This document shows, piece by piece, positions 1 to 64,000 of a stretch of 64,000 nt of DNA. Source of the DNA: Enterobacter mori LMG 25706 (GTDB taxonomy: Bacteria; Pseudomonadota; Gammaproteobacteria; Enterobacterales; Enterobacteriaceae); the NCBI RefSeq assembly GCF_000211415.1, contig NZ_GL890774.1, positions 289,019 to 353,018 on the forward strand. The letters run 5' to 3'. The notes beneath the pieces are model-generated. The model was not told where the DNA came from, did not search any database, and worked only from the letters and a program-made list of their open reading frames with translations. The first letter of the stretch is position 1; every line of letters begins with the position of its first letter. The translations under genes were made by a program, and so were the position numbers.

Positions 1-86
1 GGCGGGGCTTTCTACAAAAAACCCCTAAGGTTTCCGCTAAAGCACGCCGTTATATAACCATAAGAGAAATTTTCTGTGCCTGAATA

Positions 87-103
87 CTGACACCCCGTGT
101 CAG
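87..103. promoter_or_regulatory. 7-bp inverted repeat, candidate operator of the WYL regulator
   Basis: CTGACAC and GTGTCAG form a perfect inverted repeat around CCC, 47 bp before the chosen start of the WYL-domain gene. WYL/DeoR-type regulators often autoregulate through such repeats. The assignment is inference from position. Confidence 0.4.
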
Positions 104-150
104 TGCTACCCGCATCATTCAGCGCCGACCCCAATATACAGGAAGACCTT

Positions 151-1041
151 ATGGCTAAATCGACGCGGAGCCGCTCGGCTGAACGTCTGGTCGATATTCT
201 GGTTGAGCTACATTTACACGGTGTGGTAAACCGCAGTGCGCTCATGGATAACTTTCCCCTCACCGAGCGCACTGTCTACCGCGATTTAAATGCACTCTCC
301 CCGATTGTTGAACATACCGGAAATGGGCTATATCGGCTCATTCATTCAGCGCAATCTCCCGGCTCGCAAGGACTGCACCACACCCTTGCTAACTTCCTGA
401 ATGCTGATAACTTTTTTCCCGATCGTAATACCGAATTTTGGCAGAAACTCGAAAACCGCGTTGATGAAAATCATATTCTTATTCTTGGCAACGACGCTGA
501 GCACACCGTACACCGTGATATTGGTCGTTATTTACCGAAAATTGAGAAATCGATTAAAAACCATAATGTTTGTCAGATCGTTTATAAAGGTAAAACCCGT
601 CTGATTAATCCTTACAAACTCATTAACAAAAAAAATATATGGTATTTACAAGCCACCGAAAATAGCAGGTTAAAATCCTTTTCGCTGAGCCAGATTCGCT
701 GGATGGATATTCAGGGCACGACATTTATTCCTGAAGAGAGCGTGATTGAACTACTGGAAAAAAGTCTCGATCCCTGGGTCTCTGAAGATACTTTCGAAGT
801 GAAAATATTTATCAACGATAATATTTCCCATTACTTTATGCGACGCGATCTCCTGCCGGAACAAGAGCTGCTGGAAGACCATCACGATGGCGTCACGCTC
901 CGCTGTCAGGCAGCACATGAGAACCAAATTTTGCCGCTGCTTTTGTACTGGCTGCCAAATATTCACATTTTAGAACCTGCCTGGCTGAGGGAAAAGCTGG
1001 TGACGACCCTGACAACCTATCTGGCTGAGTGCACGGTATAG
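151..1041 (+). CDS. WYL-domain transcriptional regulator (YafY-like)
   Basis: The 296-residue protein has an N-terminal winged helix-turn-helix (about residues 5-60, including a TERTVYRDLNAL recognition-helix-like stretch) and a C-terminal WYL-type ligand-sensing region; the segment RLINPYKLINKKNIWYLQA is the typical WYL core at about residues 150-170. The family binds DNA and senses nucleic acids or small ligands, and often controls defence or stress genes. I chose ATG at 151, preceded by GGAAG; an upstream GTG at 97 falls inside the inverted repeat. It stands alone, same strand as btsT but 218 bp away with its own regulatory region. The controlled genes are unknown. Confidence 0.8.
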   Translation: MAKSTRSRSAERLVDILVELHLHGVVNRSALMDNFPLTERTVYRDLNALSPIVEHTGNGLYRLIHSAQSPGSQGLHHTLANFLNADNFFPDRNTEFWQKLENRVDENHILILGNDAEHTVHRDIGRYLPKIEKSIKNHNVCQIVYKGKTRLINPYKLINKKNIWYLQATENSRLKSFSLSQIRWMDIQGTTFIPEESVIELLEKSLDPWVSEDTFEVKIFINDNISHYFMRRDLLPEQELLEDHHDGVTLRCQAAHENQILPLLLYWLPNIHILEPAWLREKLVTTLTTYLAECTV

Positions 1042-1048
1042 CTAACTG

Positions 1049-1064
1049 CGTGATCGAAATCACA
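1049..1064. promoter_or_regulatory. CRP-like site upstream of btsT
   Basis: CGTGA-N6-TCACA matches nine of ten conserved CRP half-site positions. It lies about 65 bp upstream of the BtsR repeats. E. coli btsT is known to depend on cAMP-CRP, which fits. Confidence 0.6.
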
Positions 1065-1112
1065 AATTTTCTCCCACCGGCGGCGAGCCTGAACCACTCG
1101 CCCTCACCTTTG

Positions 1113-1141
1113 ACCGCTCACCCATCACTTTCAACCACTCA
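1113..1141 (+). promoter_or_regulatory. BtsR (YehT) direct-repeat binding site
   Basis: ACCGCTCA (1113-1120) and ACCACTCA (1134-1141) are separated by 13 bp, matching the ACC[G/A]CT[C/T]A-N13 repeat described for the BtsR response regulator at E. coli yjiY. A degenerate third copy, ACCACTCG, lies at 1093-1100. This supports pyruvate-responsive control of btsT by the BtsS/BtsR two-component system. Confidence 0.8.
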
Positions 1142-1258
1142 CTCATTTACCGTCCTTTACACGCGCGAGGATCTGGCACGATCGCTCCAGCATTAATCAA
1201 TACCTCCTCACAACGAACCCTGACCCTTTTTTCTTTACATAAAAAACCAGGTCTTACT

Positions 1259-3412
1259 ATGGATACTAAAAAACTACTGAAGCACGTGCCCTGGGCCTTA
1301 CTCGGGATCCTCGGCGCTTTTTGTCTGGCGGTTGTCGCATTACGCCGGGGCGAACACGTAAGCGCCCTGTGGATCGTGGTCGCGTCCGTTTCCGTCTATC
1401 TTGTGGCTTATCGCTACTACAGCTTGTACATCGCGCAGAAGGTCATGAAGCTCGACCCGACGCGCGCCACGCCGGCGGTCATTAACAATGACGGCCTGAA
1501 CTACGTGCCAACCAACCGCTACGTGCTGTTTGGTCACCACTTTGCCGCTATCGCTGGTGCAGGCCCGCTGGTCGGCCCGGTGCTGGCCGCGCAGATGGGC
1601 TACCTGCCGGGTACCCTGTGGCTGCTCGCTGGCGTAGTGCTGGCAGGTGCGGTGCAGGACTTTATGGTGCTGTTTATCTCTTCTCGCCGTAACGGTGCCT
1701 CTCTGGGTGAGATGGTCAAAGAAGAGATGGGCCGCGTGCCGGGGACTATCGCCCTGTTCGGCTGCTTCCTGATTATGATCATCATCCTCGCGGTGCTGGC
1801 CCTGATCGTGGTGAAAGCATTGGCCGAAAGCCCATGGGGCGTCTTCACCGTCTGCTCAACCGTGCCGATTGCGCTGTTCATGGGTATCTACATGCGCTTC
1901 CTGAGACCGGGACGCGTGGGTGAAGTGTCGGTGATTGGTATCGTTCTGCTGGTGGCCTCCATCTACTTCGGCGGCGTGATTGCGCACGACCCGTACTGGG
2001 GCCCGGCGCTGACCTTCAAGGACACCACCATTACCTTCGCGCTGATTGGCTATGCGTTTATCTCCGCGCTGCTGCCGGTCTGGCTGATTCTGGCCCCGCG
2101 TGACTACCTGGCGACCTTCCTGAAAATCGGCGTTATCGTCGGTCTGGCGATCGGCATCCTGGTGATTAACCCGGACCTGAAAATGCCTGCGGTAACGCAG
2201 TACATCGACGGCACCGGCCCGCTGTGGAAAGGCGCCCTGTTCCCGTTCCTGTTCATCACCATCGCCTGCGGTGCGGTCTCTGGCTTCCACGCCCTGATTG
2301 CCTCCGGTACCACGCCTAAGCTGCTGGCGAACGAGAAAGATGCGCGTCTGATCGGCTACGGCGCAATGCTGATGGAGTCCTTCGTGGCGATCATGGCGCT
2401 GGTTGCAGCCTCCATTATCGAACCGGGTCTGTACTTCGCGATGAACACCCCGCCTGCTGGCCTCGGCATTACCATGCCAAACCTGCACGAGATGGGCGGT
2501 GACAACGCGGCGCTGATTATGGCGCAGCTGAAAGACGCAAGCGCACACGCGGCGGCGACCGTCAGCTCCTCGGGCTTCGTGATTTCGCCTGAGCAGATCA
2601 TGCAGACCGCGAAAGACATCGGCGAACCGTCCGTGCTGAACCGCGCCGGTGGCGCACCGACGCTGGCCGTCGGTATCGCGCACGTGTTCCACAAAGTGCT
2701 GCCGTGGGCGGACATGGGCTTCTGGTACCACTTCGGTATTCTGTTCGAAGCGCTGTTCATCCTGACCGCGCTGGATGCGGGTACCCGTGCGGGCCGCTTC
2801 ATGCTGCAGGACCTGCTCGGTAACTTCGTGCCGTTCCTGAAGAAAACAGACTCTCTGGTGGCGGGCATTCTGGGTACCGCGGGCTGCGTCGGCCTGTGGG
2901 GCTACCTGCTGTATCAGGGCGTTGTCGACCCGCTCGGCGGCGTGAAGAGCCTGTGGCCGCTGTTCGGTATCTCTAACCAGATGCTCGCAGCCGTTGCTCT
3001 GGTGCTCGGTACCGTGGTCCTCGTGAAGATGAAACGCACCAAATACATCTGGGTCACCGTGGTACCTGCGCTGTGGCTGCTGCTCTGCACCACCTGGGCG
3101 CTTGGCCTGAAGCTGTTCAGCGCCAACCCGCAGCTGGAAGGCTTCTTCTTCATGGCTAACCAGTACAAAGAGAAGATTGCCGCAGGCGGCGCGGATCTGA
3201 CCGCGCAGCAGATTGCCAACATGAACCATATCGTGGTGAACAACTACACCAACGCGGGTCTGAGCATTCTGTTCCTGGTGGTGGTGTACAGCATCATCTT
3301 CTACGGCATCAAAACCTGGATGAACGTGCGCAACGCCGACGGTCGTACGGATAAAGAGACCCCGTACGTGCCGGTGCCGGAAGGCGGCGTGAAGACCTCT
3401 TCACACCATTAA
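1259..3412 (+). CDS. btsT: Pyruvate/H+ symporter BtsT (CstA family)
   Basis: This 717-residue polytopic inner-membrane protein belongs to the CstA carbon-starvation family and corresponds to E. coli BtsT (YjiY), a high-affinity pyruvate/proton symporter. Many hydrophobic helices span the chain, with the CstA signature near residues 80-120 (HHFAAIAGAGPLVGPVLAAQ). The charged C-terminus follows the last helix. It heads a btsT-yjiX-yjiA gene order that is conserved in enterobacteria. The upstream region has a CRP-like site and BtsR repeats, so it is probably induced by pyruvate when carbon is limiting. A REP-type terminator follows. Length and identity match the family well. Confidence 0.95.
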   Translation: MDTKKLLKHVPWALLGILGAFCLAVVALRRGEHVSALWIVVASVSVYLVAYRYYSLYIAQKVMKLDPTRATPAVINNDGLNYVPTNRYVLFGHHFAAIAGAGPLVGPVLAAQMGYLPGTLWLLAGVVLAGAVQDFMVLFISSRRNGASLGEMVKEEMGRVPGTIALFGCFLIMIIILAVLALIVVKALAESPWGVFTVCSTVPIALFMGIYMRFLRPGRVGEVSVIGIVLLVASIYFGGVIAHDPYWGPALTFKDTTITFALIGYAFISALLPVWLILAPRDYLATFLKIGVIVGLAIGILVINPDLKMPAVTQYIDGTGPLWKGALFPFLFITIACGAVSGFHALIASGTTPKLLANEKDARLIGYGAMLMESFVAIMALVAASIIEPGLYFAMNTPPAGLGITMPNLHEMGGDNAALIMAQLKDASAHAAATVSSSGFVISPEQIMQTAKDIGEPSVLNRAGGAPTLAVGIAHVFHKVLPWADMGFWYHFGILFEALFILTALDAGTRAGRFMLQDLLGNFVPFLKKTDSLVAGILGTAGCVGLWGYLLYQGVVDPLGGVKSLWPLFGISNQMLAAVALVLGTVVLVKMKRTKYIWVTVVPALWLLLCTTWALGLKLFSANPQLEGFFFMANQYKEKIAAGGADLTAQQIANMNHIVVNNYTNAGLSILFLVVVYSIIFYGIKTWMNVRNADGRTDKETPYVPVPEGGVKTSSHH

Positions 3413-3417
3413 AAAAA

Positions 3418-3493
3418 TGGCGGGTGGCGCTACGCTGACCCGCCCTACACAGAAACTGTAGGCCCGGTAAGCGTAGCGCCACCGGGCTTTTTC
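3418..3493. repeat. REP/BIME palindrome acting as terminator after btsT
   Basis: Two REP-like units lie here. The second (GCCCGGT at 3462-3468 pairing with ACCGGGC at 3481-3487) is followed by TTTTT, so it can serve as an intrinsic terminator or attenuator between btsT and yjiX. Confidence 0.75.
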
Positions 3494-3508
3494 TGTCTGG
3501 AACCCACA

Positions 3509-3712
3509 ATGTTTGGTAATTTAGGCGAAGCAAAAAAATACCTCGGTCAGGCGGCAAAAATGCTGATTGGCATTCCGGACTATGACAACTACGTTGAGCA
3601 TATGAAGACCAACCATCCGGATAAGCCGTACATGACCTACACCGAATTCTTCCGCGAGCGGCAGGAAGCGCGCTACGGCGGAAGTGGAGAAGGCGGCGTC
3701 CGCTGCTGCTAA
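3509..3712 (+). CDS. yjiX: YbdD/YjiX family small protein
   Basis: The 67-residue protein matches the YbdD/YjiX (DUF466) family, whose genes sit next to CstA-family transporters. Features seen are the [21 protein letters not shown] start, a [12 protein letters not shown] core and a cysteine pair at the C-terminus. In E. coli the paralogue next to cstA is thought to assist the transporter, but the biochemical role is not settled. It lies between btsT and yjiA, 11 bases upstream of the yjiA start. Confidence 0.9.
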
Positions 3713-3722
3713 AGGAGAGACC

Positions 3723-4676
3723 ATGACCCCGATTGCCGTTACCCTGCTGACCGGTTTTCTCGGCGCCGGTAAAACCACCCTGCTGCGCCACATCCTGAAT
3801 GAACAGCACGGCTTCAAAATCGCCGTCATCGAAAACGAGTTCGGCGAAGTCTCCGTTGACGACCAGCTGATCGGCGATCGCGCCACCCAGATCAAAACCC
3901 TGACCAACGGCTGCATCTGCTGTACCCGCTCTAACGAGCTGGAAGACGCCCTGCTGGACCTGCTCGACAGCCGCGACCGCGGTGAAATCGACTTTGACCG
4001 TCTGGTGATCGAGTGCACCGGCATGGCCGACCCCGGCCCGATTATTCAGACCTTTTTCTCGCACGAGATCCTCTGCCAGCGCTATCTGCTGGACGGCGTC
4101 ATTGCCCTGGTCGATGCGGTCCACGCCGACGAGCAGATGAACCAGTTCACCATCGCCCAGTCTCAGGTGGGCTACGCCGACCGCATCCTGCTGACCAAAA
4201 CCGACGTGGCGGGCGAAAGCGTTAAGCTGCGCGAGCGTCTGACCCGCATTAACTCCCGCGCGCCGGTTTACACGGTGACGCATGGCGACATCGATCTTTC
4301 TCAGCTGTTCAATACCCACGGCTTTATGCTGGAAGAGAACGTCACCGCAAAACCGCGCTTCCACTTTATGGGAGACAAGCAAAACGACGTGGCGTCGACT
4401 GTGGTGGAGCTGGACTATCCGGTGGACATCGGTGAGGTTTCGCGCGTGATGGAGAACCTGCTGCTGTCGTTTGCCGACAAGCTGCTGCGCTACAAAGGGA
4501 TGCTGTGGATTGACGGCGAGCCGAACCGCCTGCTGTTTCAGGGCGTACAGCGCCTGTACAGCGCCGACTGGGACAGGCCGTGGGGCGATGAACCGCCGCA
4601 CAGCGTGATGGTGTTTATTGGCATCCAGCTGCCGGAAGAGGAAATTCGGGCGGCGTTTGCAGGGCTGAAGAAATAA
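3723..4676 (+). CDS. yjiA: COG0523/CobW-family GTPase YjiA
   Basis: The 317-residue P-loop GTPase has a Walker A motif GFLGAGKTT at residues 11-19 and the CxCC metal-binding motif at C64-C66-C67, followed by a CobW C-terminal domain with RYKGMLWIDGEPNRLLFQGV. The family are metal chaperone-type GTPases that bind zinc or other transition metals. ATG at 3723 follows AAAGGAGAGA; an in-frame GTG at 3684 lies within yjiX and is rejected. It is co-transcribed with btsT-yjiX by position. In E. coli K-12 this gene borders the restriction-rich immigration control region. Confidence 0.95.
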   Translation: MTPIAVTLLTGFLGAGKTTLLRHILNEQHGFKIAVIENEFGEVSVDDQLIGDRATQIKTLTNGCICCTRSNELEDALLDLLDSRDRGEIDFDRLVIECTGMADPGPIIQTFFSHEILCQRYLLDGVIALVDAVHADEQMNQFTIAQSQVGYADRILLTKTDVAGESVKLRERLTRINSRAPVYTVTHGDIDLSQLFNTHGFMLEENVTAKPRFHFMGDKQNDVASTVVELDYPVDIGEVSRVMENLLLSFADKLLRYKGMLWIDGEPNRLLFQGVQRLYSADWDRPWGDEPPHSVMVFIGIQLPEEEIRAAFAGLKK

Positions 4677-4720
4677 CCGCTATGTATCCCCTCTGCCCAT
4701 AAAATATTGCCTGCACAGAC

Positions 4721-4757
4721 CCCCCCTCTCCCTTGAGGGAGAGGGCTGGGGTGAGGG
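4721..4757. repeat. Dispersed CCCTCTCCC hairpin repeat, copy 1
   Basis: CCCTCTCCC (4724-4732) and GGGAGAGGG (4737-4745) form a 9-bp stem followed by GCTGGGGTGAGGG. A close second copy lies at 14942-14976. It sits between the convergent yjiA and phytase-like genes and may act as a transcription barrier. Confidence 0.75.
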
Positions 4758-4763
4758 GGATAC

Positions 4764-6122
4764 TTATTTCACCGCCTCCGGCAGCGTCACTATCCACAGC
4801 TCGCTGTCAGACTCCGGCTTCTTCAGCGGCTTCACGCTGAGCGTGGTTTCCACCGGTTTATCATCCAGCGTCAGCTTGCCTTCCGCATTCACCCGATAAT
4901 CCTTGAGCTTCTTGCCCTCGACAGGATTTTGCATCGCCACCTTCACGCCAAAGTCGTTATCGTTCGCCACCGCAAGCGTTTTGCTGTCGATCAGCGCCAG
5001 CCCTTCGGCCTTCTCCTGCTGCCAGCCGAGCGCGCGCAAATCAACAACCTGCGTTTTTGCAGCAAGCGTTATGCCACGCTGCGCCAGAGTTTTCTCATCA
5101 TCAAACTCCGGGTACTCGCCCGGCTTGTCAAAGGCGCTCAGGTCGCTCGCCTTACTGAGATCCACCTTATAAATCAGGTTACGCATCCCGTCGTTTTTAT
5201 CGCTTCCCTGCTCAATCAGCAGAATGTGCTGGTCATCGAGCGCCACGATGTCGCCGATTTTGGCGTCGCTGTTTTTGCTGTAGGCCGCACTGTCGATAGG
5301 GTAACCGTACATCGCGGTTTTCCCGGTCGCCGGGTCGAAGCTCACCAGACGCGTAAACAGCGCCTGCTTTTTGCTCTTACCGTCGATATCCAGCGTACTT
5401 TGCACGGCGGCGATAATCCGCCCGTCCGGCATGCGGGTCAGGCCTTCAAAGCCCCGATTCGCCTGACGCCATTTGATAATGTTTGGCAGACCGCCCGCGA
5501 TGGATTTCTCCCCTTCCGCCGCCTGCGGCCCGTGGATCGCCAGGATCTTCCCTTTGCTGTCGACGTTAATCAGGAACGGGCCATACTCGTCGCACAGCCA
5601 GTAGCCGCCTTTGCCGTCCGGCGTGATGCCTTCCGTGTCCAGCCCGCGGTTGTCGCCCTTCAGAATGTTTAGCGTGTCGCTGAATGCCACTTCATTGGTG
5701 GAGCCAATCACGCCGCTTTGCAGCGGCAGACCGTTAATCTCGCCTTTATCGTCATGCAGCGGACGGGCATCCGTTGCCTCTGCCTTGCCGTTCTGGACGC
5801 GAATGGTCATCAGCAGCGGCGCGAAATCTGGCGTGACAAATATTTTGGCTTCGTTTTTACCTCTTTTTGGCGCATCGGCGTTGGGACCGCGATCGGTCAC
5901 GGTCGCAAAGGTCAGGGCGTCCCCCTGTTTGCCGGTAAACAGCAGGCCAGAGCCAATCCCTACCGGGAGTCCGTTCGGAAACGCGCTGGCAAACGCGCCG
6001 CTGTATTTCACATGCGAGCCTTCAGGGAAGCTGACGATATAGCGCTCTGCGGTAGGTTGTGCCGCCACGGCAGAGAATGAGAGCGCACAGCCCACGAGTA
6101 CAGGAATGATTTTTCTTTTCAT
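4764..6122 (-). CDS. Esterase-like activity of phytase family protein, exported
   Basis: This 452-residue protein starts with a clear Sec signal peptide (MKRKIIPVLVGCALSFSAVA, cleavage near AQP) and then matches the phytase-like/esterase-like beta-propeller family (PF13449 type). Recognisable parts are the VTDRGPNAD turn, the RGLDTEGITPD segment, DEYGPFL, GFEGLTRMPDGRI and a late EKAEGLALID repeat; acidic residues in these turns are typical of a calcium-binding propeller. It should act in the periplasm, but the substrate is not known. It stands alone, convergent with yjiA. Confidence 0.8.
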   Translation of the reverse strand: MKRKIIPVLVGCALSFSAVAAQPTAERYIVSFPEGSHVKYSGAFASAFPNGLPVGIGSGLLFTGKQGDALTFATVTDRGPNADAPKRGKNEAKIFVTPDFAPLLMTIRVQNGKAEATDARPLHDDKGEINGLPLQSGVIGSTNEVAFSDTLNILKGDNRGLDTEGITPDGKGGYWLCDEYGPFLINVDSKGKILAIHGPQAAEGEKSIAGGLPNIIKWRQANRGFEGLTRMPDGRIIAAVQSTLDIDGKSKKQALFTRLVSFDPATGKTAMYGYPIDSAAYSKNSDAKIGDIVALDDQHILLIEQGSDKNDGMRNLIYKVDLSKASDLSAFDKPGEYPEFDDEKTLAQRGITLAAKTQVVDLRALGWQQEKAEGLALIDSKTLAVANDNDFGVKVAMQNPVEGKKLKDYRVNAEGKLTLDDKPVETTLSVKPLKKPESDSELWIVTLPEAVK

Positions 6123-6453
6123 GTTGTTAGCATCCAGTTAGTGAAGCCAACACCGTAATGAAGAAACGTGTCAGAAAAACGACATGAAAGGACGACGGAT
6201 CTGCACAAAATTACGTATAGCAACCACCAGAAATGTAAACCTCTGTCTTTATCTGTGACAACTGAAACACTTTTGGAAATTATTAGAAACTCAATTAATT
6301 CATCTCAAATGGCTTTCTTTGCCTCGTTCAGTTGTCGTTTAGCCAAAAATCTAAACTGTTCCTAAACGCGAATTTATTTGTCATTGACGACCTTCTAAAC
6401 AAACAATTTGGCAACAGATAAAGATTAAACCCCCAACAAAAACAGCATAAAAC

Positions 6454-6469
6454 TGCGATAGATATCACA
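6454..6469. promoter_or_regulatory. CRP-like site upstream of the YfaZ-type porin gene
   Basis: TGCGA-N6-TCACA matches the CRP consensus at nine of ten half-site positions, 64 bp before the porin start. The rest of the 6123-6532 gap is AT-rich divergent promoter DNA; I see no convincing gene there. Confidence 0.4.
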
Positions 6470-6532
6470 TTTGCAGTCATAAACATCCGTTGTTAAGGTG
6501 CCCTCAGATTAATTTGATAACGAGGAACACTC

Positions 6533-7078
6533 ATGAAAACGCTTAACGTACTTATCCTTTCCGCTCTGACCGCGGTATCTGGCTCCGCACTGGCAATGGG
6601 CGGCAGCATTGAGCAGGGTAAAAACTTTACCAACCTGAATGTGGAAATGGGTAAATCTACCTCCGGCCTGTATACCGAAGGCAACTGGCTGAAAAATACC
6701 GATGACGGCACCACGACCGGTGGCGTAGGTGCAGGCTACAACGTTGAAGTCGGCCCCGTGATGTTGAACGCAGGCGCTAAGGCTCTCTATGTTGGCCCGA
6801 AAAAAGGCGATAACGGCGTGGCGTTCCCAATCGGCGGCGGCGTGAACGTTGCTCTGACCGATAGCATCAAGGTCTTCGGCGAAGGTTACGTTGCGCCTGA
6901 CGGGCTGAACAACAGCGTGAAAAACTATGTTGAAGCTAACGGCGGTGTAAGCTGGACCCCAATCAAACCGGTTACGCTGAAAGTGGGTTACCGCCACGTG
7001 AGCGTTGACGGCAAAGATGGTCGTCCAAACCACACCCTGATTGACGGTGCGTACGTGGGCGGCGGCGTGAGCTTCTAA
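6533..7078 (+). CDS. YfaZ-family outer membrane protein
   Basis: The 181-residue protein has a signal peptide (about 20 residues, ending SGSALA before MGG) and a small beta-barrel pattern of alternating amphipathic strands, ending in the C-terminal aromatic signature VGGGVSF. It matches the YfaZ family of enterobacterial outer membrane proteins, for which no transport substrate is established. A GAGG ribosome site precedes the ATG. It is monocistronic and followed by REP elements and an intrinsic terminator. Confidence 0.85.
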   Translation: MKTLNVLILSALTAVSGSALAMGGSIEQGKNFTNLNVEMGKSTSGLYTEGNWLKNTDDGTTTGGVGAGYNVEVGPVMLNAGAKALYVGPKKGDNGVAFPIGGGVNVALTDSIKVFGEGYVAPDGLNNSVKNYVEANGGVSWTPIKPVTLKVGYRHVSVDGKDGRPNHTLIDGAYVGGGVSF

Positions 7079-7087
7079 GGCTGTATT

Positions 7088-7187
7088 ACGCCCGGCGGCG
7101 CTACGCTTGCACGGGCCTACAATGAACTGTGCAATCTATTGATACTATTGCACATTGTAGGCCGGGTAAGCGCAGCGCCACCCGGCA
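7088..7187. repeat. BIME (two inverted REP units)
   Basis: Two REP units in opposite orientation (around 7089-7122 and 7157-7187) flank a short central spacer, between the convergent porin and aldehyde dehydrogenase genes. Confidence 0.8.
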
Positions 7188-7212
7188 AGAAAGGGTATAG
7201 TACTCTTCATGG

Positions 7213-7240
7213 AAAACCTGCCGGTTGGCAGGTTTTTTAT
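7213..7240. terminator. Bidirectional intrinsic terminator
   Basis: AAAACCTGCC and GGCAGGTTTT make a 10-bp stem around GGTT, with a T-run on the plus strand and A-run before it, lying between convergent genes. Confidence 0.8.
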
Positions 7241-7246
7241 TACCTC

Positions 7247-8617
7247 TTACTTACGCACCACCACCAGCTTCTGGTTCACAAACTCTTTGATCCCCAGATC
7301 CGACAGCTCGCGACCGTAACCGGACCGCTTCACGCCGCCAAACGGCAGTTCTGCCGCGGTATCGGTGAGCCAGTTGATATACACCATCCCGGTCTCAATC
7401 CGCGACGCCATTTTCTTCGCACGCTCAATATCCTGGCTGAATACCGCGCCGCCCAGGCCGTAGTGCGAGTCGTTAGCCAGCGCAACCGCCTCGTCGTCGC
7501 TTTTCACGACGTACATCTGCGCTACCGGGCCGAAGAATTCTTCGAAGTACGCCGGGTTGTCGCGGGAGATATTCGTCAGGATCGTCGGTTCGAAGAAGCT
7601 CCCGTCACGCTGTACGGGCTTGCCACCATGGTGCAGCGTCGCGCCGTTTTTCACCGCCTCGTTAACCTGTTTGGTCAGCGTTTCGAGCGCGTCTTTAGAC
7701 GACAGCGGCCCCAGCGTGGTGGTTTCGTCCAGCGGATCGCCTATCTTCACCTGCTTAAACGCCTCGGTGAATTTGCTCAGGAACGTATCAGCAATCTTCT
7801 CGTGCAGGATAAAGCGCTTCGCCGCCGTACAAACCTGTCCGGCATTGTTGAGCCGCGCGTTAACGCCGATCTTCACGGCTTTATCAAGGTCGGCATCGTC
7901 CAGCACCACGAACACATCGTTACCGCCCAGTTCGAGCGTAGATTTCTTGATGTGCTTCGCCGCCTGCGCCGCTACAACGCTGCCCGCTTTTTCGGAACCG
8001 GTCAGCGCCGCCCCCTGCACGCGATCGTCGGCAATAATATGTGCCACCTGATCCGAAGAGATAAACAGGTTGGTCCATGTCCCTTCCGGCGCTCCCGCCT
8101 CGCGCACCAGGTGGGCAAAGGTTTCGGCGCAGTGCGGCACGATGCTGGCATGCTTGGCGATCACCGGGTTGCCCGCCGCCAGGTTTGGCGCCAGGACGCG
8201 CATCAGCTGGTAGTACGGGAAGTTCCACGGCTCAACGGCCATCAGCACGCCGATGGGGTGGTGCTCCACCCACGCTTCCCCGAGCTCAGAGTCGTACTTC
8301 ACTGGGGCAAGGAAACGCTTCGCGTTGTCGGCGTAGTAGCGAGCGATCTGCGCGCACAGCTTCATCTCGCCGCGACTCTGTTCGATGAGCTTACCCATCT
8401 CCTGGCTGGCGATTTTCGCCAGATCCTCCACGCGCGCGTCAATCAGGTCGGCAAGCTTATGCAGCACCGGCAGGCGCTGGCTGATGTCGCCTTTCGCCCA
8501 GTCCGAATGGTAAAGCGCATCGGCCGCCTTGAGCGCCGCTTCGATATCCGCATCGGTATGTGAGGGGTATTCTTTGATGAGCTGGTTAGTGGCAGGATTT
8601 ACTGTCTGATAGGCCAT
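7247..8617 (-). CDS. NAD(P)-dependent succinate-semialdehyde dehydrogenase family protein
   Basis: This 456-residue aldehyde dehydrogenase carries the family motifs: EPWNFPYYQL cofactor region, ALTGSEKAG turn, catalytic-glutamate motif LELGGND and the catalytic cysteine in NNAGQVCTAAKR. It resembles the Sad/GabD branch that oxidises succinate semialdehyde to succinate, although it is clearly distinct from E. coli YneI, so the exact aldehyde is uncertain. ATG at 8617 is preceded by AAGGAG; a longer reading from 8665 lacks support. It is divergent from an AraC regulator across a 152-bp gap, suggesting that regulator may control it. Confidence 0.85.
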   Translation of the reverse strand: MAYQTVNPATNQLIKEYPSHTDADIEAALKAADALYHSDWAKGDISQRLPVLHKLADLIDARVEDLAKIASQEMGKLIEQSRGEMKLCAQIARYYADNAKRFLAPVKYDSELGEAWVEHHPIGVLMAVEPWNFPYYQLMRVLAPNLAAGNPVIAKHASIVPHCAETFAHLVREAGAPEGTWTNLFISSDQVAHIIADDRVQGAALTGSEKAGSVVAAQAAKHIKKSTLELGGNDVFVVLDDADLDKAVKIGVNARLNNAGQVCTAAKRFILHEKIADTFLSKFTEAFKQVKIGDPLDETTTLGPLSSKDALETLTKQVNEAVKNGATLHHGGKPVQRDGSFFEPTILTNISRDNPAYFEEFFGPVAQMYVVKSDDEAVALANDSHYGLGGAVFSQDIERAKKMASRIETGMVYINWLTDTAAELPFGGVKRSGYGRELSDLGIKEFVNQKLVVVRK

Positions 8618-8769
8618 GTCGAATCTCCTTGTTTTACCGCTTAGGGTATTAAGGGTAGTCAACAATGACTGGCTGTGGGCGTAAAGTTGGGTATATCCGG
8701 AAGGTTCTTAATGAAGCGCTGCCAGAGGGTTCGCTGACGTGGTATAAAAAACCTTCAGAAGGAGCGCCC

Positions 8770-9513
8770 ATGACCGATACCCGACACGTCCGTCAGACTT
8801 TTCACCGCGCCTCAGGCCTTGAGCTGCGCAGCACCTGGCAGAGCACCCAGGCGTACAAACGCCATAGTCACCCTCAGCTTTCCATCGGCGCGATTGTGGA
8901 GGGCCAGACCTGCTGCGTATGTTACGACAGAGAGTACATCCTTCATCCCGGGGACGTCATCGTGATCCCGGCCTGTGCGCCGCACAGCTGCAACCCCGTC
9001 GCCGGGCAACCGCGCAGCTACCATATGCTCTATATCGACACAGAGCTTCCTTTGGCGCTACAGGTGATTCGTAGCCCTCACCTGTTTGCCCAGTACCTGG
9101 ACGTTGTCGAGACGCTGTCTTCAGCAGCCCTGGACATGCTGCTTTCTGCCCTTCCCCGCGGCACAGATAACGCAGAGGCGCCTCGTTCAACCAGCCAGCA
9201 GGTTCAGGCGGCATTCCTTTCCGACCTAGCTGCACCACCTTCGCTTGACGAGCTTGCTCAACGCTTTTCGCTGCGCAAGGAGACGCTGATTCGCATCTTC
9301 AAGCAGGACACCGGCCTGACGCCGGGCAGCTTCCTCAACATCTCCCGCGTGGAATACGCCAAAGCGCGGCTACGCGCCGGGGATGATATTGCCGACGTTG
9401 GCTACCAGAGCGGTTTTGCCGACCAGAGCCATTTTCATAAGACCTTCGTGAGCTATACCGCCGCCACGCCGCGCCAGTACGCCACGGGCCGATCAATATC
9501 AGACAATAAATAG
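8770..9513 (+). CDS. AraC-family transcriptional regulator
   Basis: The 247-residue protein has an N-terminal cupin-type sensor (HSHPQLSIGAIVEG; histidine-rich strand at about residues 25-40) and a C-terminal double helix-turn-helix (about residues 150-245, ending GFADQSHFHKTFVSYTAATPRQY). ATG at 8770 follows AGAAGGAGC. A LysE-type exporter starts 48 bp downstream on the same strand, a common pairing in which the AraC protein controls amino-acid export. The divergent dehydrogenase is another possible target. Confidence 0.85.
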   Translation: MTDTRHVRQTFHRASGLELRSTWQSTQAYKRHSHPQLSIGAIVEGQTCCVCYDREYILHPGDVIVIPACAPHSCNPVAGQPRSYHMLYIDTELPLALQVIRSPHLFAQYLDVVETLSSAALDMLLSALPRGTDNAEAPRSTSQQVQAAFLSDLAAPPSLDELAQRFSLRKETLIRIFKQDTGLTPGSFLNISRVEYAKARLRAGDDIADVGYQSGFADQSHFHKTFVSYTAATPRQYATGRSISDNK

Positions 9514-9560
9514 GTTCTGCAGCGCCGTACTCTGACCTCAGATTGTTAACTGAGGTCGCT

Positions 9561-10199
9561 ATGGAACTGTTATTCCCTTCCGCTTTTCTCGCCCTGGCGC
9601 TGGCGCACTTTGTTGCCCTGCTAAGCCCGGGCCCGGATTTCTTCCTGCTGGTAGGCTACGCCGCGCGCTATCGGGTGCGCGGCAGCGCTGGACTGTGCTT
9701 CGGCATCGCCGCAGGCAACGGGGTGTACATCCTGCTGGTGATTCTCGGCTGGAGCGCGCTGCGCCAGTTTACGTGGCTGTTTACGCTTATCGAGCTCTCC
9801 GGCGCGCTGTACCTGCTGTGGATCGGCTCGCATCTGGTGCGCAGCCGCCCGCAAGCGCTGGCGCTGAATGAAACCCATCAGCGCTTTCCCTCGCTGCGTA
9901 AGCAGATCCTGCTGGGGCTCGGCTCGGCGCTCCTTAATCCGAAGAATGCGCTGTTCTATCTGGCGCTGATGACGGCGCTGCTGGGGCCGGACATCACGCT
10001 GCTTCAGCAGGCGACCTGCGGCGTCTGGATGGTGATGGTGGTGCTGGTGTGGGATCTGGCGCTGGTGTCGCTGATGGGGCTGCCCGCGGTCCAGCAGAGG
10101 CTCAGCCGTTCGCTGTGGTGGATTGAGCGCACGGCAGGGGTGGTGCTGATGGGGTTTGGTGGGTGGGTGATGTGGCGGTTGCTGGAAATTATACGCTGA
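9561..10199 (+). CDS. LysE/RhtB-family amino acid exporter
   Basis: The 212-residue protein has about six transmembrane helices and the LysE/RhtB N-terminal signature SPGPDFFLLV (about residues 25-34), followed by GIAAGNGVYI. The family exports amino acids or their analogues by proton antiport. ATG at 9561 is preceded by TGAGGT; the TTG six codons upstream is less likely. It lies directly behind the AraC regulator. The substrate cannot be read from sequence. Confidence 0.85.
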   Translation: MELLFPSAFLALALAHFVALLSPGPDFFLLVGYAARYRVRGSAGLCFGIAAGNGVYILLVILGWSALRQFTWLFTLIELSGALYLLWIGSHLVRSRPQALALNETHQRFPSLRKQILLGLGSALLNPKNALFYLALMTALLGPDITLLQQATCGVWMVMVVLVWDLALVSLMGLPAVQQRLSRSLWWIERTAGVVLMGFGGWVMWRLLEIIR

Positions 10200-10229
10200 G
10201 ATAGCGGGCAGCCTGACGCCGCCCGTTGC

Positions 10230-10532
10230 TTATTTTTTGTTTTGATCGCGCAGCATTGCTTCACGCAAAATGGCATTGAGCCTCGTCTGGTAACCTTTTC
10301 CAGGCCGTTTAAGCCACTCCATCACGTCAGCGTCGATACGTACAGACGCCTGAGTTTTGAGTGGTCGATAGAACTTCCCTCGCACCGCCCCTGACCAGTG
10401 TTCATCATCCGTGGCAGGGATATCGCTGTAATCAATCTCTGCTTCCGATTTTTCGGCTAGTGCTTTGAGCTCAGCCTCCCGACGAGTACTAACCTCAGGC
10501 GCACTACCGCGTTTATGTTTAACCATGCTCAT
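10230..10532 (-). CDS. brnA: BrnA antitoxin
   Basis: The 100-residue protein has a flexible N-terminus and a C-terminal ribbon-helix-helix-like region (KTQASVRIDADVMEWLK followed by GYQTRLNAILREAM), matching BrnA, the DNA-binding antitoxin of BrnT. ATG at 10532 is preceded by GAGGAG and overlaps the end of brnT by 14 bp, the usual coupled order with toxin first. It should neutralise BrnT and repress the operon through the palindrome upstream of brnT. Confidence 0.9.
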   Translation of the reverse strand: MSMVKHKRGSAPEVSTRREAELKALAEKSEAEIDYSDIPATDDEHWSGAVRGKFYRPLKTQASVRIDADVMEWLKRPGKGYQTRLNAILREAMLRDQNKK

Positions 10533-10806
10533 AACGGCTCCTCTCTTTACGGTCCGCCTTTCGTGCGCTAATGATTCGAATGACTTCGTCACCACTTTCA
10601 AAACGTACCGTGTGTGCGACCATAATGACAATTAGACCATGTACAAGGCCAATGGTCTGCCAACGGAACTCTCCATTTTCATGCCGATCCTGCAAAGATA
10701 AATGGTAAGGATCGTCAAACACCAGAACAGCCTCTTCAAAGCGGATCCCGTGCTTAATGAGATTGCTTTTCGCTTTGTTGGTATCCCATTCAAACTCCGT
10801 TGGCAT
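10519..10806 (-). CDS. brnT: BrnT ribonuclease toxin
   Basis: The 95-residue protein matches the BrnT/RelE-fold toxin family: FEWDTNKAKSNLIKHGIRFEEA at the N-terminus (the family's WDxxKAxxNxxKHG pattern), a central VxF-DP segment, and IRIISARKADRKERSRYE at the C-terminus containing the conserved basic catalytic residues. BrnT cleaves RNA and blocks translation. It is the first gene of the brnTA operon and is intact in length. Confidence 0.93.
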   Translation of the reverse strand: MPTEFEWDTNKAKSNLIKHGIRFEEAVLVFDDPYHLSLQDRHENGEFRWQTIGLVHGLIVIMVAHTVRFESGDEVIRIISARKADRKERSRYEHG

Positions 10807-10823
10807 AGTGTACCCTTCCTTTA

Positions 10824-10850
10824 TTGTATATACAAAAAAGCATATACAAA
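10824..10850. promoter_or_regulatory. Palindromic operator of brnTA
   Basis: TTGTATATACAA (10824-10835) is a perfect 12-bp palindrome, and the ATATACAAA half recurs at 10842-10850. It lies 18 bp before the brnT start, where BrnA autorepression is expected. Confidence 0.6.
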
Positions 10851-10976
10851 ACGTTCATAAATTAAACCAGTCGACATCGTTCAATTTCAATTTCTGAAGG
10901 CGCATTCCAGAAGCTGAAACGCGAAGCTCCTTCTCCTTCTTTGCACTTTCCCCTCACAACCCTCTATTCTTAACCC

Positions 10977-12248
10977 ATGGAAAAACATACCGAACTCAAA
11001 CGCGCCAAGCTTCTCGCGCTGTCGCTGCTGCTGATTGCTGCCGCAGCGTTTATCACCACCCTGTTCCTGCCGCAGACCTTCTGGGTGCGCGGCGTGAAGG
11101 CCATTGCCGAGGCGGCGATGGTCGGCGCGCTGGCAGACTGGTTTGCCGTGGTTGCGCTGTTTCGCCGGGTGCCCATTCCGTTTATTTCGCGTCATACGGC
11201 GATCATCCCGCGTAATAAGGACCGAATCGGCGACAATCTCGGCCAGTTCGTGCAGGAGAAGTTTCTGGATACCCAGTCGCTGGTGGCGTTGATCCGCCGC
11301 TATGAACCGGCAAAAATGATCGGCACCTGGTTCAGACAGCCGGATAACGCGCAGCGCGTCGGGCAGCATTTGATTCAGGTGATGAGCGGTTTTCTGGAAC
11401 TCACCGACGACGGGCGCATTCAGCGATTGCTCAAACGGGCGGTGCATAAGGCCATCGATAAGGTCGATCTCACCGAAACCAGCGCCGTCATGCTGGAGAG
11501 CATGACCAAAAACAACCGCCACCAGGTGCTGCTGGATGCGATCATCAACCGCCTGATTACCTTGATTCAGCGGGAGAGCACGCGGGAATTTATCTCTGAC
11601 CAGATAGTCCACTGGCTGAAGACCGAACATCCGCGCAAAGCGATGGTACTGCCCACCGAGTGGCTGGGCGATCAAAGCGCGGAGATGGTGTCGAACGCGG
11701 TGAATACGCTGCTGGACGATATCAGCCACGACCGCACGCACCAGATCCGCCAGGCATTTGACCGCGCTACGCTGAAGCTTATCGACAACCTGAAAACCGA
11801 TCCGGAGATGGCGGCGAAAGCCGACAACATCAAGCACTACCTTAAAAACGATGAGGCGTTTAACCGCTATCTGGGCGAGATGTGGGCTGACCTGCGCCAG
11901 TGGCTGAAAGCGGATATGCAGAGCGAGGATTCCCGCGTGAAGCAGCGCGTTGCTAATGCCGGTCAGTGGTTCGGTGAAACGCTGACAAACGACGTTAACC
12001 TGCAGGCTTCGCTGAATGAACATCTGGAGCAGGCCGCCCATCGCGTCGCACCGGATTTTGCCGCGTTCCTGACGCGCCACATCAGCGACACGGTCAAAAG
12101 CTGGGACGCCAAAGACATGTCCCGCCAGATAGAGCTGAATATCGGTAAAGATCTGCAGTTCATCCGCGTCAACGGCACGCTGGTGGGCGGGACGATTGGC
12201 CTGATCCTGTTTTTACTCTCGCAACTGCCTGCCGTGCTGGGGCATTAG
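10977..12248 (+). CDS. yjiN: DUF445 family inner membrane protein YjiN
   Basis: This 423-residue protein matches enterobacterial YjiN (DUF445). It has a transmembrane helix at about residues 12-34, the conserved [15 protein letters not shown] segment right after it, a long alpha-helical cytoplasmic or periplasmic body, and a second transmembrane helix at the C-terminus (about residues 400-420, after [14 protein letters not shown]). Function is unknown. It is convergent with and slightly overlaps the DUF2955 gene. Confidence 0.9.
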
Positions 12249-13321
12249 TCTGCTTTAGGCGGCGCGATGAGGTAACGCGTCGCCTCAAAGCGGTTAAGGA
12301 TCAGGTGCACCAGAAATACCATCGTCAGCGTTGCTACCAGCGAAAAGGTGACGGACGTGATGCGATAAAGATCGCTGAACACCAGGTCGGTGTCCGGATG
12401 CATGTTCTGCCCGAACATAATGCCGATGGTGGTAATACTGGAAAACCCCACGCCCGCTCCCACCTTCTCCATCACGTGCAGGCGCGCGCCAAACGCCAGC
12501 CCGAGGCCAATCAGGGGCATCATCAATAGCATATGGCTGCTGTGATCGTAGAGGATCAGCTGCACCACCAGAATATAGAGGCAGCCCAGCACCACGCCGA
12601 CCACGCGCCAGATAGAGCTCATCACCGAACCGCGGTAGTGCATGGGGAACAGAATCAAAATCCCCGCCATCAGCGCGGAGAGCGAATCGCTTAAGTCGCT
12701 AATCTGGAACACCACGAATATCAGCGTCGCGACGGTGCCGGAGAGCAGCGATTCGTGGCGCACGCGAGCATCGTCTTTCTCAATCAGCGGCGGCGGCTTG
12801 CGGGGCTCCACGTCCGGCAGCAGATAGTTCATCAGCGCGCTCAGGCACACCGCCATGATGCTCGCTTCGATGTTGGAAAACAGCAGCGTGTGCCAGTTGG
12901 TAATGGGGTAGCTCATAAAATTGAGCATCACGCTCTGGCATACCACGCCCATTGAGCCAAACAGAAACAGCGGCCCCTTGCTCATAAAGCGAAAACGCAT
13001 CACGTACAGGGCAAACACCACCAGCGTCATGAGGACCGGCCATTGCGACAGATAGCCGATGATGAAGATCATTTCGACGCAGTTAAGCGCGGCGCTGAAG
13101 ATAAACTGCTTCGCCACGTGGCGGTTAAACACCGGCACCAGCGACAGCAGCATGATCGGGTAGACCACAAAAAACACGCCGTAGCTGGTGTTGTAGAAGC
13201 TGGAGATGCTGAGCGCAATCATCCCGGCAAAGACGATGCGCAGGGTCTGGCGAAAGTCGTTTGCCGTGTAGACGATATTGCCGTGCGGGGTAAACACCCG
13301 CGCCAGGGTGCTAATAGACAT
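12245..13321 (-). CDS. DUF2955/FUSC-type inner membrane transport protein
   Basis: The 358-residue protein contains two sets of hydrophobic helices (about residues 25-165 and 195-340) separated by a polar linker ([17 protein letters not shown]), the layout of fusaric-acid-resistance/aromatic-acid exporters of the DUF2955 type. It overlaps the upstream HlyD gene by 11 bp, so the two are translationally coupled and probably form an efflux pump with an outer-membrane channel encoded elsewhere. The MarR gene upstream likely controls them. The substrate is unknown. Confidence 0.8.
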
Positions 13322-14375
13322 AGTGAAGCAGGCTCACCAGGTGGATCTGCATCCCGGAGAAGAAGCGCGCAAACGGCCCCTCGCTGTTATAGAGCTGCAC
13401 GGTGGCGCGTGCGCCGGTCGGCAGATGCTTCGGCAGCGCCTCGTCCAGCGCGACGTGAATGCGCATGCGTTGGGCATCGCGCACCCAGCGGTTGGAGGTC
13501 TCCGGTTCGGAGAGTTCACCGTTAACCGCTTCTTGTCCGGCGAGGATCCCCGCGTCGCTGCTGGTCACGTGGGCGCGGAATACCTGTCCCGGGAAGGCGT
13601 CAAACACCACAGCGGCGTCGGTGCCCTGATGGGTGTGGCGCAGGCTCTTCTCGCGGAAATCGGCGACGATATCGGTCTGGTTGTTCACCAGCGCCAGCGC
13701 GGCTGAGCCGGACGAAGCGTAAAAGCCAGGGCTTAACTGTAAGTTACTCACCGTGCCGTCCGCTTCTGCGTAAACTTTCGTCCAGCCGAGATTCAGCTCC
13801 GCGTCATCCAGCGCGTTGCGGTATTTTTGCAGCGTCACGTTGCGGTGCTCATCCCGCTCGCCGCGCTGAATACGCAGGTTATGGATGTTGGCCTGAATGG
13901 AACTGACGGACTGCTCGCTGCTCTGCCAGGTGGTACGGACCTTATCCAGATCCGCCTGCGAGACGTTCTGCAGGGTGCTCAGCTTCTGGTAGCGGTCGAA
14001 GGTCACTTTGTCGTTACGCGCGGTCAGCACGGCGGTTTTCAGGCTGGCCTGCGCGGACGCGATCTGCGCATCCAGCTGTTCGTTAGACAGGCGTGCCTGC
14101 TCAAGCGCGATTTGCGCCGCTTCCACTTTGTTGCGAAACGGCGTGTTGTCGAGTTCAAACAGCAGATCGCCTTTCCTCACCTGGCTGTTGTTGTGGACAT
14201 GTACCGCCGCCACATAGCCGGAGACGCGCGGAGAAACCGGCGTTACCACGCGCATCACGGTGGAGTCCGGCGTCAGCGGGATCCAGATATCCGCGACGAT
14301 AAAGTACACAAACATCAGCAGGAAAGAGGCAATACTCACCCTTACCCAGCGGGCAAACTTTTGTTCAGGAGTCAT
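13311..14375 (-). CDS. HlyD-family periplasmic adaptor (membrane fusion protein)
   Basis: This 354-residue protein has an N-terminal membrane anchor (about residues 14-33), a biotinyl-lipoyl-like half (SPRVSGYVAAVHVHNNSQVRKGDLLFELD, described here in parts: residues about 48-75), a long coiled-coil hairpin (about 80-185) and a beta-barrel C-terminal half. These are the marks of EmrA/HlyD adaptors that bridge an inner-membrane pump to an outer-membrane channel. Its start codon overlaps the MarR stop as TAATG, and its end overlaps the DUF2955 gene. Confidence 0.88.
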   Translation of the reverse strand: MTPEQKFARWVRVSIASFLLMFVYFIVADIWIPLTPDSTVMRVVTPVSPRVSGYVAAVHVHNNSQVRKGDLLFELDNTPFRNKVEAAQIALEQARLSNEQLDAQIASAQASLKTAVLTARNDKVTFDRYQKLSTLQNVSQADLDKVRTTWQSSEQSVSSIQANIHNLRIQRGERDEHRNVTLQKYRNALDDAELNLGWTKVYAEADGTVSNLQLSPGFYASSGSAALALVNNQTDIVADFREKSLRHTHQGTDAAVVFDAFPGQVFRAHVTSSDAGILAGQEAVNGELSEPETSNRWVRDAQRMRIHVALDEALPKHLPTGARATVQLYNSEGPFARFFSGMQIHLVSLLHYVY

Positions 14376-14845
14376 TATTTTTCGGTCTTGTTATCTTCTT
14401 CGCGGATTGTCCGCAAATTGCAGGCGATTTGATTTAACGTGGCGCTGAAAATCTCGATATGTTCCGGCGCGATGTTTTGCGATACGCGCGCCTGATATGT
14501 CTCAATCACCTGAGTGAGCCTTTTTAATATGGCTTTTCCTTCAGGCGTCAACGTCAGAAGCCGGATGCGCTTGTCATAAGGCGATACGGCGCGCAGCAGG
14601 TAACCCTGCTTTTCAAGCTGTGTCAGGGTGCGCATCAGCGGCGGCAGTTCAATGCCCTGCACCTCCGCCAGCTCAGTCATGGAGACGTTATCCCCGAGCT
14701 GATGAAGCTGCATCATTACCGTCCAGCTCGACTGGGTTAACCCGGTATCGAGAATGGCATCGTCGATGACGGCACGCCACTGGCGCACGATCATCGCCAT
14801 CCGCATGCCCATCGGCCTGCGGCAGAACAGTTCTTCTTCACTCAT
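14375..14845 (-). CDS. MarR-family transcriptional regulator
   Basis: The 156-residue protein is a winged helix-turn-helix regulator of the MarR family (helix-turn-helix around SMTELAEVQGIELPPLMRTLTQLEKQGYL, residues about 60-90; wing DKRIRLLTLT). ATG at 14845 is preceded by GAGG. It is the first gene of the MarR-HlyD-DUF2955 operon and most likely represses it until a phenolic or other drug-like ligand binds, as for other MarR-EmrAB type operons. Confidence 0.88.
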   Translation of the reverse strand: MSEEELFCRRPMGMRMAMIVRQWRAVIDDAILDTGLTQSSWTVMMQLHQLGDNVSMTELAEVQGIELPPLMRTLTQLEKQGYLLRAVSPYDKRIRLLTLTPEGKAILKRLTQVIETYQARVSQNIAPEHIEIFSATLNQIACNLRTIREEDNKTEK

Positions 14846-14941
14846 GGGGAAACCTCTCGTTACACGCAAGCAAGATAATAGTTATCAGGATAAGTATCAA
14901 GAAACGAGAAGTTAAAGCGCAGGAATTGCGAAATGATGTCT

Positions 14942-14976
14942 CCCTCTCCCCGTGGGAGAGGGCCGGGGTGAGGGCA
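14942..14976. repeat. Dispersed CCCTCTCCC hairpin repeat, copy 2
   Basis: CCCTCTCCC (14942-14950) and GGGAGAGGG (14954-14962) followed by CCGGGGTGAGGG, the same arrangement as at 4724-4757. It lies between the MarR operon promoter and the end of the ArsR gene. Confidence 0.75.
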
Positions 14977-14993
14977 CAAGTCCGCAGCAAAGT

Positions 14994-15689
14994 TTAGCGG
15001 CTAAAATACTTCCTGAAGGCACTTTTCCCCGAAGCCGTCACCACCACCTCCCGGTACCCCGCCACCCGCTGGATCCAGCCTTTATTTTCCAGATAAATCA
15101 ACAGCGCCGCGCCGGCTTCGCCGCCAAGATGAAACCGCCGCTCGCTCCAGTCCAGACAGGCACAGCAGGCCTTGCGACGGGGATTGGAATTTAACGCAAT
15201 ACCGAGCGTCAGGAACTGCTCGCGGCCATGTAGCGTGAGCGCTGAACCGCCTGCCTCAAGCCAGCCTTCCGCCTGCATGAATTCATAGATCTGCACCGCC
15301 ACCGTTCCGGCAAGATGATCGTAGCAGGTCCGGGCTTCACGCAGGGCTTTCGGCGCGGAGGTTTCCGGCGGCGTGATGCGGCTCCAGGAGAGCCCCATCA
15401 TCTGCTCGACCAGCGCCGCCACGTCGTGTCCCGCCAGGCGATAGTAGCGATGCCGCCCCTGAGACAGGCAGGTAATCAGCTTTCCCTCCTCCAGCCGCGC
15501 GAGATGCCCGCTGGCGGTCGACGGCGCAACGTCTGCCGCCGCGCTCAGTTCGGTAGCCGTCCACGCCCGCCCGTCCATCAGGGCGCAGAGCATCTTCACG
15601 CGCGACGGATCGGCCATTGCCGCCGCCACAGCCGCAACGGCCTGCTCCAGCGCCGCACTGTTATCAGGGGGTAAGCTCGTCTTTAACAT
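14994..15689 (-). CDS. ArsR-family winged helix regulator
   Basis: The 231-residue protein begins with an ArsR-type winged helix (residues about 15-90: MADPSRVKMLCALMDGRAWT, then ELSAAADVAPSTASGHLARLEE) and has an unusually long C-terminal extension with a cysteine cluster (RRKACCACLDWSERRFHLGGEAG, around residues 170-192) that could bind metal or sense redox. It overlaps the ACT-domain gene by 26 bp and ends a three-gene operon. The larger homologues are annotated as ArsR-like repressors without known ligand. Confidence 0.8.
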   Translation of the reverse strand: MLKTSLPPDNSAALEQAVAAVAAAMADPSRVKMLCALMDGRAWTATELSAAADVAPSTASGHLARLEEGKLITCLSQGRHRYYRLAGHDVAALVEQMMGLSWSRITPPETSAPKALREARTCYDHLAGTVAVQIYEFMQAEGWLEAGGSALTLHGREQFLTLGIALNSNPRRKACCACLDWSERRFHLGGEAGAALLIYLENKGWIQRVAGYREVVVTASGKSAFRKYFSR

Positions 15690-16059
15690 ACGTCGCCCAA
15701 GGTTCGGTGATCTCTGCGGCCAGCTTATCATCATCCGTCAGCAGAATAAGGTGATTCGCATGGTCGCTGTACTGGGTCAGGATTGACACGCCCTTTGCGG
15801 CCAGCGCCGCCGCAATTTCACCCAGCTCTCCAGGACGCTCCTGTTTGAGTTTTCTGATGACCGGCTTGCGTACGGCCTGCACGTTGAACCCGCCATCGGT
15901 CAGCACACGACGGGCTTTTTCTCCCTCTTCCACCAGGAAATGGGCATGCGTTCCAAATACGCCGCCGCCTTCCAGCCCCACGCCGCTGCGCCCCAGCAGC
16001 TGTCCAAAGCGCGCCAGTTCACCGGGGATATCGCAGAAAATCACATGAACGTCATACAT
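15664..16059 (-). CDS. ACT-domain protein
   Basis: The 131-residue protein contains an ACT-like fold, recognisable from MYDVHVIFCDIPGELARFGQLLG and, in the second half, RPGELGEIAAALAAKGVSIL. ACT domains bind amino acids or other small ligands. No catalytic domain is attached, so it probably acts as a free sensor. ATG at 16059 overlaps the end of the monooxygenase gene by 8 bp, placing it in the middle of the ABM-ACT-ArsR operon. Confidence 0.8.
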   Translation of the reverse strand: MYDVHVIFCDIPGELARFGQLLGRSGVGLEGGGVFGTHAHFLVEEGEKARRVLTDGGFNVQAVRKPVIRKLKQERPGELGEIAAALAAKGVSILTQYSDHANHLILLTDDDKLAAEITEPWATYVKDELTP

Positions 16060-16375
16060 CGCTATGCCCCCCGGTTTCAGAAGTATATTCTCGCACCACC
16101 TGCGCCACGCGAATGCGGTAGTACGCGAAAACCGACTCGCGCCCTTCGGCCTGCGCCACCTGGTGAAACGCGTTCTGCTTCCAGCGAAGGATAGCCTCTT
16201 CGTCACGCCACCAGGAGAGCGAGAGAATTTTGCCGTCGGTGGTCAGGCTCTGAAAACGTTCGATATCAATAAAGCCGTCGATGTCCGCCAGCAAAGGCTT
16301 CAGTTCGGCGGCAAGCTGCAGGTAGCGCGCCTGATGATGAGGCTCCGCTTTGGCTTCAAAAAGGACTGCAATCAT
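16052..16375 (-). CDS. Antibiotic biosynthesis monooxygenase (ABM) family protein
   Basis: The 107-residue protein has the dimeric alpha+beta ABM fold: MIAVLFEAKAEPHHQARYLQ strand-helix start, the DGFIDIERFQSLTTDGKILSLSWW core and RWKQNAFHQVAQ helix. The family includes small cofactor-free monooxygenases and heme-degrading enzymes. It heads the ABM-ACT-ArsR operon. An imperfect inverted repeat (CTTCG at 16431-16435 with CGAAG at 16444-16448) upstream could be the ArsR operator. Confidence 0.8.
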   Translation of the reverse strand: MIAVLFEAKAEPHHQARYLQLAAELKPLLADIDGFIDIERFQSLTTDGKILSLSWWRDEEAILRWKQNAFHQVAQAEGRESVFAYYRIRVAQVVREYTSETGGHSDV

Positions 16376-16515
16376 GGGTGTCTCTCCGTTGTGAGGGTGA
16401 GGAGAGAATGCAGGAGGAAAAAGCACAATGCTTCGGTAAGGAGCGAAGTGTTAAGACAGATGGCGCTGCGCTCAACTTCTCGTTGAATTCCGGTGATGAC
16501 GCACCTATGATTAAC

Positions 16516-16534
16516 GTACGGATAAATGCCGTAC
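16516..16534. promoter_or_regulatory. Inverted repeat, candidate operator of the DUF1778/GNAT module
   Basis: GTACGG and CCGTAC flank ATAAATG in the promoter region of the antitoxin gene, 57 bp before its start. TacA/AtaR-type antitoxins repress through such sites. Confidence 0.5.
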
Positions 16535-16590
16535 ATTATTTTTGCCTGTAAACGAGGCGTAAAGCCCGGATAAAGATTGAGAATGAAACC

Positions 16591-16860
16591 ATGTCAGCAC
16601 TGAAGAAGCAGCGCATCGATCTCCGGTTAACCGAAGATGACAAAAACATGATCGAAGAAGCGGCGGCAATGACAAACCAGTCGATTTCACAATTCATGGT
16701 CAGCACAGCCTCTGAACGCGCAGCAGAGGTCATTGACCAGCACCGCCGCCTGGTCCTTAGCGAAGCATCCTGGAATACGGTGATGGATGCCATTAGCAAT
16801 CCGCCTGCGCCAAATGACCGCCTGAAGCAAGCGGCTAAGCGTCTCCTGGATATGGAGTAA
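16591..16860 (+). CDS. DUF1778 antitoxin (TacA/AtaR type)
   Basis: The 89-residue protein has an N-terminal ribbon-helix-helix (KKQRIDLRLTEDDKNMIEEAAAM, residues about 5-27) and a C-terminal toxin-binding tail, typical of DUF1778 antitoxins paired with tRNA-acetylating GNAT toxins. It is followed three bases later by the toxin start. Confidence 0.9.
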   Translation: MSALKKQRIDLRLTEDDKNMIEEAAAMTNQSISQFMVSTASERAAEVIDQHRRLVLSEASWNTVMDAISNPPAPNDRLKQAAKRLLDME

Positions 16861-16863
16861 AAC

Positions 16864-17385
16864 GTGAACGACGTGAAGATAGGGATTTTTTCAGAAGACG
16901 TTGAGTACGACCTAAGCCAGTTCGATTGCGGAGAAGAGAGTCTTAACACTTTCCTGACGGAGCACCTGAAACGCCAGCATCGTGGAAAGTTTTTGCGGGG
17001 TTATGTCCTCACCACACGAGAGACAAAACCGCGTATTCTGGGCTTTTACACGCTCTCCGGAAGCTGTTTTGAAAAGGCTTACCTGCCCTCAAAAACTCAG
17101 CAAAAACGTATTCCTTATAAAAATGTACCGAGCGTCACCCTTGGCCGTCTGGCGATTGATAAACGTATTCAGGGGCAAGGCTATGGAGAATTACTCGTTA
17201 TTCATGCCATGAAGACCGTTTATTTGGCCTCCTTTGCCGTCGGCATTCATGGCCTGTTTGTTGAAGCACTCAACCATAAAGCCAAAGATTTTTACCTCAA
17301 AATGGGGTTCATACCTCTCCTGGCCGAGAATGCATTCACGCTGTTCTTACCGACGAAAACCTTTGAGAGGGTGTTTGAAGAGTGA
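16864..17385 (+). CDS. GNAT-family tRNA-acetylating toxin (TacT/AtaT type)
   Basis: The 173-residue acetyltransferase carries the acetyl-CoA loop RIQGQGYG (residues 101-108) and the late tyrosine in AKDFYLKMGF that acts as general acid in this family. TacT and AtaT acetylate the amino group of charged tRNAs and stop translation. GTG at 16864 is the start, three bases after the antitoxin stop. Both genes look intact. Confidence 0.9.
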   Translation: MNDVKIGIFSEDVEYDLSQFDCGEESLNTFLTEHLKRQHRGKFLRGYVLTTRETKPRILGFYTLSGSCFEKAYLPSKTQQKRIPYKNVPSVTLGRLAIDKRIQGQGYGELLVIHAMKTVYLASFAVGIHGLFVEALNHKAKDFYLKMGFIPLLAENAFTLFLPTKTFERVFEE

Positions 17386-17436
17386 TCCCGGCACGTAACG
17401 CCCCGGCTTGCGGGGCGTGCATGACCTTCAACAGAC

Positions 17437-18852
17437 TTAACCCAGAACCGACCTCGGCTCCATAAATGCCCGAATCCCCCACTCGCCCATCTCGCGCCCC
17501 ACGCCGGAGTGCTTGAACCCGCCGAACGGCGCTTTCGGCTCATGGGCAAGCGTGTTCACCAGCACGCGACCGGAAACAATCTGCTGCGCCACGCGTCGCG
17601 CACGGTCCGCATCGCCGCCCAGCACCATCGCGCTCAGTCCATATTCTGTGTCATTGGCAATGGCGATCGCCTCCGCCTCGTCCTGGTACGGGATTACGCA
17701 CAGCACCGGGCCGAAGATCTCGTCGCGGGCAACCGTCATCTGGTTGTTCACGTCGGCAAACAGCGTCGGGCGCACAAACCAGCCGTCTCGCGTTCCGTCC
17801 GGTCGCCCTTCGCCGCCCGCCAGCAGGCGTGCCCCCTCTTCGATCCCTTTGCGGATATACCCCTGCACCTGCAGCCACTGCTTCTCGCTGACCATCGGGC
17901 CGATCTCTGTCGCGCTATCGCGCGGGTCGCCGGATTTCACCGCCGCCACGGCCTGCGCCAGCGCGGCTTCAATTTCTGCCTGGCGCGACCGGGGCACCAG
18001 AATACGCGTCCCGGCTACGCACGCCTGCCCGCTGTTCATAAACCCGGACTGGATCGCCAGCAGGATCGCCTGAGTCAGCTCCACATCATCCAACAGGATC
18101 GTCGGCGATTTACCGCCTAACTCCAGGGTCACGCGCTTAAAGCTCTCCGCCGCATTGCGCAGGATCGCCTTACCGGTATTCGTGGAGCCGGTAAACGAGA
18201 TTTTTGCCACGTCCGGATGGCGGCTGATGGTTTCACCTACCGTCTCGCCGCGCCCGGTGACGATGTTAAACACGCCCGGCGGCAGCGCGGCATCGCGCAG
18301 CGCTTCGGTGACGATCTGCGTTTGCAGAGCGCTCATTTCGCTCGGCTTGATGACTGCCGTACAGCCCGCCGCCAGCGCGGCCGCCAGCTTGCCACAGATA
18401 AAGCCCGCGTCGCTGTTCCACGGCGTGATAAGCCCGGCCACGCCAAGCGGCGTCATCTGCACCGTGGCTGCGCCTGCGGAGGTGACGAATGCAAACGCCT
18501 CCAGCGCCTCAATGGCCTGAGCAATCACCTCTGCCGGATAGCTGGCCATCCACGCCGAGCGCGAGGCGGGGGCACCGTACTCTTCAATGACCGCTTCCAG
18601 TAGATCGTCGTGGCGAGCGGCCACGGCGGCGTGCATACGTTTTAGCGCTGCGATGCGTTCCTGCTTTGTGGTCTGCGACCACGCCGGAAACGCCGCTTTT
18701 GCCGCCGCAATGGCGCGCTCTGCGTCGACCTCATCCGCCAGACGAACCTGGCCGATGACCCGCGCCGTCGCCGGGTTGTACAAATCAAACCACTCGGTGC
18801 CGTGCGGGGTAACAAATTCGCCGTTAATAAAGATCTGTTCGATGGTGTGCAT
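17437..18852 (-). CDS. Aldehyde dehydrogenase family protein
   Basis: The 471-residue enzyme has the family motifs: TPWNSDAGFICGKLAAALAAG cofactor segment, FTGSTNTGKAI, catalytic-glutamate motif LELGGKSP, catalytic cysteine in NSGQACVAGTR, and EIFGPVL. It oxidises an aldehyde with NAD(P)+; the substrate is not evident. ATG at 18852 follows a strong GAGGAGG; an upstream extension to 19068 is rejected. It is divergent from a LysR regulator with about 100 bp between, so it is probably that regulator's target. Confidence 0.88.
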   Translation of the reverse strand: MHTIEQIFINGEFVTPHGTEWFDLYNPATARVIGQVRLADEVDAERAIAAAKAAFPAWSQTTKQERIAALKRMHAAVAARHDDLLEAVIEEYGAPASRSAWMASYPAEVIAQAIEALEAFAFVTSAGAATVQMTPLGVAGLITPWNSDAGFICGKLAAALAAGCTAVIKPSEMSALQTQIVTEALRDAALPPGVFNIVTGRGETVGETISRHPDVAKISFTGSTNTGKAILRNAAESFKRVTLELGGKSPTILLDDVELTQAILLAIQSGFMNSGQACVAGTRILVPRSRQAEIEAALAQAVAAVKSGDPRDSATEIGPMVSEKQWLQVQGYIRKGIEEGARLLAGGEGRPDGTRDGWFVRPTLFADVNNQMTVARDEIFGPVLCVIPYQDEAEAIAIANDTEYGLSAMVLGGDADRARRVAQQIVSGRVLVNTLAHEPKAPFGGFKHSGVGREMGEWGIRAFMEPRSVLG

Positions 18853-18952
18853 ATAAACCTCCTCAGGCTGTGTGAGCACAGTCTGGCACGGCTTCTCCGT
18901 TGCGATAATCCACGCTATGCTGCAAGGGTTGTTTCGATTTTCAGGATAATCT

Positions 18953-19855
18953 ATGCATCGTTCAGGTCTGACAGAGCTGGAAGTAGTGATGGCCGTCGTG
19001 CGGCGCGGCAGCTTTCGCGGCGCGGCGCAGGAGCTTGGGATGTCCGCCACGGCGGTCAGCAACGCCATCGCCGGGCTTGAAAGCCGCCTTGAAACGCGCC
19101 TCTTTCACCGCACCACCCGCAGCGTGGCACTCACCGACGCCGGACAGCGCTACGTGGCGCGTATCGGCCCGGCTCTGCAGGAGATCCGTCTCGCCGGCGA
19201 GGAGATCCACAGTGACGCCGGGGAACTTACCGGCCCGCTGCGCCTGACCGTGCCGAACCATATCGGCACCCTGTTTCTGGACCAGCTGCTGATCGACTTT
19301 ATGATCCGCTACCCGAAGATGCGCGTAGAGACCGCCAGCGAAGCGCGACTGATCGACATCGTCGCGGAAGGCTATGACGCGGGGATCCGCCTGGAGGAGT
19401 CCGTGCCGCAGGCCATGATCGCCGTGCCGCTGACCGGGGAGATCCGCCAGCTGGTCACAGCCACGCCGGACTATTTTGCACGCCACGGCATTCCGCAGAC
19501 GCCGGACGATCTGCTTTCACATCAGGGGATCGGCATGCGCATGGCCCACGGCGGGATCTACCGCTGGGAGCTGGCGCGTCGGGGTGAAACGTATGCCCTT
19601 GCCGTGCCGCCGCGCTTTGCGCCGTCCGATCTTTTCGCCTCGATCCGCGCCGTGAAAGCGGGATTAGGGGTGGGATTTTTGCCAGAACTGTATATCCGGG
19701 AAGAGCTTGAGCGGGGAGAACTGGTGAGCGTCTTAAACGACTGGGCGCAGCCCTTTGCCGGGCTGCGCCTGTATTACCCCGGCCATCGCCTCGTTCCGCC
19801 AGGGCTACGGGCGCTGGTGGCGATGATCCGCGAGCGCGGGATTATTCCAGGTTAG
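18953..19855 (+). CDS. LysR-family transcriptional regulator
   Basis: The 300-residue protein has an N-terminal LysR winged helix-turn-helix (residues about 5-62; VRRGSFRGAAQELGMSATAV) and a substrate-binding periplasmic-protein-like C-terminal domain (about 90-295). It is divergent from the aldehyde dehydrogenase, the classical target arrangement, and its 3' end overlaps the convergent AhpD-like gene by 14 bp. Confidence 0.9.
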   Translation: MHRSGLTELEVVMAVVRRGSFRGAAQELGMSATAVSNAIAGLESRLETRLFHRTTRSVALTDAGQRYVARIGPALQEIRLAGEEIHSDAGELTGPLRLTVPNHIGTLFLDQLLIDFMIRYPKMRVETASEARLIDIVAEGYDAGIRLEESVPQAMIAVPLTGEIRQLVTATPDYFARHGIPQTPDDLLSHQGIGMRMAHGGIYRWELARRGETYALAVPPRFAPSDLFASIRAVKAGLGVGFLPELYIREELERGELVSVLNDWAQPFAGLRLYYPGHRLVPPGLRALVAMIRERGIIPG

Positions 19856-20321
19856 CCTTATTCAGCCCGTAAGCCGCATCCAGCGAGCCGGGTTCCATGC
19901 GGGAGGTGATCCCCAGACGGTTCCAGGCGTTGATCGCCACGATGGCGAAGTTCAGCTCTGAAATCTCAACGTCCGAGAAATGTTCCGCCACGCTGCGGTA
20001 GAGCGCATCGCTCACGCCGTGAACGCCGATTTGGGTCAGCGCTTCGGTGAACGCCAGCGCGGCTTTCTCTCGGGCGCTGAACAGCGGGGACTCGCGCCAG
20101 GCCGCCAGATGGTACAGACGCAGCTCGCGCTCACCGGCGATTTTGGCCTCTTTCGAGTGCATATCCAGGCAGAAGGTGCAGCCGTTCAGCTGCGATACGC
20201 GAATGTCGATCAGGTGCTTCAGCGCCGGGTCGATGGAGGTTTTTGCCACCTCCATGCTCAGGGCGGACAGGGCGTTGGCGAGGGCAGGTGTGGCTTTGTG
20301 GTGGTTGACGCGAGTGCTCAT
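19842..20321 (-). CDS. Carboxymuconolactone decarboxylase/AhpD-family protein
   Basis: The 159-residue all-helical protein carries the AhpD-type redox motif CTFCLDMH (C48, C51, H55), so a peroxidase-like or disulfide-reducing role is more likely than decarboxylation. It is divergent from a MocR-type regulator starting at 20424, which may control it. Confidence 0.88.
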   Translation of the reverse strand: MSTRVNHHKATPALANALSALSMEVAKTSIDPALKHLIDIRVSQLNGCTFCLDMHSKEAKIAGERELRLYHLAAWRESPLFSAREKAALAFTEALTQIGVHGVSDALYRSVAEHFSDVEISELNFAIVAINAWNRLGITSRMEPGSLDAAYGLNKANLE

Positions 20322-20423
20322 GGTCTTTCCTCTAATTTACACTGTATGTGTCATGCGATGAGGCAAATCTACGCCGTTCATGACATAGTAAAAAGATACA
20401 AAAAGCGTGAAACGAGGTAGGAC

Positions 20424-21812
20424 ATGAAGCCGGGCTATCACGAGATTTATTCCCGCTATCGCGACAACATCACGCGCGGCGTGCTTAAGCCGGGCGATAA
20501 GGTCCCTGCCATCCGCGTGCTGGCCGAAGAGTTGAAGGTGGCGCGCAAAACCGTCGAAACGGCGTATGCCATCCTGACGGGCGAAGGGTATCTGGTAAGC
20601 CAGGGCGCGCGCGGCACGCGGGTGAACCCGGATTTACTGTTACCGGACAAGGCTGCCCCTGCGGAACAGCCCACCGGCACGCTTCCGGCATCGCTCATCA
20701 GCCAGCGCGAACGAGCTGGGTTTCTGCGCCCCGGCATCCCTGCCCTCGACAGCTTTCCGTATAAAAAATGGCTGCTGCTGGCAGGCCAGGCGACGCGCGC
20801 CATGCGTCAGGAGGAGATGCTCAACCCACCGGTGCTGGGCTGGTATCCGCTGCGCCAGGCCATCGCCAGCTATCTGAACATCTCGCGCGGGCTCTCCTGC
20901 ACCGCCGAGCAGGTGCTGATCACCAGCGGCTACAGCGGCAGCCTGCGGTTGATCCTCGACACGCTTGCCAGCCGCAGCGACAAGGTGGTGTTTGAAGATC
21001 CGGGCTATTTTATGGGCCAGCAGTTGCTCAAGCGGATCGTGCCTCGCCTGCACACCGTGCCGGTCGATCGCAGCGGTATCGACACGGAATACCTGCTCCG
21101 TCACCATCGCGACGCCCGTTTTGCCATCGTCACCCCGTCGCACCAGAGCCCGCTGGCGGTCACGCTCTCCCTGCCGCGCAAGCAGCAGTTGCTCGACTGG
21201 GCCAGCCAGAACGCGGCGTGGATTATCGAAGACGATTACGACGGGGAGTTTCACTACACCCGCAAGGTGCTGCCGTCGCTGAAAAGCCTCGACCAGCATG
21301 ACCGGGTGATTTTTATGGGGACCTTCAGTAAAACCATCATGCCGTCGCTGCGCATGGGCTACGTGGTGATGCCCGCCAGCACCGTTGGGGCTTTTACCGA
21401 CTGCGCAGATATTACCACCAGCGGCCAGCCGGTGCTGACGCAAAAGATCCTCACCGCGTTTCTCAACGAGGGGCATTTCTTCCGCCACCTGAAAAAGATG
21501 CGCTCCCTGTATCAGACCCGCCGCGACTGGATGATTGCCGCCCTGCGCGAGGTGTATGGCGATCTGTTTTTCACCGAGCAAAACGACGGCGGGATGCATA
21601 TCGTGGCGTTTCTCACCAAAGGAAGCGGCGACCGGGACGTGGCGCGCTGCTGGCAGGAACAGCAGCTGCAGGTCAATGCGCTGTCGGAGTGGTATCGTGG
21701 TTCGGGCAAACGCTACGGGCTGGTGATGGGCTATAACAACGTGCGGTCGTATCAGGAGGCGCTGGAGTTGCTGGAAAGGCCGAAACGGCAGACGCTTGCG
21801 CTGTTGAGCTGA
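20424..21812 (+). CDS. MocR-family regulator (GntR winged helix + aminotransferase domain)
   Basis: The 462-residue protein fuses an N-terminal GntR winged helix (residues about 5-75; DKVPAIRVLAEELKVARKTV) to a fold-type I aminotransferase domain with a DDYDGEF motif and the PLP lysine in GTFSKTIMPSLRMGY. MocR proteins sense PLP or amino compounds. It is divergent from the AhpD-like gene by 102 bp, so that gene is the likely target. Confidence 0.88.
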   Translation: MKPGYHEIYSRYRDNITRGVLKPGDKVPAIRVLAEELKVARKTVETAYAILTGEGYLVSQGARGTRVNPDLLLPDKAAPAEQPTGTLPASLISQRERAGFLRPGIPALDSFPYKKWLLLAGQATRAMRQEEMLNPPVLGWYPLRQAIASYLNISRGLSCTAEQVLITSGYSGSLRLILDTLASRSDKVVFEDPGYFMGQQLLKRIVPRLHTVPVDRSGIDTEYLLRHHRDARFAIVTPSHQSPLAVTLSLPRKQQLLDWASQNAAWIIEDDYDGEFHYTRKVLPSLKSLDQHDRVIFMGTFSKTIMPSLRMGYVVMPASTVGAFTDCADITTSGQPVLTQKILTAFLNEGHFFRHLKKMRSLYQTRRDWMIAALREVYGDLFFTEQNDGGMHIVAFLTKGSGDRDVARCWQEQQLQVNALSEWYRGSGKRYGLVMGYNNVRSYQEALELLERPKRQTLALLS

Positions 21813-21817
21813 AAATC

Positions 21818-21893
21818 GCCGGGTGGCGGCTTCGCCTTACCCGGCCTACATATGGCACCCGTAGGCCCGGTAAGCGTAGCGCCACCGGGCGAT
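21818..21893. repeat. BIME (two REP units)
   Basis: GCCGGGTGGCGGCTTCGCC and a second unit GGCCCGGTAAGCGTAGCGCC lie in opposite orientation between the MocR gene and the convergent yjiS. Confidence 0.8.
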
Positions 21894-21901
21894 GACGCGG
21901 C

Positions 21902-22063
21902 TCATACATCATGCCGCGACAACCCAACGTCCTTAAGCTGCTCGTCGCTCATCTGGCTCAATATGCGGCGAGTACGATTGATGCGATACCAGTTGCAGAT
22001 CGTTTTGCCGATCCAGATAAACACGACGAACGGACGTTTTGAACGATTCTCGTAGAATTCCAT
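21902..22063 (-). CDS. yjiS: DUF1127 small protein YjiS
   Basis: A 53-residue basic protein not shown as a long reading frame. It starts MEFYENRSKRPFVV, contains an arginine-rich IRINRTRRIL-like helix and ends with the DUF1127 hallmark QMSDEQLKDVGLSRHDV. Other DUF1127 proteins bind RNA or phosphate-related regulators, but YjiS itself is uncharacterised. ATG at 22063 is preceded by GAGGAG. It is divergent from yjiR, as in E. coli, and shares the operator-rich gap with it. Confidence 0.9.
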   Translation of the reverse strand: MEFYENRSKRPFVVFIWIGKTICNWYRINRTRRILSQMSDEQLKDVGLSRHDV

Positions 22064-22074
22064 GATGCTCTCCT

Positions 22075-22221
22075 CACTGTACCAGTGGGGTTATCATCGC
22101 GGAAAACGGTCTGTACAATACAGATTCAAAAACTGCTTTTGTTTACCATACAGATCCGCTAAAACGGTATCTGCATGGCGGTTTACCCATCAATCTGTAC
22201 TGGTTTAACAATCTGTATGGT
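22075..22221. promoter_or_regulatory. Repeated YjiR (MocR) operator motifs between yjiS and yjiR
   Basis: The gap holds CACTGTACCAGTG (22075-22087), CTGTACAATACAG (22111-22123), CCATACAGAT (22146-22155) facing ATCTGCATGG (22169-22178), and direct repeats AATCTGTACTGG (22192-22203) and AATCTGTATGGT (22210-22221). MocR proteins bind such paired repeats; YjiR probably controls both genes. Confidence 0.65.
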
Positions 22222-22239
22222 GAAAACAAAGGATACAGC

Positions 22240-23655
22240 ATGACGCGCTACCAACATCTGGCCAACCTTCTGGCGGAACGTATCGAACAAGGGCTGTATC
22301 GCAGCGGCGAACGTCTGCCGTCGGTGCGCACGCTGAGCCAGGAGCACGGCGTGAGTATCAGCACCATACAGCAGGCCTATCAGATCCTTGAAAATCTCCA
22401 GCTGATCACCCCTCAGCCGCGCTCCGGCTATTTTGTCTCGCAGCGCAAAGCCCAGCCGCCGGTACCGGCCATGACGCGCCCGGTGCAGCGTCCCGTGGAC
22501 GTCACCCAGTGGGATGAGGTGATGATGCTGCTGGACGCCCGCGCTGACAAAGAGATGATCTCCTTTGGCGGCGGCTCGCCGGATATTAACCAGCCGAGCC
22601 TGAAGCCCCTATGGCGCGAGATGAGCCGCATCGCGCAGCATAACCCGGGCGAGATGCTAAGCTATGACGTGCTTGACGGGCGGCTGGAGCTGCGCGAGCA
22701 GATCGCCCGCCTGATGCTGGACGGCGGCTCGACCGTGGCAGCGAACGAGATTGTCATCACCAACGGCTGCCACGGCGCGCTGTCGATCGCCCTGCTCTCG
22801 GTGTGCAAGCCGGGGGACATCGTGGCGGTGGAGTCGCCGTCGTTTCACGGCACCATGCAGATGCTGCGCGGGTTTGACATCAAGGCGATTGAAATTCCTA
22901 CCGATCCCGAGACCGGGATCAGCATCGAGGCGCTCGAGCTGGCGCTGGAGCAGTGGCCTATCAAGGCGGTGATCCTGGTGCCCAACTGCAATAACCCGCT
23001 CGGGTTTATCATGCCGGAAGCGCGCAAAAAGCAGGTTTTAGCCCTCGCCCAGCGGCACGACATCGTGATTGTTGAGGATGATATTTACGGCGAGCTGGCG
23101 GCGGAGTACCCGCGCCCGCGCACTATTCATTCGATGGATATCGACGGCCGCGTGATCCTCTGCAGCTCGTTTACCAAAACCGTGGCGCCGGGCCTGCGCG
23201 TCGGCTGGATCGTGCCGGGGCGCTATTACGACCGGGTGATGCACATGAAATACGCCGCGGGCGGGTTTAACGTGCCGGGCACGCAGATGGCGGTGGCGGC
23301 GTTTATTCGCGACGGCCATTACCATCGCCACGTGCGCCGTATGCGTCAGATCTATCAGCAGAATATGGAAACCTACACCTGCTGGGTGCGGCAGTATTTT
23401 CCGGCAGAGATTTGCGTCACGCGCCCTCAGGGAAGCTTCCTGCTGTGGATTGAGCTGCCGGAGAAGGTCGACATGGTGTGCGTGAGCAAGCAGCTGTGTC
23501 GGCTAAAGATTCAGGCCGCGGCCGGGTCGCTGTTTTCCGCCTCCGGGAAGTACCGCAACTGCCTGCGGATCAACGTGGCGCTGCCGCCAACGGACAAAAA
23601 TCGCGAGGCGTTGAGGAAGATGGGAGAAGCGATCGTGATTGCGATGGAGGAGTAG
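22240..23655 (+). CDS. yjiR: MocR-family regulator YjiR
   Basis: The 471-residue protein has a GntR winged helix (residues about 3-70; ERLPSVRTLSQEHGVSISTI) and an aminotransferase-like domain with VEDDIYGEL and PLP lysine in SSFTKTVAPGLRVGW. Length (E. coli YjiR 470) and divergence from yjiS support the name. It should bind the repeats in the shared promoter region. Confidence 0.92.
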   Translation: MTRYQHLANLLAERIEQGLYRSGERLPSVRTLSQEHGVSISTIQQAYQILENLQLITPQPRSGYFVSQRKAQPPVPAMTRPVQRPVDVTQWDEVMMLLDARADKEMISFGGGSPDINQPSLKPLWREMSRIAQHNPGEMLSYDVLDGRLELREQIARLMLDGGSTVAANEIVITNGCHGALSIALLSVCKPGDIVAVESPSFHGTMQMLRGFDIKAIEIPTDPETGISIEALELALEQWPIKAVILVPNCNNPLGFIMPEARKKQVLALAQRHDIVIVEDDIYGELAAEYPRPRTIHSMDIDGRVILCSSFTKTVAPGLRVGWIVPGRYYDRVMHMKYAAGGFNVPGTQMAVAAFIRDGHYHRHVRRMRQIYQQNMETYTCWVRQYFPAEICVTRPQGSFLLWIELPEKVDMVCVSKQLCRLKIQAAAGSLFSASGKYRNCLRINVALPPTDKNREALRKMGEAIVIAMEE

Positions 23656-23666
23656 TGCGGTTTATC

Positions 23667-23702
23667 GCCCGTAGGCCCGGTAAGCGAAGCGCCACCGGGC
23701 GC
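23667..23702. repeat. REP unit
   Basis: GGCCCGGTAAGCGAAGCGCC followed by ACCGGGCGC forms a REP palindrome between the convergent yjiR and TonB receptor genes. Confidence 0.8.
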
Positions 23703-23713
23703 TGGCTAACGCT

Positions 23714-25804
23714 TCAGAACTTCCACGAAACGCTGCCCACAATGCTGCGTTCTGCGCCAAAGTAGCAGTAGGAAAGCGAGTTACACGCCGCCACGTAGCG
23801 CTTGTCCGTCAGGTTGTTAACGTTCAGCTGCGCACTGATCCCCGTCAGCCCAATCTTAGACAGGTCGTAGCCCACCACCATATCCATCAGCGTGTACGAC
23901 GGCAGCGTATGGGTGTTCTGACGATCGCTGGTGACGCCGTTCACATAGCGTACGCCCGAACCCACGGTCAGGCCGTCAAGCGGACCCGTTTTGACGTCGT
24001 AGCTCAACCAGGCGCTGGCCATGTTACGCGGGGCATAAACCGCGCGTTTGCCCTGCTCTTCCGGGCTACTTTTCTTATAGCGAATGTCGGTATAGGTATA
24101 CGCGGCCTGCATGCGCAGGCTGTCCGTCAACTGTCCAATCGCTTCCAGCTCAACCCCTTCGGACTCAATTTCGCCGATCGAACGGTACGGATCGGTTGGC
24201 TCCTCCTTGGTTGCGATGTTCTTCTGATTGATACGGAACACCGCGGCGCTGAACTGGCTGTTCATCCCCTCAGGCTCATATTTCACCCCGGCTTCCCACT
24301 GCTTGCCCTTCATCGGCTCCAGGATATTGCCCTGCTCGTCGGCAAAGCTGGTCGGCGTAAAGGCGGTTGAGTAGCTCACGTAGGGCGCCACGCCGTTATC
24401 AAACAGATACAGCAGCGCCGCGCGACTGCTGACGTTGTGCTTATCCAGATCGCTGCGGGTATGGTTAAAGCTGTCGATATTCGACACGCTGACCCGGTCG
24501 TAACGCCCGCCTAGCGTCAGACGCCAGCGATCCAGGGACATCTGATCCTGCAGGTAATACCCCGTCTGGCGCAGCTTGTGCTTTTCCTGGCTGTACTGCG
24601 TAATGTAATCCGGCTTCGCGCCGTAGACCGGATTGAAGGCGTCGATCGGCGGAAATCCGCCGTAATAACCCGTCACGTTATTCGTGCGATCCTGGTAGTC
24701 CATCCCGATCAGCACGCGGTGGTTCACCGCCCAGGTGTCAAAGCTGCCGTCGATCTGGTTATCCAGCGTGATGGCATTCATCTTCTCGTCGGATCCCGAA
24801 TAGCCGCGGTTAAGCTCGGTTTCATTCAACCAGCCTGAGGCATAAACCTGGTTCAATTCCACTTTGGTATGCGCATAGCGCAGCTTCTGACGCACCGACC
24901 AGCCGCTGTCAAACATGTGCTCAATGTTGTAGCCCACCATGTTTTCACGACGATCGTATTTGTCATAATCATCCTCGCCTTCAAAGAAGGTGTTGGAGAT
25001 TTTCTTGCCGTAGTGCGGTACGACAGTCCCTTCATACGGCAGGCCCGAGTGGCTGCCGCCTTCCGGATCGCGGTGCAGATAGGCCATCAGTTCCAGACGG
25101 GTATTGTCAGTGATGCGCCAGGTCAGGCTCGGCATCAGCGCGTAACGCTCTTCCTTCAGCGGATCGAATTGGGAACCGGCGTAGCGGGTCATCCCGCTGA
25201 GGCGCACCGCCACGCGGTCGTTATCGTCAACCGCACCGGTGACGTCGAACATCGCCCCGCGCTGGTTATTGTTCCCGGCGAAAAGCTTGATCTCCCCGCC
25301 CGGATCGAACGACGGTTTACGGGACGTAAGAGCCACAATCCCACCCGGCGATGAGCGCCCGTACAGCACGGAGGCCGGGCCGCGCACCACTTCTACGCTC
25401 TCAAGGAACCAGGGATCGATCACCAGCGAGCTGTGGGAGTTGGTGTCTCCCATCATCTTCAGGCCATCGAGATAGATGTTATCCAGGCTGCCGTCGGAGA
25501 AGCCGCGCAGCACGATATAGTCGAAGCGGTTTGAGGCACCGATCTGATTACTGTAGACCCCCGGCGTGTAGCTCACCGCCTGACGCACGCTGGTTGCGCC
25601 CTGCTCCTCGAACTGCTCGCGCGTGACGATAGAGACCGACTGCGGGGTTTCGATATCAGGGGTTTCAAGCTTAGTGGCCGCAGACTGCATCTGCGACGTC
25701 ACCACCACGGTATCCGTTTTTTGGGCATCCTGCGCCAGCGCAGGAAAAACGACACTTCCGGTAACCCATCCCACCAGCAGTGCCAGACGCGTTTTAGCAA
25801 ACAT
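23714..25804 (-). CDS. TonB-dependent siderophore receptor (FoxA-like)
   Basis: The 696-residue protein has a signal peptide (about 24 residues, ending FPALA), a TonB box (DTVVVTSQ), a plug domain (about residues 45-155, with SVEVVRGPASVLYGRSSPGG) and a 22-strand-type barrel ending in a C-terminal phenylalanine (VGSVSWKF). The plug and barrel are of the FhuA/FoxA hydroxamate-siderophore class; a ferrioxamine-type ligand is my best guess. A palindromic Fur-like box overlaps its promoter, and an AraC regulator lies upstream on the same strand. Confidence 0.88.
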   Translation of the reverse strand: MFAKTRLALLVGWVTGSVVFPALAQDAQKTDTVVVTSQMQSAATKLETPDIETPQSVSIVTREQFEEQGATSVRQAVSYTPGVYSNQIGASNRFDYIVLRGFSDGSLDNIYLDGLKMMGDTNSHSSLVIDPWFLESVEVVRGPASVLYGRSSPGGIVALTSRKPSFDPGGEIKLFAGNNNQRGAMFDVTGAVDDNDRVAVRLSGMTRYAGSQFDPLKEERYALMPSLTWRITDNTRLELMAYLHRDPEGGSHSGLPYEGTVVPHYGKKISNTFFEGEDDYDKYDRRENMVGYNIEHMFDSGWSVRQKLRYAHTKVELNQVYASGWLNETELNRGYSGSDEKMNAITLDNQIDGSFDTWAVNHRVLIGMDYQDRTNNVTGYYGGFPPIDAFNPVYGAKPDYITQYSQEKHKLRQTGYYLQDQMSLDRWRLTLGGRYDRVSVSNIDSFNHTRSDLDKHNVSSRAALLYLFDNGVAPYVSYSTAFTPTSFADEQGNILEPMKGKQWEAGVKYEPEGMNSQFSAAVFRINQKNIATKEEPTDPYRSIGEIESEGVELEAIGQLTDSLRMQAAYTYTDIRYKKSSPEEQGKRAVYAPRNMASAWLSYDVKTGPLDGLTVGSGVRYVNGVTSDRQNTHTLPSYTLMDMVVGYDLSKIGLTGISAQLNVNNLTDKRYVAACNSLSYCYFGAERSIVGSVSWKF

Positions 25805-25818
25805 AACTCTCTCCAGAG

Positions 25819-25845
25819 ATAATTCTTATTGTTAATAAGAATTAT
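25819..25845. promoter_or_regulatory. Fur-box-like perfect palindrome
   Basis: ATAATTCTTATT and AATAAGAATTAT flank GTT: 12-bp perfect arms, 14 bp before the receptor start codon. It resembles the Fur hexamer pattern and fits iron repression of a siderophore receptor. Confidence 0.65.
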
Positions 25846-25943
25846 TACCTTTTTGAGAGAGCAAACGGCTATGCGTGCCGCCAGGTTACCTATGCGCGAT
25901 GACAAACCGCACGGGAAGCGTTAGCAGGAAAGGGAAAAGTGCA

Positions 25944-26897
25944 TTACTGCGTTTTACGTACCTCACCGGGCGAAATACCGTAGCGGCGACGATATGCGGT
26001 AGAGAAATTTGTGGCATGCTGGTAGCCGCACATCCACGCCGCCTGCTGTACGCTATAGCCTTCCAGCAAATAGCGCCGGGCCAGCGCGAGCCGACAGTCG
26101 CGGAGATAATCAAACAGCGTGCAGCCATAGCGCTGGCGGAACTTGCTGCGCAGGCTGCTTTGGCTCATTGCCGCGAGGGCGGCCAGTTCGGCAAGGGAGT
26201 GATTCTGTTCAGGCGACTGTTCCAGCATGCACCGTACGCGTTCCAGACGCGCATGCTCCGGTCGACAGGGACGGTGTTGCTGACACTGATTCAGGCCATG
26301 GCCAAGCAGCTGATACATCAGCCCCTCTAGCAGCAGTCTGCGTGATAACGCGCATACACCCTGCTGCTGTGCATGCTGAATGCCGGAGAGCACGAATCCG
26401 GGAACGTGCCAGACAACGGCAGGCGCATTCCGGCTTTGCCACTCCAGCAGCAATGTTTCCAGCAGGCTTTCACGCCTGGCGTCATTGGGGTACACGCCAA
26501 ACGAGAGCGTCTTCAGGGTACTGTCCGCATCGTGCCGCGCGCTCATAATCTGCTCTTCACTGAGGCAGGCGCTGAAGGCCATACCCGATCGCACGACATA
26601 CTCGTTACCGCGGAGCGTTAGCGTGACGCACCCTTCCAGCACGACCAGCATATAGAGCGGGCTGCTGTGGCGAGAGGTCGTTTCGTAAGGCTGTAACACG
26701 CGAACGTCGGAGTGGGTCAGGGAAATGCCCGAGGAGAGCGTCATCTCTTCCACGTCCCCCTGGAGAACGGGACTGCGGGTGGCGACTGCATCTTTTAGCT
26801 GGGGAAAACGATAGTCGATGCCATAGCGCTCGCCGAATAGCTGAAAATCCTCAACAAAAAACAGGCGTTTCGCTGATGTATTTTCACTCTGGAGCAT
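25944..26897 (-). CDS. AraC-family regulator of siderophore uptake (PchR/YbtA-like)
   Basis: The protein of about 317 residues ends in a double helix-turn-helix (QNHSLAELAALAAMSQSSLR, then YSVQQAAWMCGYQHATNFSTAYRRRYG), and its N-terminal half resembles PchR/YbtA regulators that sense ferri-siderophore. The receptor gene follows 139 bp downstream on the same strand and is its probable target. The start is uncertain: ATG at 26897 or at 26942; neither has a strong ribosome site. Confidence 0.82.
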   Translation of the reverse strand: MLQSENTSAKRLFFVEDFQLFGERYGIDYRFPQLKDAVATRSPVLQGDVEEMTLSSGISLTHSDVRVLQPYETTSRHSSPLYMLVVLEGCVTLTLRGNEYVVRSGMAFSACLSEEQIMSARHDADSTLKTLSFGVYPNDARRESLLETLLLEWQSRNAPAVVWHVPGFVLSGIQHAQQQGVCALSRRLLLEGLMYQLLGHGLNQCQQHRPCRPEHARLERVRCMLEQSPEQNHSLAELAALAAMSQSSLRSKFRQRYGCTLFDYLRDCRLALARRYLLEGYSVQQAAWMCGYQHATNFSTAYRRRYGISPGEVRKTQ

Positions 26898-27155
26898 AAT
26901 GCCACGCCTGCATGGGGAAAAGGACAGGTCAAACAGTACCATTCACCGGGGATGGCGGCAATCTCTGGGCTTAACGGGATTACGCACCCGTATGAGTCGA
27001 AAGATTATTACTGCCCATAAGGAAGAAACTATCCCCTTTTCATTTTCGTACCCGTTGAAAATGAGAGAAATAAAAAATTAAGAATGAGATGAATTATTAC
27101 CGGATGGTTATTTCTCTTTCATAATTAAATTAACGCAACCAACGAGGAGGTATTT

Positions 27156-27341
27156 ATGACGATTCGCAATAATCGGACAGAAATTTCACTGGCTCTTGGT
27201 GAAGCGGTATTAGACATCGTCCAGAAAGGCCATGAAGTGTCGAGAGAAAATCTGGCGCAGGCGATGAAAATAAAAGCGGAAAAAGAGCGCGATGACGAAC
27301 GCCTTCTGAACTACTGGAAGGCGTGTAATATGCTGGTCTAA
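27156..27341 (+). CDS. Small uncharacterised helical protein
   Basis: A 61-residue protein with a strong ribosome site (AACGAGGAGG) seven bases before the ATG, predicted as two helices (EISLALGEAVLDIVQKG and SRENLAQAMKIKAEKERD). It faintly resembles small stress-connector proteins such as YmgB/AriR or YcgZ, but I cannot assign it. It has its own AT-rich promoter region and is convergent with roxA. Confidence 0.65.
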   Translation: MTIRNNRTEISLALGEAVLDIVQKGHEVSRENLAQAMKIKAEKERDDERLLNYWKACNMLV

Positions 27342-27379
27342 ACGAGGCGGCGTTGAGCCTCACTCAACGCCGCCCTCCG

Positions 27380-28501
27380 CTACTCGTCGAAGTACCAGTA
27401 CCCCTGGTTAATCAGCCCGGTGAGCTCTTCAACAAACGCCGGGTTATTCAGCGCATCGCCCAACTCAGCCTGGCCGAGTTCGGTGTAGCGGCACAGCGCA
27501 TCCGCCGCCTTCGCGTCTACCGTCTCCAGCTGTTCGCTGTTGATGAAGAAGCTGCCGTTGATGTTCAGCACGCGCAGGCCGCTCAGGCGAGACAGCGTTT
27601 CGCCGCCCTGCAGCGCGTCCAGCACCTCTTCCGGCGCATACGGCGGCTCGGCGGCTGCGATATCCAGCTCGTGGCGCGGCGTCGAAACAAAGCTGCCGAA
27701 CCACTTCGTGAAATCATCCGGTTTGCTAATCATGTCGAACATCATCTGACGAATGCGATCGAGCTCGTACTGCTCCACGCGGCCAGGGTGCTCGCGACAG
27801 GTCAGATCCGGATCGCTGTAGTGCTCGCCGCCCAGATCGTTTTCCAGGGCGTAATCGGCGAAGCTGCTGATCAGATCGCGGCCGTTTGGCCCGCGGAAGC
27901 CAACGGAGTAGTTAAGCGCCGTCTCATGGGTAAAGCCGTCGTGCGGGAATCCAGGCGGGATGTAGAGGATATCGCCCGGGGCCAGATCTTCATCGATGAT
28001 TGGCTCGAACGGATCCACATGCAGCAGCGCCGGGTGCGGGCAGAACTGACGCATCGGCAGCTTGTCGCCCACGCGCCAGCGGCGGCTGCCCATCCCCTGA
28101 ATGATAAACACGTCGTACTGATCGATATGCGGACCCACGCCGCCTCCCGGCACGGAGAAGGAGATCATCAGGTCATCCAGACGCCAATCCGGCAGGACGC
28201 GGAACGGACGCACCAGCTCCGCCGCGGGCATATGCCAGTGGTTCACCGCCTGCGCCAGCAGCGACCAGCCGGTTTCGCCCAGATCGTCAAAGTGCTCAAA
28301 CGGACCATTGCTGGCCTGCCATTTGCCGTTGAAATGGCTCACCAGACGGCTATCGACTTCCGGCTCCATCGCCAGGCCTGCCAGCTCGTCCGGGGTAATC
28401 GGGTCGACAAAATTCGGGAAGGCATTTTTCAGCACAACGGGTTTTTTTTGCCAGTATTTCTCAAGAAATTCCGGCCAGTTCAGGTTCAGTTGATACGCCA
28501 T
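27380..28501 (-). CDS. roxA: Ribosomal protein uL16 arginine 3-hydroxylase RoxA (YcfD)
   Basis: The 373-residue JmjC-type 2-oxoglutarate/Fe(II) oxygenase has iron ligands H125, D127 (GPHIDQYD) and H187 (GFPHDGF), at the same numbers as in E. coli YcfD, and the same total length. It hydroxylates an arginine of ribosomal protein L16 (E. coli Arg81). ATG at 28501 is chosen; a 3-residue longer reading has no support. In E. coli K-12 the gene sits near phoPQ, so its location here beside clpP2 is a different neighbourhood. Confidence 0.93.
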   Translation of the reverse strand: MAYQLNLNWPEFLEKYWQKKPVVLKNAFPNFVDPITPDELAGLAMEPEVDSRLVSHFNGKWQASNGPFEHFDDLGETGWSLLAQAVNHWHMPAAELVRPFRVLPDWRLDDLMISFSVPGGGVGPHIDQYDVFIIQGMGSRRWRVGDKLPMRQFCPHPALLHVDPFEPIIDEDLAPGDILYIPPGFPHDGFTHETALNYSVGFRGPNGRDLISSFADYALENDLGGEHYSDPDLTCREHPGRVEQYELDRIRQMMFDMISKPDDFTKWFGSFVSTPRHELDIAAAEPPYAPEEVLDALQGGETLSRLSGLRVLNINGSFFINSEQLETVDAKAADALCRYTELGQAELGDALNNPAFVEELTGLINQGYWYFDE

Positions 28502-28584
28502 GGATAGCACCAGTGAGAGGGGAAACAGGCGCGATTATAGGCAAGAAGGCAGAGGGGGAACTTGTCATGGGTCAAACGAGGACG

Positions 28585-28620
28585 TGTAGGTCGGGTAAGG
28601 CGAAGCCGCCACCCGACACG
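28585..28620. repeat. REP unit
   Basis: GTAGGTCGGGTAAGGCGAAG and the pairing CCGCCACCCGAC form a REP palindrome between clpP2 and roxA. Confidence 0.75.
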
Positions 28621-28637
28621 TACACGGCGATAAAACC

Positions 28638-29240
28638 TTAATCCAGCTTCAGCTCGTCATAATGGGTAATCAGTTTACCCACAATGCCGTAATCCAGCGC
28701 TTCTGCCGGAGACATCCAGAAGTTGCGGTCGGTGTCTTTTTTCACTTTTTCCAGCGGCTGGCCGGTGGCGTCAGCGATCAGCTTGTTCACGCGATCCAGC
28801 ATGCGGATGATCTCGCGCGCTTCGATCTCAATATCCGTCGCCTGACCGCGCACGCCGCCCAGCGGCTGGTGGATCATAAAGCGGGTATTTGGCAGCGAGT
28901 AGCGGTGCTCTTTTTTCGCCGCCAGGAAGATGGTGATCCCGGCGCTCGCCACCCAGCCGGTGCCGATGACGTGCACTTCCGGGCGGATGAATTTGATGAA
29001 GTCGTGGATGGTATCGCCCGCTTCCACGTGGCCGCCCTGGCTGTTGATGTACAGCTTGATCGGATCGTTGCTGACGCTTTGCAACAGGATCATCTGGGTG
29101 ATCACTTTCTGCGCCAGCTCCTGGTTGATCTCACCGGAGATCACAATCGAACGAGACTCCAGCAGTTTTTGCTGCAGAGCGCCCGCGCCGTTTGACCCTT
29201 CCGCTTTATCCTTGTCGCTTTCTTTCAGTGTGTAGTGCAT
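28638..29240 (-). CDS. ClpP-like protease subunit, second paralogue (ClpP2)
   Basis: The 200-residue protein is a ClpP-family serine peptidase with a full triad: S99 (GWVASAG), H124 (FMIHQPLGG) and D171 (KKDTDRNF). It differs from housekeeping ClpP of enterobacteria, for example in the region around the serine, and no clpX or tig gene is adjacent, so it is an accessory paralogue. ATG at 29240 follows GAGGAAAT. Whether it forms its own ring or mixes with ClpP cannot be told. Confidence 0.88.
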   Translation of the reverse strand: MHYTLKESDKDKAEGSNGAGALQQKLLESRSIVISGEINQELAQKVITQMILLQSVSNDPIKLYINSQGGHVEAGDTIHDFIKFIRPEVHVIGTGWVASAGITIFLAAKKEHRYSLPNTRFMIHQPLGGVRGQATDIEIEAREIIRMLDRVNKLIADATGQPLEKVKKDTDRNFWMSPAEALDYGIVGKLITHYDELKLD

Positions 29241-29328
29241 TGTTATTTCCTCAGCTTGTAGCGCTCAAAACCAGAGTGTAGCCTGTTTTACCGATCAAAG
29301 TCCTCACAGACAAATAACGAGGGAGCAT

Positions 29329-29715
29329 ATGCATATTGCCCATGTCGCACTCTGGACCCGCAGCCTCGAGGCGCAGGTTCAGTTCTGGGAAACGGTTTTT
29401 AATGGCCGCAGTAACGAACGCTACGTCAGTAAAAATCGTCCCGGTTTCGAATCTCACTTTATTACGCTGGATAACGGGCCGACCATCGAGCTGATGACGC
29501 TGCCGGATCTGCCTGACGCCCCTGCCCACCCGGAGTTTATCGGCTGGGCGCATATCGCCATCAACGTCGGCAGCAAAGCGCAGGTCGACGGCATGGCCGA
29601 GAGGGCACAGGCAAACGGCACGCTGCTCAGCGCCCCGCGCATGACCGGAGACGGCTTCTATGAAGCGGTGATCGCGGATCCGGACGGCAACCGCATTGAG
29701 CTTGTCGGTGCATAA
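29329..29715 (+). CDS. VOC-family (glyoxalase-like) protein
   Basis: The 128-residue protein has two beta-alpha-beta-beta-beta modules of the VOC superfamily: MHIAHVALWTRSLEAQVQFWE at the start with a metal-ligand histidine, IELMTLPD, HIAINVGSKAQVD, and DPDGNRIEL with the last glutamate ligand. It is lactoylglutathione-lyase-like, but the reaction is not determined. It is divergent from clpP2. Confidence 0.85.
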   Translation: MHIAHVALWTRSLEAQVQFWETVFNGRSNERYVSKNRPGFESHFITLDNGPTIELMTLPDLPDAPAHPEFIGWAHIAINVGSKAQVDGMAERAQANGTLLSAPRMTGDGFYEAVIADPDGNRIELVGA

Positions 29716-29776
29716 AATCAGCGTTTCGTTGCTTAACCGCCCCGGTCACGTATCGCTATACTTCATCTTCATACGG

Positions 29777-29798
29777 TTATCATATTGTTAAATGATAA
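29777..29798. promoter_or_regulatory. Inverted repeat upstream of the FixJ-type regulator
   Basis: TTATCAT (29777-29783) and ATGATAA (29792-29798) flank 8 bp in an AT-rich stretch about 100 bp before the regulator. It could be a Fur-like or autoregulatory site. Confidence 0.35.
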
Positions 29799-29900
29799 TG
29801 ATAGTTAATGTGTTAAGATGAAAGTCAGCATAAACAGTCTCTTACGTAAGCGTCGGGACTGTTTGCATCCTCGACATGTCAATCAGCACCGGGGCGGTGA

Positions 29901-30500
29901 ATGGAACACATTGTGTATGTGGTAGATGACGATGACGCAGTCAGACAGTCCGTAATCGGGCTGCTGGACTCGGCAGACCTGAACGCCGTCGGCTTTTCAT
30001 CGGCAGAAGCGTTTCTTCAACACCGCTTTGAAGAGCTACCGTCGTGCGTGGTCCTCGATATGCAAATGCCCACCATCTCGGGCTTTGAGGTGGCTGACGC
30101 CCTAAAGGACAGCGGGCGCGAGATCCCGATTATTTTTCTTACCGGCCACGGCACTATCCCGATGTCGGTGCGCGCCATTAAAGGCGGCGCGTACGAATTT
30201 CTCACCAAGCCCGTCGAATCCAACGCGCTTATCGACGCCATCGAGTCCGCGCTTCAGCTGGCGGAACACAACGCCGAGCGCAATAAAGAGCACTACGCCC
30301 TGAAGCAGCGCCATCTGTCCCTCACCCCGCGTGAACATGAGGTGCTGACGCTGGCGATAAGCGGCATGCTGAACAAGCAGATTGCCGCCGAGCTTGGCGT
30401 CAGCGAGATCACGGTTAAGGTGCACCGTCGCCGCGTGATGGAGAAAATGCAGGTGCGCTCCGTGGCGGAGCTGGTCAGGGCCGTTGAGCGCCTGACCTAA
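29901..30500 (+). CDS. FixJ/NarL-type response regulator
   Basis: The 199-residue protein has a receiver domain with acidic pocket DDDD (residues 9-12), phospho-acceptor D53 (VVLDMQMP), and lysine in FLTKPV, and a LuxR-type helix-turn-helix (about residues 135-190; LTPREHEVLTLAISGMLNKQIA). It is convergent with and 22 bp from the giant hybrid kinase gene, whose histidine-kinase end is the likely phosphodonor. Confidence 0.88.
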   Translation: MEHIVYVVDDDDAVRQSVIGLLDSADLNAVGFSSAEAFLQHRFEELPSCVVLDMQMPTISGFEVADALKDSGREIPIIFLTGHGTIPMSVRAIKGGAYEFLTKPVESNALIDAIESALQLAEHNAERNKEHYALKQRHLSLTPREHEVLTLAISGMLNKQIAAELGVSEITVKVHRRRVMEKMQVRSVAELVRAVERLT

Positions 30501-30521
30501 AGCCTGCCTGCGGAGTAAACT

Positions 30522-33500
30522 TTACCCTTCCTGTGCCGCCAGCGGCAGCGCAAACGCAAACACCGTGCCGAACGGCTCCCGGCGGCGCGCGCTCAGCTTC
30601 CCGCAGTGGCGCTCGATGATGCTGGCGCTGATGGTCAGCCCCATCCCCATCCCCTGCGCTTTGGTGGAGTAGAACGAGTCAAAAATCTGCTCCAGCCGCT
30701 CGGGCTCAATGCCGCTCCCGGTATCGGCGATCTCGACGATCACTTTCCCGTCCGCGTTGGCGGTGCTGAGGGTAATGGTGCTGGCGCGATCCTTGACCTC
30801 GGCCATCGCCTCTACCGCATTCATCACCAGATTCAACAGCACCTGCTGGATCTGCACGCTATCGCCGGTGATGAAGCTGTCCTGCGCTCTTAACAGATAA
30901 TCAACGCTAATGTGTCGCTGCTCCAGCTCGCTGCGCGAAAGCGTGATGATATGGTGGATCAGGTAGTGCATATCGATGCGCGAGAAGGTGGGATCCTGCT
31001 TACGCGTCAGGGACTGAATGCTGCGGATGATCTCCCCCGCCCGCGCGCCTTCCGCGGCGATCTCCTCCAGCCCTTCGCGGACTTTATCCAGCCGGGCGGG
31101 CTCGCGGTTGAGCCAGCGCAGGCTCGCCCCGGCGTTCGAGACGATCGACATCAGCGGCTGGTTGATCTCGTGGGCGATGGAGGAGGTCAGCTGCCCGACG
31201 GTGGTGGCCCGGGACACCCGCGCCAGATCCGCCTGCGCGACCCGCATGGCATCCTCCGCGGCGCGCTGGCTGGTGATATCGGTGATGATGCCGTAATACT
31301 CGTTCACTTCGCTGCCCACGCCCACCGGATCGCCAATCCCGAGGATGTAGCGGGTTGAGCCGTCGGTACGCTTAACGCGAAACTCCGCGCGCATGGAGAG
31401 CCCGTCGCGCACGCTCCGGGTAACGATGGCGCTGATGCGGGCGTAATCGTCCTCATGAACGAAAGTCAAAAACTCCGCCATGGAGATCATCTTTTGCTGC
31501 TCGGGCAGGCCAAGAATGCGGGCGTACTCTTCCGAGACAAACATCAGATCCTGCTCCAGCTCCCAGCGCCAGCTGCCGGTGTGGCTGATCTGCTCGCCGA
31601 GCATCAGCGAGGTCTGGCTGGATCGCAGCTCTTTCTCCACCCGTCGGCGCTGGATGTTCTCCGCCAGCAGCTCGGCGTACAGCCGCGCCGTCTCCAGGGA
31701 TACCGCGGCCTGCGCGCCCAGCAGGCTCACCACGCGCGAATGCTCTGCGGTGAAGACCTCCGGCATCAGGCGATTTTCCAGGTACAGCACCCCCACCAGC
31801 CGCGCCTGTTTGAACATCGGGACGCACATCACCGCCGCTCCGGATGTCACCAGATAGGGATCCTGACTGAAAGGATGAAACTCCTCCGGCCTGCCGGTGC
31901 GGATCTCCTGCCCGGTGCGGATCACCGCCGCCAGCACCGACAGCGGCAGGTCGGTCGCCGTCGGCACATCTTTCAGGATCCGCACCCGCACGCCCTCGGT
32001 GCTGGTCCAGGCGCTGGCCTCGATCTCCGGGATGAGGCTCTCGCTCACGCGCAGCAGCAGGCCGCGCTGCGCCCCGGCGCGTTCGAGCAGGATGGTCATC
32101 AGGTTTTCGATTAAGCGCTCAAGGTTAATCTCCTCCGACAGCGCGCGGGAGGCTTTGATGACGCTTTGCAGATCGCGGATGGTCTCGTTCTGGGCGAAGG
32201 CCACCGTGTCGTAGGCGCTGGCCTGCCCGGAGGCCAGCAGGTGCGGGAAATCCTGCTCCAGCTGGCGTACCTTGGCCTGCACGCCCGCGCGTCCCCAGGC
32301 GGCAATCGCGCCGCGGAAGTGCGCGTCCGAGGCGGTCGGGTAGCCGCAGGCCAGCGTAAAGCGCCCCGCCAGCTCGTGGGCCAGGGCGTTAATCGGGTTA
32401 AACCCGCCCTCGCGGGAGAGCCGGACCGCCTTCTCATACTGCTCGAGCGCAATGCTGTTCATCCCGTCCAGACGCACGATTTCGGCGTAGATCAGCGCCT
32501 CTTTATCCGCGAACGTGCCGGGATTAATGCGCGCCCAGAGGGCAATTTTGTCGTAGTGGGCGTGAATGCTGCGGCGGTGATTCGCCGAGAAGGTCTCCGG
32601 CGTCAGCTGACGGGAGAGCGCCAGAGCGCTGTAAAGATGGTAGTCCAGCAGATGGATGTGCCCCGGCGCAGACCACGCGTACCAGCCCGCCATCTCGAGA
32701 TCCGCCTGCGCGTCGGCATACTCCCCGCAGGTAAAGTGCGCCATGCCGCGGTAGAGCCAGTACCAGAACAGCATGGTGGCGTTCTTCTCCGGCGCCTGCT
32801 CCGGCGACGCGGGAAGCAGCGCCTCGGGCAATACCTGCGACGCGGTCCAGGTGCCGATGACCGGCGTGCGCAGGAACTCAACGTAGCCGCGCTGAACCAT
32901 CAAAATGGTTTCCACGTCCTGGAAGTGGGTTTTACGCACGAACGCCAGGCCGCGATCGATGCTGGTCAGCACCCCGTCCAGGTGGTCGCCCCGCGAGAGG
33001 AAGTTAATCACCTGGTGGCAGGCCGCAAAGCAGGCCATCGTCATATCCCCGTGGGTCACCGCCGAGGTGAAGCAGGCCTTCGCGCACTCGATGGTAAACG
33101 ATAAAGGCTGGGTCCAGACGCTGAGCTGGTCGAGCGGCAGCAGGGTTTTGGCTTCGAAGGCATCGTAGCCGTGGCGATTGACCAGCTCGCGGGCCAGGGT
33201 GCCGTACTGGAACCCGAGGCGGTACTCGGCGTAGCGGTGGCCCATCAGCACGCCAAACCAGGCCATCGCCGTGGTGGACGCGCCGGTAATGCCGTGGTCG
33301 AGGGTCAGGTGCATCATGCGGCAGAGCAGTAAGAAATGCAGGCGCGGGCAGATGAAGCTGGCGCAAATGCTGGCGCTGTAGAGCAGGTTCATCACCGCTT
33401 CGGTTTCCGGGTTATCCATCCGCGACAGCTGGGCAAACAGGTTTTGCGGCGCGTCGGCCGTGCGGTTGCAAAACAGCGCCCAGGCCTCGTCGCAGTCGGC

Positions 33501-36104
33501 ATCTTCCGGATAACGGCTAATCTGGATCCCGAAAATCCCCAGCCAGCAGAGCGCCGCCTCCAGCGCCAGACGGCTGTCCGACTGGCGAATGTACACCTCC
33601 ACCAGCAGGTTGGCCGCCAGCGCCTTTTCGGTCAGCCCGCCGGGGCAGCCGAGAATGGCGTCACACAGCTCGCGGGTGCGCTCCAGATGCCCCAGCGCAA
33701 ACTCGCAGCCCGCCTCTTCGATATCGAGCATAAAGTCTGACACCGTCCCGGCGTTGCCCAGCGCTCTGGCGGTCTGGATATAGCCGAGCGCCGAAAGGTA
33801 ATCTCCCGAACGCTTCGCGCGTCGCGCGGCCAGCAGGCTCAGCTCGCGGAACATCTGGCGCTGCGGCGCGGGCTGGATGCTGTCCAGCGCGGCCGTGACG
33901 TGGTGAACGGCGCGGAACAGCAGCTCGTTCCCCGCCGCCTGACGCGCGGCGTCGGCCAGCAGGCTGGCGGTGGTCAGGTGAATATGGCTTTTCTCATGCC
34001 GATCCAGCAGCGCAAAGGCCGCCTCCTGCACCCGGTCGTGGGTGAAGGCATACTTTTTTTCCGTCAGCACGATGAGCTGGGCCATCACCGCCGGGTGTAG
34101 CGCATAGCGCATTTCCGCCATCGACAGGCCAACCACGCGGCAGATCATCTCCATCTCGCCCGTGCCGCCGAGGCAGGCGATGCTGCCCAGCAGGCGGCGC
34201 GTCTCGTCGGGCAGCTCTTCGAGCTGCTCCAGCACCAGAGTGACGACGTTTTCGGTGTAATGCCTGGCGCGGATCGCCTGCAGATCGTAGTGCCACTTGT
34301 CCTGATATTTGTTGTGCACCACCAGGCCGTCATCGACGATGCGGCGGAAAAACTCATGCACAAAGAGCGGGTTGCCGCCCGTCTTCTCGTGGATCAGCGT
34401 GGCGAGGTCGGTCGTCGCCGCGCTGCGGGTGCGAAATACCGTCGCCAGCCAGCGCGCTACCGCTTTCACGGAAAGCGCCTGCGGGACAATCTCGCTCGCG
34501 TTTTGCGCCGCCTCCGGCAGGCCTGCCAGCAGCGCCTGCAGGGCGGCGTCGGACACGGAACTGATATCCCGGTGGGCCGCAACCACCAGCAGCGGAACAG
34601 CGCCGCAGTTCATCAGCAGATATTTGAGCGTGTGCAGGCTGGCGGCGTCGCTCCACTGGAGATCGTCGAGCACCAGCACCAGCGGGCAGCCCTGCGAGGC
34701 AAAGGTTTTTACCAGCGCCAGCACCATATGGCTGAAGCGCGCCCGGGCATCAATGGAAAACGTATCCGCCGAGAAGCGCGGCTTGCTCTCAAGCAGCAGG
34801 CCCAGCTCGGGCACCAGGCTGACGGCCAGCGCCTCGTGCCCCTCCAGGGCGCGGGAGAGGCGGATTTTCCACTTCGCCACGTCCTCTGCGGGCAGCCCCA
34901 GCAGGTGCAGCGTCAGGGTGCGGAACGCGGAGCTTAATACGCCATAGGGCAGCGACGGTGAAAACTGATCGACTTTGCCTACCGCCAGCAGCACCGTACG
35001 CTGCTGCAGCGTTTTGAGCGCCGTCGCGATAATTGAGGATTTGCCGATCCCCGACGGTCCGCCGATCGTCACCAGCTCCGGCACCAGGTTCTGCCCCACC
35101 CGCTCAAACGCGGCAATGACGTCGTTCGCCTGCGGATGCGTCGCGAACAAGGAGTCCGCCAGCTGGATCGCCGGGGTGCGATCCTGCTGGCCGGGGGTAA
35201 AGGCGACGATCTCGCCCTCGCAGGTCAGCGTTGCCTGGCAGCGGCGGAGGTCGGCAATCAGCCCGTCGACCGTCTGGTAGCGGTTATCGGGGTGCTTTTC
35301 CAGCAGCTTCAGGATGATGGTCGACAGCATTTCCGGCACGTCCGGGCGGATCGCGTCCGGGGCCAGCGGCGCCGAGGCAATATGGTAGTGCGCCCAGTTG
35401 GCCCGATCGTCCTCCCCCAGCTCAAACGGCAGGCGTCCGGTCAGGAGTTCATACAGCACCATGCCGAGACTGTAAAGATCGCTGCGGCCGTCGACGGGGC
35501 GCTGGGTGCGGGTGGTGTGCTCCGGCGACATATACGCGGGCGTACCGCCTGAAACGGCAAGCCGGGTCTGGGTGATGGCATCGGAGAGGCTGCTGGAAAG
35601 ACCAAAGCTGCCCAGACGGCAGGTGGCATCGTGCTGAACAAAAATCGTGCCGGGCTTGATATCCCCGTGGATCAGGTTTTGCAAATGCATCTGGCGCAGG
35701 GGAACGCAGATCTGGATCGCCATCTCGATAAAGCGCGCGATGCCCGAGATCGCCCTGCCCGCGCGCCGCGCCAGCAGCTCAAGCGCAAACGGGGCGTACA
35801 CCAGCGCGAAGCGCCCGCGGTACTGGGTGGAGGCAACGGCGCGGATGGCCCAACTGTCCTGCAGCATATCGCGCAGCGCAAACTCGTTTTTGAGCAGCCG
35901 GGTGGCCCGCTCTTCCTCTTCGTCGCTGACCGCGGTGGCGATAATGAACGAGCCGCCGGAATGGGGATGTCGCGCGTGCATCCAGGCGATACCGCCCTCC
36001 TGCGCCAGCACGGTAAAAATCACATCCTCTTTAAGGACAAAAACCCGCCCCTGGTGAAGATTCCCCTGGGCGGGCCAGAATGCAGGCTGCTCGTGTTCGT
36101 TCAT
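30522..36104 (-). CDS. Giant hybrid signalling protein: Ser/Thr kinase-like, AAA-type ATPase, GAF, PAS, histidine kinase
   Basis: This 1860-residue cytoplasmic protein combines, in order: a protein-kinase-like domain (about 20-290) with catalytic-loop HGDIKPGTI near 145; an ATPase with Walker A GPSGIGKSS near 348 and Walker B VLVLDDLQWSD near 480, followed by a long helical repeat region; a GAF domain (about 1320-1455); a PAS domain (about 1495-1610); and a histidine kinase with H-box HEINQP near 1646, N-box near 1759 and G1 box near 1793. In the kinase-like domain the catalytic-loop Asn is Thr and the DFG motif reads SFG, so it may be a pseudokinase. It lies between two response regulators. 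Confidence 0.88.
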   Translation of the reverse strand: MNEHEQPAFWPAQGNLHQGRVFVLKEDVIFTVLAQEGGIAWMHARHPHSGGSFIIATAVSDEEEERATRLLKNEFALRDMLQDSWAIRAVASTQYRGRFALVYAPFALELLARRAGRAISGIARFIEMAIQICVPLRQMHLQNLIHGDIKPGTIFVQHDATCRLGSFGLSSSLSDAITQTRLAVSGGTPAYMSPEHTTRTQRPVDGRSDLYSLGMVLYELLTGRLPFELGEDDRANWAHYHIASAPLAPDAIRPDVPEMLSTIILKLLEKHPDNRYQTVDGLIADLRRCQATLTCEGEIVAFTPGQQDRTPAIQLADSLFATHPQANDVIAAFERVGQNLVPELVTIGGPSGIGKSSIIATALKTLQQRTVLLAVGKVDQFSPSLPYGVLSSAFRTLTLHLLGLPAEDVAKWKIRLSRALEGHEALAVSLVPELGLLLESKPRFSADTFSIDARARFSHMVLALVKTFASQGCPLVLVLDDLQWSDAASLHTLKYLLMNCGAVPLLVVAAHRDISSVSDAALQALLAGLPEAAQNASEIVPQALSVKAVARWLATVFRTRSAATTDLATLIHEKTGGNPLFVHEFFRRIVDDGLVVHNKYQDKWHYDLQAIRARHYTENVVTLVLEQLEELPDETRRLLGSIACLGGTGEMEMICRVVGLSMAEMRYALHPAVMAQLIVLTEKKYAFTHDRVQEAAFALLDRHEKSHIHLTTASLLADAARQAAGNELLFRAVHHVTAALDSIQPAPQRQMFRELSLLAARRAKRSGDYLSALGYIQTARALGNAGTVSDFMLDIEEAGCEFALGHLERTRELCDAILGCPGGLTEKALAANLLVEVYIRQSDSRLALEAALCWLGIFGIQISRYPEDADCDEAWALFCNRTADAPQNLFAQLSRMDNPETEAVMNLLYSASICASFICPRLHFLLLCRMMHLTLDHGITGASTTAMAWFGVLMGHRYAEYRLGFQYGTLARELVNRHGYDAFEAKTLLPLDQLSVWTQPLSFTIECAKACFTSAVTHGDMTMACFAACHQVINFLSRGDHLDGVLTSIDRGLAFVRKTHFQDVETILMVQRGYVEFLRTPVIGTWTASQVLPEALLPASPEQAPEKNATMLFWYWLYRGMAHFTCGEYADAQADLEMAGWYAWSAPGHIHLLDYHLYSALALSRQLTPETFSANHRRSIHAHYDKIALWARINPGTFADKEALIYAEIVRLDGMNSIALEQYEKAVRLSREGGFNPINALAHELAGRFTLACGYPTASDAHFRGAIAAWGRAGVQAKVRQLEQDFPHLLASGQASAYDTVAFAQNETIRDLQSVIKASRALSEEINLERLIENLMTILLERAGAQRGLLLRVSESLIPEIEASAWTSTEGVRVRILKDVPTATDLPLSVLAAVIRTGQEIRTGRPEEFHPFSQDPYLVTSGAAVMCVPMFKQARLVGVLYLENRLMPEVFTAEHSRVVSLLGAQAAVSLETARLYAELLAENIQRRRVEKELRSSQTSLMLGEQISHTGSWRWELEQDLMFVSEEYARILGLPEQQKMISMAEFLTFVHEDDYARISAIVTRSVRDGLSMRAEFRVKRTDGSTRYILGIGDPVGVGSEVNEYYGIITDITSQRAAEDAMRVAQADLARVSRATTVGQLTSSIAHEINQPLMSIVSNAGASLRWLNREPARLDKVREGLEEIAAEGARAGEIIRSIQSLTRKQDPTFSRIDMHYLIHHIITLSRSELEQRHISVDYLLRAQDSFITGDSVQIQQVLLNLVMNAVEAMAEVKDRASTITLSTANADGKVIVEIADTGSGIEPERLEQIFDSFYSTKAQGMGMGLTISASIIERHCGKLSARRREPFGTVFAFALPLAAQEG

Positions 36105-36113
36105 CCGCGATCC

Positions 36114-36494
36114 TTATTGTCGGCGGGCCAGCTCCCGCTGAAGATGATCCAGCAGAATATCGATGTTAATGGGCTTACGCAAAAATGCAGCGGCGCCCAG
36201 ATTAAGAGCGTACCGCTGCATATTTTCATCAGCATGACCGGAGATAAAGATCACGGGCGGAGGCGGTACGGCCAGCAGCCGCAGCTTGTCAAACAGCTCC
36301 AGGCCGCTCATGCCCCGCAGCTTGATATCGGCGATCACCAGCGCCGCGCCGGACAGGGCGAGAGGATGGCTGAGAAACACCTCTGCCGAATCAAACGTAT
36401 CGGTCGAATACCCTTCCGACTCCAGGAGATTACTCAGCCCGCTGCGGACGGAACGTTCGTCATCAATGATGGCAATGCGCCACGGCAGCGTCAT
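36114..36494 (-). CDS. Single-domain response regulator (CheY-like receiver)
   Basis: The 126-residue protein is a lone receiver: D11/D12, phospho-acceptor D56 (VIADIKLRG) and lysine in FLRKPINI. No output domain follows. ATG at 36494 is preceded by AGAGGAAAG; a longer frame to 36770 overlaps the XapX gene and is rejected. It sits 9 bp upstream of the giant hybrid kinase on the same strand and probably relays or buffers its phosphate. Confidence 0.88.
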   Translation of the reverse strand: MTLPWRIAIIDDERSVRSGLSNLLESEGYSTDTFDSAEVFLSHPLALSGAALVIADIKLRGMSGLELFDKLRLLAVPPPPVIFISGHADENMQRYALNLGAAAFLRKPINIDILLDHLQRELARRQ

Positions 36495-36517
36495 GCTGTC
36501 TTTCCTCTGGTCAATCA

Positions 36518-36778
36518 TTAAACGTCGCGATCGTCCTTCGCGGGCGCAGGGGGCGCCGTGCCGCTGATTTTCGGCACGCATTCGTGACGAAACCAGGCGA
36601 GGGTAAGCGGTTCGCGACTCAGTAAACGCCGTCCCACCGGAATGAGCTGTTCGCCCACCAGCATGCCAAACAGGCCAAGCAGGGCGACAACCGGCGGCGC
36701 CGGGGAATGGACGTCGAGCAGAGCGTAAATTACCCCAGCAACCACGCCGCACACCAGCGAAATTATCCACGCTTTCAT
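36518..36778 (-). CDS. XapX-domain membrane protein, longer copy
   Basis: The 86-residue protein has the XapX pattern: an N-terminal hydrophobic helix (SLVCGVVAGVIYALL), a SPAPPVVALLGLFGMLVGEQ second helix and a charged tail. The function of XapX proteins is unknown. It overlaps the second XapX gene by 4 bp (ATGA), so the two are coupled. Confidence 0.82.
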   Translation of the reverse strand: MKAWIISLVCGVVAGVIYALLDVHSPAPPVVALLGLFGMLVGEQLIPVGRRLLSREPLTLAWFRHECVPKISGTAPPAPAKDDRDV

Positions 36779-36996
36779 GAGGACGCTCCCGTCTGCGATG
36801 TCGCCTGTGGAACGGTCACCTGAGGCGGCGGCGCGCCGTCGCGGGATAACAGATGGCGCGTCGCCTGTTCACCCGCCAGCATCCCCAGCAGGCCAATCAG
36901 CGCCAGCGCGGGCGGTGCGGGAGAGCGCACCTTCAGTACGGCATACATCAGGCCAATCAACACGCCTGCGGCAAGGGATATCAGCCCAGTACTCAT
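36775..36996 (-). CDS. XapX-domain membrane protein, shorter copy
   Basis: The 73-residue protein repeats the same pattern (ISLAAGVLIGLMYAVLKVRSPAPP, described in parts, then LIGLLGMLAGEQ) and looks like a diverged tandem duplicate of the following XapX gene. It is the first of the run XapX-XapX-receiver-hybrid kinase. Confidence 0.82.
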   Translation of the reverse strand: MSTGLISLAAGVLIGLMYAVLKVRSPAPPALALIGLLGMLAGEQATRHLLSRDGAPPPQVTVPQATSQTGASS

Positions 36997-37057
36997 TGTG
37001 AACTCCAGAGAAAGAGGCAGCGGCGAGCCGGATGAGGGACCAGCCCGCCAGCGGAAC

Positions 37058-37744
37058 TTAGCGAGCCGGAACCGGCGCTAAGGTGCGGTGCTCGCTCTTC
37101 TGGCGAGACGGCGCTTTGTGCACCATGGTGTAGGCGTAATCCACGCCCATGCCGTACGCGCCGGAGTGCTCGCGCACGATATCCATTACCGCGGTGTAGG
37201 TCTCTTTACGCGCCCAGTCGCGCTGCCACTCCAGCATCACCTGCTGCCAGGTCACCGGGATCACGCCCGCCTGGATCATGCGCTGCATCGCGTAGTCGTG
37301 GGCTTCTTTGGAGGTGCCGCCGGACGCGTCCGCCACCATATAAATTTCGTAGTCGCCTTCCAGCATCGCGCACAGGGCGAAGCTGTTGTTGCACACTTCG
37401 GTCCACAGGCCGGCAACCACCACCTTCTTCTTGCCGTTGGCCTTCAGCGCGTCGCGCACCTTCTGGTCGTCCCAGGAGTTCATGGAGGTACGCTCCAGAA
37501 TGTCCTGGCCCGGGAACACGTCCAGCAGCTCCGGGTAGGTGTTACCGGAGAAGCTTTCGGTCTCTACGGTGGTGATGATGGTCGGGATGTTGAACACTTT
37601 GGCCGCTTTCGCCAGCGCCACGGTGTTGTTTTTCAGCACCTGGCGGTCAATAGACTGCACGCCAAACGCCATCTGTGGCTGGTGATCGATAAAGATGATC
37701 TGACAGTTCGCAGGGGTTAACACTTCGAGCTTTGAAGAGGTCAT
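37058..37744 (-). CDS. Isochorismatase-family hydrolase (YcaC-like)
   Basis: The 228-residue protein has the cysteine-hydrolase fold with FIDHQPQM at the start (catalytic aspartate), a conserved lysine region, and the nucleophile cysteine in VAGLWTEVCNNSFA. It is closest to the YcaC group whose substrate is unknown. It is divergent from the amidohydrolase operon, with a repeat-rich promoter region between. It may be co-transcribed with the XapX/receiver/kinase genes downstream. Confidence 0.85.
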   Translation of the reverse strand: MTSSKLEVLTPANCQIIFIDHQPQMAFGVQSIDRQVLKNNTVALAKAAKVFNIPTIITTVETESFSGNTYPELLDVFPGQDILERTSMNSWDDQKVRDALKANGKKKVVVAGLWTEVCNNSFALCAMLEGDYEIYMVADASGGTSKEAHDYAMQRMIQAGVIPVTWQQVMLEWQRDWARKETYTAVMDIVREHSGAYGMGVDYAYTMVHKAPSRQKSEHRTLAPVPAR

Positions 37745-37844
37745 AGCATTTTCCAGTGGTTAAGGGTGAAATCGCCGCGAGCGCCGCGACGATAAAATCA
37801 CCCTCATCCTGCGGTTTTCCGTCTTTGCGCGTAATTATCTCTTC

Positions 37845-37900
37845 GTATAGTTAACCTTAGGTATAGTTATACTTTGGTATACCTATCCTATTGTATAACT
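37845..37900. promoter_or_regulatory. Operator-like repeat cluster in the amidohydrolase/isochorismatase divergent promoter
   Basis: GTATAGTTA occurs at 37845-37853 and 37861-37869; AGGTATA (37859-37865) faces TATACCT (37878-37884); and GTATAACT, an inverted half-site, lies at 37893-37900. The cluster sits between two divergent genes and is probably bound by a regulator of both, perhaps the FixJ-type protein. Confidence 0.55.
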
Positions 37901-37961
37901 GGATCTTTGCCGAAACCGGTTCCCATAATCCTGACCATTCCCCTCTCAGTCAGGAGCAGTT

Positions 37962-39833
37962 ATGGTTACCCTCGGTAAAGCCGATCTCATTCTGGTTAAC
38001 GGCCAGTTTCACACCGTCGATCGCGAAAACCCCGTCGCGGAAGCCGTTGCCGCGCGCGACGGAAAATTTCTGGAAGTGGGTACCGTCGCCGAGGTGATGC
38101 AACACCACTGCGACGGCACTAAGGTGGTTGACTTAAAAGGCCACACCGCCATCCCCGGCCTGAACGACTCGCACCTGCACCTGATCCGCGGCGGGCTGAA
38201 CTACAACCTCGAGCTGCGCTGGGAAGGCGTACCGTCCCTGGCCGACGCCCTGCGGATGCTGAAAGAGCAGGCCCTGCGCACACCGTCGCCCCAGTGGGTG
38301 CGCGTGGTGGGCGGCTGGACCGAGTTCCAGTTTGCCGAGCGCCGCATGCCGACCCTCGACGAAATTAACGACGCCGCGCCGGACACCCCGGTCTTCATCC
38401 TGCACCTGTACGACCGCGCCCTGCTCAACCGCGCCGCGCTGAAGGTAGTCGGCTACACCAAAGACACGCCAAACCCGCCGGGCGGGGAGATCCAGCGCGA
38501 TGCCAACGGCAACCCGACCGGGATGCTGATTGCCCGTCCGAACGCCATGATCCTCTACGCCACGCTGGCCAAAGGGCCGAAGCTGCCGCTGGAGCAGCAG
38601 GTCAACTCCACCCGCCAGTTCATGCGCGAGCTGAACCGCCTGGGGCTGACCAGCGCCATCGACGCGGGCGGCGGCTTCCAGAACTACCCGGAAGATTACG
38701 AGGTGATTGCCGAGCTGCACGAGAAAAAGCAGATGACCATCCGCATCGCCTACAACCTGTTTACCCAGCGTCCCGGCCACGAGCTGGAAGACTTTGAAAA
38801 ATGGACCGACATGCTCACGCCGGGCCAGGGCAGCGACTTCTTCCGCCACAACGGCGCGGGCGAGATGCTGGTCTTCTCCGCCGCCGATTTTGAAGACTTC
38901 CTCGAGCCGCGCCCGGACCTCGCGCCGGGCATGGAGGACGAGCTGGAGCGCGTGGTGCGCCATCTGGTGGAGCACCGCTGGCCGTTCCGCCTGCACGCCA
39001 CCTATAACGAATCCATCAGCCGCATGCTGGACGTGTTCGAGAAGGTGAACCGCGACATTCCGTTCAACGGCCTGCACTGGTTCTTCGACCATGCTGAAAC
39101 CGTCACCCAGGCCAACATCGACCGCATCAAAGAACTGGGCGGCGGCATTGCCGTGCAGCACCGCATGGCCTTCCAGGGCGAATACTTCGCCGAGCGTTAC
39201 GGCATCGAAGCCACCCGCCACACGCCGCCGGTGGCGAAAATGCTCGAGACCGGCGTGCCGGTAGGCTTAGGGACGGACGCCACCCGCGTGGCGAGCTACA
39301 ACCCGTGGACCGCGCTCTACTGGCTGGTCTCCGGCCGCACCGTCGGCGGGATGCAGATGTACGACCACAGCGCCCGTCTGGACCGCGATACCGCCCTGAT
39401 GCTCTGGACCCAGGGCAGCGCGTGGTTCTCCAGCGAGCAGAATCAGAAGGGGCAGATCAAGGTCGGCCAGCTCGCCGATCTGGCGGTGCTGAGCAAAGAC
39501 TTCTTCCGCGTGCCGGAAGAGGAGATCAAGGGCATCGAGTCCGTCCTGACGGTGGTAAACGGCGACATCGTCTACGCCGCAGGCAGCTTTGGCCCGCTTT
39601 CCCCGCCTGCCATTCCGGTCCTGCCCGAGTGGTCCCCGGTGGTGAAGGTGCCGGGCCACTACCGCAGCGCGCCGCCGCAGGCCGCCCGCGTCGGCTTGAG
39701 CCCTATCCACCACTGCAGCGGCCCGTGCGGCGTTCACAGCCACCAGCATGATTTCGCTCGCACCTCAGAGATGCCGGTGTCCGACGATAACGCTTTCTGG
39801 GGGGCGCTGGGCTGCAGCTGCTTTGCATTCTGA
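37962..39833 (+). CDS. YtcJ-like amidohydrolase
   Basis: The 623-residue protein is a metal-dependent amidohydrolase: an N-terminal ADLILVNGQFHTVD beta-sandwich part, the metal motif NDSHLHL (about residue 67-73), WVRVVGGWTEFQF, the HATYNESISRMLDVFE region, and GLGTDATRV for the last aspartate ligand. The C-terminus has an unusual cysteine/histidine tail (HHCSGPCGVHSHQHDF and CSCFAF). The ATG follows CAGGAGCAG. It starts a four-gene operon and ends as TGATG, overlapping the DoxX start. The substrate is unknown. Confidence 0.85.
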   Translation: MVTLGKADLILVNGQFHTVDRENPVAEAVAARDGKFLEVGTVAEVMQHHCDGTKVVDLKGHTAIPGLNDSHLHLIRGGLNYNLELRWEGVPSLADALRMLKEQALRTPSPQWVRVVGGWTEFQFAERRMPTLDEINDAAPDTPVFILHLYDRALLNRAALKVVGYTKDTPNPPGGEIQRDANGNPTGMLIARPNAMILYATLAKGPKLPLEQQVNSTRQFMRELNRLGLTSAIDAGGGFQNYPEDYEVIAELHEKKQMTIRIAYNLFTQRPGHELEDFEKWTDMLTPGQGSDFFRHNGAGEMLVFSAADFEDFLEPRPDLAPGMEDELERVVRHLVEHRWPFRLHATYNESISRMLDVFEKVNRDIPFNGLHWFFDHAETVTQANIDRIKELGGGIAVQHRMAFQGEYFAERYGIEATRHTPPVAKMLETGVPVGLGTDATRVASYNPWTALYWLVSGRTVGGMQMYDHSARLDRDTALMLWTQGSAWFSSEQNQKGQIKVGQLADLAVLSKDFFRVPEEEIKGIESVLTVVNGDIVYAAGSFGPLSPPAIPVLPEWSPVVKVPGHYRSAPPQAARVGLSPIHHCSGPCGVHSHQHDFARTSEMPVSDDNAFWGALGCSCFAF

Positions 39834-40240
39834 TGAAAAATACGATTGCCCCGCCCCGGGTCGACCTGGGGCTGTTCTTCCTGCGCCTGACCGGCAGCCT
39901 GCTGCTGCTGTACGTGCACGGCCTGCCGAAGGTGCTGCACTTCAGCGAAGAGCTGACGCGCATTGAGGATCCGTTCGGCTTCGGGCCCTGGGCGAGCCTG
40001 ATCCCGGCGATTGTCGCCGAGGTGATTTGCCCGCTGTTTATCATTGCGGGGGTTTACACCCGCCTGGCGTGCCTGCCGATTATCGCCGTGCTGCTGGTGG
40101 CGATGCTGGCGGTCCACCCGAACTGGTCGATTGCCGAAGGGCAGTTTGGCTGGCTGCTGCTGATTATCTTCACCACCCTTGCCCTCACCGGGCCGGGCCA
40201 GTGGCGGCTGCAGCGTAAGGCAACGGAGAGGTTTGCATGA
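39833..40240 (+). CDS. DoxX-family membrane protein
   Basis: The 135-residue protein has four predicted transmembrane helices of the DoxX type (FLRLTGSLLLLYVHGLPKVL, then AEVICPLFIIAGVYTRLACLP). It overlaps genes on both sides (TGATG with the amidohydrolase, ATGA with the MFS gene), so the operon is tightly coupled. Exact role unknown; relatives are linked to redox or quinone functions. Confidence 0.85.
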   Translation: MKNTIAPPRVDLGLFFLRLTGSLLLLYVHGLPKVLHFSEELTRIEDPFGFGPWASLIPAIVAEVICPLFIIAGVYTRLACLPIIAVLLVAMLAVHPNWSIAEGQFGWLLLIIFTTLALTGPGQWRLQRKATERFA

Positions 40241-41879
40241 CCCAGGTTAACGACGTTCGCGACGCACACGTCGAGACGACGCCCGCACCGACGGTTTCGC
40301 CCTGGCAGCCGCTGAGCCAGCCGGTGTTCCGCATGCTGTGGATCGCCACGGTGGTCTCTAACGTCGGCTCATGGATGAGCGACGTCGGCATCAACTGGAG
40401 CATGCTGACCCTGAGCGCCGATCCGCTGGATATCGCGCTGGTGCAGGCGGCCAGCAGCCTGCCGATGTTCCTCTTCGCCCTGCCGTCCGGGGTGATGGCG
40501 GACATCATCGACCGACGTAAATACCTGCTCTTCTCCCAGCTGTGGGTGTTCATCGCCGCCGCCGGGCTGACGGTGCTCTCCTTCACCGGACACGTTACCC
40601 CCGCCGTTCTGCTGGTGGCGACGTTTCTGCTGAGCGTGGGCGCGGCGATGAGTTCGCCGCCGTTCCAGGCCGTGGTGCCCGATCTGGTGAGCAAGCCCGA
40701 GCTAGGCGCCGCCGTGGCGCTGAACTCGCTCGGGGTGAACATCAGCCGGGCGATTGGCCCCGCACTGGGCGGTTTTCTGCTGTCGCTCGCCGGGCCGTGG
40801 ATGGTGTTTGCCCTGAACGCGCTCTCCGTGGTTGGCGTGGCGTGGGTGCTGTGGCGCTGGCGTCCGGCTCCGTCCATTCAGCGTCTGCCGCCGGAGCACT
40901 TCTTCTCGGCGGTGCGCTCCGGGATTCGCTACGTGCACGCCGCGCCGGTGCTGCGCAACGTGCTGGTGCGCACCGTGGCCTTCTTCGTTTTCGGCACGCG
41001 CCGGTGCTGCGCAACGTGCTGGTGCGCACGGTGGCCTTCGCGCTGGTGGCGCGCCGCGAGCTGGGCTTAGGCCCGGCGGGCTACGGCGTGATGCTGGCCT
41101 GCATTGGCCTGGGGGCGATTGCCGGGGCCATCCTGCTGCCGCGTCTGCGCCAGCGGCTGAACGCCGACCGCCTGATGGTGGCCGCCAGCCTGACGTTTGC
41201 TCTCACCATGCTGGCGCTGGCGTTCGTACGCCACTTCTGGCTGCTCAACCTGTTTGAGTTTTTCACCGGCTTCGCGTGGATTGCGGTGCTGTCGACCCTC
41301 AACCTCGGCGCGCAGCGCAGCGCCGCCCGTTGGGTGAAGGCCCGCGCGCTGGCGGTTTACCTGACGGTGTTCTTCGGCTCGATGACCACGGGCAGCGCCA
41401 TCTGGGGGCAGATCGCGTCGCAGTTCGGCACCCCGACCTCGCTGGTGGTCGCCACGCTGGGGATGGTGCTGGCGAGCGCGACGGTGTTCCGCTGGAAGCT
41501 GGGCAAAGATCCTGACCTGAACCTCGACCTGAGCGGCCAGCCGCTGGACGGCGTGGAGATTGACCTGCCGAACGAGCGCGGTCCGGTACTGGTGTCGCAC
41601 GAGTACATCATCGACCCGCAGAACACCAAGGCCTTCCTCGAGGCGGTCCACGAGCTGCGCCGTGTGCGCCGCCGCGCCGGGGCGATGAGCTGGGCGGTAT
41701 ACGAAGATATCGAGCGTCCCGGCCTGTTTATCGAGACCTTCCTGATGGGCTCCTGGATTGAGCATCTGCGCCAGCAGGAGCGCCACACCATGAATGACCT
41801 CCTGCTGCAGAGCCGCGTTCTGGCTTTTCATCAGGGCACAACATCACCGGCAATTCGCTACCTGGTCGCGCCGGTATAA
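40237..41879 (+). pseudogene. MFS transporter (MFS_3/EntS-like), frameshifted
   Basis: The first part (from ATG 40237) encodes MFS helices with SDVGINWSMLTL and LPSGVMADIIDRRKYL; the second part continues from about 41040 in another frame with VARRELGLGPAGYGVM to a C-terminal domain ending AIRYLVAPV. Normal members read straight through at this point. The frame breaks because a 42-bp stretch (40942-40983) is repeated 56 bp later (40998-41039) with one mismatch, replacing the helix segment expected here. Either the gene is inactivated, or this is an assembly error. Removing 56 bp restores one frame but leaves the helix shorter. Confidence 0.8.
40942..41039 (+). repeat. Imperfect 42-bp tandem repeat that breaks the MFS gene
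   Basis: Copies 40942-40983 and 40998-41039 differ at one base and are offset by 56 bp, not a multiple of three. The intervening 14 bp read TTCGTTTTCGGCAC. Confidence 0.9.
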
Positions 41880-41909
41880 CCATAATCATCACCTGCACAG
41901 GAACACACT

Positions 41910-42722
41910 ATGGCAACGTTTAAGGCAAAAGACGGCACGCAGATTTACTACAAAGATTGCGGCGCGGGCAAACCGGTTCTCTTCAGCCACGGCTGGCCAC
42001 TGGACGGCGACATGTGGGACAGCCAGCTGAACTACCTGGCCGAGCGCGGCTTCCGCGCCATCGCCTTTGACCGTCGCGGGTTTGGCCGCTCGGATCAGCC
42101 GTGGAACGGCTACGACTACGACACCTTTGCGTCCGACATCAACGACCTGATTACCACCCTGGACCTGCAGGACGTGACGCTGGTGGGCTTCTCCATGGGC
42201 GGCGGCGACGTGACGCGCTACATTAACAACTACGGCAGCGCGCGCGTCGCCGGTCTGGCGCTGCTGGGCGCGGTGACGCCGATCTTCGGCAAATCCGACT
42301 CCTTCCCGCAGGGTGTGGATCAGAGCGTGTTTGACGGTATTCGCGACGGGCTGCGTAAAGATCGCGCCCAATTTATCAGCGACTTCGCCACCCCGTTCTA
42401 CGGCATCAACGCCGGGCAGACCGTCTCTGCCGGTGCCCTGACCCAGACGCTGAACATCGCCCTGCTGGCGTCTTTGAAGGGCACCATCGACTGCGTGACC
42501 GCGTTCGGCGAAACCGACTTCCGCCAGGATATGGCGAAAATCGACGTGCCGACGCTGGTGATCCACGGCAGCAACGACCAGATCGTGCCGTTTGAAAGCA
42601 CCGGCAAGCTGGCGGCGGAGATGATCAAAAACGCCACGCTGAAGGTGTACGACAACGCGCCGCACGGCTTCGCGCTGACCCACCAGGACCAGCTCAACGA
42701 AGATCGGCCCGCCCCCGCTTAA
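41910..42722 (+). CDS. Alpha/beta hydrolase (non-heme haloperoxidase-like)
   Basis: The 270-residue alpha/beta hydrolase has an oxyanion HGWP motif, nucleophile elbow GFSMGGG (serine near residue 98), aspartate in IHGSNDQIVPFE and histidine in APHGFALTH. It resembles non-heme chloroperoxidase/esterase enzymes. The last five residues (RPAPA) differ from the family's usual ending after QLNED, so a small 3' change is possible. It is the last gene of the amidohydrolase operon, 30 bp after the broken MFS gene. Confidence 0.85.
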   Translation: MATFKAKDGTQIYYKDCGAGKPVLFSHGWPLDGDMWDSQLNYLAERGFRAIAFDRRGFGRSDQPWNGYDYDTFASDINDLITTLDLQDVTLVGFSMGGGDVTRYINNYGSARVAGLALLGAVTPIFGKSDSFPQGVDQSVFDGIRDGLRKDRAQFISDFATPFYGINAGQTVSAGALTQTLNIALLASLKGTIDCVTAFGETDFRQDMAKIDVPTLVIHGSNDQIVPFESTGKLAAEMIKNATLKVYDNAPHGFALTHQDQLNEDRPAPA

Positions 42723-42775
42723 CGGGGTTCTACCTCCCCCCCTGCGAAGCCTGCTGCCCCTTCCCTAAATGCGAA

Positions 42776-42854
42776 GCCTGATGGCGCTTCGCTTATCAGG
42801 CCTACAAGGGCTGGTCCTGTAGGCCGGGTAAGGCGCAGCCGCCACCCGGCGCTT
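42776..42854. repeat. BIME (REP units) overlapping the transporter 3' end
   Basis: GCCTGATGGCGCTTCGC palindrome near 42776-42806 and GGCCGGGTAAGGCGCAGCC with pairing arm to 42854. The second unit lies inside the coding end of the leftward sugar transporter. Confidence 0.8.
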
Positions 42855-44196
42855 TCGCAGACGCGTTCCGCTCCGCCAGCAGCCGACAAATCTCCGCGTG
42901 CTTCTCCTCGGTGAAGGTAAAGCGCGACATAAACACGATGCGGATCAGCGACCCAATCGCCGGCAGCAGGCAAATCCCAAAGAACAGCCCCGACAGCACG
43001 CCTTCGCTCTGGATTTGCGCCTGCGGCACGTAGCCGATCATCGTCAGGAACACGCCGATGAGCCCGCCGCCCACCGCCACCGACATCTTGCCGGTAAAGG
43101 TCTGACCGGAGAAGGTGATCGCCGCGCAGCGCTTGTGGGTGTGGTACTCCGCGCACTCGATGGTGTCGGCAATCATCGACGAGGTGAGGATGTTGGTCAT
43201 CATCACGAACAGCGTGCTCAGTCCCAGCAGAATAAACAGCATCGTCACCTGCTGATACCCGACAAACCACATCACCACGCGCACCGCCACGTCCAGCCCG
43301 CAGAGGATCATAAACAGCTTCCGCTTCTGCATCCGGCGCGTCAGCATCGGCGCAACCAGGCACAGCACCGCCGCCACAATCCCCATCACGCCAATCGCCA
43401 TCTGCAGGCTGCCGTCGCCCAGGTTGTTGATAAAGAAGTAGATATAGAGACCGCCCGCCACGTTATGGAACACGCAGAAGAAGAACGACAGCAGGACGAT
43501 AAACAGCGGTTTGTTCTGACGCAGGTTGTGGAAGGTGTCGCGGATGGTCACCTTTTCCGGGCTCGGCGGCACGCGCTCTTTGATCTGCATAAAGCCGTTG
43601 AGCATCAGCGGCAGGCCCACCAGCATCATCACCAGCGCCGCCATAAAGTAGCCTTTATCGTTGCTGTACTGGGCGAAGAACGCCGCCAGCTTCGGGAAGA
43701 AGATATTGGCGCAGGCAATCCCCGCGTTCACCCCGAGCATCGCCGCCGTGACCGCGCGGGTGCGCTGGGCGGAGTCGTTGGTCATCACCGACGACATCGA
43801 CCAGAACGGGATATCGGAGATGGCGTACAGCGTCCCCCACAGGATGTAGGTCACCCCGGCGTAGAGGATTTTGGTGGTCATGTCCGCTTCGATTTTATAG
43901 AACGACAGCAGCGTGACGCCGGTGATCAGCAGCGGCGCAATCAGCAAAAAGTGGCGAAACTTGCCGAACCGGCTGTTAATGGTATCCATAATGCTGGCAA
44001 AAAGCGGATCGTGAACCGCGTCCCACGCGCGGGCAATCAGGAAGATGGTGCTCGCCGCCAGCGCCGAAATCCCCAGCACGTCGGTGTAAAAATAGTTAAT
44101 AAACGAACCCACTAAACCAAAGCTAAAACACTGACCTAATCCATAACCAAAATAAGACCACAGCTCGCGAGACGGTATTTTCATTGTCGTTGCCAT
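42802..44196 (-). CDS. GPH-family sugar/glycoside transporter
   Basis: The 464-residue protein has 12 predicted transmembrane helices of the glycoside-pentoside-hexuronide:cation symporter family (GYGLGQCFSFGLVGSFINYFYTDVLG near the start; DAVHDPLFASIMDTI between helices 2 and 3). It is downstream of and co-directional with the glycosidase gene, so it likely imports the glycoside that enzyme cleaves. The last dozen or so residues (from GGGCALPG) are encoded by a REP element, an unusual C-terminal extension. Confidence 0.88.
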   Translation of the reverse strand: MATTMKIPSRELWSYFGYGLGQCFSFGLVGSFINYFYTDVLGISALAASTIFLIARAWDAVHDPLFASIMDTINSRFGKFRHFLLIAPLLITGVTLLSFYKIEADMTTKILYAGVTYILWGTLYAISDIPFWSMSSVMTNDSAQRTRAVTAAMLGVNAGIACANIFFPKLAAFFAQYSNDKGYFMAALVMMLVGLPLMLNGFMQIKERVPPSPEKVTIRDTFHNLRQNKPLFIVLLSFFFCVFHNVAGGLYIYFFINNLGDGSLQMAIGVMGIVAAVLCLVAPMLTRRMQKRKLFMILCGLDVAVRVVMWFVGYQQVTMLFILLGLSTLFVMMTNILTSSMIADTIECAEYHTHKRCAAITFSGQTFTGKMSVAVGGGLIGVFLTMIGYVPQAQIQSEGVLSGLFFGICLLPAIGSLIRIVFMSRFTFTEEKHAEICRLLAERNASAKAPGGGCALPGLQDQPL

Positions 44197-44246
44197 TGAT
44201 ATATGCCTGCCTGGTTGCCCGGCGGTCGGCCGCCGGGTCGATATTA

Positions 44247-45335
44247 TTAGCCTTGTGCCTTCGGGGCGATCTTGCGCAGCTGCTGCATCAGGGCGATTTC
44301 ACGGCGCGAGAACGGAATGCCGTTCTCCTCGAACACGTCGTGGAACCAGAGGCGGCAGTAGTCCGTGGACTCCTTCATTACCACCGGCCACGGCAGCCAC
44401 GTCTGGGTTTTGCCGCGCACCAGCCCCCACTGGTACGGCGCGACCTTCGCCGCGTACATCAGCGGAAGCTGCTCTTCAATGGTGCTGCCCACGTGGCGCG
44501 CCAGCCATTCGGTGCAGAACAGCGGGCGACCAAGCTGTTGCAGCTGCTGGATAATCGCCGTCATCCGGCCGGTGTGGGTGTAGGCGTGGAAGCTCACCAC
44601 GTCCGAGAGCGCCAGCGCGGTCTGGTCCAGCGGATGCCGGAAGAACGTCTCGCCCTCCTCTTCCGGCGGCAGACGCCACGCGCAGACGGTGAGCGGCTGG
44701 GTCGGATCCTCCTCACGCACCCACTGGAATGCGAGCTTCATCAGCGCGTGGGCGCAGGTCTCCAGCTTCGCGTCGTACTGCACCTCCTGCGTGCCGGTCG
44801 CGAAAATGCCGCGGTTGCCCGGCTCGTTATAGAGATCCCACAGCAGCACGCGCCCGTCTTCACGAAACTGGCGCACAACGTCGCGGATATAGCGCTCAAT
44901 CTGCGGCCAGCAGTCCGGATCGCACACCTTATCGCGCCCCGGGCTCGCCGCCGCCTGGCTGTTGTGCTTGCCCGGCACCGGCGGCTTTTGCGGGCCGAGA
45001 TACGGCTCGTCGCCGGAGAAACCGCAGTCGTCCATCAGGGTCAGCATAGTGCTGAAGCCGCGGCCGTCGGCAATCGTCAAAAAGCGGTCGATGCGCGCCA
45101 TCAGCCCGTCGCGGTCATGCTCCCAGACGATAAACGGCAGGTTGATGCGCAGGGTGTTGTAGCCCGCCTCCGCCGCCCAGCCCAGCTCGCGCTCGATGGT
45201 GGCGGCATCGAAGGTCTCTGCCTGCCAGATATCGGTCCAGTTCACCGCCGTCGACGGCAGATAGTTAAACCCGCACAGCCAGCCTTTTTGCTGATACCAC
45301 GCCTGTGCCTGCTCCCTGCTCCACTGCTCTTTCAT
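44247..45335 (-). CDS. Cellulase-fold glycoside hydrolase (GH5/xylanase-like)
   Basis: The 362-residue protein is a TIM-barrel glycosidase with the acid/base glutamate in [10 protein letters not shown] and the nucleophile glutamate in FCTEWLAR. No signal peptide is present, so it should act in the cytoplasm on imported oligosaccharide or glycoside. It precedes the GPH transporter, 50 bp apart, and is divergent from the LacI-type regulator, together forming a small sugar-use unit. Confidence 0.82.
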
Positions 45336-45353
45336 TACGCGTCCTCTTACTGA

Positions 45354-45376
45354 TAATATTTAGCTAATAAATATTA
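45354..45376. promoter_or_regulatory. 9-bp inverted repeat, candidate LacI-type operator
   Basis: TAATATTTA and TAAATATTA flank GCTAA, 18 bp before the glycosidase start and in the divergent gap with the LacI gene. Confidence 0.5.
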
Positions 45377-45520
45377 GTTGCGGGATAAATGCGCAAATCA
45401 CGGCGTTTAGAAAAGCGATGCCCTTCACAAAGTTCACGCTTCGATGAATGAGAAACGTGATCGACGGCGCTAAAGCGTGCGGTTAGGGTATGATGCGAAG
45501 TCGCGAAAGGGAGAGGACGG

Positions 45521-46528
45521 ATGAAGCGAAAAACGAAGGTAACGATGAACGATATTGCGCGGGCGGCAGGGGTGTCGCAGGCGACGGTATCGCTGGTGCT
45601 CAACCAGTCCCGCAACATCAAGCTCAGCGACGACACCCGCCAGCGGGTGATTGGCGTCGCCACCGAGCTCGGCTACGACCGCCTCCCCGCCGTTCACGCT
45701 CCGCGCAACCAGGAAGAGATCGCCCTGCTGGTCAGCTCCATGCAGAGCTTCGACCCGTTTATCGACGCCATCAGCCAGGCGCGTGAAGCCGCGTGGCGCA
45801 ACGAGACCCTGCTCACCGTCTACGACTACGGCGACGACATCGAGCTGGCGCTGAACATCATCCGCCAGCTGGAGAAGCGCAACTGCATCGGGATTATTCT
45901 CGCGTCTCCGGTCACCACGCTGGTGGACATGACGGCGTTTCAGGACTGCACCCGCATCCCGCTGGTGCTGCTCAACCAGCGCGACCCCGGCTCGCCGCTG
46001 CTGCCGTCGTTTATCCCGGACGACTACGCCAACGCTTTCCAGGTGACTAAACACCTCATCGCCTGCGGGGCGACGCGCATCGCCCACATTACCGGCGAGA
46101 GCTGGATGGAGGCCTCGCGCCAGCGTCTGGCGGGCTACCAGGCGGCGCTGCAGCAGGCCGGACTGGCGTGCGACGACGGCCTGGTGCGCCAGACCAACTG
46201 GCAATTCAGCGAGTCCTTTACCGCCACCACCTCCCTGCTGGAACTGGCCGAGCGCCCGGACGCCATCTTCTGCGCCAGCGACTGGCTGGCGATTGGCTGC
46301 TATCAGGCGCTGGCGGTGAATGGCGTGCGCATCCCGCAGGATATGCTGCTGGCGGGCTACGACGACCAGAAGATCTCCGAGCAGTTGACCCCGCCGCTGA
46401 CCAGTATCCAGCTACCCTACAGCGAGCTGGGACGGCTGGCGGTGGAGTACCTGTGCAATCAGGAAGATGCTGCCACGCACGTGACGCTGGCGGGCAGGCT
46501 GAAAGTGCGCGCCTCAAGCCTCGTCTGA
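45521..46528 (+). CDS. LacI-family transcriptional regulator
   Basis: The 335-residue protein has a LacI helix-turn-helix at about residues 8-28 ([20 protein letters not shown]) with hinge helix, and a periplasmic-binding-like sugar sensor (about 65-330; [24 protein letters not shown]). It is divergent from the glycosidase-transporter pair and most likely represses it. The 3' end overlaps the convergent fosA by 15 bp. Confidence 0.9.
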
Positions 46529-46939
46529 GGTAAACACCATGCCCGCGTAGGGCTTCTCGCGACACGCCGCCAGCCGCGCGGCGAGGCTGCCCACGTGCAG
46601 CTCCAGCTTGTGCCCGTCCGGGTCGAGAAAATAGAACGACGCCCCCTCGCTTTTGTTCTGCTTCCAGACGGTGACGCCCGCCTGCTCAAGCCTTTGCGAG
46701 AACGGTTCAAAATCCTCCTCCGCCACGGTAAACGCGTAGTGGGTGTAGTCGCTCTCCTGCGGCGGCACGTACTGGCGCGCCTCGTCGTACGACAGGCAGA
46801 CCCAGAGATCGCCGCAGGTGAGATAGGCCCCGGTATTCCAGCGGGCGTACAGCGCTAGCCCCAGCAGCTCGTGCCAGAACGTGACGCTTTTTTGCAGGTC
46901 GCTGACCGCGAGGGTCAGGTGGTTGAGGGATTGCAGCAT
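46514..46939 (-). CDS. fosA: Fosfomycin glutathione transferase FosA
   Basis: The 141-residue VOC-fold enzyme matches chromosomal FosA of E. cloacae-complex bacteria almost throughout. Metal ligands H7 (SLNHLTL), H67 (YTHYAF) and E113 (HKLELHV) are present. It adds glutathione to fosfomycin, using Mn2+ and K+. ATG at 46939; the longer reading upstream overlaps the trpS2 leader on the other strand and is rejected. This is an intrinsic resistance gene, not part of a mobile element here. Confidence 0.95.
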
Positions 46940-46984
46940 GACGTGCCCTTTTGTTTTTCGCGCCGGACGTGGTACGGTAAAGAG

Positions 46985-47038
46985 ATGAACATAAACCACG
47001 CCGTGCTCACCGTAAACCGCTGGTGGCTGCCTTCTTAA
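46985..47038 (+). CDS. Trp leader peptide of the trpS2 attenuator
   Basis: A 17-codon reading frame ([17 protein letters not shown]) with tandem Trp codons at 47021-47026, preceded by an AAAGAG ribosome site and directly upstream of terminator and antiterminator stems. It is the ribosome-sensing leader of a classical amino-acid attenuator. Confidence 0.88.
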
Positions 47039-47101
47039 AGGCGGCACGGAGTAGTTTTCCCCATTTTCAGATAGCCGCCGAAAGGCGGCTTTCACTTTTC
47101 T
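47023..47101 (+). terminator. Ribosome-mediated attenuator of trpS2 (1:2, 2:3, 3:4 stems)
   Basis: Segment 1 (47026-47033, overlapping the second Trp codon by a base) pairs with segment 2 (47038-47045). Segment 2 GGCGGC (47040-47045) can instead pair with segment 3 GCCGCC (47074-47079). Segment 3 with segment 4 forms the terminator AGCCGCC-GAAA-GGCGGCT (47073-47090) followed by TTCACTTTTCT. Stalling at the Trp codons would favour 2:3 and allow read-through. Confidence 0.85.
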
Positions 47102-47138
47102 AAGACCCCTTTCGGCTATTGCACATTAAGGAGTCTTT

Positions 47139-48140
47139 ATGAACGCACCAACCATCCTCACCGGCGACCGTCCAACCGGCCCGCTGCACCTCGGCCACTT
47201 CGTCGGATCCCTGCGCCAGCGCGTGGCGCTGCAACAAACGCACAACCAGTTTGTGCTGATTGCCGACCTGCAGGGGCTGACCGACAACGGCAGCAACCCG
47301 CAGAAAATCCGCGACAACATCCCCGAAGTGCTGGCCGACTACCTCTCCGCGGGCATCGACCCGAACCTGACCACGATCTGCCTGCAGTCCGCCCTACCCG
47401 CTCTCGCCGAGCTGACGATGCTGTATATGAACATCGTCACCGTCGCCCGCGTGGAGCGTAACCCGACGGTGAAAAACGAGATTGCACAGAAGGGCTTCGC
47501 CCGCTCGCTGCCGGTCGGGTTTATGGCCTACCCCATCAGCCAGGCGGCGGACATCACCGCGTTTAAGGCCGAGTGCGTGCCCGTCGGCGACGACCAGCTG
47601 CCGATGATTGAGCAGACCAACGAGATTGTGCACAAGATGAACAGCCTGCTGCCCGCCCCGGTGCTGCGCCACTGTAAGGCGATGCTGAGCGACACCAGCC
47701 GCCTGCCCGGCATCGACGGCAGCGCCAAGATGTCGAAATCGCTGGGCAACATGCTGCACCTGTCGGCCAGCGAAGAGACGATCCACCGTGCGGTCAGCGC
47801 CATGTACACCGACCCGAACCACCTGAAGGTAAGCGACCCGGGGCAGATTGAGGGGAACGTGGTGTTTACCTACCTCGACGCGTTCCACCCGGACAAGGAG
47901 AAAGTTGCGGCGATGAAAGCGCACTATCAGGCGGGCGGGCTGGGTGACAGGGCGTGCAAGAACGAGCTGGAAGCGTGCCTGCAGGAGCTGATTGCGCCGA
48001 TGCGGGAGCGGAGGGCGATGTACATGCAGGACAAGGGAGAGTTGATGGCGATGCTGAAGCGCGGGACCGAACGGGCGCAGGGGGTGACGCAGGCGACGTT
48101 GCGGGAGGTGAAGGTTGGGCTGGGGGTGCCGGTGTTTTGA
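47139..48140 (+). CDS. Auxiliary tryptophanyl-tRNA synthetase (TrpRS2 type)
   Basis: The 333-residue class I synthetase has HLGH (residues 17-20) and KMSKS (near 197) motifs and joins tryptophan to tRNA-Trp. It is divergent in sequence from housekeeping E. coli TrpS and resembles the second, often indolmycin-resistant, TrpRS class. ATG follows TTAAGGAG. A Trp-codon leader and attenuator lie just upstream, so it should be expressed when charged tRNA-Trp is scarce, including when the main enzyme is inhibited. Confidence 0.9.
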   Translation: MNAPTILTGDRPTGPLHLGHFVGSLRQRVALQQTHNQFVLIADLQGLTDNGSNPQKIRDNIPEVLADYLSAGIDPNLTTICLQSALPALAELTMLYMNIVTVARVERNPTVKNEIAQKGFARSLPVGFMAYPISQAADITAFKAECVPVGDDQLPMIEQTNEIVHKMNSLLPAPVLRHCKAMLSDTSRLPGIDGSAKMSKSLGNMLHLSASEETIHRAVSAMYTDPNHLKVSDPGQIEGNVVFTYLDAFHPDKEKVAAMKAHYQAGGLGDRACKNELEACLQELIAPMRERRAMYMQDKGELMAMLKRGTERAQGVTQATLREVKVGLGVPVF

Positions 48141-48328
48141 TTAGGTGAGTTGATTAAGGTTGGGCGGTGGAGTGTGTGGGATATGCATGACGCCGCTAGA
48201 TCGATTATTACTGAAATCAGCGAGGCGCAATAAATTCTGAAATGCATTATTAGCCATTGTTGTTTGTCATTCTACTGAGAGCACGATATTCATAAACTCT
48301 TTATATTTTAAACGTCGCGGCAACTGTT

Positions 48329-48673
48329 ATGAGCAAGTTTATTATTTCCATGCTGAATACGTTACTTTGTGTTTTTGTGATTGTGTTATGCCTCATATGC
48401 GTGGGCGTCACTGATAACTGGAAAGAATGCACTATAGCTATAATCATTACTTTAGGATGCGCACATTTCATGGCCGTTTTACTGAATCGTGTATTGCCTC
48501 ATAAGTTAAATATTTTCGATGGGATAATGGAATTAGTAGGAGGGCCACTATTAGTTATAGGCACAATGGTGTGTATTGATGTGTTCGAACCCTGGCCGTT
48601 AAAAATCATTGGGATGTTTGTATGGGTTGTTTTGATTTTCTTTGGACCATCAATAATAAGTTCCAGGCGTTAA
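48329..48673 (+). CDS. Small membrane protein, unknown
   Basis: A 114-residue hydrophobic protein with about four transmembrane helices (for example ISMLNTLLCVFVIVLCLICVG and GGPLLVIGTMVCID). No family recognised. It is AT-rich compared with everything to the left, marking the start of an accessory region. It precedes the DUF1493 gene on the same strand by 54 bp. Confidence 0.6.
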   Translation: MSKFIISMLNTLLCVFVIVLCLICVGVTDNWKECTIAIIITLGCAHFMAVLLNRVLPHKLNIFDGIMELVGGPLLVIGTMVCIDVFEPWPLKIIGMFVWVVLIFFGPSIISSRR

Positions 48674-48727
48674 TTCGGTCTCTTCATAAATGTCTGCGCC
48701 ATTTCTTCCCCCACGGAATCCAACATA

Positions 48728-49099
48728 ATGCTTCCCACTCTTTCGCAGGTCATTGAGGTTGTACGTCAGTCCTCGGGACATCATCGCAAGCACATTGATG
48801 AGAACACCCTAATCGAAGCCGACCTTCAAATATGCGGCATGGAGGGCGATGCCCTGATTGAAGACTGCGAGGTAGCGTTTGGCGTTACGCTTGTCACTGA
48901 AGAAGATGGCTATGAGAAAACTTTTTCCCTCGCTGAAAACGAGTTTCTTTTTAGCACCGAGGGCATAGATTACTTTGGTATCCGCCGTTTAATTCGCAGA
49001 TTGCGAGGCATTCCCGAACCTGTGATACGCGATTTAACCGTTGGCGAACTCCATGCTGTATTGGTTAAAACTGTGAAAGAACAAGTACATCATGATTGA
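48728..49099 (+). CDS. DUF1493 family protein
   Basis: The 123-residue acidic protein matches DUF1493, related to acyl-carrier-like proteins (TLSQVIEVVRQSSGHH at the start; TEADLQICGMEGDALIEDCE-type core around residues 28-47). DUF1493 genes often lie near small membrane-protein genes and in accessory regions of Enterobacteriaceae. Role unknown. Confidence 0.75.
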   Translation: MLPTLSQVIEVVRQSSGHHRKHIDENTLIEADLQICGMEGDALIEDCEVAFGVTLVTEEDGYEKTFSLAENEFLFSTEGIDYFGIRRLIRRLRGIPEPVIRDLTVGELHAVLVKTVKEQVHHD

Positions 49100-49157
49100 G
49101 TGGCTTTAAGCGTAGTGCGGGCATGTGCTCACATGCCCGTGCAGGTTAGTCTTAAGT

Positions 49158-49625
49158 TTAAACAGCCTGCCCACTTCCGCGCTTAATCACCGGAACATCA
49201 CCTGTATCATTCAGCGCTCCCGGAAAGGTCTTCAGCCACTGGGCGACTTTCTGCTTATTGATATTCACCACGCTCATGCCTTCCAGGCATCCCCATAATT
49301 CTCTTGTATGCTGCGGCGTAATCACAATGCAGTCTTTCATGGCGCGGATTTTTACGGGCATACCGTTGATAAAGCCTGCGCGGGTTAACCACTCGCCGCC
49401 CAGGAGAAGATATTTCATGTCTATGCGTGCATACAGTTCGCAGCAGGCTGCACTGTCCTGCGGCGTTTCTGCGCGGGGATGAACGGGCGCGGTATCGGGC
49501 TGGTTGCCGTGAAGACGGCGGGCGCTGTTTTTGCGTACCAGCTCGCGGTTTTCAATCATGCCGGTGAAAGCGTCTGATTCTGTTTTGCAAACAGTAAACT
49601 CTGGCTTAAAATTCGTCGCAGCCAT
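49158..49625 (-). CDS. SymE-family type I toxin
   Basis: The 155-residue protein carries a SymE domain at about residues 70-110 (YLLLGGEWLTRAGFINGMPV, then IRAMKDCIVITPQ). E. coli SymE is an SOS-induced toxin silenced by antisense RNA SymR. This protein has a longer N-terminus (about 60 extra residues) than the 113-residue E. coli SymE. ATG at 49625 follows GAGGAG; a TTG two codons earlier is possible. I cannot locate a SymR-like promoter with confidence. Confidence 0.8.
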   Translation of the reverse strand: MAATNFKPEFTVCKTESDAFTGMIENRELVRKNSARRLHGNQPDTAPVHPRAETPQDSAACCELYARIDMKYLLLGGEWLTRAGFINGMPVKIRAMKDCIVITPQHTRELWGCLEGMSVVNINKQKVAQWLKTFPGALNDTGDVPVIKRGSGQAV

Positions 49626-49762
49626 TTTCAACTCCTCAACAGTTGGTTGTGGTTAGCGGTATGGGGGTGTTGCAGCACCTTCATATCGCGAATTCTCTCT
49701 TTAAATATTCCTTGATACTTCCTTTGCCGTTCGGCGTAATTTCTGGTGCTCATTATACAGAG

Positions 49763-49826
49763 CTGAATATAAATACAGCGGTTTGGCGTGGGATAAATTT
49801 GAAATTTGCGAGGGAGATTCAGGAAA
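49763..49826. repeat. Direct repeat copy 1 flanking the type VI cassette
   Basis: CTGAATATAAATACAGCGG and the following 45 bp recur at 52203-52265 with small differences. The rest of 49626-50068 shows no convincing gene. Confidence 0.8.
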
Positions 49827-50037
49827 AGGGTTGGGTCAGGGAAATTACGCAGCGAGGACTATCAGAATATAAGATGAGTGGCCGCATGGACCTCAGAGCA
49901 ACCATTCACCGATCTGCGGGCTGGCAATGAGTCGTTTTATTATCAAGTTCGGTGACCGACTGAGCAATCACCTTTAATACGATGGCAGTTACACAGAATT
50001 GCGGACAGGCGCCCTTGAGAGGATAAGCGTTAATAAA

Positions 50038-50060
50038 GAGGAGGCACTCAATGCCTCCTT
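50038..50060 (-). terminator. Intrinsic terminator after hcp
   Basis: GGAGGCA (50040-50046) and TGCCTCC (50052-50058) form a 7-bp stem; on the minus strand it is followed by TCTTTATTA. It ends the leftward Tlde1-membrane protein-Hcp unit. Confidence 0.7.
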
Positions 50061-50068
50061 TCTATTTG

Positions 50069-50554
50069 TTACGCTCTTACGTTCCAATCGTCCGTATACT
50101 GGACATTACCATCAACATAACGCCAGGTGATTTTGTCATACATCAGGGAAACAGATTCCATGTGGTTGATCTGCGAGTTTCCTGCCATTTTAGCGTTTGG
50201 CATCCCTGGGTTAATGCCCGTCACTTTCACACCCTCAATGGTCATGACGAAGTAGCACTCTTCTTGTCCTGCATGGTTAATGCGATACCAGCGAATCTCC
50301 GCACTTTTCAACGTTTGACCGGTGGCAACGGCTTTGTATAGATACGGGCTGGAGCTATCAAACTCCTTTTCAATCATCATCGGAGAATGTGAACGCTTGC
50401 CAGTAATCTTCCCATTGGCACTGTCTACTGGAATGTTCAGACCATGACTAAAGCCAACAATCTCTATACTCCCCTCACGATCCTGAACGTCTACAGCTCC
50501 TTTAATGTCTGCGCCGCCATCGTCCTTAAGCCACATGTAAGCCGGAATAGGCAT
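50069..50554 (-). CDS. Hcp-family type VI secretion protein
   Basis: The 161-residue protein matches Hcp, the ring-forming inner-tube protein of type VI secretion (MPIPAYMWLKDDGGADIKG, IVGFSHGLNIPVD, then TVEGVKV-like central sheet MTIEGVKVTGINPG and IKWTYVDGN-like KITWRYVDGN near the end). ATG at 50554 follows AAGGAG. No other T6SS structural genes are in the window, so it is an orphan delivery module that would use a system encoded elsewhere. Confidence 0.92.
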   Translation of the reverse strand: MPIPAYMWLKDDGGADIKGAVDVQDREGSIEIVGFSHGLNIPVDSANGKITGKRSHSPMMIEKEFDSSSPYLYKAVATGQTLKSAEIRWYRINHAGQEECYFVMTIEGVKVTGINPGMPNAKMAGNSQINHMESVSLMYDKITWRYVDGNVQYTDDWNVRA

Positions 50555-50555
50555 T

Positions 50556-51074
50556 TTACAAACTCCTTTTAGTTGTGATTTTCTTCGTGATGAACCAGTA
50601 GCAAACAATCGTTAAGAGCATCTGAAAGCCCACAATCGCCGCCATTGTGAAATTTGAATACGTTTGATCTGGGAATAAAGACTGATAAGGCAGCAAGCGT
50701 AACAACGCCCAAAACAGGAAGGTAAACCCGAAGATTTTAGCTAACCGTCGCAATGTGGAACTGAACCACTCTCTGGGGATGCCTGCTGGACTAACTTTGT
50801 GTGTCGCGCCGCTGTACGCCGTGGTAATGGCACTCATGACAGGTACGCTGATTAAAGTATTGATTAAGATGCTAAAATAGCCGTCTAACGATTCCCAAAC
50901 TTCTAAATCAGGTTCACCCAAAATGAAGCGGGTAAACTTGTCGGCGCTCTGGAAATCAAAAAGCCCCGTAATAGAATTAACTAATCCATCATACGGAACC
51001 ATTTCAGCAACGATCAGCACAACAACAGCGAACAGCACTATCTTGATGAATAAACTAAGGGCATGTTTTGCCAT
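50556..51074 (-). CDS. Four-helix membrane protein, putative immunity to the Tlde1-like effector
   Basis: The 172-residue protein has about four transmembrane helices (residues about 8-26, 68-86, 110-128, 145-162) and lies between effector and hcp, overlapping the effector gene by 20 bp. Its place suggests an immunity protein, but its topology differs from the periplasmic immunity proteins known for Tlde1. This is inference. Confidence 0.6.
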   Translation of the reverse strand: MAKHALSLFIKIVLFAVVVLIVAEMVPYDGLVNSITGLFDFQSADKFTRFILGEPDLEVWESLDGYFSILINTLISVPVMSAITTAYSGATHKVSPAGIPREWFSSTLRRLAKIFGFTFLFWALLRLLPYQSLFPDQTYSNFTMAAIVGFQMLLTIVCYWFITKKITTKRSL

Positions 51075-51570
51075 TGGAGATCACCTCAATCGTGCCGTAT
51101 GCCTGTAGCTTCCTCATGCAAGGAACATCTATTCTCTGGCTTCTCAACAGAGCATTACGCAACATGGCAAAATCAGAATCATGTGGGAGAGTGATACAAC
51201 CTTCTGATAGTACGCCTGGATGCAAACGGAAATTGCCACGCTGAACGCTCTCAATCCATGTGTAATCGTCGATCCCCCAATCATCACGCCATAATGCGAA
51301 CCATTCAGAATGTTTGAATGTTGCACCATTGGCGAAGTGATTATAAATGTCTCTTCCCACTGTGTTTAGCTGTGACTTGAGTCCACCTTGAGGGCGGTCA
51401 ACAATCCAGTATTTACCCGCTGGTACAGGCCCCTCTTTGGGGATCATTCCACATGCCCCACGGTTACGGTAGGCACCATTACCAGAGAATGCTAAAAACG
51501 TGCCTATACCAGGAAACGATAACGGGGAGTAGTACGCATCATTAATTACGAACCTTCCATGTAGAGCCAT
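51055..51570 (-). CDS. Tlde1-like (DUF2778) type VI effector, L,D-transpeptidase fold
   Basis: The 171-residue protein carries the DUF2778/Tlde1 motif H117-x4-S122-x-G124-C125 (RLHPGVLSEGCITLP), the catalytic His and Cys of this L,D-transpeptidase/carboxypeptidase fold. Salmonella Tlde1 cuts and alters peptidoglycan tetrapeptides in rival cells. Here it is the first gene of the effector-membrane protein-Hcp unit. It has no signal peptide, as expected for an Hcp-delivered effector. Confidence 0.85.
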   Translation of the reverse strand: MALHGRFVINDAYYSPLSFPGIGTFLAFSGNGAYRNRGACGMIPKEGPVPAGKYWIVDRPQGGLKSQLNTVGRDIYNHFANGATFKHSEWFALWRDDWGIDDYTWIESVQRGNFRLHPGVLSEGCITLPHDSDFAMLRNALLRSQRIDVPCMRKLQAYGTIEVISNGKTCP

Positions 51571-51872
51571 AGATAACCCTTTTATCTATAATGATTTGTT
51601 GGCTTATCGTACTCCTACGCAATCGGACATAAGAAGGTTTTCTTCCGGGAGACCTCTGATTTTCAGACAATAGCCCGTTGGTGGTAAGACAACGTGTTAG
51701 GCCGTTAGGCGGTAACATCAGAGGTGTGTCAGGAAGCGGAATTTATCAAGTTGACCATGTACCATAAGGGGCGAGACCGAACCGCTGGCAGCGTAAGTAT
51801 CCCGGCAAAAACGAACCATTCACTTTTAGAGATCTTCCGGCATACTGATTATGTCCGCCTGAGGAGCTCGCC

Positions 51873-52200
51873 TTGCGTAAAGCCCGATTCACTGAGCACC
51901 AGATCATTGCCGTTCTGAAGTCCGTCGAAGCCGGACGTGCCGTTAAGGATATCTGCCGCGAAGCCTGTGTCTTTGAAGCCAGCTATCTGACGGCACAATT
52001 TGCCAAGAGTTACGCTAGGCCTGCAGGACGTTATCGCTGAGCAGCGAGGATTTATTTTTACCAGCCCCCGGGTGATGGACCAGTGATCCAGTCACTGACT
52101 GAGCTGGTAGAGCGCTATCCGCGCTACGGTTTTAGAAGTTGTTTCAGCTGCTGCGCAGGCGGGGCAATACCTGGAACCATAAACGCGTTCACCTGCTTTA
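51873..52200 (+). pseudogene. IS3-family transposase remnant (orfA and orfB fragments)
   Basis: From TTG 51873 the frame reads RKARFTEHQIIAVLKSVEAG, the standard orfA start of IS3/IS407-type elements, then decays and stops near 52040. From 52085 a second fragment reads IQSLTELVERYPRYGFR, then continues one frame over as LFQLLRR and GNTWNHKRVH, the orfB DDE-transposase core. Several frameshifts and missing ends make it inactive. The stretch 51571-51872 before it shows no clear gene. Confidence 0.8.
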
Positions 52201-52202
52201 CA

Positions 52203-52265
52203 CTGAATATAAATACAGCGGTTTGGTGTGGGGAAATTTGAAATTTGCGAGGGCATTCAGGAAAT
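52203..52265. repeat. Direct repeat copy 2 flanking the type VI cassette
   Basis: Starts CTGAATATAAATACAGCGG like 49763 and truncates the transposase remnant. Confidence 0.8.
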
Positions 52266-52367
52266 GAAATCAGACGAATTAAAACAAGACACTAATGCAG
52301 GGTTTTGGTTCTAAATCACTGGAAGGCCTTTCGAGAAGAGAAAGTACAACGAAGCACTCTTTTTTGT

Positions 52368-52676
52368 TTAGAGCTGCTGAAGGATGTTTTTTTTCTTCTC
52401 CGAGTCCAACTTCGGCCAAAGACGGACTAAAGAGGCCAGTTCATCATCTTCTGTGTAGAAGTATGCTACAGGCACTTCGAGAACTTTAGCGAGATGCCGG
52501 ACGACTTCAATGCTTGCCTGATGAACCCCTTTCTCGTAGCGGTTGATACGCGCGCTCGCTGCAAACTCATCTATGCCAGCCAAAATACCCAAGTTTTTTT
52601 GCGATAACGCCATGTCTAAGCGCACCTCTTTGAGGCGTCGACTGAAGAGCTGATTGTGGGAACTAGATGTTTTCAT
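52368..52676 (-). CDS. XRE/Cro-type transcriptional regulator upstream of dnd
   Basis: The 102-residue protein has an XRE helix-turn-helix at about residues 10-65 (RLKEVRLDMALSQKNLGILAGI, described in parts, and ARINRYEKG). A C-terminal tail follows. Its start codon touches a perfect ACTACG-N5-CGTAGT palindrome (52678-52694), and a second lies 34 bp further, so it probably represses itself. Two more copies lie on the dnd side, suggesting it also controls the rightward promoter. Confidence 0.88.
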   Translation of the reverse strand: MKTSSSHNQLFSRRLKEVRLDMALSQKNLGILAGIDEFAASARINRYEKGVHQASIEVVRHLAKVLEVPVAYFYTEDDELASLVRLWPKLDSEKKKNILQQL

Positions 52677-52728
52677 AACTACGATAATCGTAGTTAATGC
52701 CCAAGGAAGATACTACGTTTTACGTAGT
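52677..52728. promoter_or_regulatory. Two XRE operators (ACTACG-N5-CGTAGT) at the regulator promoter
   Basis: Copies 52678-52694 (with 9-bp perfect arms, 52677-52695) and 52712-52728 have start-to-start spacing of 34 bp. Confidence 0.8.
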
Positions 52729-52784
52729 GCAAACACTAAAATGATTTTTACGTAAGGATTTCACAAATTCTCGAGCGCTATCGC

Positions 52785-52838
52785 AAAACTACGTAAAACG
52801 TAGTTTTTTGATTTCAAAGAAGCTACGAATAACGTAGT
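52785..52838. promoter_or_regulatory. Two XRE operators toward the dnd genes
   Basis: Copies at 52788-52804 (10-bp perfect arms, 52785-52807) and 52822-52838 (GCTACG variant) again have 34-bp start-to-start spacing, mirroring the pair at the regulator promoter. Confidence 0.8.
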
Positions 52839-52877
52839 GTCTGGTACAGTCATCTTTTCCCAAGGGGGATATGAAGA

Positions 52878-53120
52878 ATGGTTTGGTACAAAGCATGTGT
52901 TTTAGCGGCTCTCAAAAGGAAGGAGGTTTCGCTCGCCACCTTAGGTGTCAGGTCCTACACAACGATTACCCCTCTGGGGAGAGCGTGGCACAAAGTAAAC
53001 TTCTTCCATGCCAGGACAATTGGTATCAATCCAGAGCTCATACGGCCACGTTGTTACTCCAAATCTTTGGCTCAAGATTTACATTCAATAAGATTCAAGC
53101 ACAGCAAAGAGTTACGTTAA
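52878..53120 (+). CDS. Possible small basic protein between regulator and dndB
   Basis: An 80-residue basic reading frame (MVWYKACVLAALKRKEVSLA...) with AAGGGGG nine bases before its ATG, directly behind the second XRE operator pair and ending about 110 bp before dndB. No family recognised. The good ribosome site and position argue for a real gene, while the composition does not. Treat as tentative. Its end overlaps the first TACG-N10-CGTA site. Confidence 0.35.
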   Translation: MVWYKACVLAALKRKEVSLATLGVRSYTTITPLGRAWHKVNFFHARTIGINPELIRPRCYSKSLAQDLHSIRFKHSKELR

Positions 53121-53203
53121 ATCATACGTAAATCTTTAACAATTCGTGTTTTAACATCATAAAAATTTCGTTCTCAGAAATTTTTTACGTAAAATGTAAC
53201 GTA
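53113..53203. promoter_or_regulatory. Two DndB operators (TACG-N10-CGTA) upstream of dndB
   Basis: TACG-N10-CGTA occurs exactly at 53113-53130 and at 53186-53203, the last 28 bp before the dndB start. This motif pair was reported for the Salmonella DndB repressor, so autorepression of the dnd operon by DndB is expected. Confidence 0.75.
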
Positions 53204-53231
53204 ATAGCGTCTTTAAAACAGGGACTAGATC

Positions 53232-54317
53232 ATGGCTAACTTCGATGCAGACTATTGCTACTCTTTCCCCGCTGTAAGGGGTGTCCAGGCTGGACGACCA
53301 TTTTACATTGCCACTTGCCCTATGCGCATCATCCCTAAGATCTTTAGCTTTGATGAGTCAGACGTACCACCTGAGCTGCGCGCTCAGCGTATTTTGAACA
53401 AATCGCGCATTCCCGAAATGGTTCGTTATTTGCTCGAAAACCCAAAAGATTATGTTTTCTCTGCATTGACGGCATCCATTGCGGTCGATGTACAGTTTGA
53501 CGAGTTCGAAAACTCGAACAATCTTGGTACGCTTCGCGTACCAATGGATGCTCAAATTCTTATCAATGACGGACAACATCGCCGTAAGGCTATCGAGGAT
53601 GCCCTTTCTGAGCGTCCTGAATTAGGACAGGACAACATCCCCGTATTGTTCTTTGTTGATGAAGGCTTAAGGCGTAGTCAGCAGATGTTTGCAGACCTGA
53701 ATAAATACGCCATCCGTCCCAGCCCATCACTATCCGCGCTTTATGATCATCGCGACGTAAGCTCAAACCTTGCACGCTATCTGGCCATGTCTATCGAGCC
53801 CTTTATTGGTCTTACTGAACTTGAGAAATCCAGTATCAGTTTGCTTTCCAATAAACTGTTCACGCTAAGCAGCATTAAACAGGCAACACGTGCCCTGCTT
53901 GGTAAAGACCCTAAAGTAGGTAGCGTTGAGGACAATACGCATATCGCTACGTTATACTGGCAGGCTATTTTCAAAGTCATGCCTGACTGGCAACTTGCTG
54001 CTCGCAAAGAAGTATCTCCAGCGCAGCTCCGCCAGGATTATGTGCATGCCCACGGTATCGGTTTGCAGGCTTTGGGTCTTCTGGGCCGTTCACTACTGGT
54101 TGAAGAACCTGAGCACTGGCAGGAAAAACTGACGAAGCTAAAAACCTTTGACTGGCGTAAAAGCAATCCCGAGATGATTAAGCGCGCAATGCAGCATGGC
54201 AAATTGAGCAAAACCGGCACCGCCATTCAGCTAACGTGCAACGCTTTAAAAATTGCGCTGTCTCTTCCCCTTTCTCCTGAAGAACAAGAGCTTGAAGCTC
54301 AGATGGTTGTATCATGA
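53232..54317 (+). CDS. dndB: DndB, phosphorothioation regulator (DGQHR family)
   Basis: The 361-residue protein has the DGQHR signature at residues 113-117 (ILINDGQHRRKAI), the defining motif of DndB. DndB represses dnd transcription and limits modification frequency; it is not needed for the chemistry. It is the first gene of the rightward operon; its end overlaps the dndC start as ATGA. Two TACG-N10-CGTA motifs lie upstream. Confidence 0.95.
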   Translation: MANFDADYCYSFPAVRGVQAGRPFYIATCPMRIIPKIFSFDESDVPPELRAQRILNKSRIPEMVRYLLENPKDYVFSALTASIAVDVQFDEFENSNNLGTLRVPMDAQILINDGQHRRKAIEDALSERPELGQDNIPVLFFVDEGLRRSQQMFADLNKYAIRPSPSLSALYDHRDVSSNLARYLAMSIEPFIGLTELEKSSISLLSNKLFTLSSIKQATRALLGKDPKVGSVEDNTHIATLYWQAIFKVMPDWQLAARKEVSPAQLRQDYVHAHGIGLQALGLLGRSLLVEEPEHWQEKLTKLKTFDWRKSNPEMIKRAMQHGKLSKTGTAIQLTCNALKIALSLPLSPEEQELEAQMVVS

Positions 54318-55948
54318 GTACATTAACTCAGGCCTATGATCTGGCCGACTATGAAGATTTCATAAACGAAGAGCAATTTGCTGGGCGTACTCTCGCTGAT
54401 TTTGTCTCTGAAGTTCAGCGCGTCTACTGCGCAGATAAACGCCCTTGGGTGATTGGCTACAGTGGCGGTAAAGACTCGTCAGCAGTCATTACTCTTGTTT
54501 ATCTGGCGTTGATGGGTCTTCCGCCGGAAATGCGTACGAAGGATGTGTTTGTTGTTTCCTCTGACACGCTCGTAGAGACGCCGGTTGTCGTAGATCTCAT
54601 CAAAAAAACGATGCTCCAGATTGAAGCTGGCGCTAAGCGCGACGGCTTACCGATCACACAACATGCTGTAACCCCAAAAACCAACGAGACATTCTGGGTA
54701 AATCTGCTTGGTAAAGGCTATCCAGCGCCTACCCGTAGTTTCCGCTGGTGTACAGAACGCATGAAAATCAACCCGGTAAGTGACTTTATCAAAGATAAAG
54801 TCAGCCAGTTTGATGAAGTGATAGTTGTCCTCGGCTCACGTAGTAGCGAGAGTGCCTCCCGTGCGCAAGTCATCGCAAAGCACAAAATTGATGGCTCGCG
54901 CCTGGCCCGGCATACCACGCTGGCAAATGCGTTTATCTATACCCCTATTGATACCTGGGATGTAGAAGACGTCTGGAAACTGCTGCGCGGCGCGTTCCGC
55001 TATGCTCCTGAGGATATCGACGAATGGGAAAGCCCGTGGGGTGGAAATAACCGTCCTCTGTGGACGCTGTATATGGACTCTTCCGCACAGGGTGAGTGTC
55101 CCCTGGTGATCGACGAAAGTACCCCTTCTTGTGGCAACTCTCGCTTTGGCTGCTGGACCTGTACCGTAGTAACCAAAGATAAAGCGATGGAAAGTCTGAT
55201 CAAAAATGGCGAAGAGTGGATGTCGCCATTGCTGAAATATCGTGATCTGCTGGCGTTTACCACCGATCCTGTGAATAAAGATACCTATCGCAACTATAAA
55301 CGCCGCACCGGTAAGGTGAGCTATCAGTACGCTAAAGACGGTGAAGATCGCAGTGCAGAGCGCAAGCATGTTCCTGGCCCCTACTGGCTTAAATACCGCC
55401 AGCAGTGGTTAAAAGACTTACTGGAAATTGAGCGTGATTTAAACGCCCAAGGCCACACGATTACGTTAATTACCCAGCCAGAGCTACACGCTATCCGCCA
55501 GGAGTGGTTAAAAGATCCTAATGAGCCAGACTGGCACGACACGTTGCCGGGTATTTACCGCGAGGTATATCAGCAGGATCTGAACTGGGTGGTTGACGAT
55601 CAATCGCGCTTTGATGCCAGCGATGCTGATTTGCTGATACAGATAACGCAAGGGTTTGACGTAGTACCTGAAATGGTAATGAAACTGATTGAGCTGGAAA
55701 CCTCGATGGAAGGGTTAAGTCGTCGTCAGGGTATTTTTGACAAGCTTGGCACAATTTTGAAGCAGGACTGGGGTAGCCTGGAAGAGATCCAGCAGCAACA
55801 GGCAACGCTGCAAAAACGCAACGATCGGGATATTCATCAGGACGAGGTGGATAAGCTAGAAGCTGAACTCCAGACTTTACAGCGCAGAATTATCGATGCA
55901 GGCGAATCGTCTGTGCTTATCGATGAGGAAAATGAACGTGCTCATTAA
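54314..55948 (+). CDS. dndC: DndC, PAPS-reductase-like sulfurtransferase ATPase
   Basis: The 544-residue protein has the ATP pyrophosphatase P-loop YSGGKDSSA (S50-S55) and four cysteines likely to hold a 4Fe-4S cluster (RWCTERM near 145, and CGNSRFGCWTC near 273-283). DndC activates the DNA backbone for sulfur insertion, with sulfur from a cysteine desulfurase (DndA or IscS). No dndA is visible nearby, so a chromosomal IscS probably serves. It overlaps dndD. Confidence 0.96.
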   Translation: MSTLTQAYDLADYEDFINEEQFAGRTLADFVSEVQRVYCADKRPWVIGYSGGKDSSAVITLVYLALMGLPPEMRTKDVFVVSSDTLVETPVVVDLIKKTMLQIEAGAKRDGLPITQHAVTPKTNETFWVNLLGKGYPAPTRSFRWCTERMKINPVSDFIKDKVSQFDEVIVVLGSRSSESASRAQVIAKHKIDGSRLARHTTLANAFIYTPIDTWDVEDVWKLLRGAFRYAPEDIDEWESPWGGNNRPLWTLYMDSSAQGECPLVIDESTPSCGNSRFGCWTCTVVTKDKAMESLIKNGEEWMSPLLKYRDLLAFTTDPVNKDTYRNYKRRTGKVSYQYAKDGEDRSAERKHVPGPYWLKYRQQWLKDLLEIERDLNAQGHTITLITQPELHAIRQEWLKDPNEPDWHDTLPGIYREVYQQDLNWVVDDQSRFDASDADLLIQITQGFDVVPEMVMKLIELETSMEGLSRRQGIFDKLGTILKQDWGSLEEIQQQQATLQKRNDRDIHQDEVDKLEAELQTLQRRIIDAGESSVLIDEENERAH

Positions 55949-57947
55949 GCAACTAGTATTACATAATTTTCGCGTATTTTGCGGCACTCACACTATCGAT
56001 CTGGCTCCCAGAAAGCGTCCGCATGAAGTAAACCCTCGCCCGATTGTTCTATTTGGTGGTTTAAATGGTGCAGGGAAAACATCTATTTTGTCGGCAATTC
56101 GACTGGCACTGTATGGGCGTTTAGCGTTTGGCTCGGCAATGCAGCAGCAGGAGTATGTTGAACAACTCGGAGCGCTGGTGCACAACGGGACGTATACAGC
56201 AGAGCGTCCTGATGAGGCCGCAGTAGAACTGACCTTTACCTACAACCAAAACGGCCATGAGACTGAATTCACCGTCACGCGTAGCTGGAAGAAAGGAAAG
56301 AAAGATCGTCTCTCTTTGCAGCAGGATGGACAACCGCGTAGTGAACTCAGTTATGACCAGTGCCAAGGGTTTTTGAATGAATTAATTCCTCACGGTGTTG
56401 CCGATCTTTTCTTTTTTGATGGAGAGAAGATAGCAGAGTTGGCGGAAGATGAATCCGGCAATATTCTGCGTACAGCGGTGCGTCGTTTGTTGGGACTGGA
56501 TCTGATCGCCAGACTGCAAAATGATCTGATGATTTTTGTCAAACGTCAGCAAACCGCGCAGTTGGGTGGCTCACAGCAACAGCAGGTCGAAGCGCTTGAG
56601 ACAAAGATTAAAACGCTCGCCAGTCAGGCAGAGAAATTGCTGGAAGAGGCCGATTTCGTCAACTCGCGGATTGAATTTTTATCCCAAGACATTATTCGCC
56701 ATGAGGGATTGTTAAATGCACAGGGCGGCGCATTTGCCCAGACCAAAGCACAGGAAAAACAGAAAGTTGAAACGCTGTTAAAAGAAAAAGAGCGTCTGGA
56801 AAAAGCGTTACGACAGGAATGCGATGGATCGTTGCCCTATGCCTTAGCGCCTAATATGTTGTCGCGGTTGCTGGAAAAAATTGCCAATGAAGCACAGATC
56901 AAGCAGGCGAGAATTTTTGAGACGGAATTAAATCAATTTTTAACGCAACTCAAAAATGATATCGCGTTCCGTTCCAGCAGCGAGAGTAGTACCAGAGCCA
57001 TTGCTACCGAAGCGATAACTAATAATTTGGACGCATATATGGCAGCCAAACCAAAAGGTGATTTGCTGTTTGATATTTCTGAACGTGAAGCCGGTATGCT
57101 CCAGCAATCAATTGAGCAGGACAGCACAAAAGCTTGGCAACGTTTTGATATGTACCGCCATCAATTAGCGGATATTGAACAACAACTGGAGCAGGCCGCT
57201 GCTAACATTGCTCGCGCCCCAGAAGACGAGCAGTTAATGGATCTCTTTGCAGCATTACGCGATCTCGATCATAAGCGTGAAAAACAGCGGCAAAAATATC
57301 GCTCGTTGCTGGAAGAGGCTAAACGGACGAAACAGCAGCAACTGGATTGTGTTCGTCAGGTACAGAAAGCACATGACATCACCCGTAGCCAACATGGTCT
57401 TAGCAGTGCGTTTAAAAATGCGCAGGAAACCATTAACCTGCTCGATTACTACAGCGATGTGTTAACGCAGGCGCGAGTGAAAAAGTTATCTACTAACTTT
57501 GAAATTGCCTACCACAAGCTGGCTCGTAAAGAGGATTTACAGCTTAATGCGCATATAAACCCACAGACATTTGATGTTGAACTGGTGGATGAAAAGGGTT
57601 CGGTGATTAATCGTAAGCTGCTCTCTGCGGGTGAAAAGCAGATTTATGCGATCGCTATTCTTGAGGCGCTGGCAAAAACCTCTGGGCGTGACTTCCCGGT
57701 GATTATTGATACTCCATTAGGACGTCTGGATTCTCAGCACCGGGATAAGTTGATTAATCATTATTTCCCAGAGGCCAGCCATCAGGTTGTTCTGCTATCC
57801 ACCGATACTGAAGTGGACGAGCGTTATTTCGTCGATCGACTGCGTGATGATATTTCTCATGCTTATGAGATTGTATTTAATGCGCATACCAAATCATCTG
57901 CACTGAAACCTGGCTATTTCTGGGAATTAACTAAGGAGGCGATCTGA
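55932..57947 (+). CDS. dndD: DndD, SMC-like ATPase
   Basis: The 671-residue protein has Walker A GGLNGAGKTS (about residues 42-51), a long coiled-coil middle (about 210-500), the ABC signature LSAGEKQIYAI near 563 and Walker B VIIDTPLGRLD near 590. It resembles SMC/Rad50-type ATPases and is thought to supply energy or open DNA for modification. ATG at 55932 lies within the end of dndC (17-bp overlap) and follows GAGGAAA. Confidence 0.95.
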   Translation: MNVLIKQLVLHNFRVFCGTHTIDLAPRKRPHEVNPRPIVLFGGLNGAGKTSILSAIRLALYGRLAFGSAMQQQEYVEQLGALVHNGTYTAERPDEAAVELTFTYNQNGHETEFTVTRSWKKGKKDRLSLQQDGQPRSELSYDQCQGFLNELIPHGVADLFFFDGEKIAELAEDESGNILRTAVRRLLGLDLIARLQNDLMIFVKRQQTAQLGGSQQQQVEALETKIKTLASQAEKLLEEADFVNSRIEFLSQDIIRHEGLLNAQGGAFAQTKAQEKQKVETLLKEKERLEKALRQECDGSLPYALAPNMLSRLLEKIANEAQIKQARIFETELNQFLTQLKNDIAFRSSSESSTRAIATEAITNNLDAYMAAKPKGDLLFDISEREAGMLQQSIEQDSTKAWQRFDMYRHQLADIEQQLEQAAANIARAPEDEQLMDLFAALRDLDHKREKQRQKYRSLLEEAKRTKQQQLDCVRQVQKAHDITRSQHGLSSAFKNAQETINLLDYYSDVLTQARVKKLSTNFEIAYHKLARKEDLQLNAHINPQTFDVELVDEKGSVINRKLLSAGEKQIYAIAILEALAKTSGRDFPVIIDTPLGRLDSQHRDKLINHYFPEASHQVVLLSTDTEVDERYFVDRLRDDISHAYEIVFNAHTKSSALKPGYFWELTKEAI

Positions 57948-58303
57948 TGCTCCCGAATCGAATGATGCTTAGTCGTCAGACTGAAGACCAGCTTAAAAAG
58001 CTAAAGGGATATACGGGAATTACACCCAATGTCGCGGCTCGACTGGCATTTTTCCGCTCGGTGGAGAGTGAGTTTCGCTATTCGCCTGAGCGCGATAGTA
58101 AGAAGCTGGATGGTTCGCTGGTATTGGATAAAATTACGTGGCTGGGGGAAACGCTGCAAGCTACAGAACTGGTGTTGAAGATGCTTTATCCTCAACTAGA
58201 ACACAAAGCGATGATTAAGGCGTGGGCGGCGCATGTCGAGGACGGAGTTGCGGCATTAAGGAACTATCGGAACTTAAATCAGTTTACAATGAATCTACTG
58301 TAA
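57947..58303 (+). CDS. dndE: DndE, nick-binding subunit
   Basis: The 118-residue protein starts with the GATGC overlap on the dndD stop and has the basic surface and helical pattern of DndE (RQTEDQLKKLKGYTGITPNVAARLAFFRS at about residues 10-40). DndE binds nicked DNA and completes the dndBCDE set. A convergent 12-bp stem terminator follows. Confidence 0.93.
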   Translation: MLPNRMMLSRQTEDQLKKLKGYTGITPNVAARLAFFRSVESEFRYSPERDSKKLDGSLVLDKITWLGETLQATELVLKMLYPQLEHKAMIKAWAAHVEDGVAALRNYRNLNQFTMNLL

Positions 58304-58372
58304 CCTTAAAGTGCTGAAAAGGAAGCAACCTCAAGGAAAGCGTAAGCCCTACTATTAAACATACAAATTACA

Positions 58373-58404
58373 GTGATAATCTCCGTTTATATGGAGATTA
58401 TCAC
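58373..58404. terminator. Convergent intrinsic terminator after dndE
   Basis: GTGATAATCTCC and GGAGATTATCAC form a perfect 12-bp stem around an 8-base loop, with AATAATTA flank. It separates dndE from the leftward operon. Confidence 0.8.
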
Positions 58405-58441
58405 AATAATTATGCATTATTAAATCAAATATTTTGGCATA

Positions 58442-59662
58442 TTACATCATTAATACCTTTTTATAATCTTCAAAATCTTTATGCTCGGAAAAAACCTCAA
58501 TTGATTTAAATCCAGTTTTAATAAGAATAATATTTTTAATTCTTGTCGCACCTATTCCCGACGCGGTAAAAAACACATCAGAGAAATCAACATCCAATAT
58601 AGATGAGACTCTATTTTTTAATTCTTTTAATTCAAAATCATTAGTAACAGATAAGTACTCTCTTAAAAAATCAAACTGGGCCTGGAAACCTACTGTCTTT
58701 AATAGATAGCTATTTTTACTCTGTTTAGTCCATACTGCAGAATCCATAATATCAAAAAACATAAAAATCACATTTTCAATAAACTCATCTTGTGATGAAA
58801 TATAAAATGGTCTGAGAGGTCTAGTTGTACCATTACTTACCAAGGCCTTTCGCCCATCTTTATTTTTATAATTTAATAGCTCATCTCGATCAAGTTTTGG
58901 ATTCCCTGTAATTAACTTCATTATACCATCGACAATTGTTGACAGTGATACCAACGGTCTACCTGTACTTTCTGTATCAATATCGCTGGGTGCGCCTAGA
59001 CGTATTTTATTCTCTAAAGGTTTCGAAAACTTATTTAACTTCCGAGTAATAAATACCGCTAACTTCTCAGGAGACCAAAGTTCCTTCGGTTCATCATCCA
59101 CTCGAAAACCAAAAAGATCATATGCTAAACTTTTGTCAACTTTCTTTTGATTTATATTAATTGTTGCAAATATATATGCTTGATATGGCGCCGGTAAATC
59201 TATGAATACCGAGCATAATAAATCCATACTCTTTCTTTCTGAAAACTCAAAGCCAGATAATCGATGTTGACCATCAATGATGGTAGCTATTTTTAACTCA
59301 TCAGATGGCATCACTAGAGTATAATGTCCATTTTCTTCCTCGACTCGCCAACGAATATTGGGATCCTCTATTAAGTTACCATTCTGGTCAAAATTTGCAC
59401 CTAATATGATTGAATTTGGAAAAGTAGACTCTACGCTATCAATATACTTACCAATTAATCTACTTCTTTTCTCATCTAACTCTCTTTGGTTTCCTTTCAT
59501 AAAAGAAAATAAACCATCTGACCCATTTTTTACACTATATTGTGCTCTTGAACTAAATGAAACCTTTGATAAAACTTCCGAGCTTATAGAAACGGCATAA
59601 AAAATACCAATGGGCTGCTCAATTTTAATTGCTGGCAATCTAATTTGGTTACTCAAAGTCAC
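58442..59662 (-). CDS. Second DGQHR-domain protein, dptH-linked
   Basis: The 406-residue protein has a DGQHR motif at residues 130-134 (ATIIDGQHRLSGFEF), like DndB but otherwise different in sequence and AT-rich. It overlaps the upstream membrane-protein gene by 14 bp, and that gene begins 3 bases after the dptH stop, so all three form one leftward operon. Being DndB-like, it may regulate or read modified DNA. Its function is unknown and it is not one of the standard dptFGH genes. Confidence 0.85.
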   Translation of the reverse strand: MTLSNQIRLPAIKIEQPIGIFYAVSISSEVLSKVSFSSRAQYSVKNGSDGLFSFMKGNQRELDEKRSRLIGKYIDSVESTFPNSIILGANFDQNGNLIEDPNIRWRVEEENGHYTLVMPSDELKIATIIDGQHRLSGFEFSERKSMDLLCSVFIDLPAPYQAYIFATININQKKVDKSLAYDLFGFRVDDEPKELWSPEKLAVFITRKLNKFSKPLENKIRLGAPSDIDTESTGRPLVSLSTIVDGIMKLITGNPKLDRDELLNYKNKDGRKALVSNGTTRPLRPFYISSQDEFIENVIFMFFDIMDSAVWTKQSKNSYLLKTVGFQAQFDFLREYLSVTNDFELKELKNRVSSILDVDFSDVFFTASGIGATRIKNIILIKTGFKSIEVFSEHKDFEDYKKVLMM

Positions 59663-60155
59663 CCCCTAACATCCCATTTGTACTTTCAGAATCATATCTC
59701 GACGAATTGACATGATGAATGAACCATAAAATTATCGTAGCCCCTAAGGAGATATTCACCCAATTTAGGAATAAAAATATGTTTCCACCATGACTTTTCA
59801 CTCCCTTAATATACGTCAAGACCAATACTATTGTAAGGCCTAAGACAATTAGCTTAGTAATTTCTGGCATTTTTCTATCATCAGAGTCAGACATAAAAAT
59901 CCTAGCCTCTAAAATGACGCATAAGGTTGCTATTCCGAAAGTCAATGCGTTTATTGGGTCAAAAAGAAGAGCATTATCAGATAATTCAAGAGCATAAGGG
60001 ACCCAAAGGCCCATGCTGCCGATAAAAAAGTAGAGAAATAATTCTCTCCAAAATTCAAATTTCTTGACGGCACGCTTGGCTCTAGCTTTGAAATTATAGC
60101 AATAAGACTCACTTGCAACAGTTACTTTATTTTGAGTATCCAAATCCCCTCCCAT
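59649..60155 (-). CDS. Four-helix membrane protein, dptH-linked
   Basis: The 168-residue protein has about four transmembrane helices (residues about 38-58, 66-86, 100-118, 128-150). ATG at 60155 is three bases after the dptH stop and the 3' end overlaps the DGQHR gene, implying translational coupling. It could be a membrane effector or anchor of the restriction arm. No family recognised. Confidence 0.7.
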   Translation of the reverse strand: MGGDLDTQNKVTVASESYCYNFKARAKRAVKKFEFWRELFLYFFIGSMGLWVPYALELSDNALLFDPINALTFGIATLCVILEARIFMSDSDDRKMPEITKLIVLGLTIVLVLTYIKGVKSHGGNIFLFLNWVNISLGATIILWFIHHVNSSRYDSESTNGMLGGDFE

Positions 60156-60158
60156 AAT

Positions 60159-63100
60159 TTAGACCAATTCCCAAAATGCTTTATCTCGCATTTTTTTAAC
60201 GTTCTTGTCCCCATCCACATACAAACTAAAATGCTTCTCAAGCTGTCGAATCTGACCCATCAAAGACTCCTGCTCACCTTTATCATCAACGTTAAATACC
60301 GCCTTGATATCCGCATTTCTAATTTCAGAAACACGGTGGATTACCCACGTTAAAATATAGGAGGCATAATTATTTTCTCCGGTCTTAAAGTGAGTGATCT
60401 CCTGCGTTGACAGGATCGCACCAACACCATACTCACGGCCTTCTTTAAGGATCTTACGCAGGCTGGAAAAATCCTGACGCATAAAGTTATCGGCTTCGTC
60501 CACCAGAATCATTTTGGTGAGCTGACGATAATCCCCCCGCACCACCGGTTTACCGCGCTTTTGCATCTGAGCGTAAAACAGATCCAGCGTAAGTGCGACT
60601 ACCAGGTTTTGTACTTCTGGCGGGTAACCAGCCAGTTCGATCACGGTGACGCCGTCAATCAATTCGTACAAGCTGGTCATCTTCTCCGGGATAGTCTCGA
60701 ATATCTTGTAACGCGCCAGTTTAGAAAGTGCTGCGTAAAGCGAATCTTCTTCAACCTTCTCCTGATCGAGGAAGCGCTGCCATACATCTTCAATCGTCGG
60801 CGCAGTTCTTGACCATGTTGTCGGATCTTCCGGCGAAATACCTGCCGCTTCGTAGCATTCTAAAATTAGATTTTCTAATTTGAGCTGCTGCTTATGTCCC
60901 AGCCCATAAGCTTTCGCCATCGTTTCCGATAGTCCACCTGCAGTATGGATTGGTAGCATTGGCGTATCGCCAAACAGTGATAAGGGGTTGTAAGGCAGTT
61001 TAAATAACTTGTACTTTTTGGCACCCGTTGCACCAAGAAAAGCCTCATCCACATAGTCTGATTTGTAGTCGAAGATCAGCAAACCAATAGGTTTGCCATC
61101 AACGTTACAAGACTGATTACGCATCAACTGTGTGACCAGCGATTTAGTAAACTGGGTTTTACCGGTGCCCATCGTTCCAATAATGCCGGTATTGGTATTC
61201 ATAAACTTCGCGGTGTTGGTTGGCTCCCAATGTAACGGGCTCTGACGCGCAGCATCATGACCAAACAGGATCTGTAATGGCGCATCGCTAATATCAGAAG
61301 TCGCCACCGGTACAGTAGGCTGTAACGACTCCGGTTCCGAAATGGGCCATGCAGTAGCCGGCGTTGTGACTTCTACCACGACTTTGGATTGTGACGGAGT
61401 GGCATCACTCTCTGGCTTAAGACGATATTTTTCCGGCACCCGATAACGTTCTGCCAGCGGTGGTTCATTCCCCTGCGCAGAAATTAGCGAAGGCAGCAGT
61501 GAATAAGGGATTTCAATCTGTAAGATATTATCCGCTGTCTCTTTATAGGAGAGATCGAAGCAGGTTGCGCTATCCACATGCGCCACGACGAAGCCGTCCG
61601 CATAGTCGGTCAACTCACCTAACTGATAGTCGCCCGTTAACCACCATTCGCGTCGATCCAGCAAGGGAGACAGTTTGTTGCTGTCCAGCACCCCGTACAG
61701 ACGTAGTTTCTCCACCTGCATCAACACCTGACGTATAAAGAGCGCCCGATACAGCTGTGATGCCAGCGTTTGTGGTTCCAGAATATCCTGCTGTAAATAA
61801 CGTTTCAGCTCACGAGCCTGTTGACCCGCATAGCTGTAGTCAGGTCGCGCCCCGGTTTTAACTTCCAGAGGCAACAGATAGAGGCGGTCTTCTTTGCATC
61901 CCACAAAGAGCACATCATCAGAGATCGCACCTTTACGATAACCCTGTAAATTTCTTGATAAATCACTCTCTTTCATTTTCAGCCCGACATTGCCGGACAC
62001 GCGGATCATTTCGGCTACTGATAACGGAATCCAGCAAATATCGGACTGATGCAACATAGATTGCACAAATTTGTACGCACCTATAATGCCATGCTTCTCT
62101 TTACGCTCTCTTTCACTGGAACGTAGCATTTTCAGCAGCCATTCACCGTTAAAGGCATTAAATTCAGCCAATAGATGCTGACTATCAACAGCAGGTTGCC
62201 CTGACTGGCTTCCGGTCTGGAGCAACCGCAGGAACAAATCAACCTGCTTCGTGACAGTGACGGCATCGTAGCCCGCGCAACTGGTGTACTGGTCAGAATA
62301 GTGGATAAGCACCACATCTTTCTGACTGGTAAAAAAGTCGAGGGTGACTTTAGGATCAATGATGGTGGTCCAGAGCGCGCTATTGTATGAGTAATTGAGT
62401 AGCTGTTTAAAATTGCCACTCACGGCCAGTCCGATCCCTTGTCCATGATACTGGCTGTTGCTTTGACGTGCGGGTTGCCACAGGCAGCCGATTAGTCGGG
62501 CAAGACGCAGGGCGCTGTAGGACTCAGTATCCACATCACGCAGTCCAAACGCGGTAAAGTAAGCATCCCCCTGCGTTTCGGCTCCTTCCCCAGCGATCAA
62601 CCCATGACACAATACCCCGCTAGACGCATCTTCAATGCGGATCTGGCGGCAATCCACAGGTGCTGTATTGGTGAAAAATGCCAGATGTGCATAGGACAGC
62701 TTGTCGCTTTCTGACGGCAGGACAAACTTGCTGAACGTTAACCTGCTACGCAGCAGGTCAATCAGCATATCAGCTCCCGCCCGCCATACGCCGCTGTTCA
62801 GATCGAGATCGTTTTTAAGCTGCTCATAGCTGCCACTTTCTGCAAAGTGATCGAACATATTGGGCAGCAAACGTTCATCGTAGCAGTTCACATGAACCGA
62901 AATAGCATGCTCTTTTTCTTGCTTAAAATATTCTACTAATCCCAGAAACAGTTCTTTGGCGTTCCCTTGATTAATGGCATTGATAATCAACGCACTGTTT
63001 TCAGCGCTCTGGAACAACCGGGCATAAGCGTCTGTGAACTCATTGAGTTTGTCTTTTACCAAACGTTTAACGTAGTCATGGCTGACCTGCCGCTGAGGAA

Positions 63101-64000
63101 CCGCATCAATCCAGAAGCGGTTTTCCTCCACCGGCTGTAGTTGCGCATATTCATGCTCACTGTGGTAAACAAACGGCATTAACCCGGAAACCATCAAGCG
63201 ATCAAGAGTGATCGGCGGTAGTGCGGCAAATGAAGCCGAATCGTTCTGTTCCGACTCCGCAACGATTGTTTCTGCCAGTTGTAGATGGTAGGCCAGCACT
63301 AATGGGTGCAGTGGTGAGAGACGCTCATGACTATCATTGCGGCAAATCCCCAGATGCAGCAGACGTTTCTCGTGCGCCGTCAGCGCTCTGCTCAGGCCAA
63401 TTTGCTGGAGTGACCGTTCAAACGTAGTAACAATGTAGCTGACCAGTGTGCGATATTCCGCTGACCACGACACCAGACTCGGTAGGGTGTTACGACGATG
63501 ATAGTAGGCAAATAACTGCTCATAGGCGTTATGGAGATCGGGGTAACTAGTAAGAAGTTCATCCAGCGCAAACTCACTATCGTCACTTCCCTTACCCAGC
63601 AGACGTTGTTCAATTAATGAGGCTTCCAGTATCAGCAACTGCTGGCGTACACCGACGACCTTGTGTTCAGTATTATCGAGTATGATGCGCCCTTTTAGAC
63701 GGTTCCAGGTTGCATTGCCCTCTTCTTTGAACAATTTATTGAAACGACTTTGGTCAAAAAGCAACGGCAACGTTAGCCCTTCTTCTGCTCCCGGCCCCTC
63801 GATATTAAACGACAGACGGGAATCACCGGAAACGAGCGCAAACTGAACCAGGTCACTTTTATTTGCCAGCGTCTCAAAATTCACATGAGCATAATGCTGG
63901 CAGTCGATATCTTCACTCTCGTCATCCAACGTACAGATCAAGTTGCCAGACTCGGCAATACGCAGAGTGTTATCTTCCAGTTGCAGGGTTATTTGGTCTT
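60159..64000 (-). CDS. dptH: DptH (DndH), HerA-type ATPase of phosphorothioate-dependent restriction (partial)
   Basis: The visible 1280 residues are the C-terminal part of DptH. The C-terminal third has HerA/FtsK-like ATPase motifs: Walker A GTMGTGKTQFTKSL (coded near 61170) and Walker B MILVDEADNF (near 60490), then a conserved E(I)THF-type sensor (STQEITHFKTGENN). The frame stays open to the window edge, so the N-terminus and dptG/dptF must lie further right. DptFGH degrade unmodified DNA. Here the operon continues past dptH into a membrane protein and a DGQHR gene. Confidence 0.9.
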   Translation of the reverse strand, partial: DQITLQLEDNTLRIAESGNLICTLDDESEDIDCQHYAHVNFETLANKSDLVQFALVSGDSRLSFNIEGPGAEEGLTLPLLFDQSRFNKLFKEEGNATWNRLKGRIILDNTEHKVVGVRQQLLILEASLIEQRLLGKGSDDSEFALDELLTSYPDLHNAYEQLFAYYHRRNTLPSLVSWSAEYRTLVSYIVTTFERSLQQIGLSRALTAHEKRLLHLGICRNDSHERLSPLHPLVLAYHLQLAETIVAESEQNDSASFAALPPITLDRLMVSGLMPFVYHSEHEYAQLQPVEENRFWIDAVPQRQVSHDYVKRLVKDKLNEFTDAYARLFQSAENSALIINAINQGNAKELFLGLVEYFKQEKEHAISVHVNCYDERLLPNMFDHFAESGSYEQLKNDLDLNSGVWRAGADMLIDLLRSRLTFSKFVLPSESDKLSYAHLAFFTNTAPVDCRQIRIEDASSGVLCHGLIAGEGAETQGDAYFTAFGLRDVDTESYSALRLARLIGCLWQPARQSNSQYHGQGIGLAVSGNFKQLLNYSYNSALWTTIIDPKVTLDFFTSQKDVVLIHYSDQYTSCAGYDAVTVTKQVDLFLRLLQTGSQSGQPAVDSQHLLAEFNAFNGEWLLKMLRSSERERKEKHGIIGAYKFVQSMLHQSDICWIPLSVAEMIRVSGNVGLKMKESDLSRNLQGYRKGAISDDVLFVGCKEDRLYLLPLEVKTGARPDYSYAGQQARELKRYLQQDILEPQTLASQLYRALFIRQVLMQVEKLRLYGVLDSNKLSPLLDRREWWLTGDYQLGELTDYADGFVVAHVDSATCFDLSYKETADNILQIEIPYSLLPSLISAQGNEPPLAERYRVPEKYRLKPESDATPSQSKVVVEVTTPATAWPISEPESLQPTVPVATSDISDAPLQILFGHDAARQSPLHWEPTNTAKFMNTNTGIIGTMGTGKTQFTKSLVTQLMRNQSCNVDGKPIGLLIFDYKSDYVDEAFLGATGAKKYKLFKLPYNPLSLFGDTPMLPIHTAGGLSETMAKAYGLGHKQQLKLENLILECYEAAGISPEDPTTWSRTAPTIEDVWQRFLDQEKVEEDSLYAALSKLARYKIFETIPEKMTSLYELIDGVTVIELAGYPPEVQNLVVALTLDLFYAQMQKRGKPVVRGDYRQLTKMILVDEADNFMRQDFSSLRKILKEGREYGVGAILSTQEITHFKTGENNYASYILTWVIHRVSEIRNADIKAVFNVDDKGEQESLMGQIRQLEKHFSLYVDGDKNVKKMRDKAFWELV

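Follow-up and report, generated by a model that had tools for sequence, protein, structure and literature searches.

Gene layout of the locus

What are a membrane protein and a DGQHR protein doing inside a locus for DNA phosphorothioation (PT)? In the 64,000-nt stretch of Enterobacter mori LMG 25706 DNA analysed here (the window), the genes for these two proteins lie between dptH and dndE (Table 1). We propose, with about an even chance of being right, that they form a two-gene sensor-effector cassette of the PT system, in which the DGQHR protein is a reader that acts through a membrane effector. The original prediction had suggested an extra effector arm at this place and had given the gene layout to the base: the membrane ORF follows dptH after a 3-base gap and overlaps the DGQHR ORF by 14 bp, and the latter encodes 406 residues. 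The ORF check returned exactly these values, with the dptH stop at 60159 on the minus strand, and the convergent terminator that had been described between the pair and dndE corresponds to an inverted repeat that is terminator-like on the minus strand.

Only the 3' part of dptH lies in the window; the full ORF, seen in locus L003, has 1699 aa and is 97% identical to DptH of E. coli ET490. Beyond the window we found dptH, dptG and dptF, with 91-97% identity to their E. coli ET490 counterparts, and a tRNA-Leu (CAA) about 2.4 kb past dptF (locus L004). Upstream of the dnd genes, window positions 50069-51570 carry a cluster that, by eye, resembles a type VI secretion Hcp with a neighbouring effector set.

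Table 1. Features of the dnd locus in the window, with the evidence for each assignment.
Feature	Position	Strand	Evidence
dndB	53232..54317	+	TIGR03233
dndC	54314..55948	+	TIGR03183
dndD	55896..57947	+	TIGR03185
dndE	57947..58303	+	TIGR03184, 80.5 bits (cut-off 71.85)
Exchangeable cassette slot, dndE 3' end to dptH 3' end	58278..60165	.	Alignment break, window vs L036
Inverted repeat separating dndE from the DGQHR gene, which converge on it; resembles a minus-strand terminator	58366..58411	.	19-nt arms, 89% complementary
DGQHR protein, 406 aa, GTG start, TIGR04172	58442..59662	-	465.1 bits (cut-off 450)
Four-helix membrane protein, 168 aa, ATG start, predicted N-in/C-in	59649..60155	-	ORF, hydropathy, loop charge, AlphaFold2 helices
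dptH (dndH), 3' part; continues past the window	60159..63998	-	NCBIfam and PADLOC family matches

The DGQHR protein

The DGQHR protein belongs to a catalogued family. Its residues 10-382 align to positions 2-379 of the 381 in the TIGR04172 profile, above the curated cut-off, and the gene pair adjoins DNA phosphorothioation genes, the genomic context given for this family. TIGR04172 was published in 2011 (ProPhylo) from a Serratia protein (GI 270263649) and comprises seven homologues presented as a DPT satellite family (PMC3226654); by Table 2 of that paper, the Serratia member has a GI number intermediate between the DptH and DptE numbers. In the sections of the paper considered here, the family is given no function, no membrane partner and no m6A-linked sister clade.

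In its AlphaFold2 model (pLDDT 79.8) the protein consists of an NTPase-like domain (residues ~14-174) and a helical C-terminal region. The closest structural matches of the model are PadC, ParB, Noc and KorB, with sulfiredoxin next. Structure prediction, which had been suggested as a check, thus gave a ParB/sulfiredoxin (Srx) fold for the modelled N-terminal domain, which is a putative NTPase. Across 17 family rows Q59-R60, DGQHR at 130-134, F165 and N169 are invariant, matching the motifs QR, DGQQR and FxxxN of the DUF262-DUF1524 restriction enzymes SspE, GmrSD and BrxU (PMC4619093), with which the family also shares the ParB/Srx fold. No HNH or DUF1524 nuclease domain appeared among the Pfam and NCBIfam matches of the DGQHR protein at E<=1, and a PDB sequence search gave nothing at E<=1.

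The original prediction had called the protein a DndB-like reader. This holds in that it shares the DGQHR domain (TIGR03187) with DndB, but it is catalogued as TIGR04172 and its clade is separate from DndB (see below). It scores below the Pfam DndB cut-off (PF14072, 23.9 vs 29.1), and TIGR03233 (DndB) is absent from its matches at E<=1. In addition, no membrane ORF lies upstream of the DndB rows in our pooled set.

A precedent is dndI of Salmonella Cerro 87, which adjoins dndBCDE and is described as co-transcribed with dndFGH; DndI combines DUF262 and HNH, carries DGQQR in a ParB-superfamily domain, and restricts PT-deficient DNA (PMC11662687). In DndI and SspE the ParB-like domain is reported to sense PT, with an arginine that drives NTP hydrolysis, coupled to the nuclease (PMC11662687, PMC13251355). 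The two arrangements differ in the effector: that of DndI is a fused HNH nickase, whereas in the window pair the membrane protein has a gene of its own, and a search for nuclease domains in the pair found none.

The membrane protein

Hydrophobic segments of the membrane protein start at residues 38, 70, 98 and 126. All four, as predicted for a four-helix protein, pass the looser hydropathy threshold and three pass the stricter ones; the AlphaFold2 helices span residues 6-31, 33-57, 67-88, 97-120 and 126-151. We were not able to assign the protein to a family at E<=0.05 in Pfam, NCBIfam, PADLOC or PHROGs. PHROGs gave a single match for either of the two window proteins (E values 0.088 and 0.12), which we take as chance. 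Foldseek with the membrane protein model returned nothing informative, tblastn of the protein against plasmids gave no match at E<=0.01, and a profile comparison of two sets of membrane proteins did not establish homology between them. In all 55 comparisons among 11 PT pairs the membrane protein was less conserved than the DGQHR protein (mean identity 26.3% vs 43.5%). In its make-up, with several helices in the membrane protein and a putative sensor encoded beside it, the pair resembles a membrane-effector module of abortive infection.

Some records annotate the membrane protein of another E. coli type (that of locus L035) as 'accessory gene regulator B family'. We considered an AgrB-like protease and rejected it, the Pfam AgrB score of the L035-type protein being 22.7 against a cut-off of 23.

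The two genes form a conserved unit

To be counted as paired, a DGQHR ORF had to have directly upstream of it an ORF of 140-280 aa with at least three hydrophobic segments. Our pooled loci, from which seven duplicates were removed by hand and in which short pieces were swapped for longer stretches where these were fetched, contain 93 ORFs of at least 200 aa with DGQ[H/Q]R, 41 of which score above 200 bits to the family (A1) profile. The membrane ORF is directly upstream of 40 of these 41 members by script, and of all 41 with the annotated start of L039, which fails the script because a longer start was taken than the annotated one. The same arrangement occurs in 0 of the 52 other DGQ[H/Q]R ORFs and in 5 of 655 background ORFs of at least 250 aa from the same loci. 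Since 17 of the 41 members served to build the profile, the independent part of the count consists of 23 phage-contig m6A members and L064; these 24 were found by DGQHR patterns and profiles alone, although L093 is 90% identical to L032 and some of the phage contigs are close kin. Members from viral contigs are those among the matches listed, not a census.

Left outside the count are L018-L021 and L023 (weak matches), L026, L036-L038 and L117-L127, as well as L113, which is cut by the contig end and has no ORF; two of these, L119 and L120, also carry the pair. The paired type is rare in the sampled genomes. Across the 11 PT pairs the gap between the two genes ranges from -20 to +10 bp, and a search for co-occurrence next to dptH, the check that had been suggested, showed that other genomes, too, have the two genes together next to their dptH. 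They are a conserved two-gene module.

The pair occupies an exchangeable slot

An alignment of window positions 57001-62000 with the locus of E. coli STEC719 (L036) showed 92-93% identity over 57001-58277 and 60166-62000, and no alignment between them. In the STEC719 locus an Mrr-type nuclease gene occupies this slot, together with a hypothetical one. Two other E. coli loci hold distinct cassettes of DUF262 and ATP-dependent nuclease genes (L037 by annotation, L038 by Pfam), and in E. coli KE55 the slot is empty, with only 284 bp from dndE to dptH.

We found dndC in 204 of 5426 E. coli genomes, and searched the E. coli genomes with six cassette queries, of which four were run in near mode, one in distant and one in distant window mode. 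The L035-type membrane-DGQHR pair matched in 123 genomes (109 with at least 80% of the query in one place), the L037-type cassette in 31, the L038-type cassette in 12 (B7A among them), the Mrr cassette in 9, the L039-type pair in one, and the window-type pair also in one, ET490, with 95.4% over the whole query. These add up to 177 genomes against the 204 with dndC, on the assumption that the queries do not overlap; the expectation that standard loci carry dptF, dptG and dptH only therefore fails in E. coli. On the same assumption 27 of the 204 are left over, two of which (L126, L127) were looked at. A further membrane-DGQHR pair is present in Ecol_316, and E. coli has at least four such types, with 18-29% identity between their membrane proteins and 36-42% between their DGQHR proteins.

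As had been noted, the pair is visibly richer in AT than its neighbours: the membrane and DGQHR genes have 36.7% and 32.6% G+C, against 48.4% for the dptH part in the window and 47.7% for dndBCD. The later insertion deduced from this stands as far as the slot is exchangeable, but the composition itself is common to every cassette, all eight measured from the window and E. coli, nuclease cassettes included, having 31-37% G+C. Low G+C thus marks the slot and gives no date for the pair, and we rejected a recent AT-rich insertion of the window pair alone.

The cassette is often damaged in E. coli, and is therefore dispensable there. In E. coli W5-6 (L026, 11442-12602) the DGQHR gene has an in-frame stop and the membrane ORF is open, as compared with L035; the stop was checked in this one genome, the other E. 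coli rows being read from annotation. Such a state would fit a membrane partner that needs its reader to act. Against this stands the frequent damage to the cassette, which in 2 of the 12 listed E. coli rows reaches the membrane gene as well.

Separately, annotation of the commonest E. coli cassette type gives the DGQHR gene as fragments in L121, L123, L124 and L125; L123 has an IS66-type insertion in the cassette, and L124 has no intact membrane gene annotated.

Association with DNA modification genes

Of the 41 family members, 40 have a dnd-system or adenine-methyltransferase gene no more than 6 kb away; to recognise such genes we used tblastn and a panel drawn from our own loci, which other modification genes can escape. 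Among the sampled members, therefore, the two genes do not behave as common, unrelated genes found anywhere. Thirteen members are beside dnd-system genes, with dndC in the stretch for 10; the other three (L027, L029, L040) are labelled dnd-linked from dnd-associated restriction genes only, their stretches having no dndC. Another 27 are beside an adenine methyltransferase, at least 23 of them in phage contigs, a collection that was searched on purpose. Plasmid matches show the same two contexts: dnd-associated restriction genes (L027, L029), dndBCDE (L028) or dndCD with FtsK (L030) on the one side, and on the other a BglII-family nuclease next to an adenine methylase or an MT-A70 methyltransferase (L031, L034), or a Dam-type methylase (L032).

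The remaining member, L064, has no panel-recognised modification gene nearby and sits among tail-type genes, which look P2-like to us. G1356, a genome from the same bacterial family as the window, encodes a DGQHR protein that shares 98% identity with the L064 one; a 202-aa four-helix ORF precedes it, and the nearest Dam-family match is about 15 kb away. The other match of the search that gave G1356, G1191, is a dnd-linked pair. In tblastn against 50,697 phage records the window DGQHR protein had no match at E<=1e-5, and a Dam-linked DGQHR protein had two partial matches, both in Acinetobacter phage MD-2021a. A single-protein scan of genome contigs gave one relative, in Agitococcus.

The m6A loci resemble type II restriction-modification systems in having a methyltransferase beside companion genes, with a BglII-family nuclease in four loci. 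They differ in that the constant companions of the other m6A loci are the membrane and NTPase-like proteins, as far as a non-exhaustive nuclease search goes. A Pfam scan of ten proteins around five m6A loci (one of the ten being the L104 methyltransferase) showed no nuclease and left two proteins without a family.

In a tree of 51 DGQHR rows, midpoint-rooted and with a long-branch warning, the PT-linked (12) and m6A-linked (25) paired proteins form sister clades (supports 98/98 and 100/98) with one label change each, and L064 falls in the m6A-linked clade. Six DndB proteins and seven long Dam-linked DGQHR proteins form separate clades, the latter called 'nuclease-fused' from L044 alone. Modification sensing would predict a reader lineage that tracks the neighbouring chemistry in this way, though inheritance of whole loci would leave a similar picture.

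A proposed sensor-effector mechanism

The observations behind our proposal are the gene pairing, the association with modification genes, the split of the tree by chemistry, the exchange with nuclease cassettes in one slot and the ParB/Srx-like model. From these we infer the rest: recognition of the mark by the DGQHR protein, contact between the two proteins, and action of the membrane protein as effector. The dnd genes would supply the self mark, a role that in the wider family would fall to a Dam-type or MT-A70 methyltransferase. The DGQHR protein, as a ParB/sulfiredoxin-fold NTPase, would inspect DNA for the local modification, much as PT is recognised by the related DUF262 domains in DndI and SspE. 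Unmarked invading DNA, or a mismatch between marked host and unmarked invader, may then change the nucleotide state of the DGQHR protein, which would activate its partner; this in turn would disturb the inner membrane, or block infection there, in the place of a nuclease.

That DGQHR recognition is combined with a membrane protein where a nuclease would otherwise stand is suggested by the swapping of cassettes in one slot and, more weakly, by the seven long Dam-linked DGQHR proteins, of which the one scanned is weakly nuclease-like. The extra effector arm of the original prediction fits, because other E. coli carry DUF262 plus nuclease or Mrr cassettes in this slot and because dndI is a precedent for such an arm (PMC11662687).

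Somewhat more tentatively, the whole family could be a nuclease-free counterpart of restriction-modification, in which self is marked by a PT or m6A arm and the mark read by the DGQHR NTPase, with a fast-diverging membrane protein of some four helices as effector. Such a counterpart would occur as a mobile cassette of dnd loci and, in phage contigs, as a module of three genes for the methyltransferase, the membrane protein and the DGQHR protein, and its methyltransferase might be dispensable where the host has Dam (L064, G1356).

Alternative explanations

It is possible, but unlikely, that the membrane protein only anchors the DGQHR NTPase, which would inspect incoming DNA at the inner membrane and block its entry or replication, by superinfection exclusion or in a Noc-like way, with no cell killing. 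Noc is among the best structural matches of the DGQHR model, its membrane binding is described as CTP-controlled (PMC12704722), and at least 23 of the 27 m6A-linked members are in viral contigs, in a collection searched for that purpose; the nuclease cassettes in the same slot, however, point to a destructive effector.

We regard as improbable a regulatory role, in which the DGQHR protein would be a DndB-like repressor or an NTP sensor that tunes dnd/dpt or methyltransferase expression while the membrane protein relays a signal. In Salmonella a regulatory effect on PT modification is reported for DndB (PMC4507180), which carries DGQHR too, but the family branches separately from DndB and co-occurs with it in the same loci. 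A regulator would also sit uneasily with a slot in which nucleases are swapped in while the flanks stay 92-93% identical, and with E. coli dnd loci in which the DGQHR gene is stopped or the slot empty.

Very improbable, in our view, is a toxin-antitoxin pair, with a constitutive membrane toxin restrained by the DGQHR protein to give addiction: a small membrane protein with a larger cytosolic partner, encoded by overlapping or abutting genes, would have that appearance, but the open membrane ORF beside the stopped DGQHR gene of W5-6, which several other rows resemble by annotation, would count against a free-running membrane toxin. Least probable of all are hitch-hiking island genes with no tie to modification, which the exchange of slot content might suggest and against which stands the closeness of 40 of 41 members to modification genes, in different taxa and with two chemistries.

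The pair is not ordinary baggage: it joins a known reader-like family to a membrane protein that has no name yet, and it occurs with two chemistries of DNA modification; categorically new it would be only with proof of a nuclease-free effector. TIGR04172 itself is already known (see above), and in the titles and abstract openings of the open PMC literature we did not find the DGQHR-membrane pair, nor a description of the membrane partner, the slot comparison or the m6A sister modules. In the parts considered here, a 2024 survey of the surroundings of dnd genes treats nucleases as the linked effectors and uses 'membrane' once, of phages with internal membranes (PMC10853773).

If our sensor-effector proposal is true, immunity based on DNA modification is possible without a nuclease, a reader domain of the DndI/SspE kind drives a membrane protein, and the DGQHR lineage has moved between sulfur and methyl marks. 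It would also explain the TIGR04172 satellites and assign a role to the DGQHR genes that neighbour Dam in phage DNA. A single dnd locus fitted with a nuclease, membrane or empty cassette would then offer one genetic background for comparison.

Other DGQHR genes in the sampled loci

Several further arrangements were seen among the sampled loci. Seven loci (L044, L054, L055, L067, L068, L072, L083) encode the long DGQHR proteins mentioned above, of 759-799 aa with a long N-terminal region, beside Dam-type methyltransferases. The N-terminal region of the L044 protein, the one of the seven scanned, is weakly NERD/HSDR_N-like, below the Pfam cut-offs; these proteins are possibly single-protein restriction partners of Dam, or an effector swap.

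A further variant, in six other loci (L074, L084-L088), is a DGQHR protein of 496-524 aa that has no membrane partner, although adenine methyltransferase matches lie no more than 6 kb away. In L073, L076, L078, L081, L082, L090 and L091 a 285-300-aa ORF lies directly upstream of a 342-353-aa DGQHR protein, and near these phage-contig pairs the panel recognised no modification gene. In L042 a dnd locus and a membrane-DGQHR pair share their contig with a gene for a 604-aa DGQQR protein (8543-10357); this gene could be of the DndI/SspE kind and coexist with the pair. Finally, the phage contig L096 carries a reverse-transcriptase-like ORF (RVT_1, 12244-13002) about 3 kb downstream of its membrane-DGQHR-Dam module.
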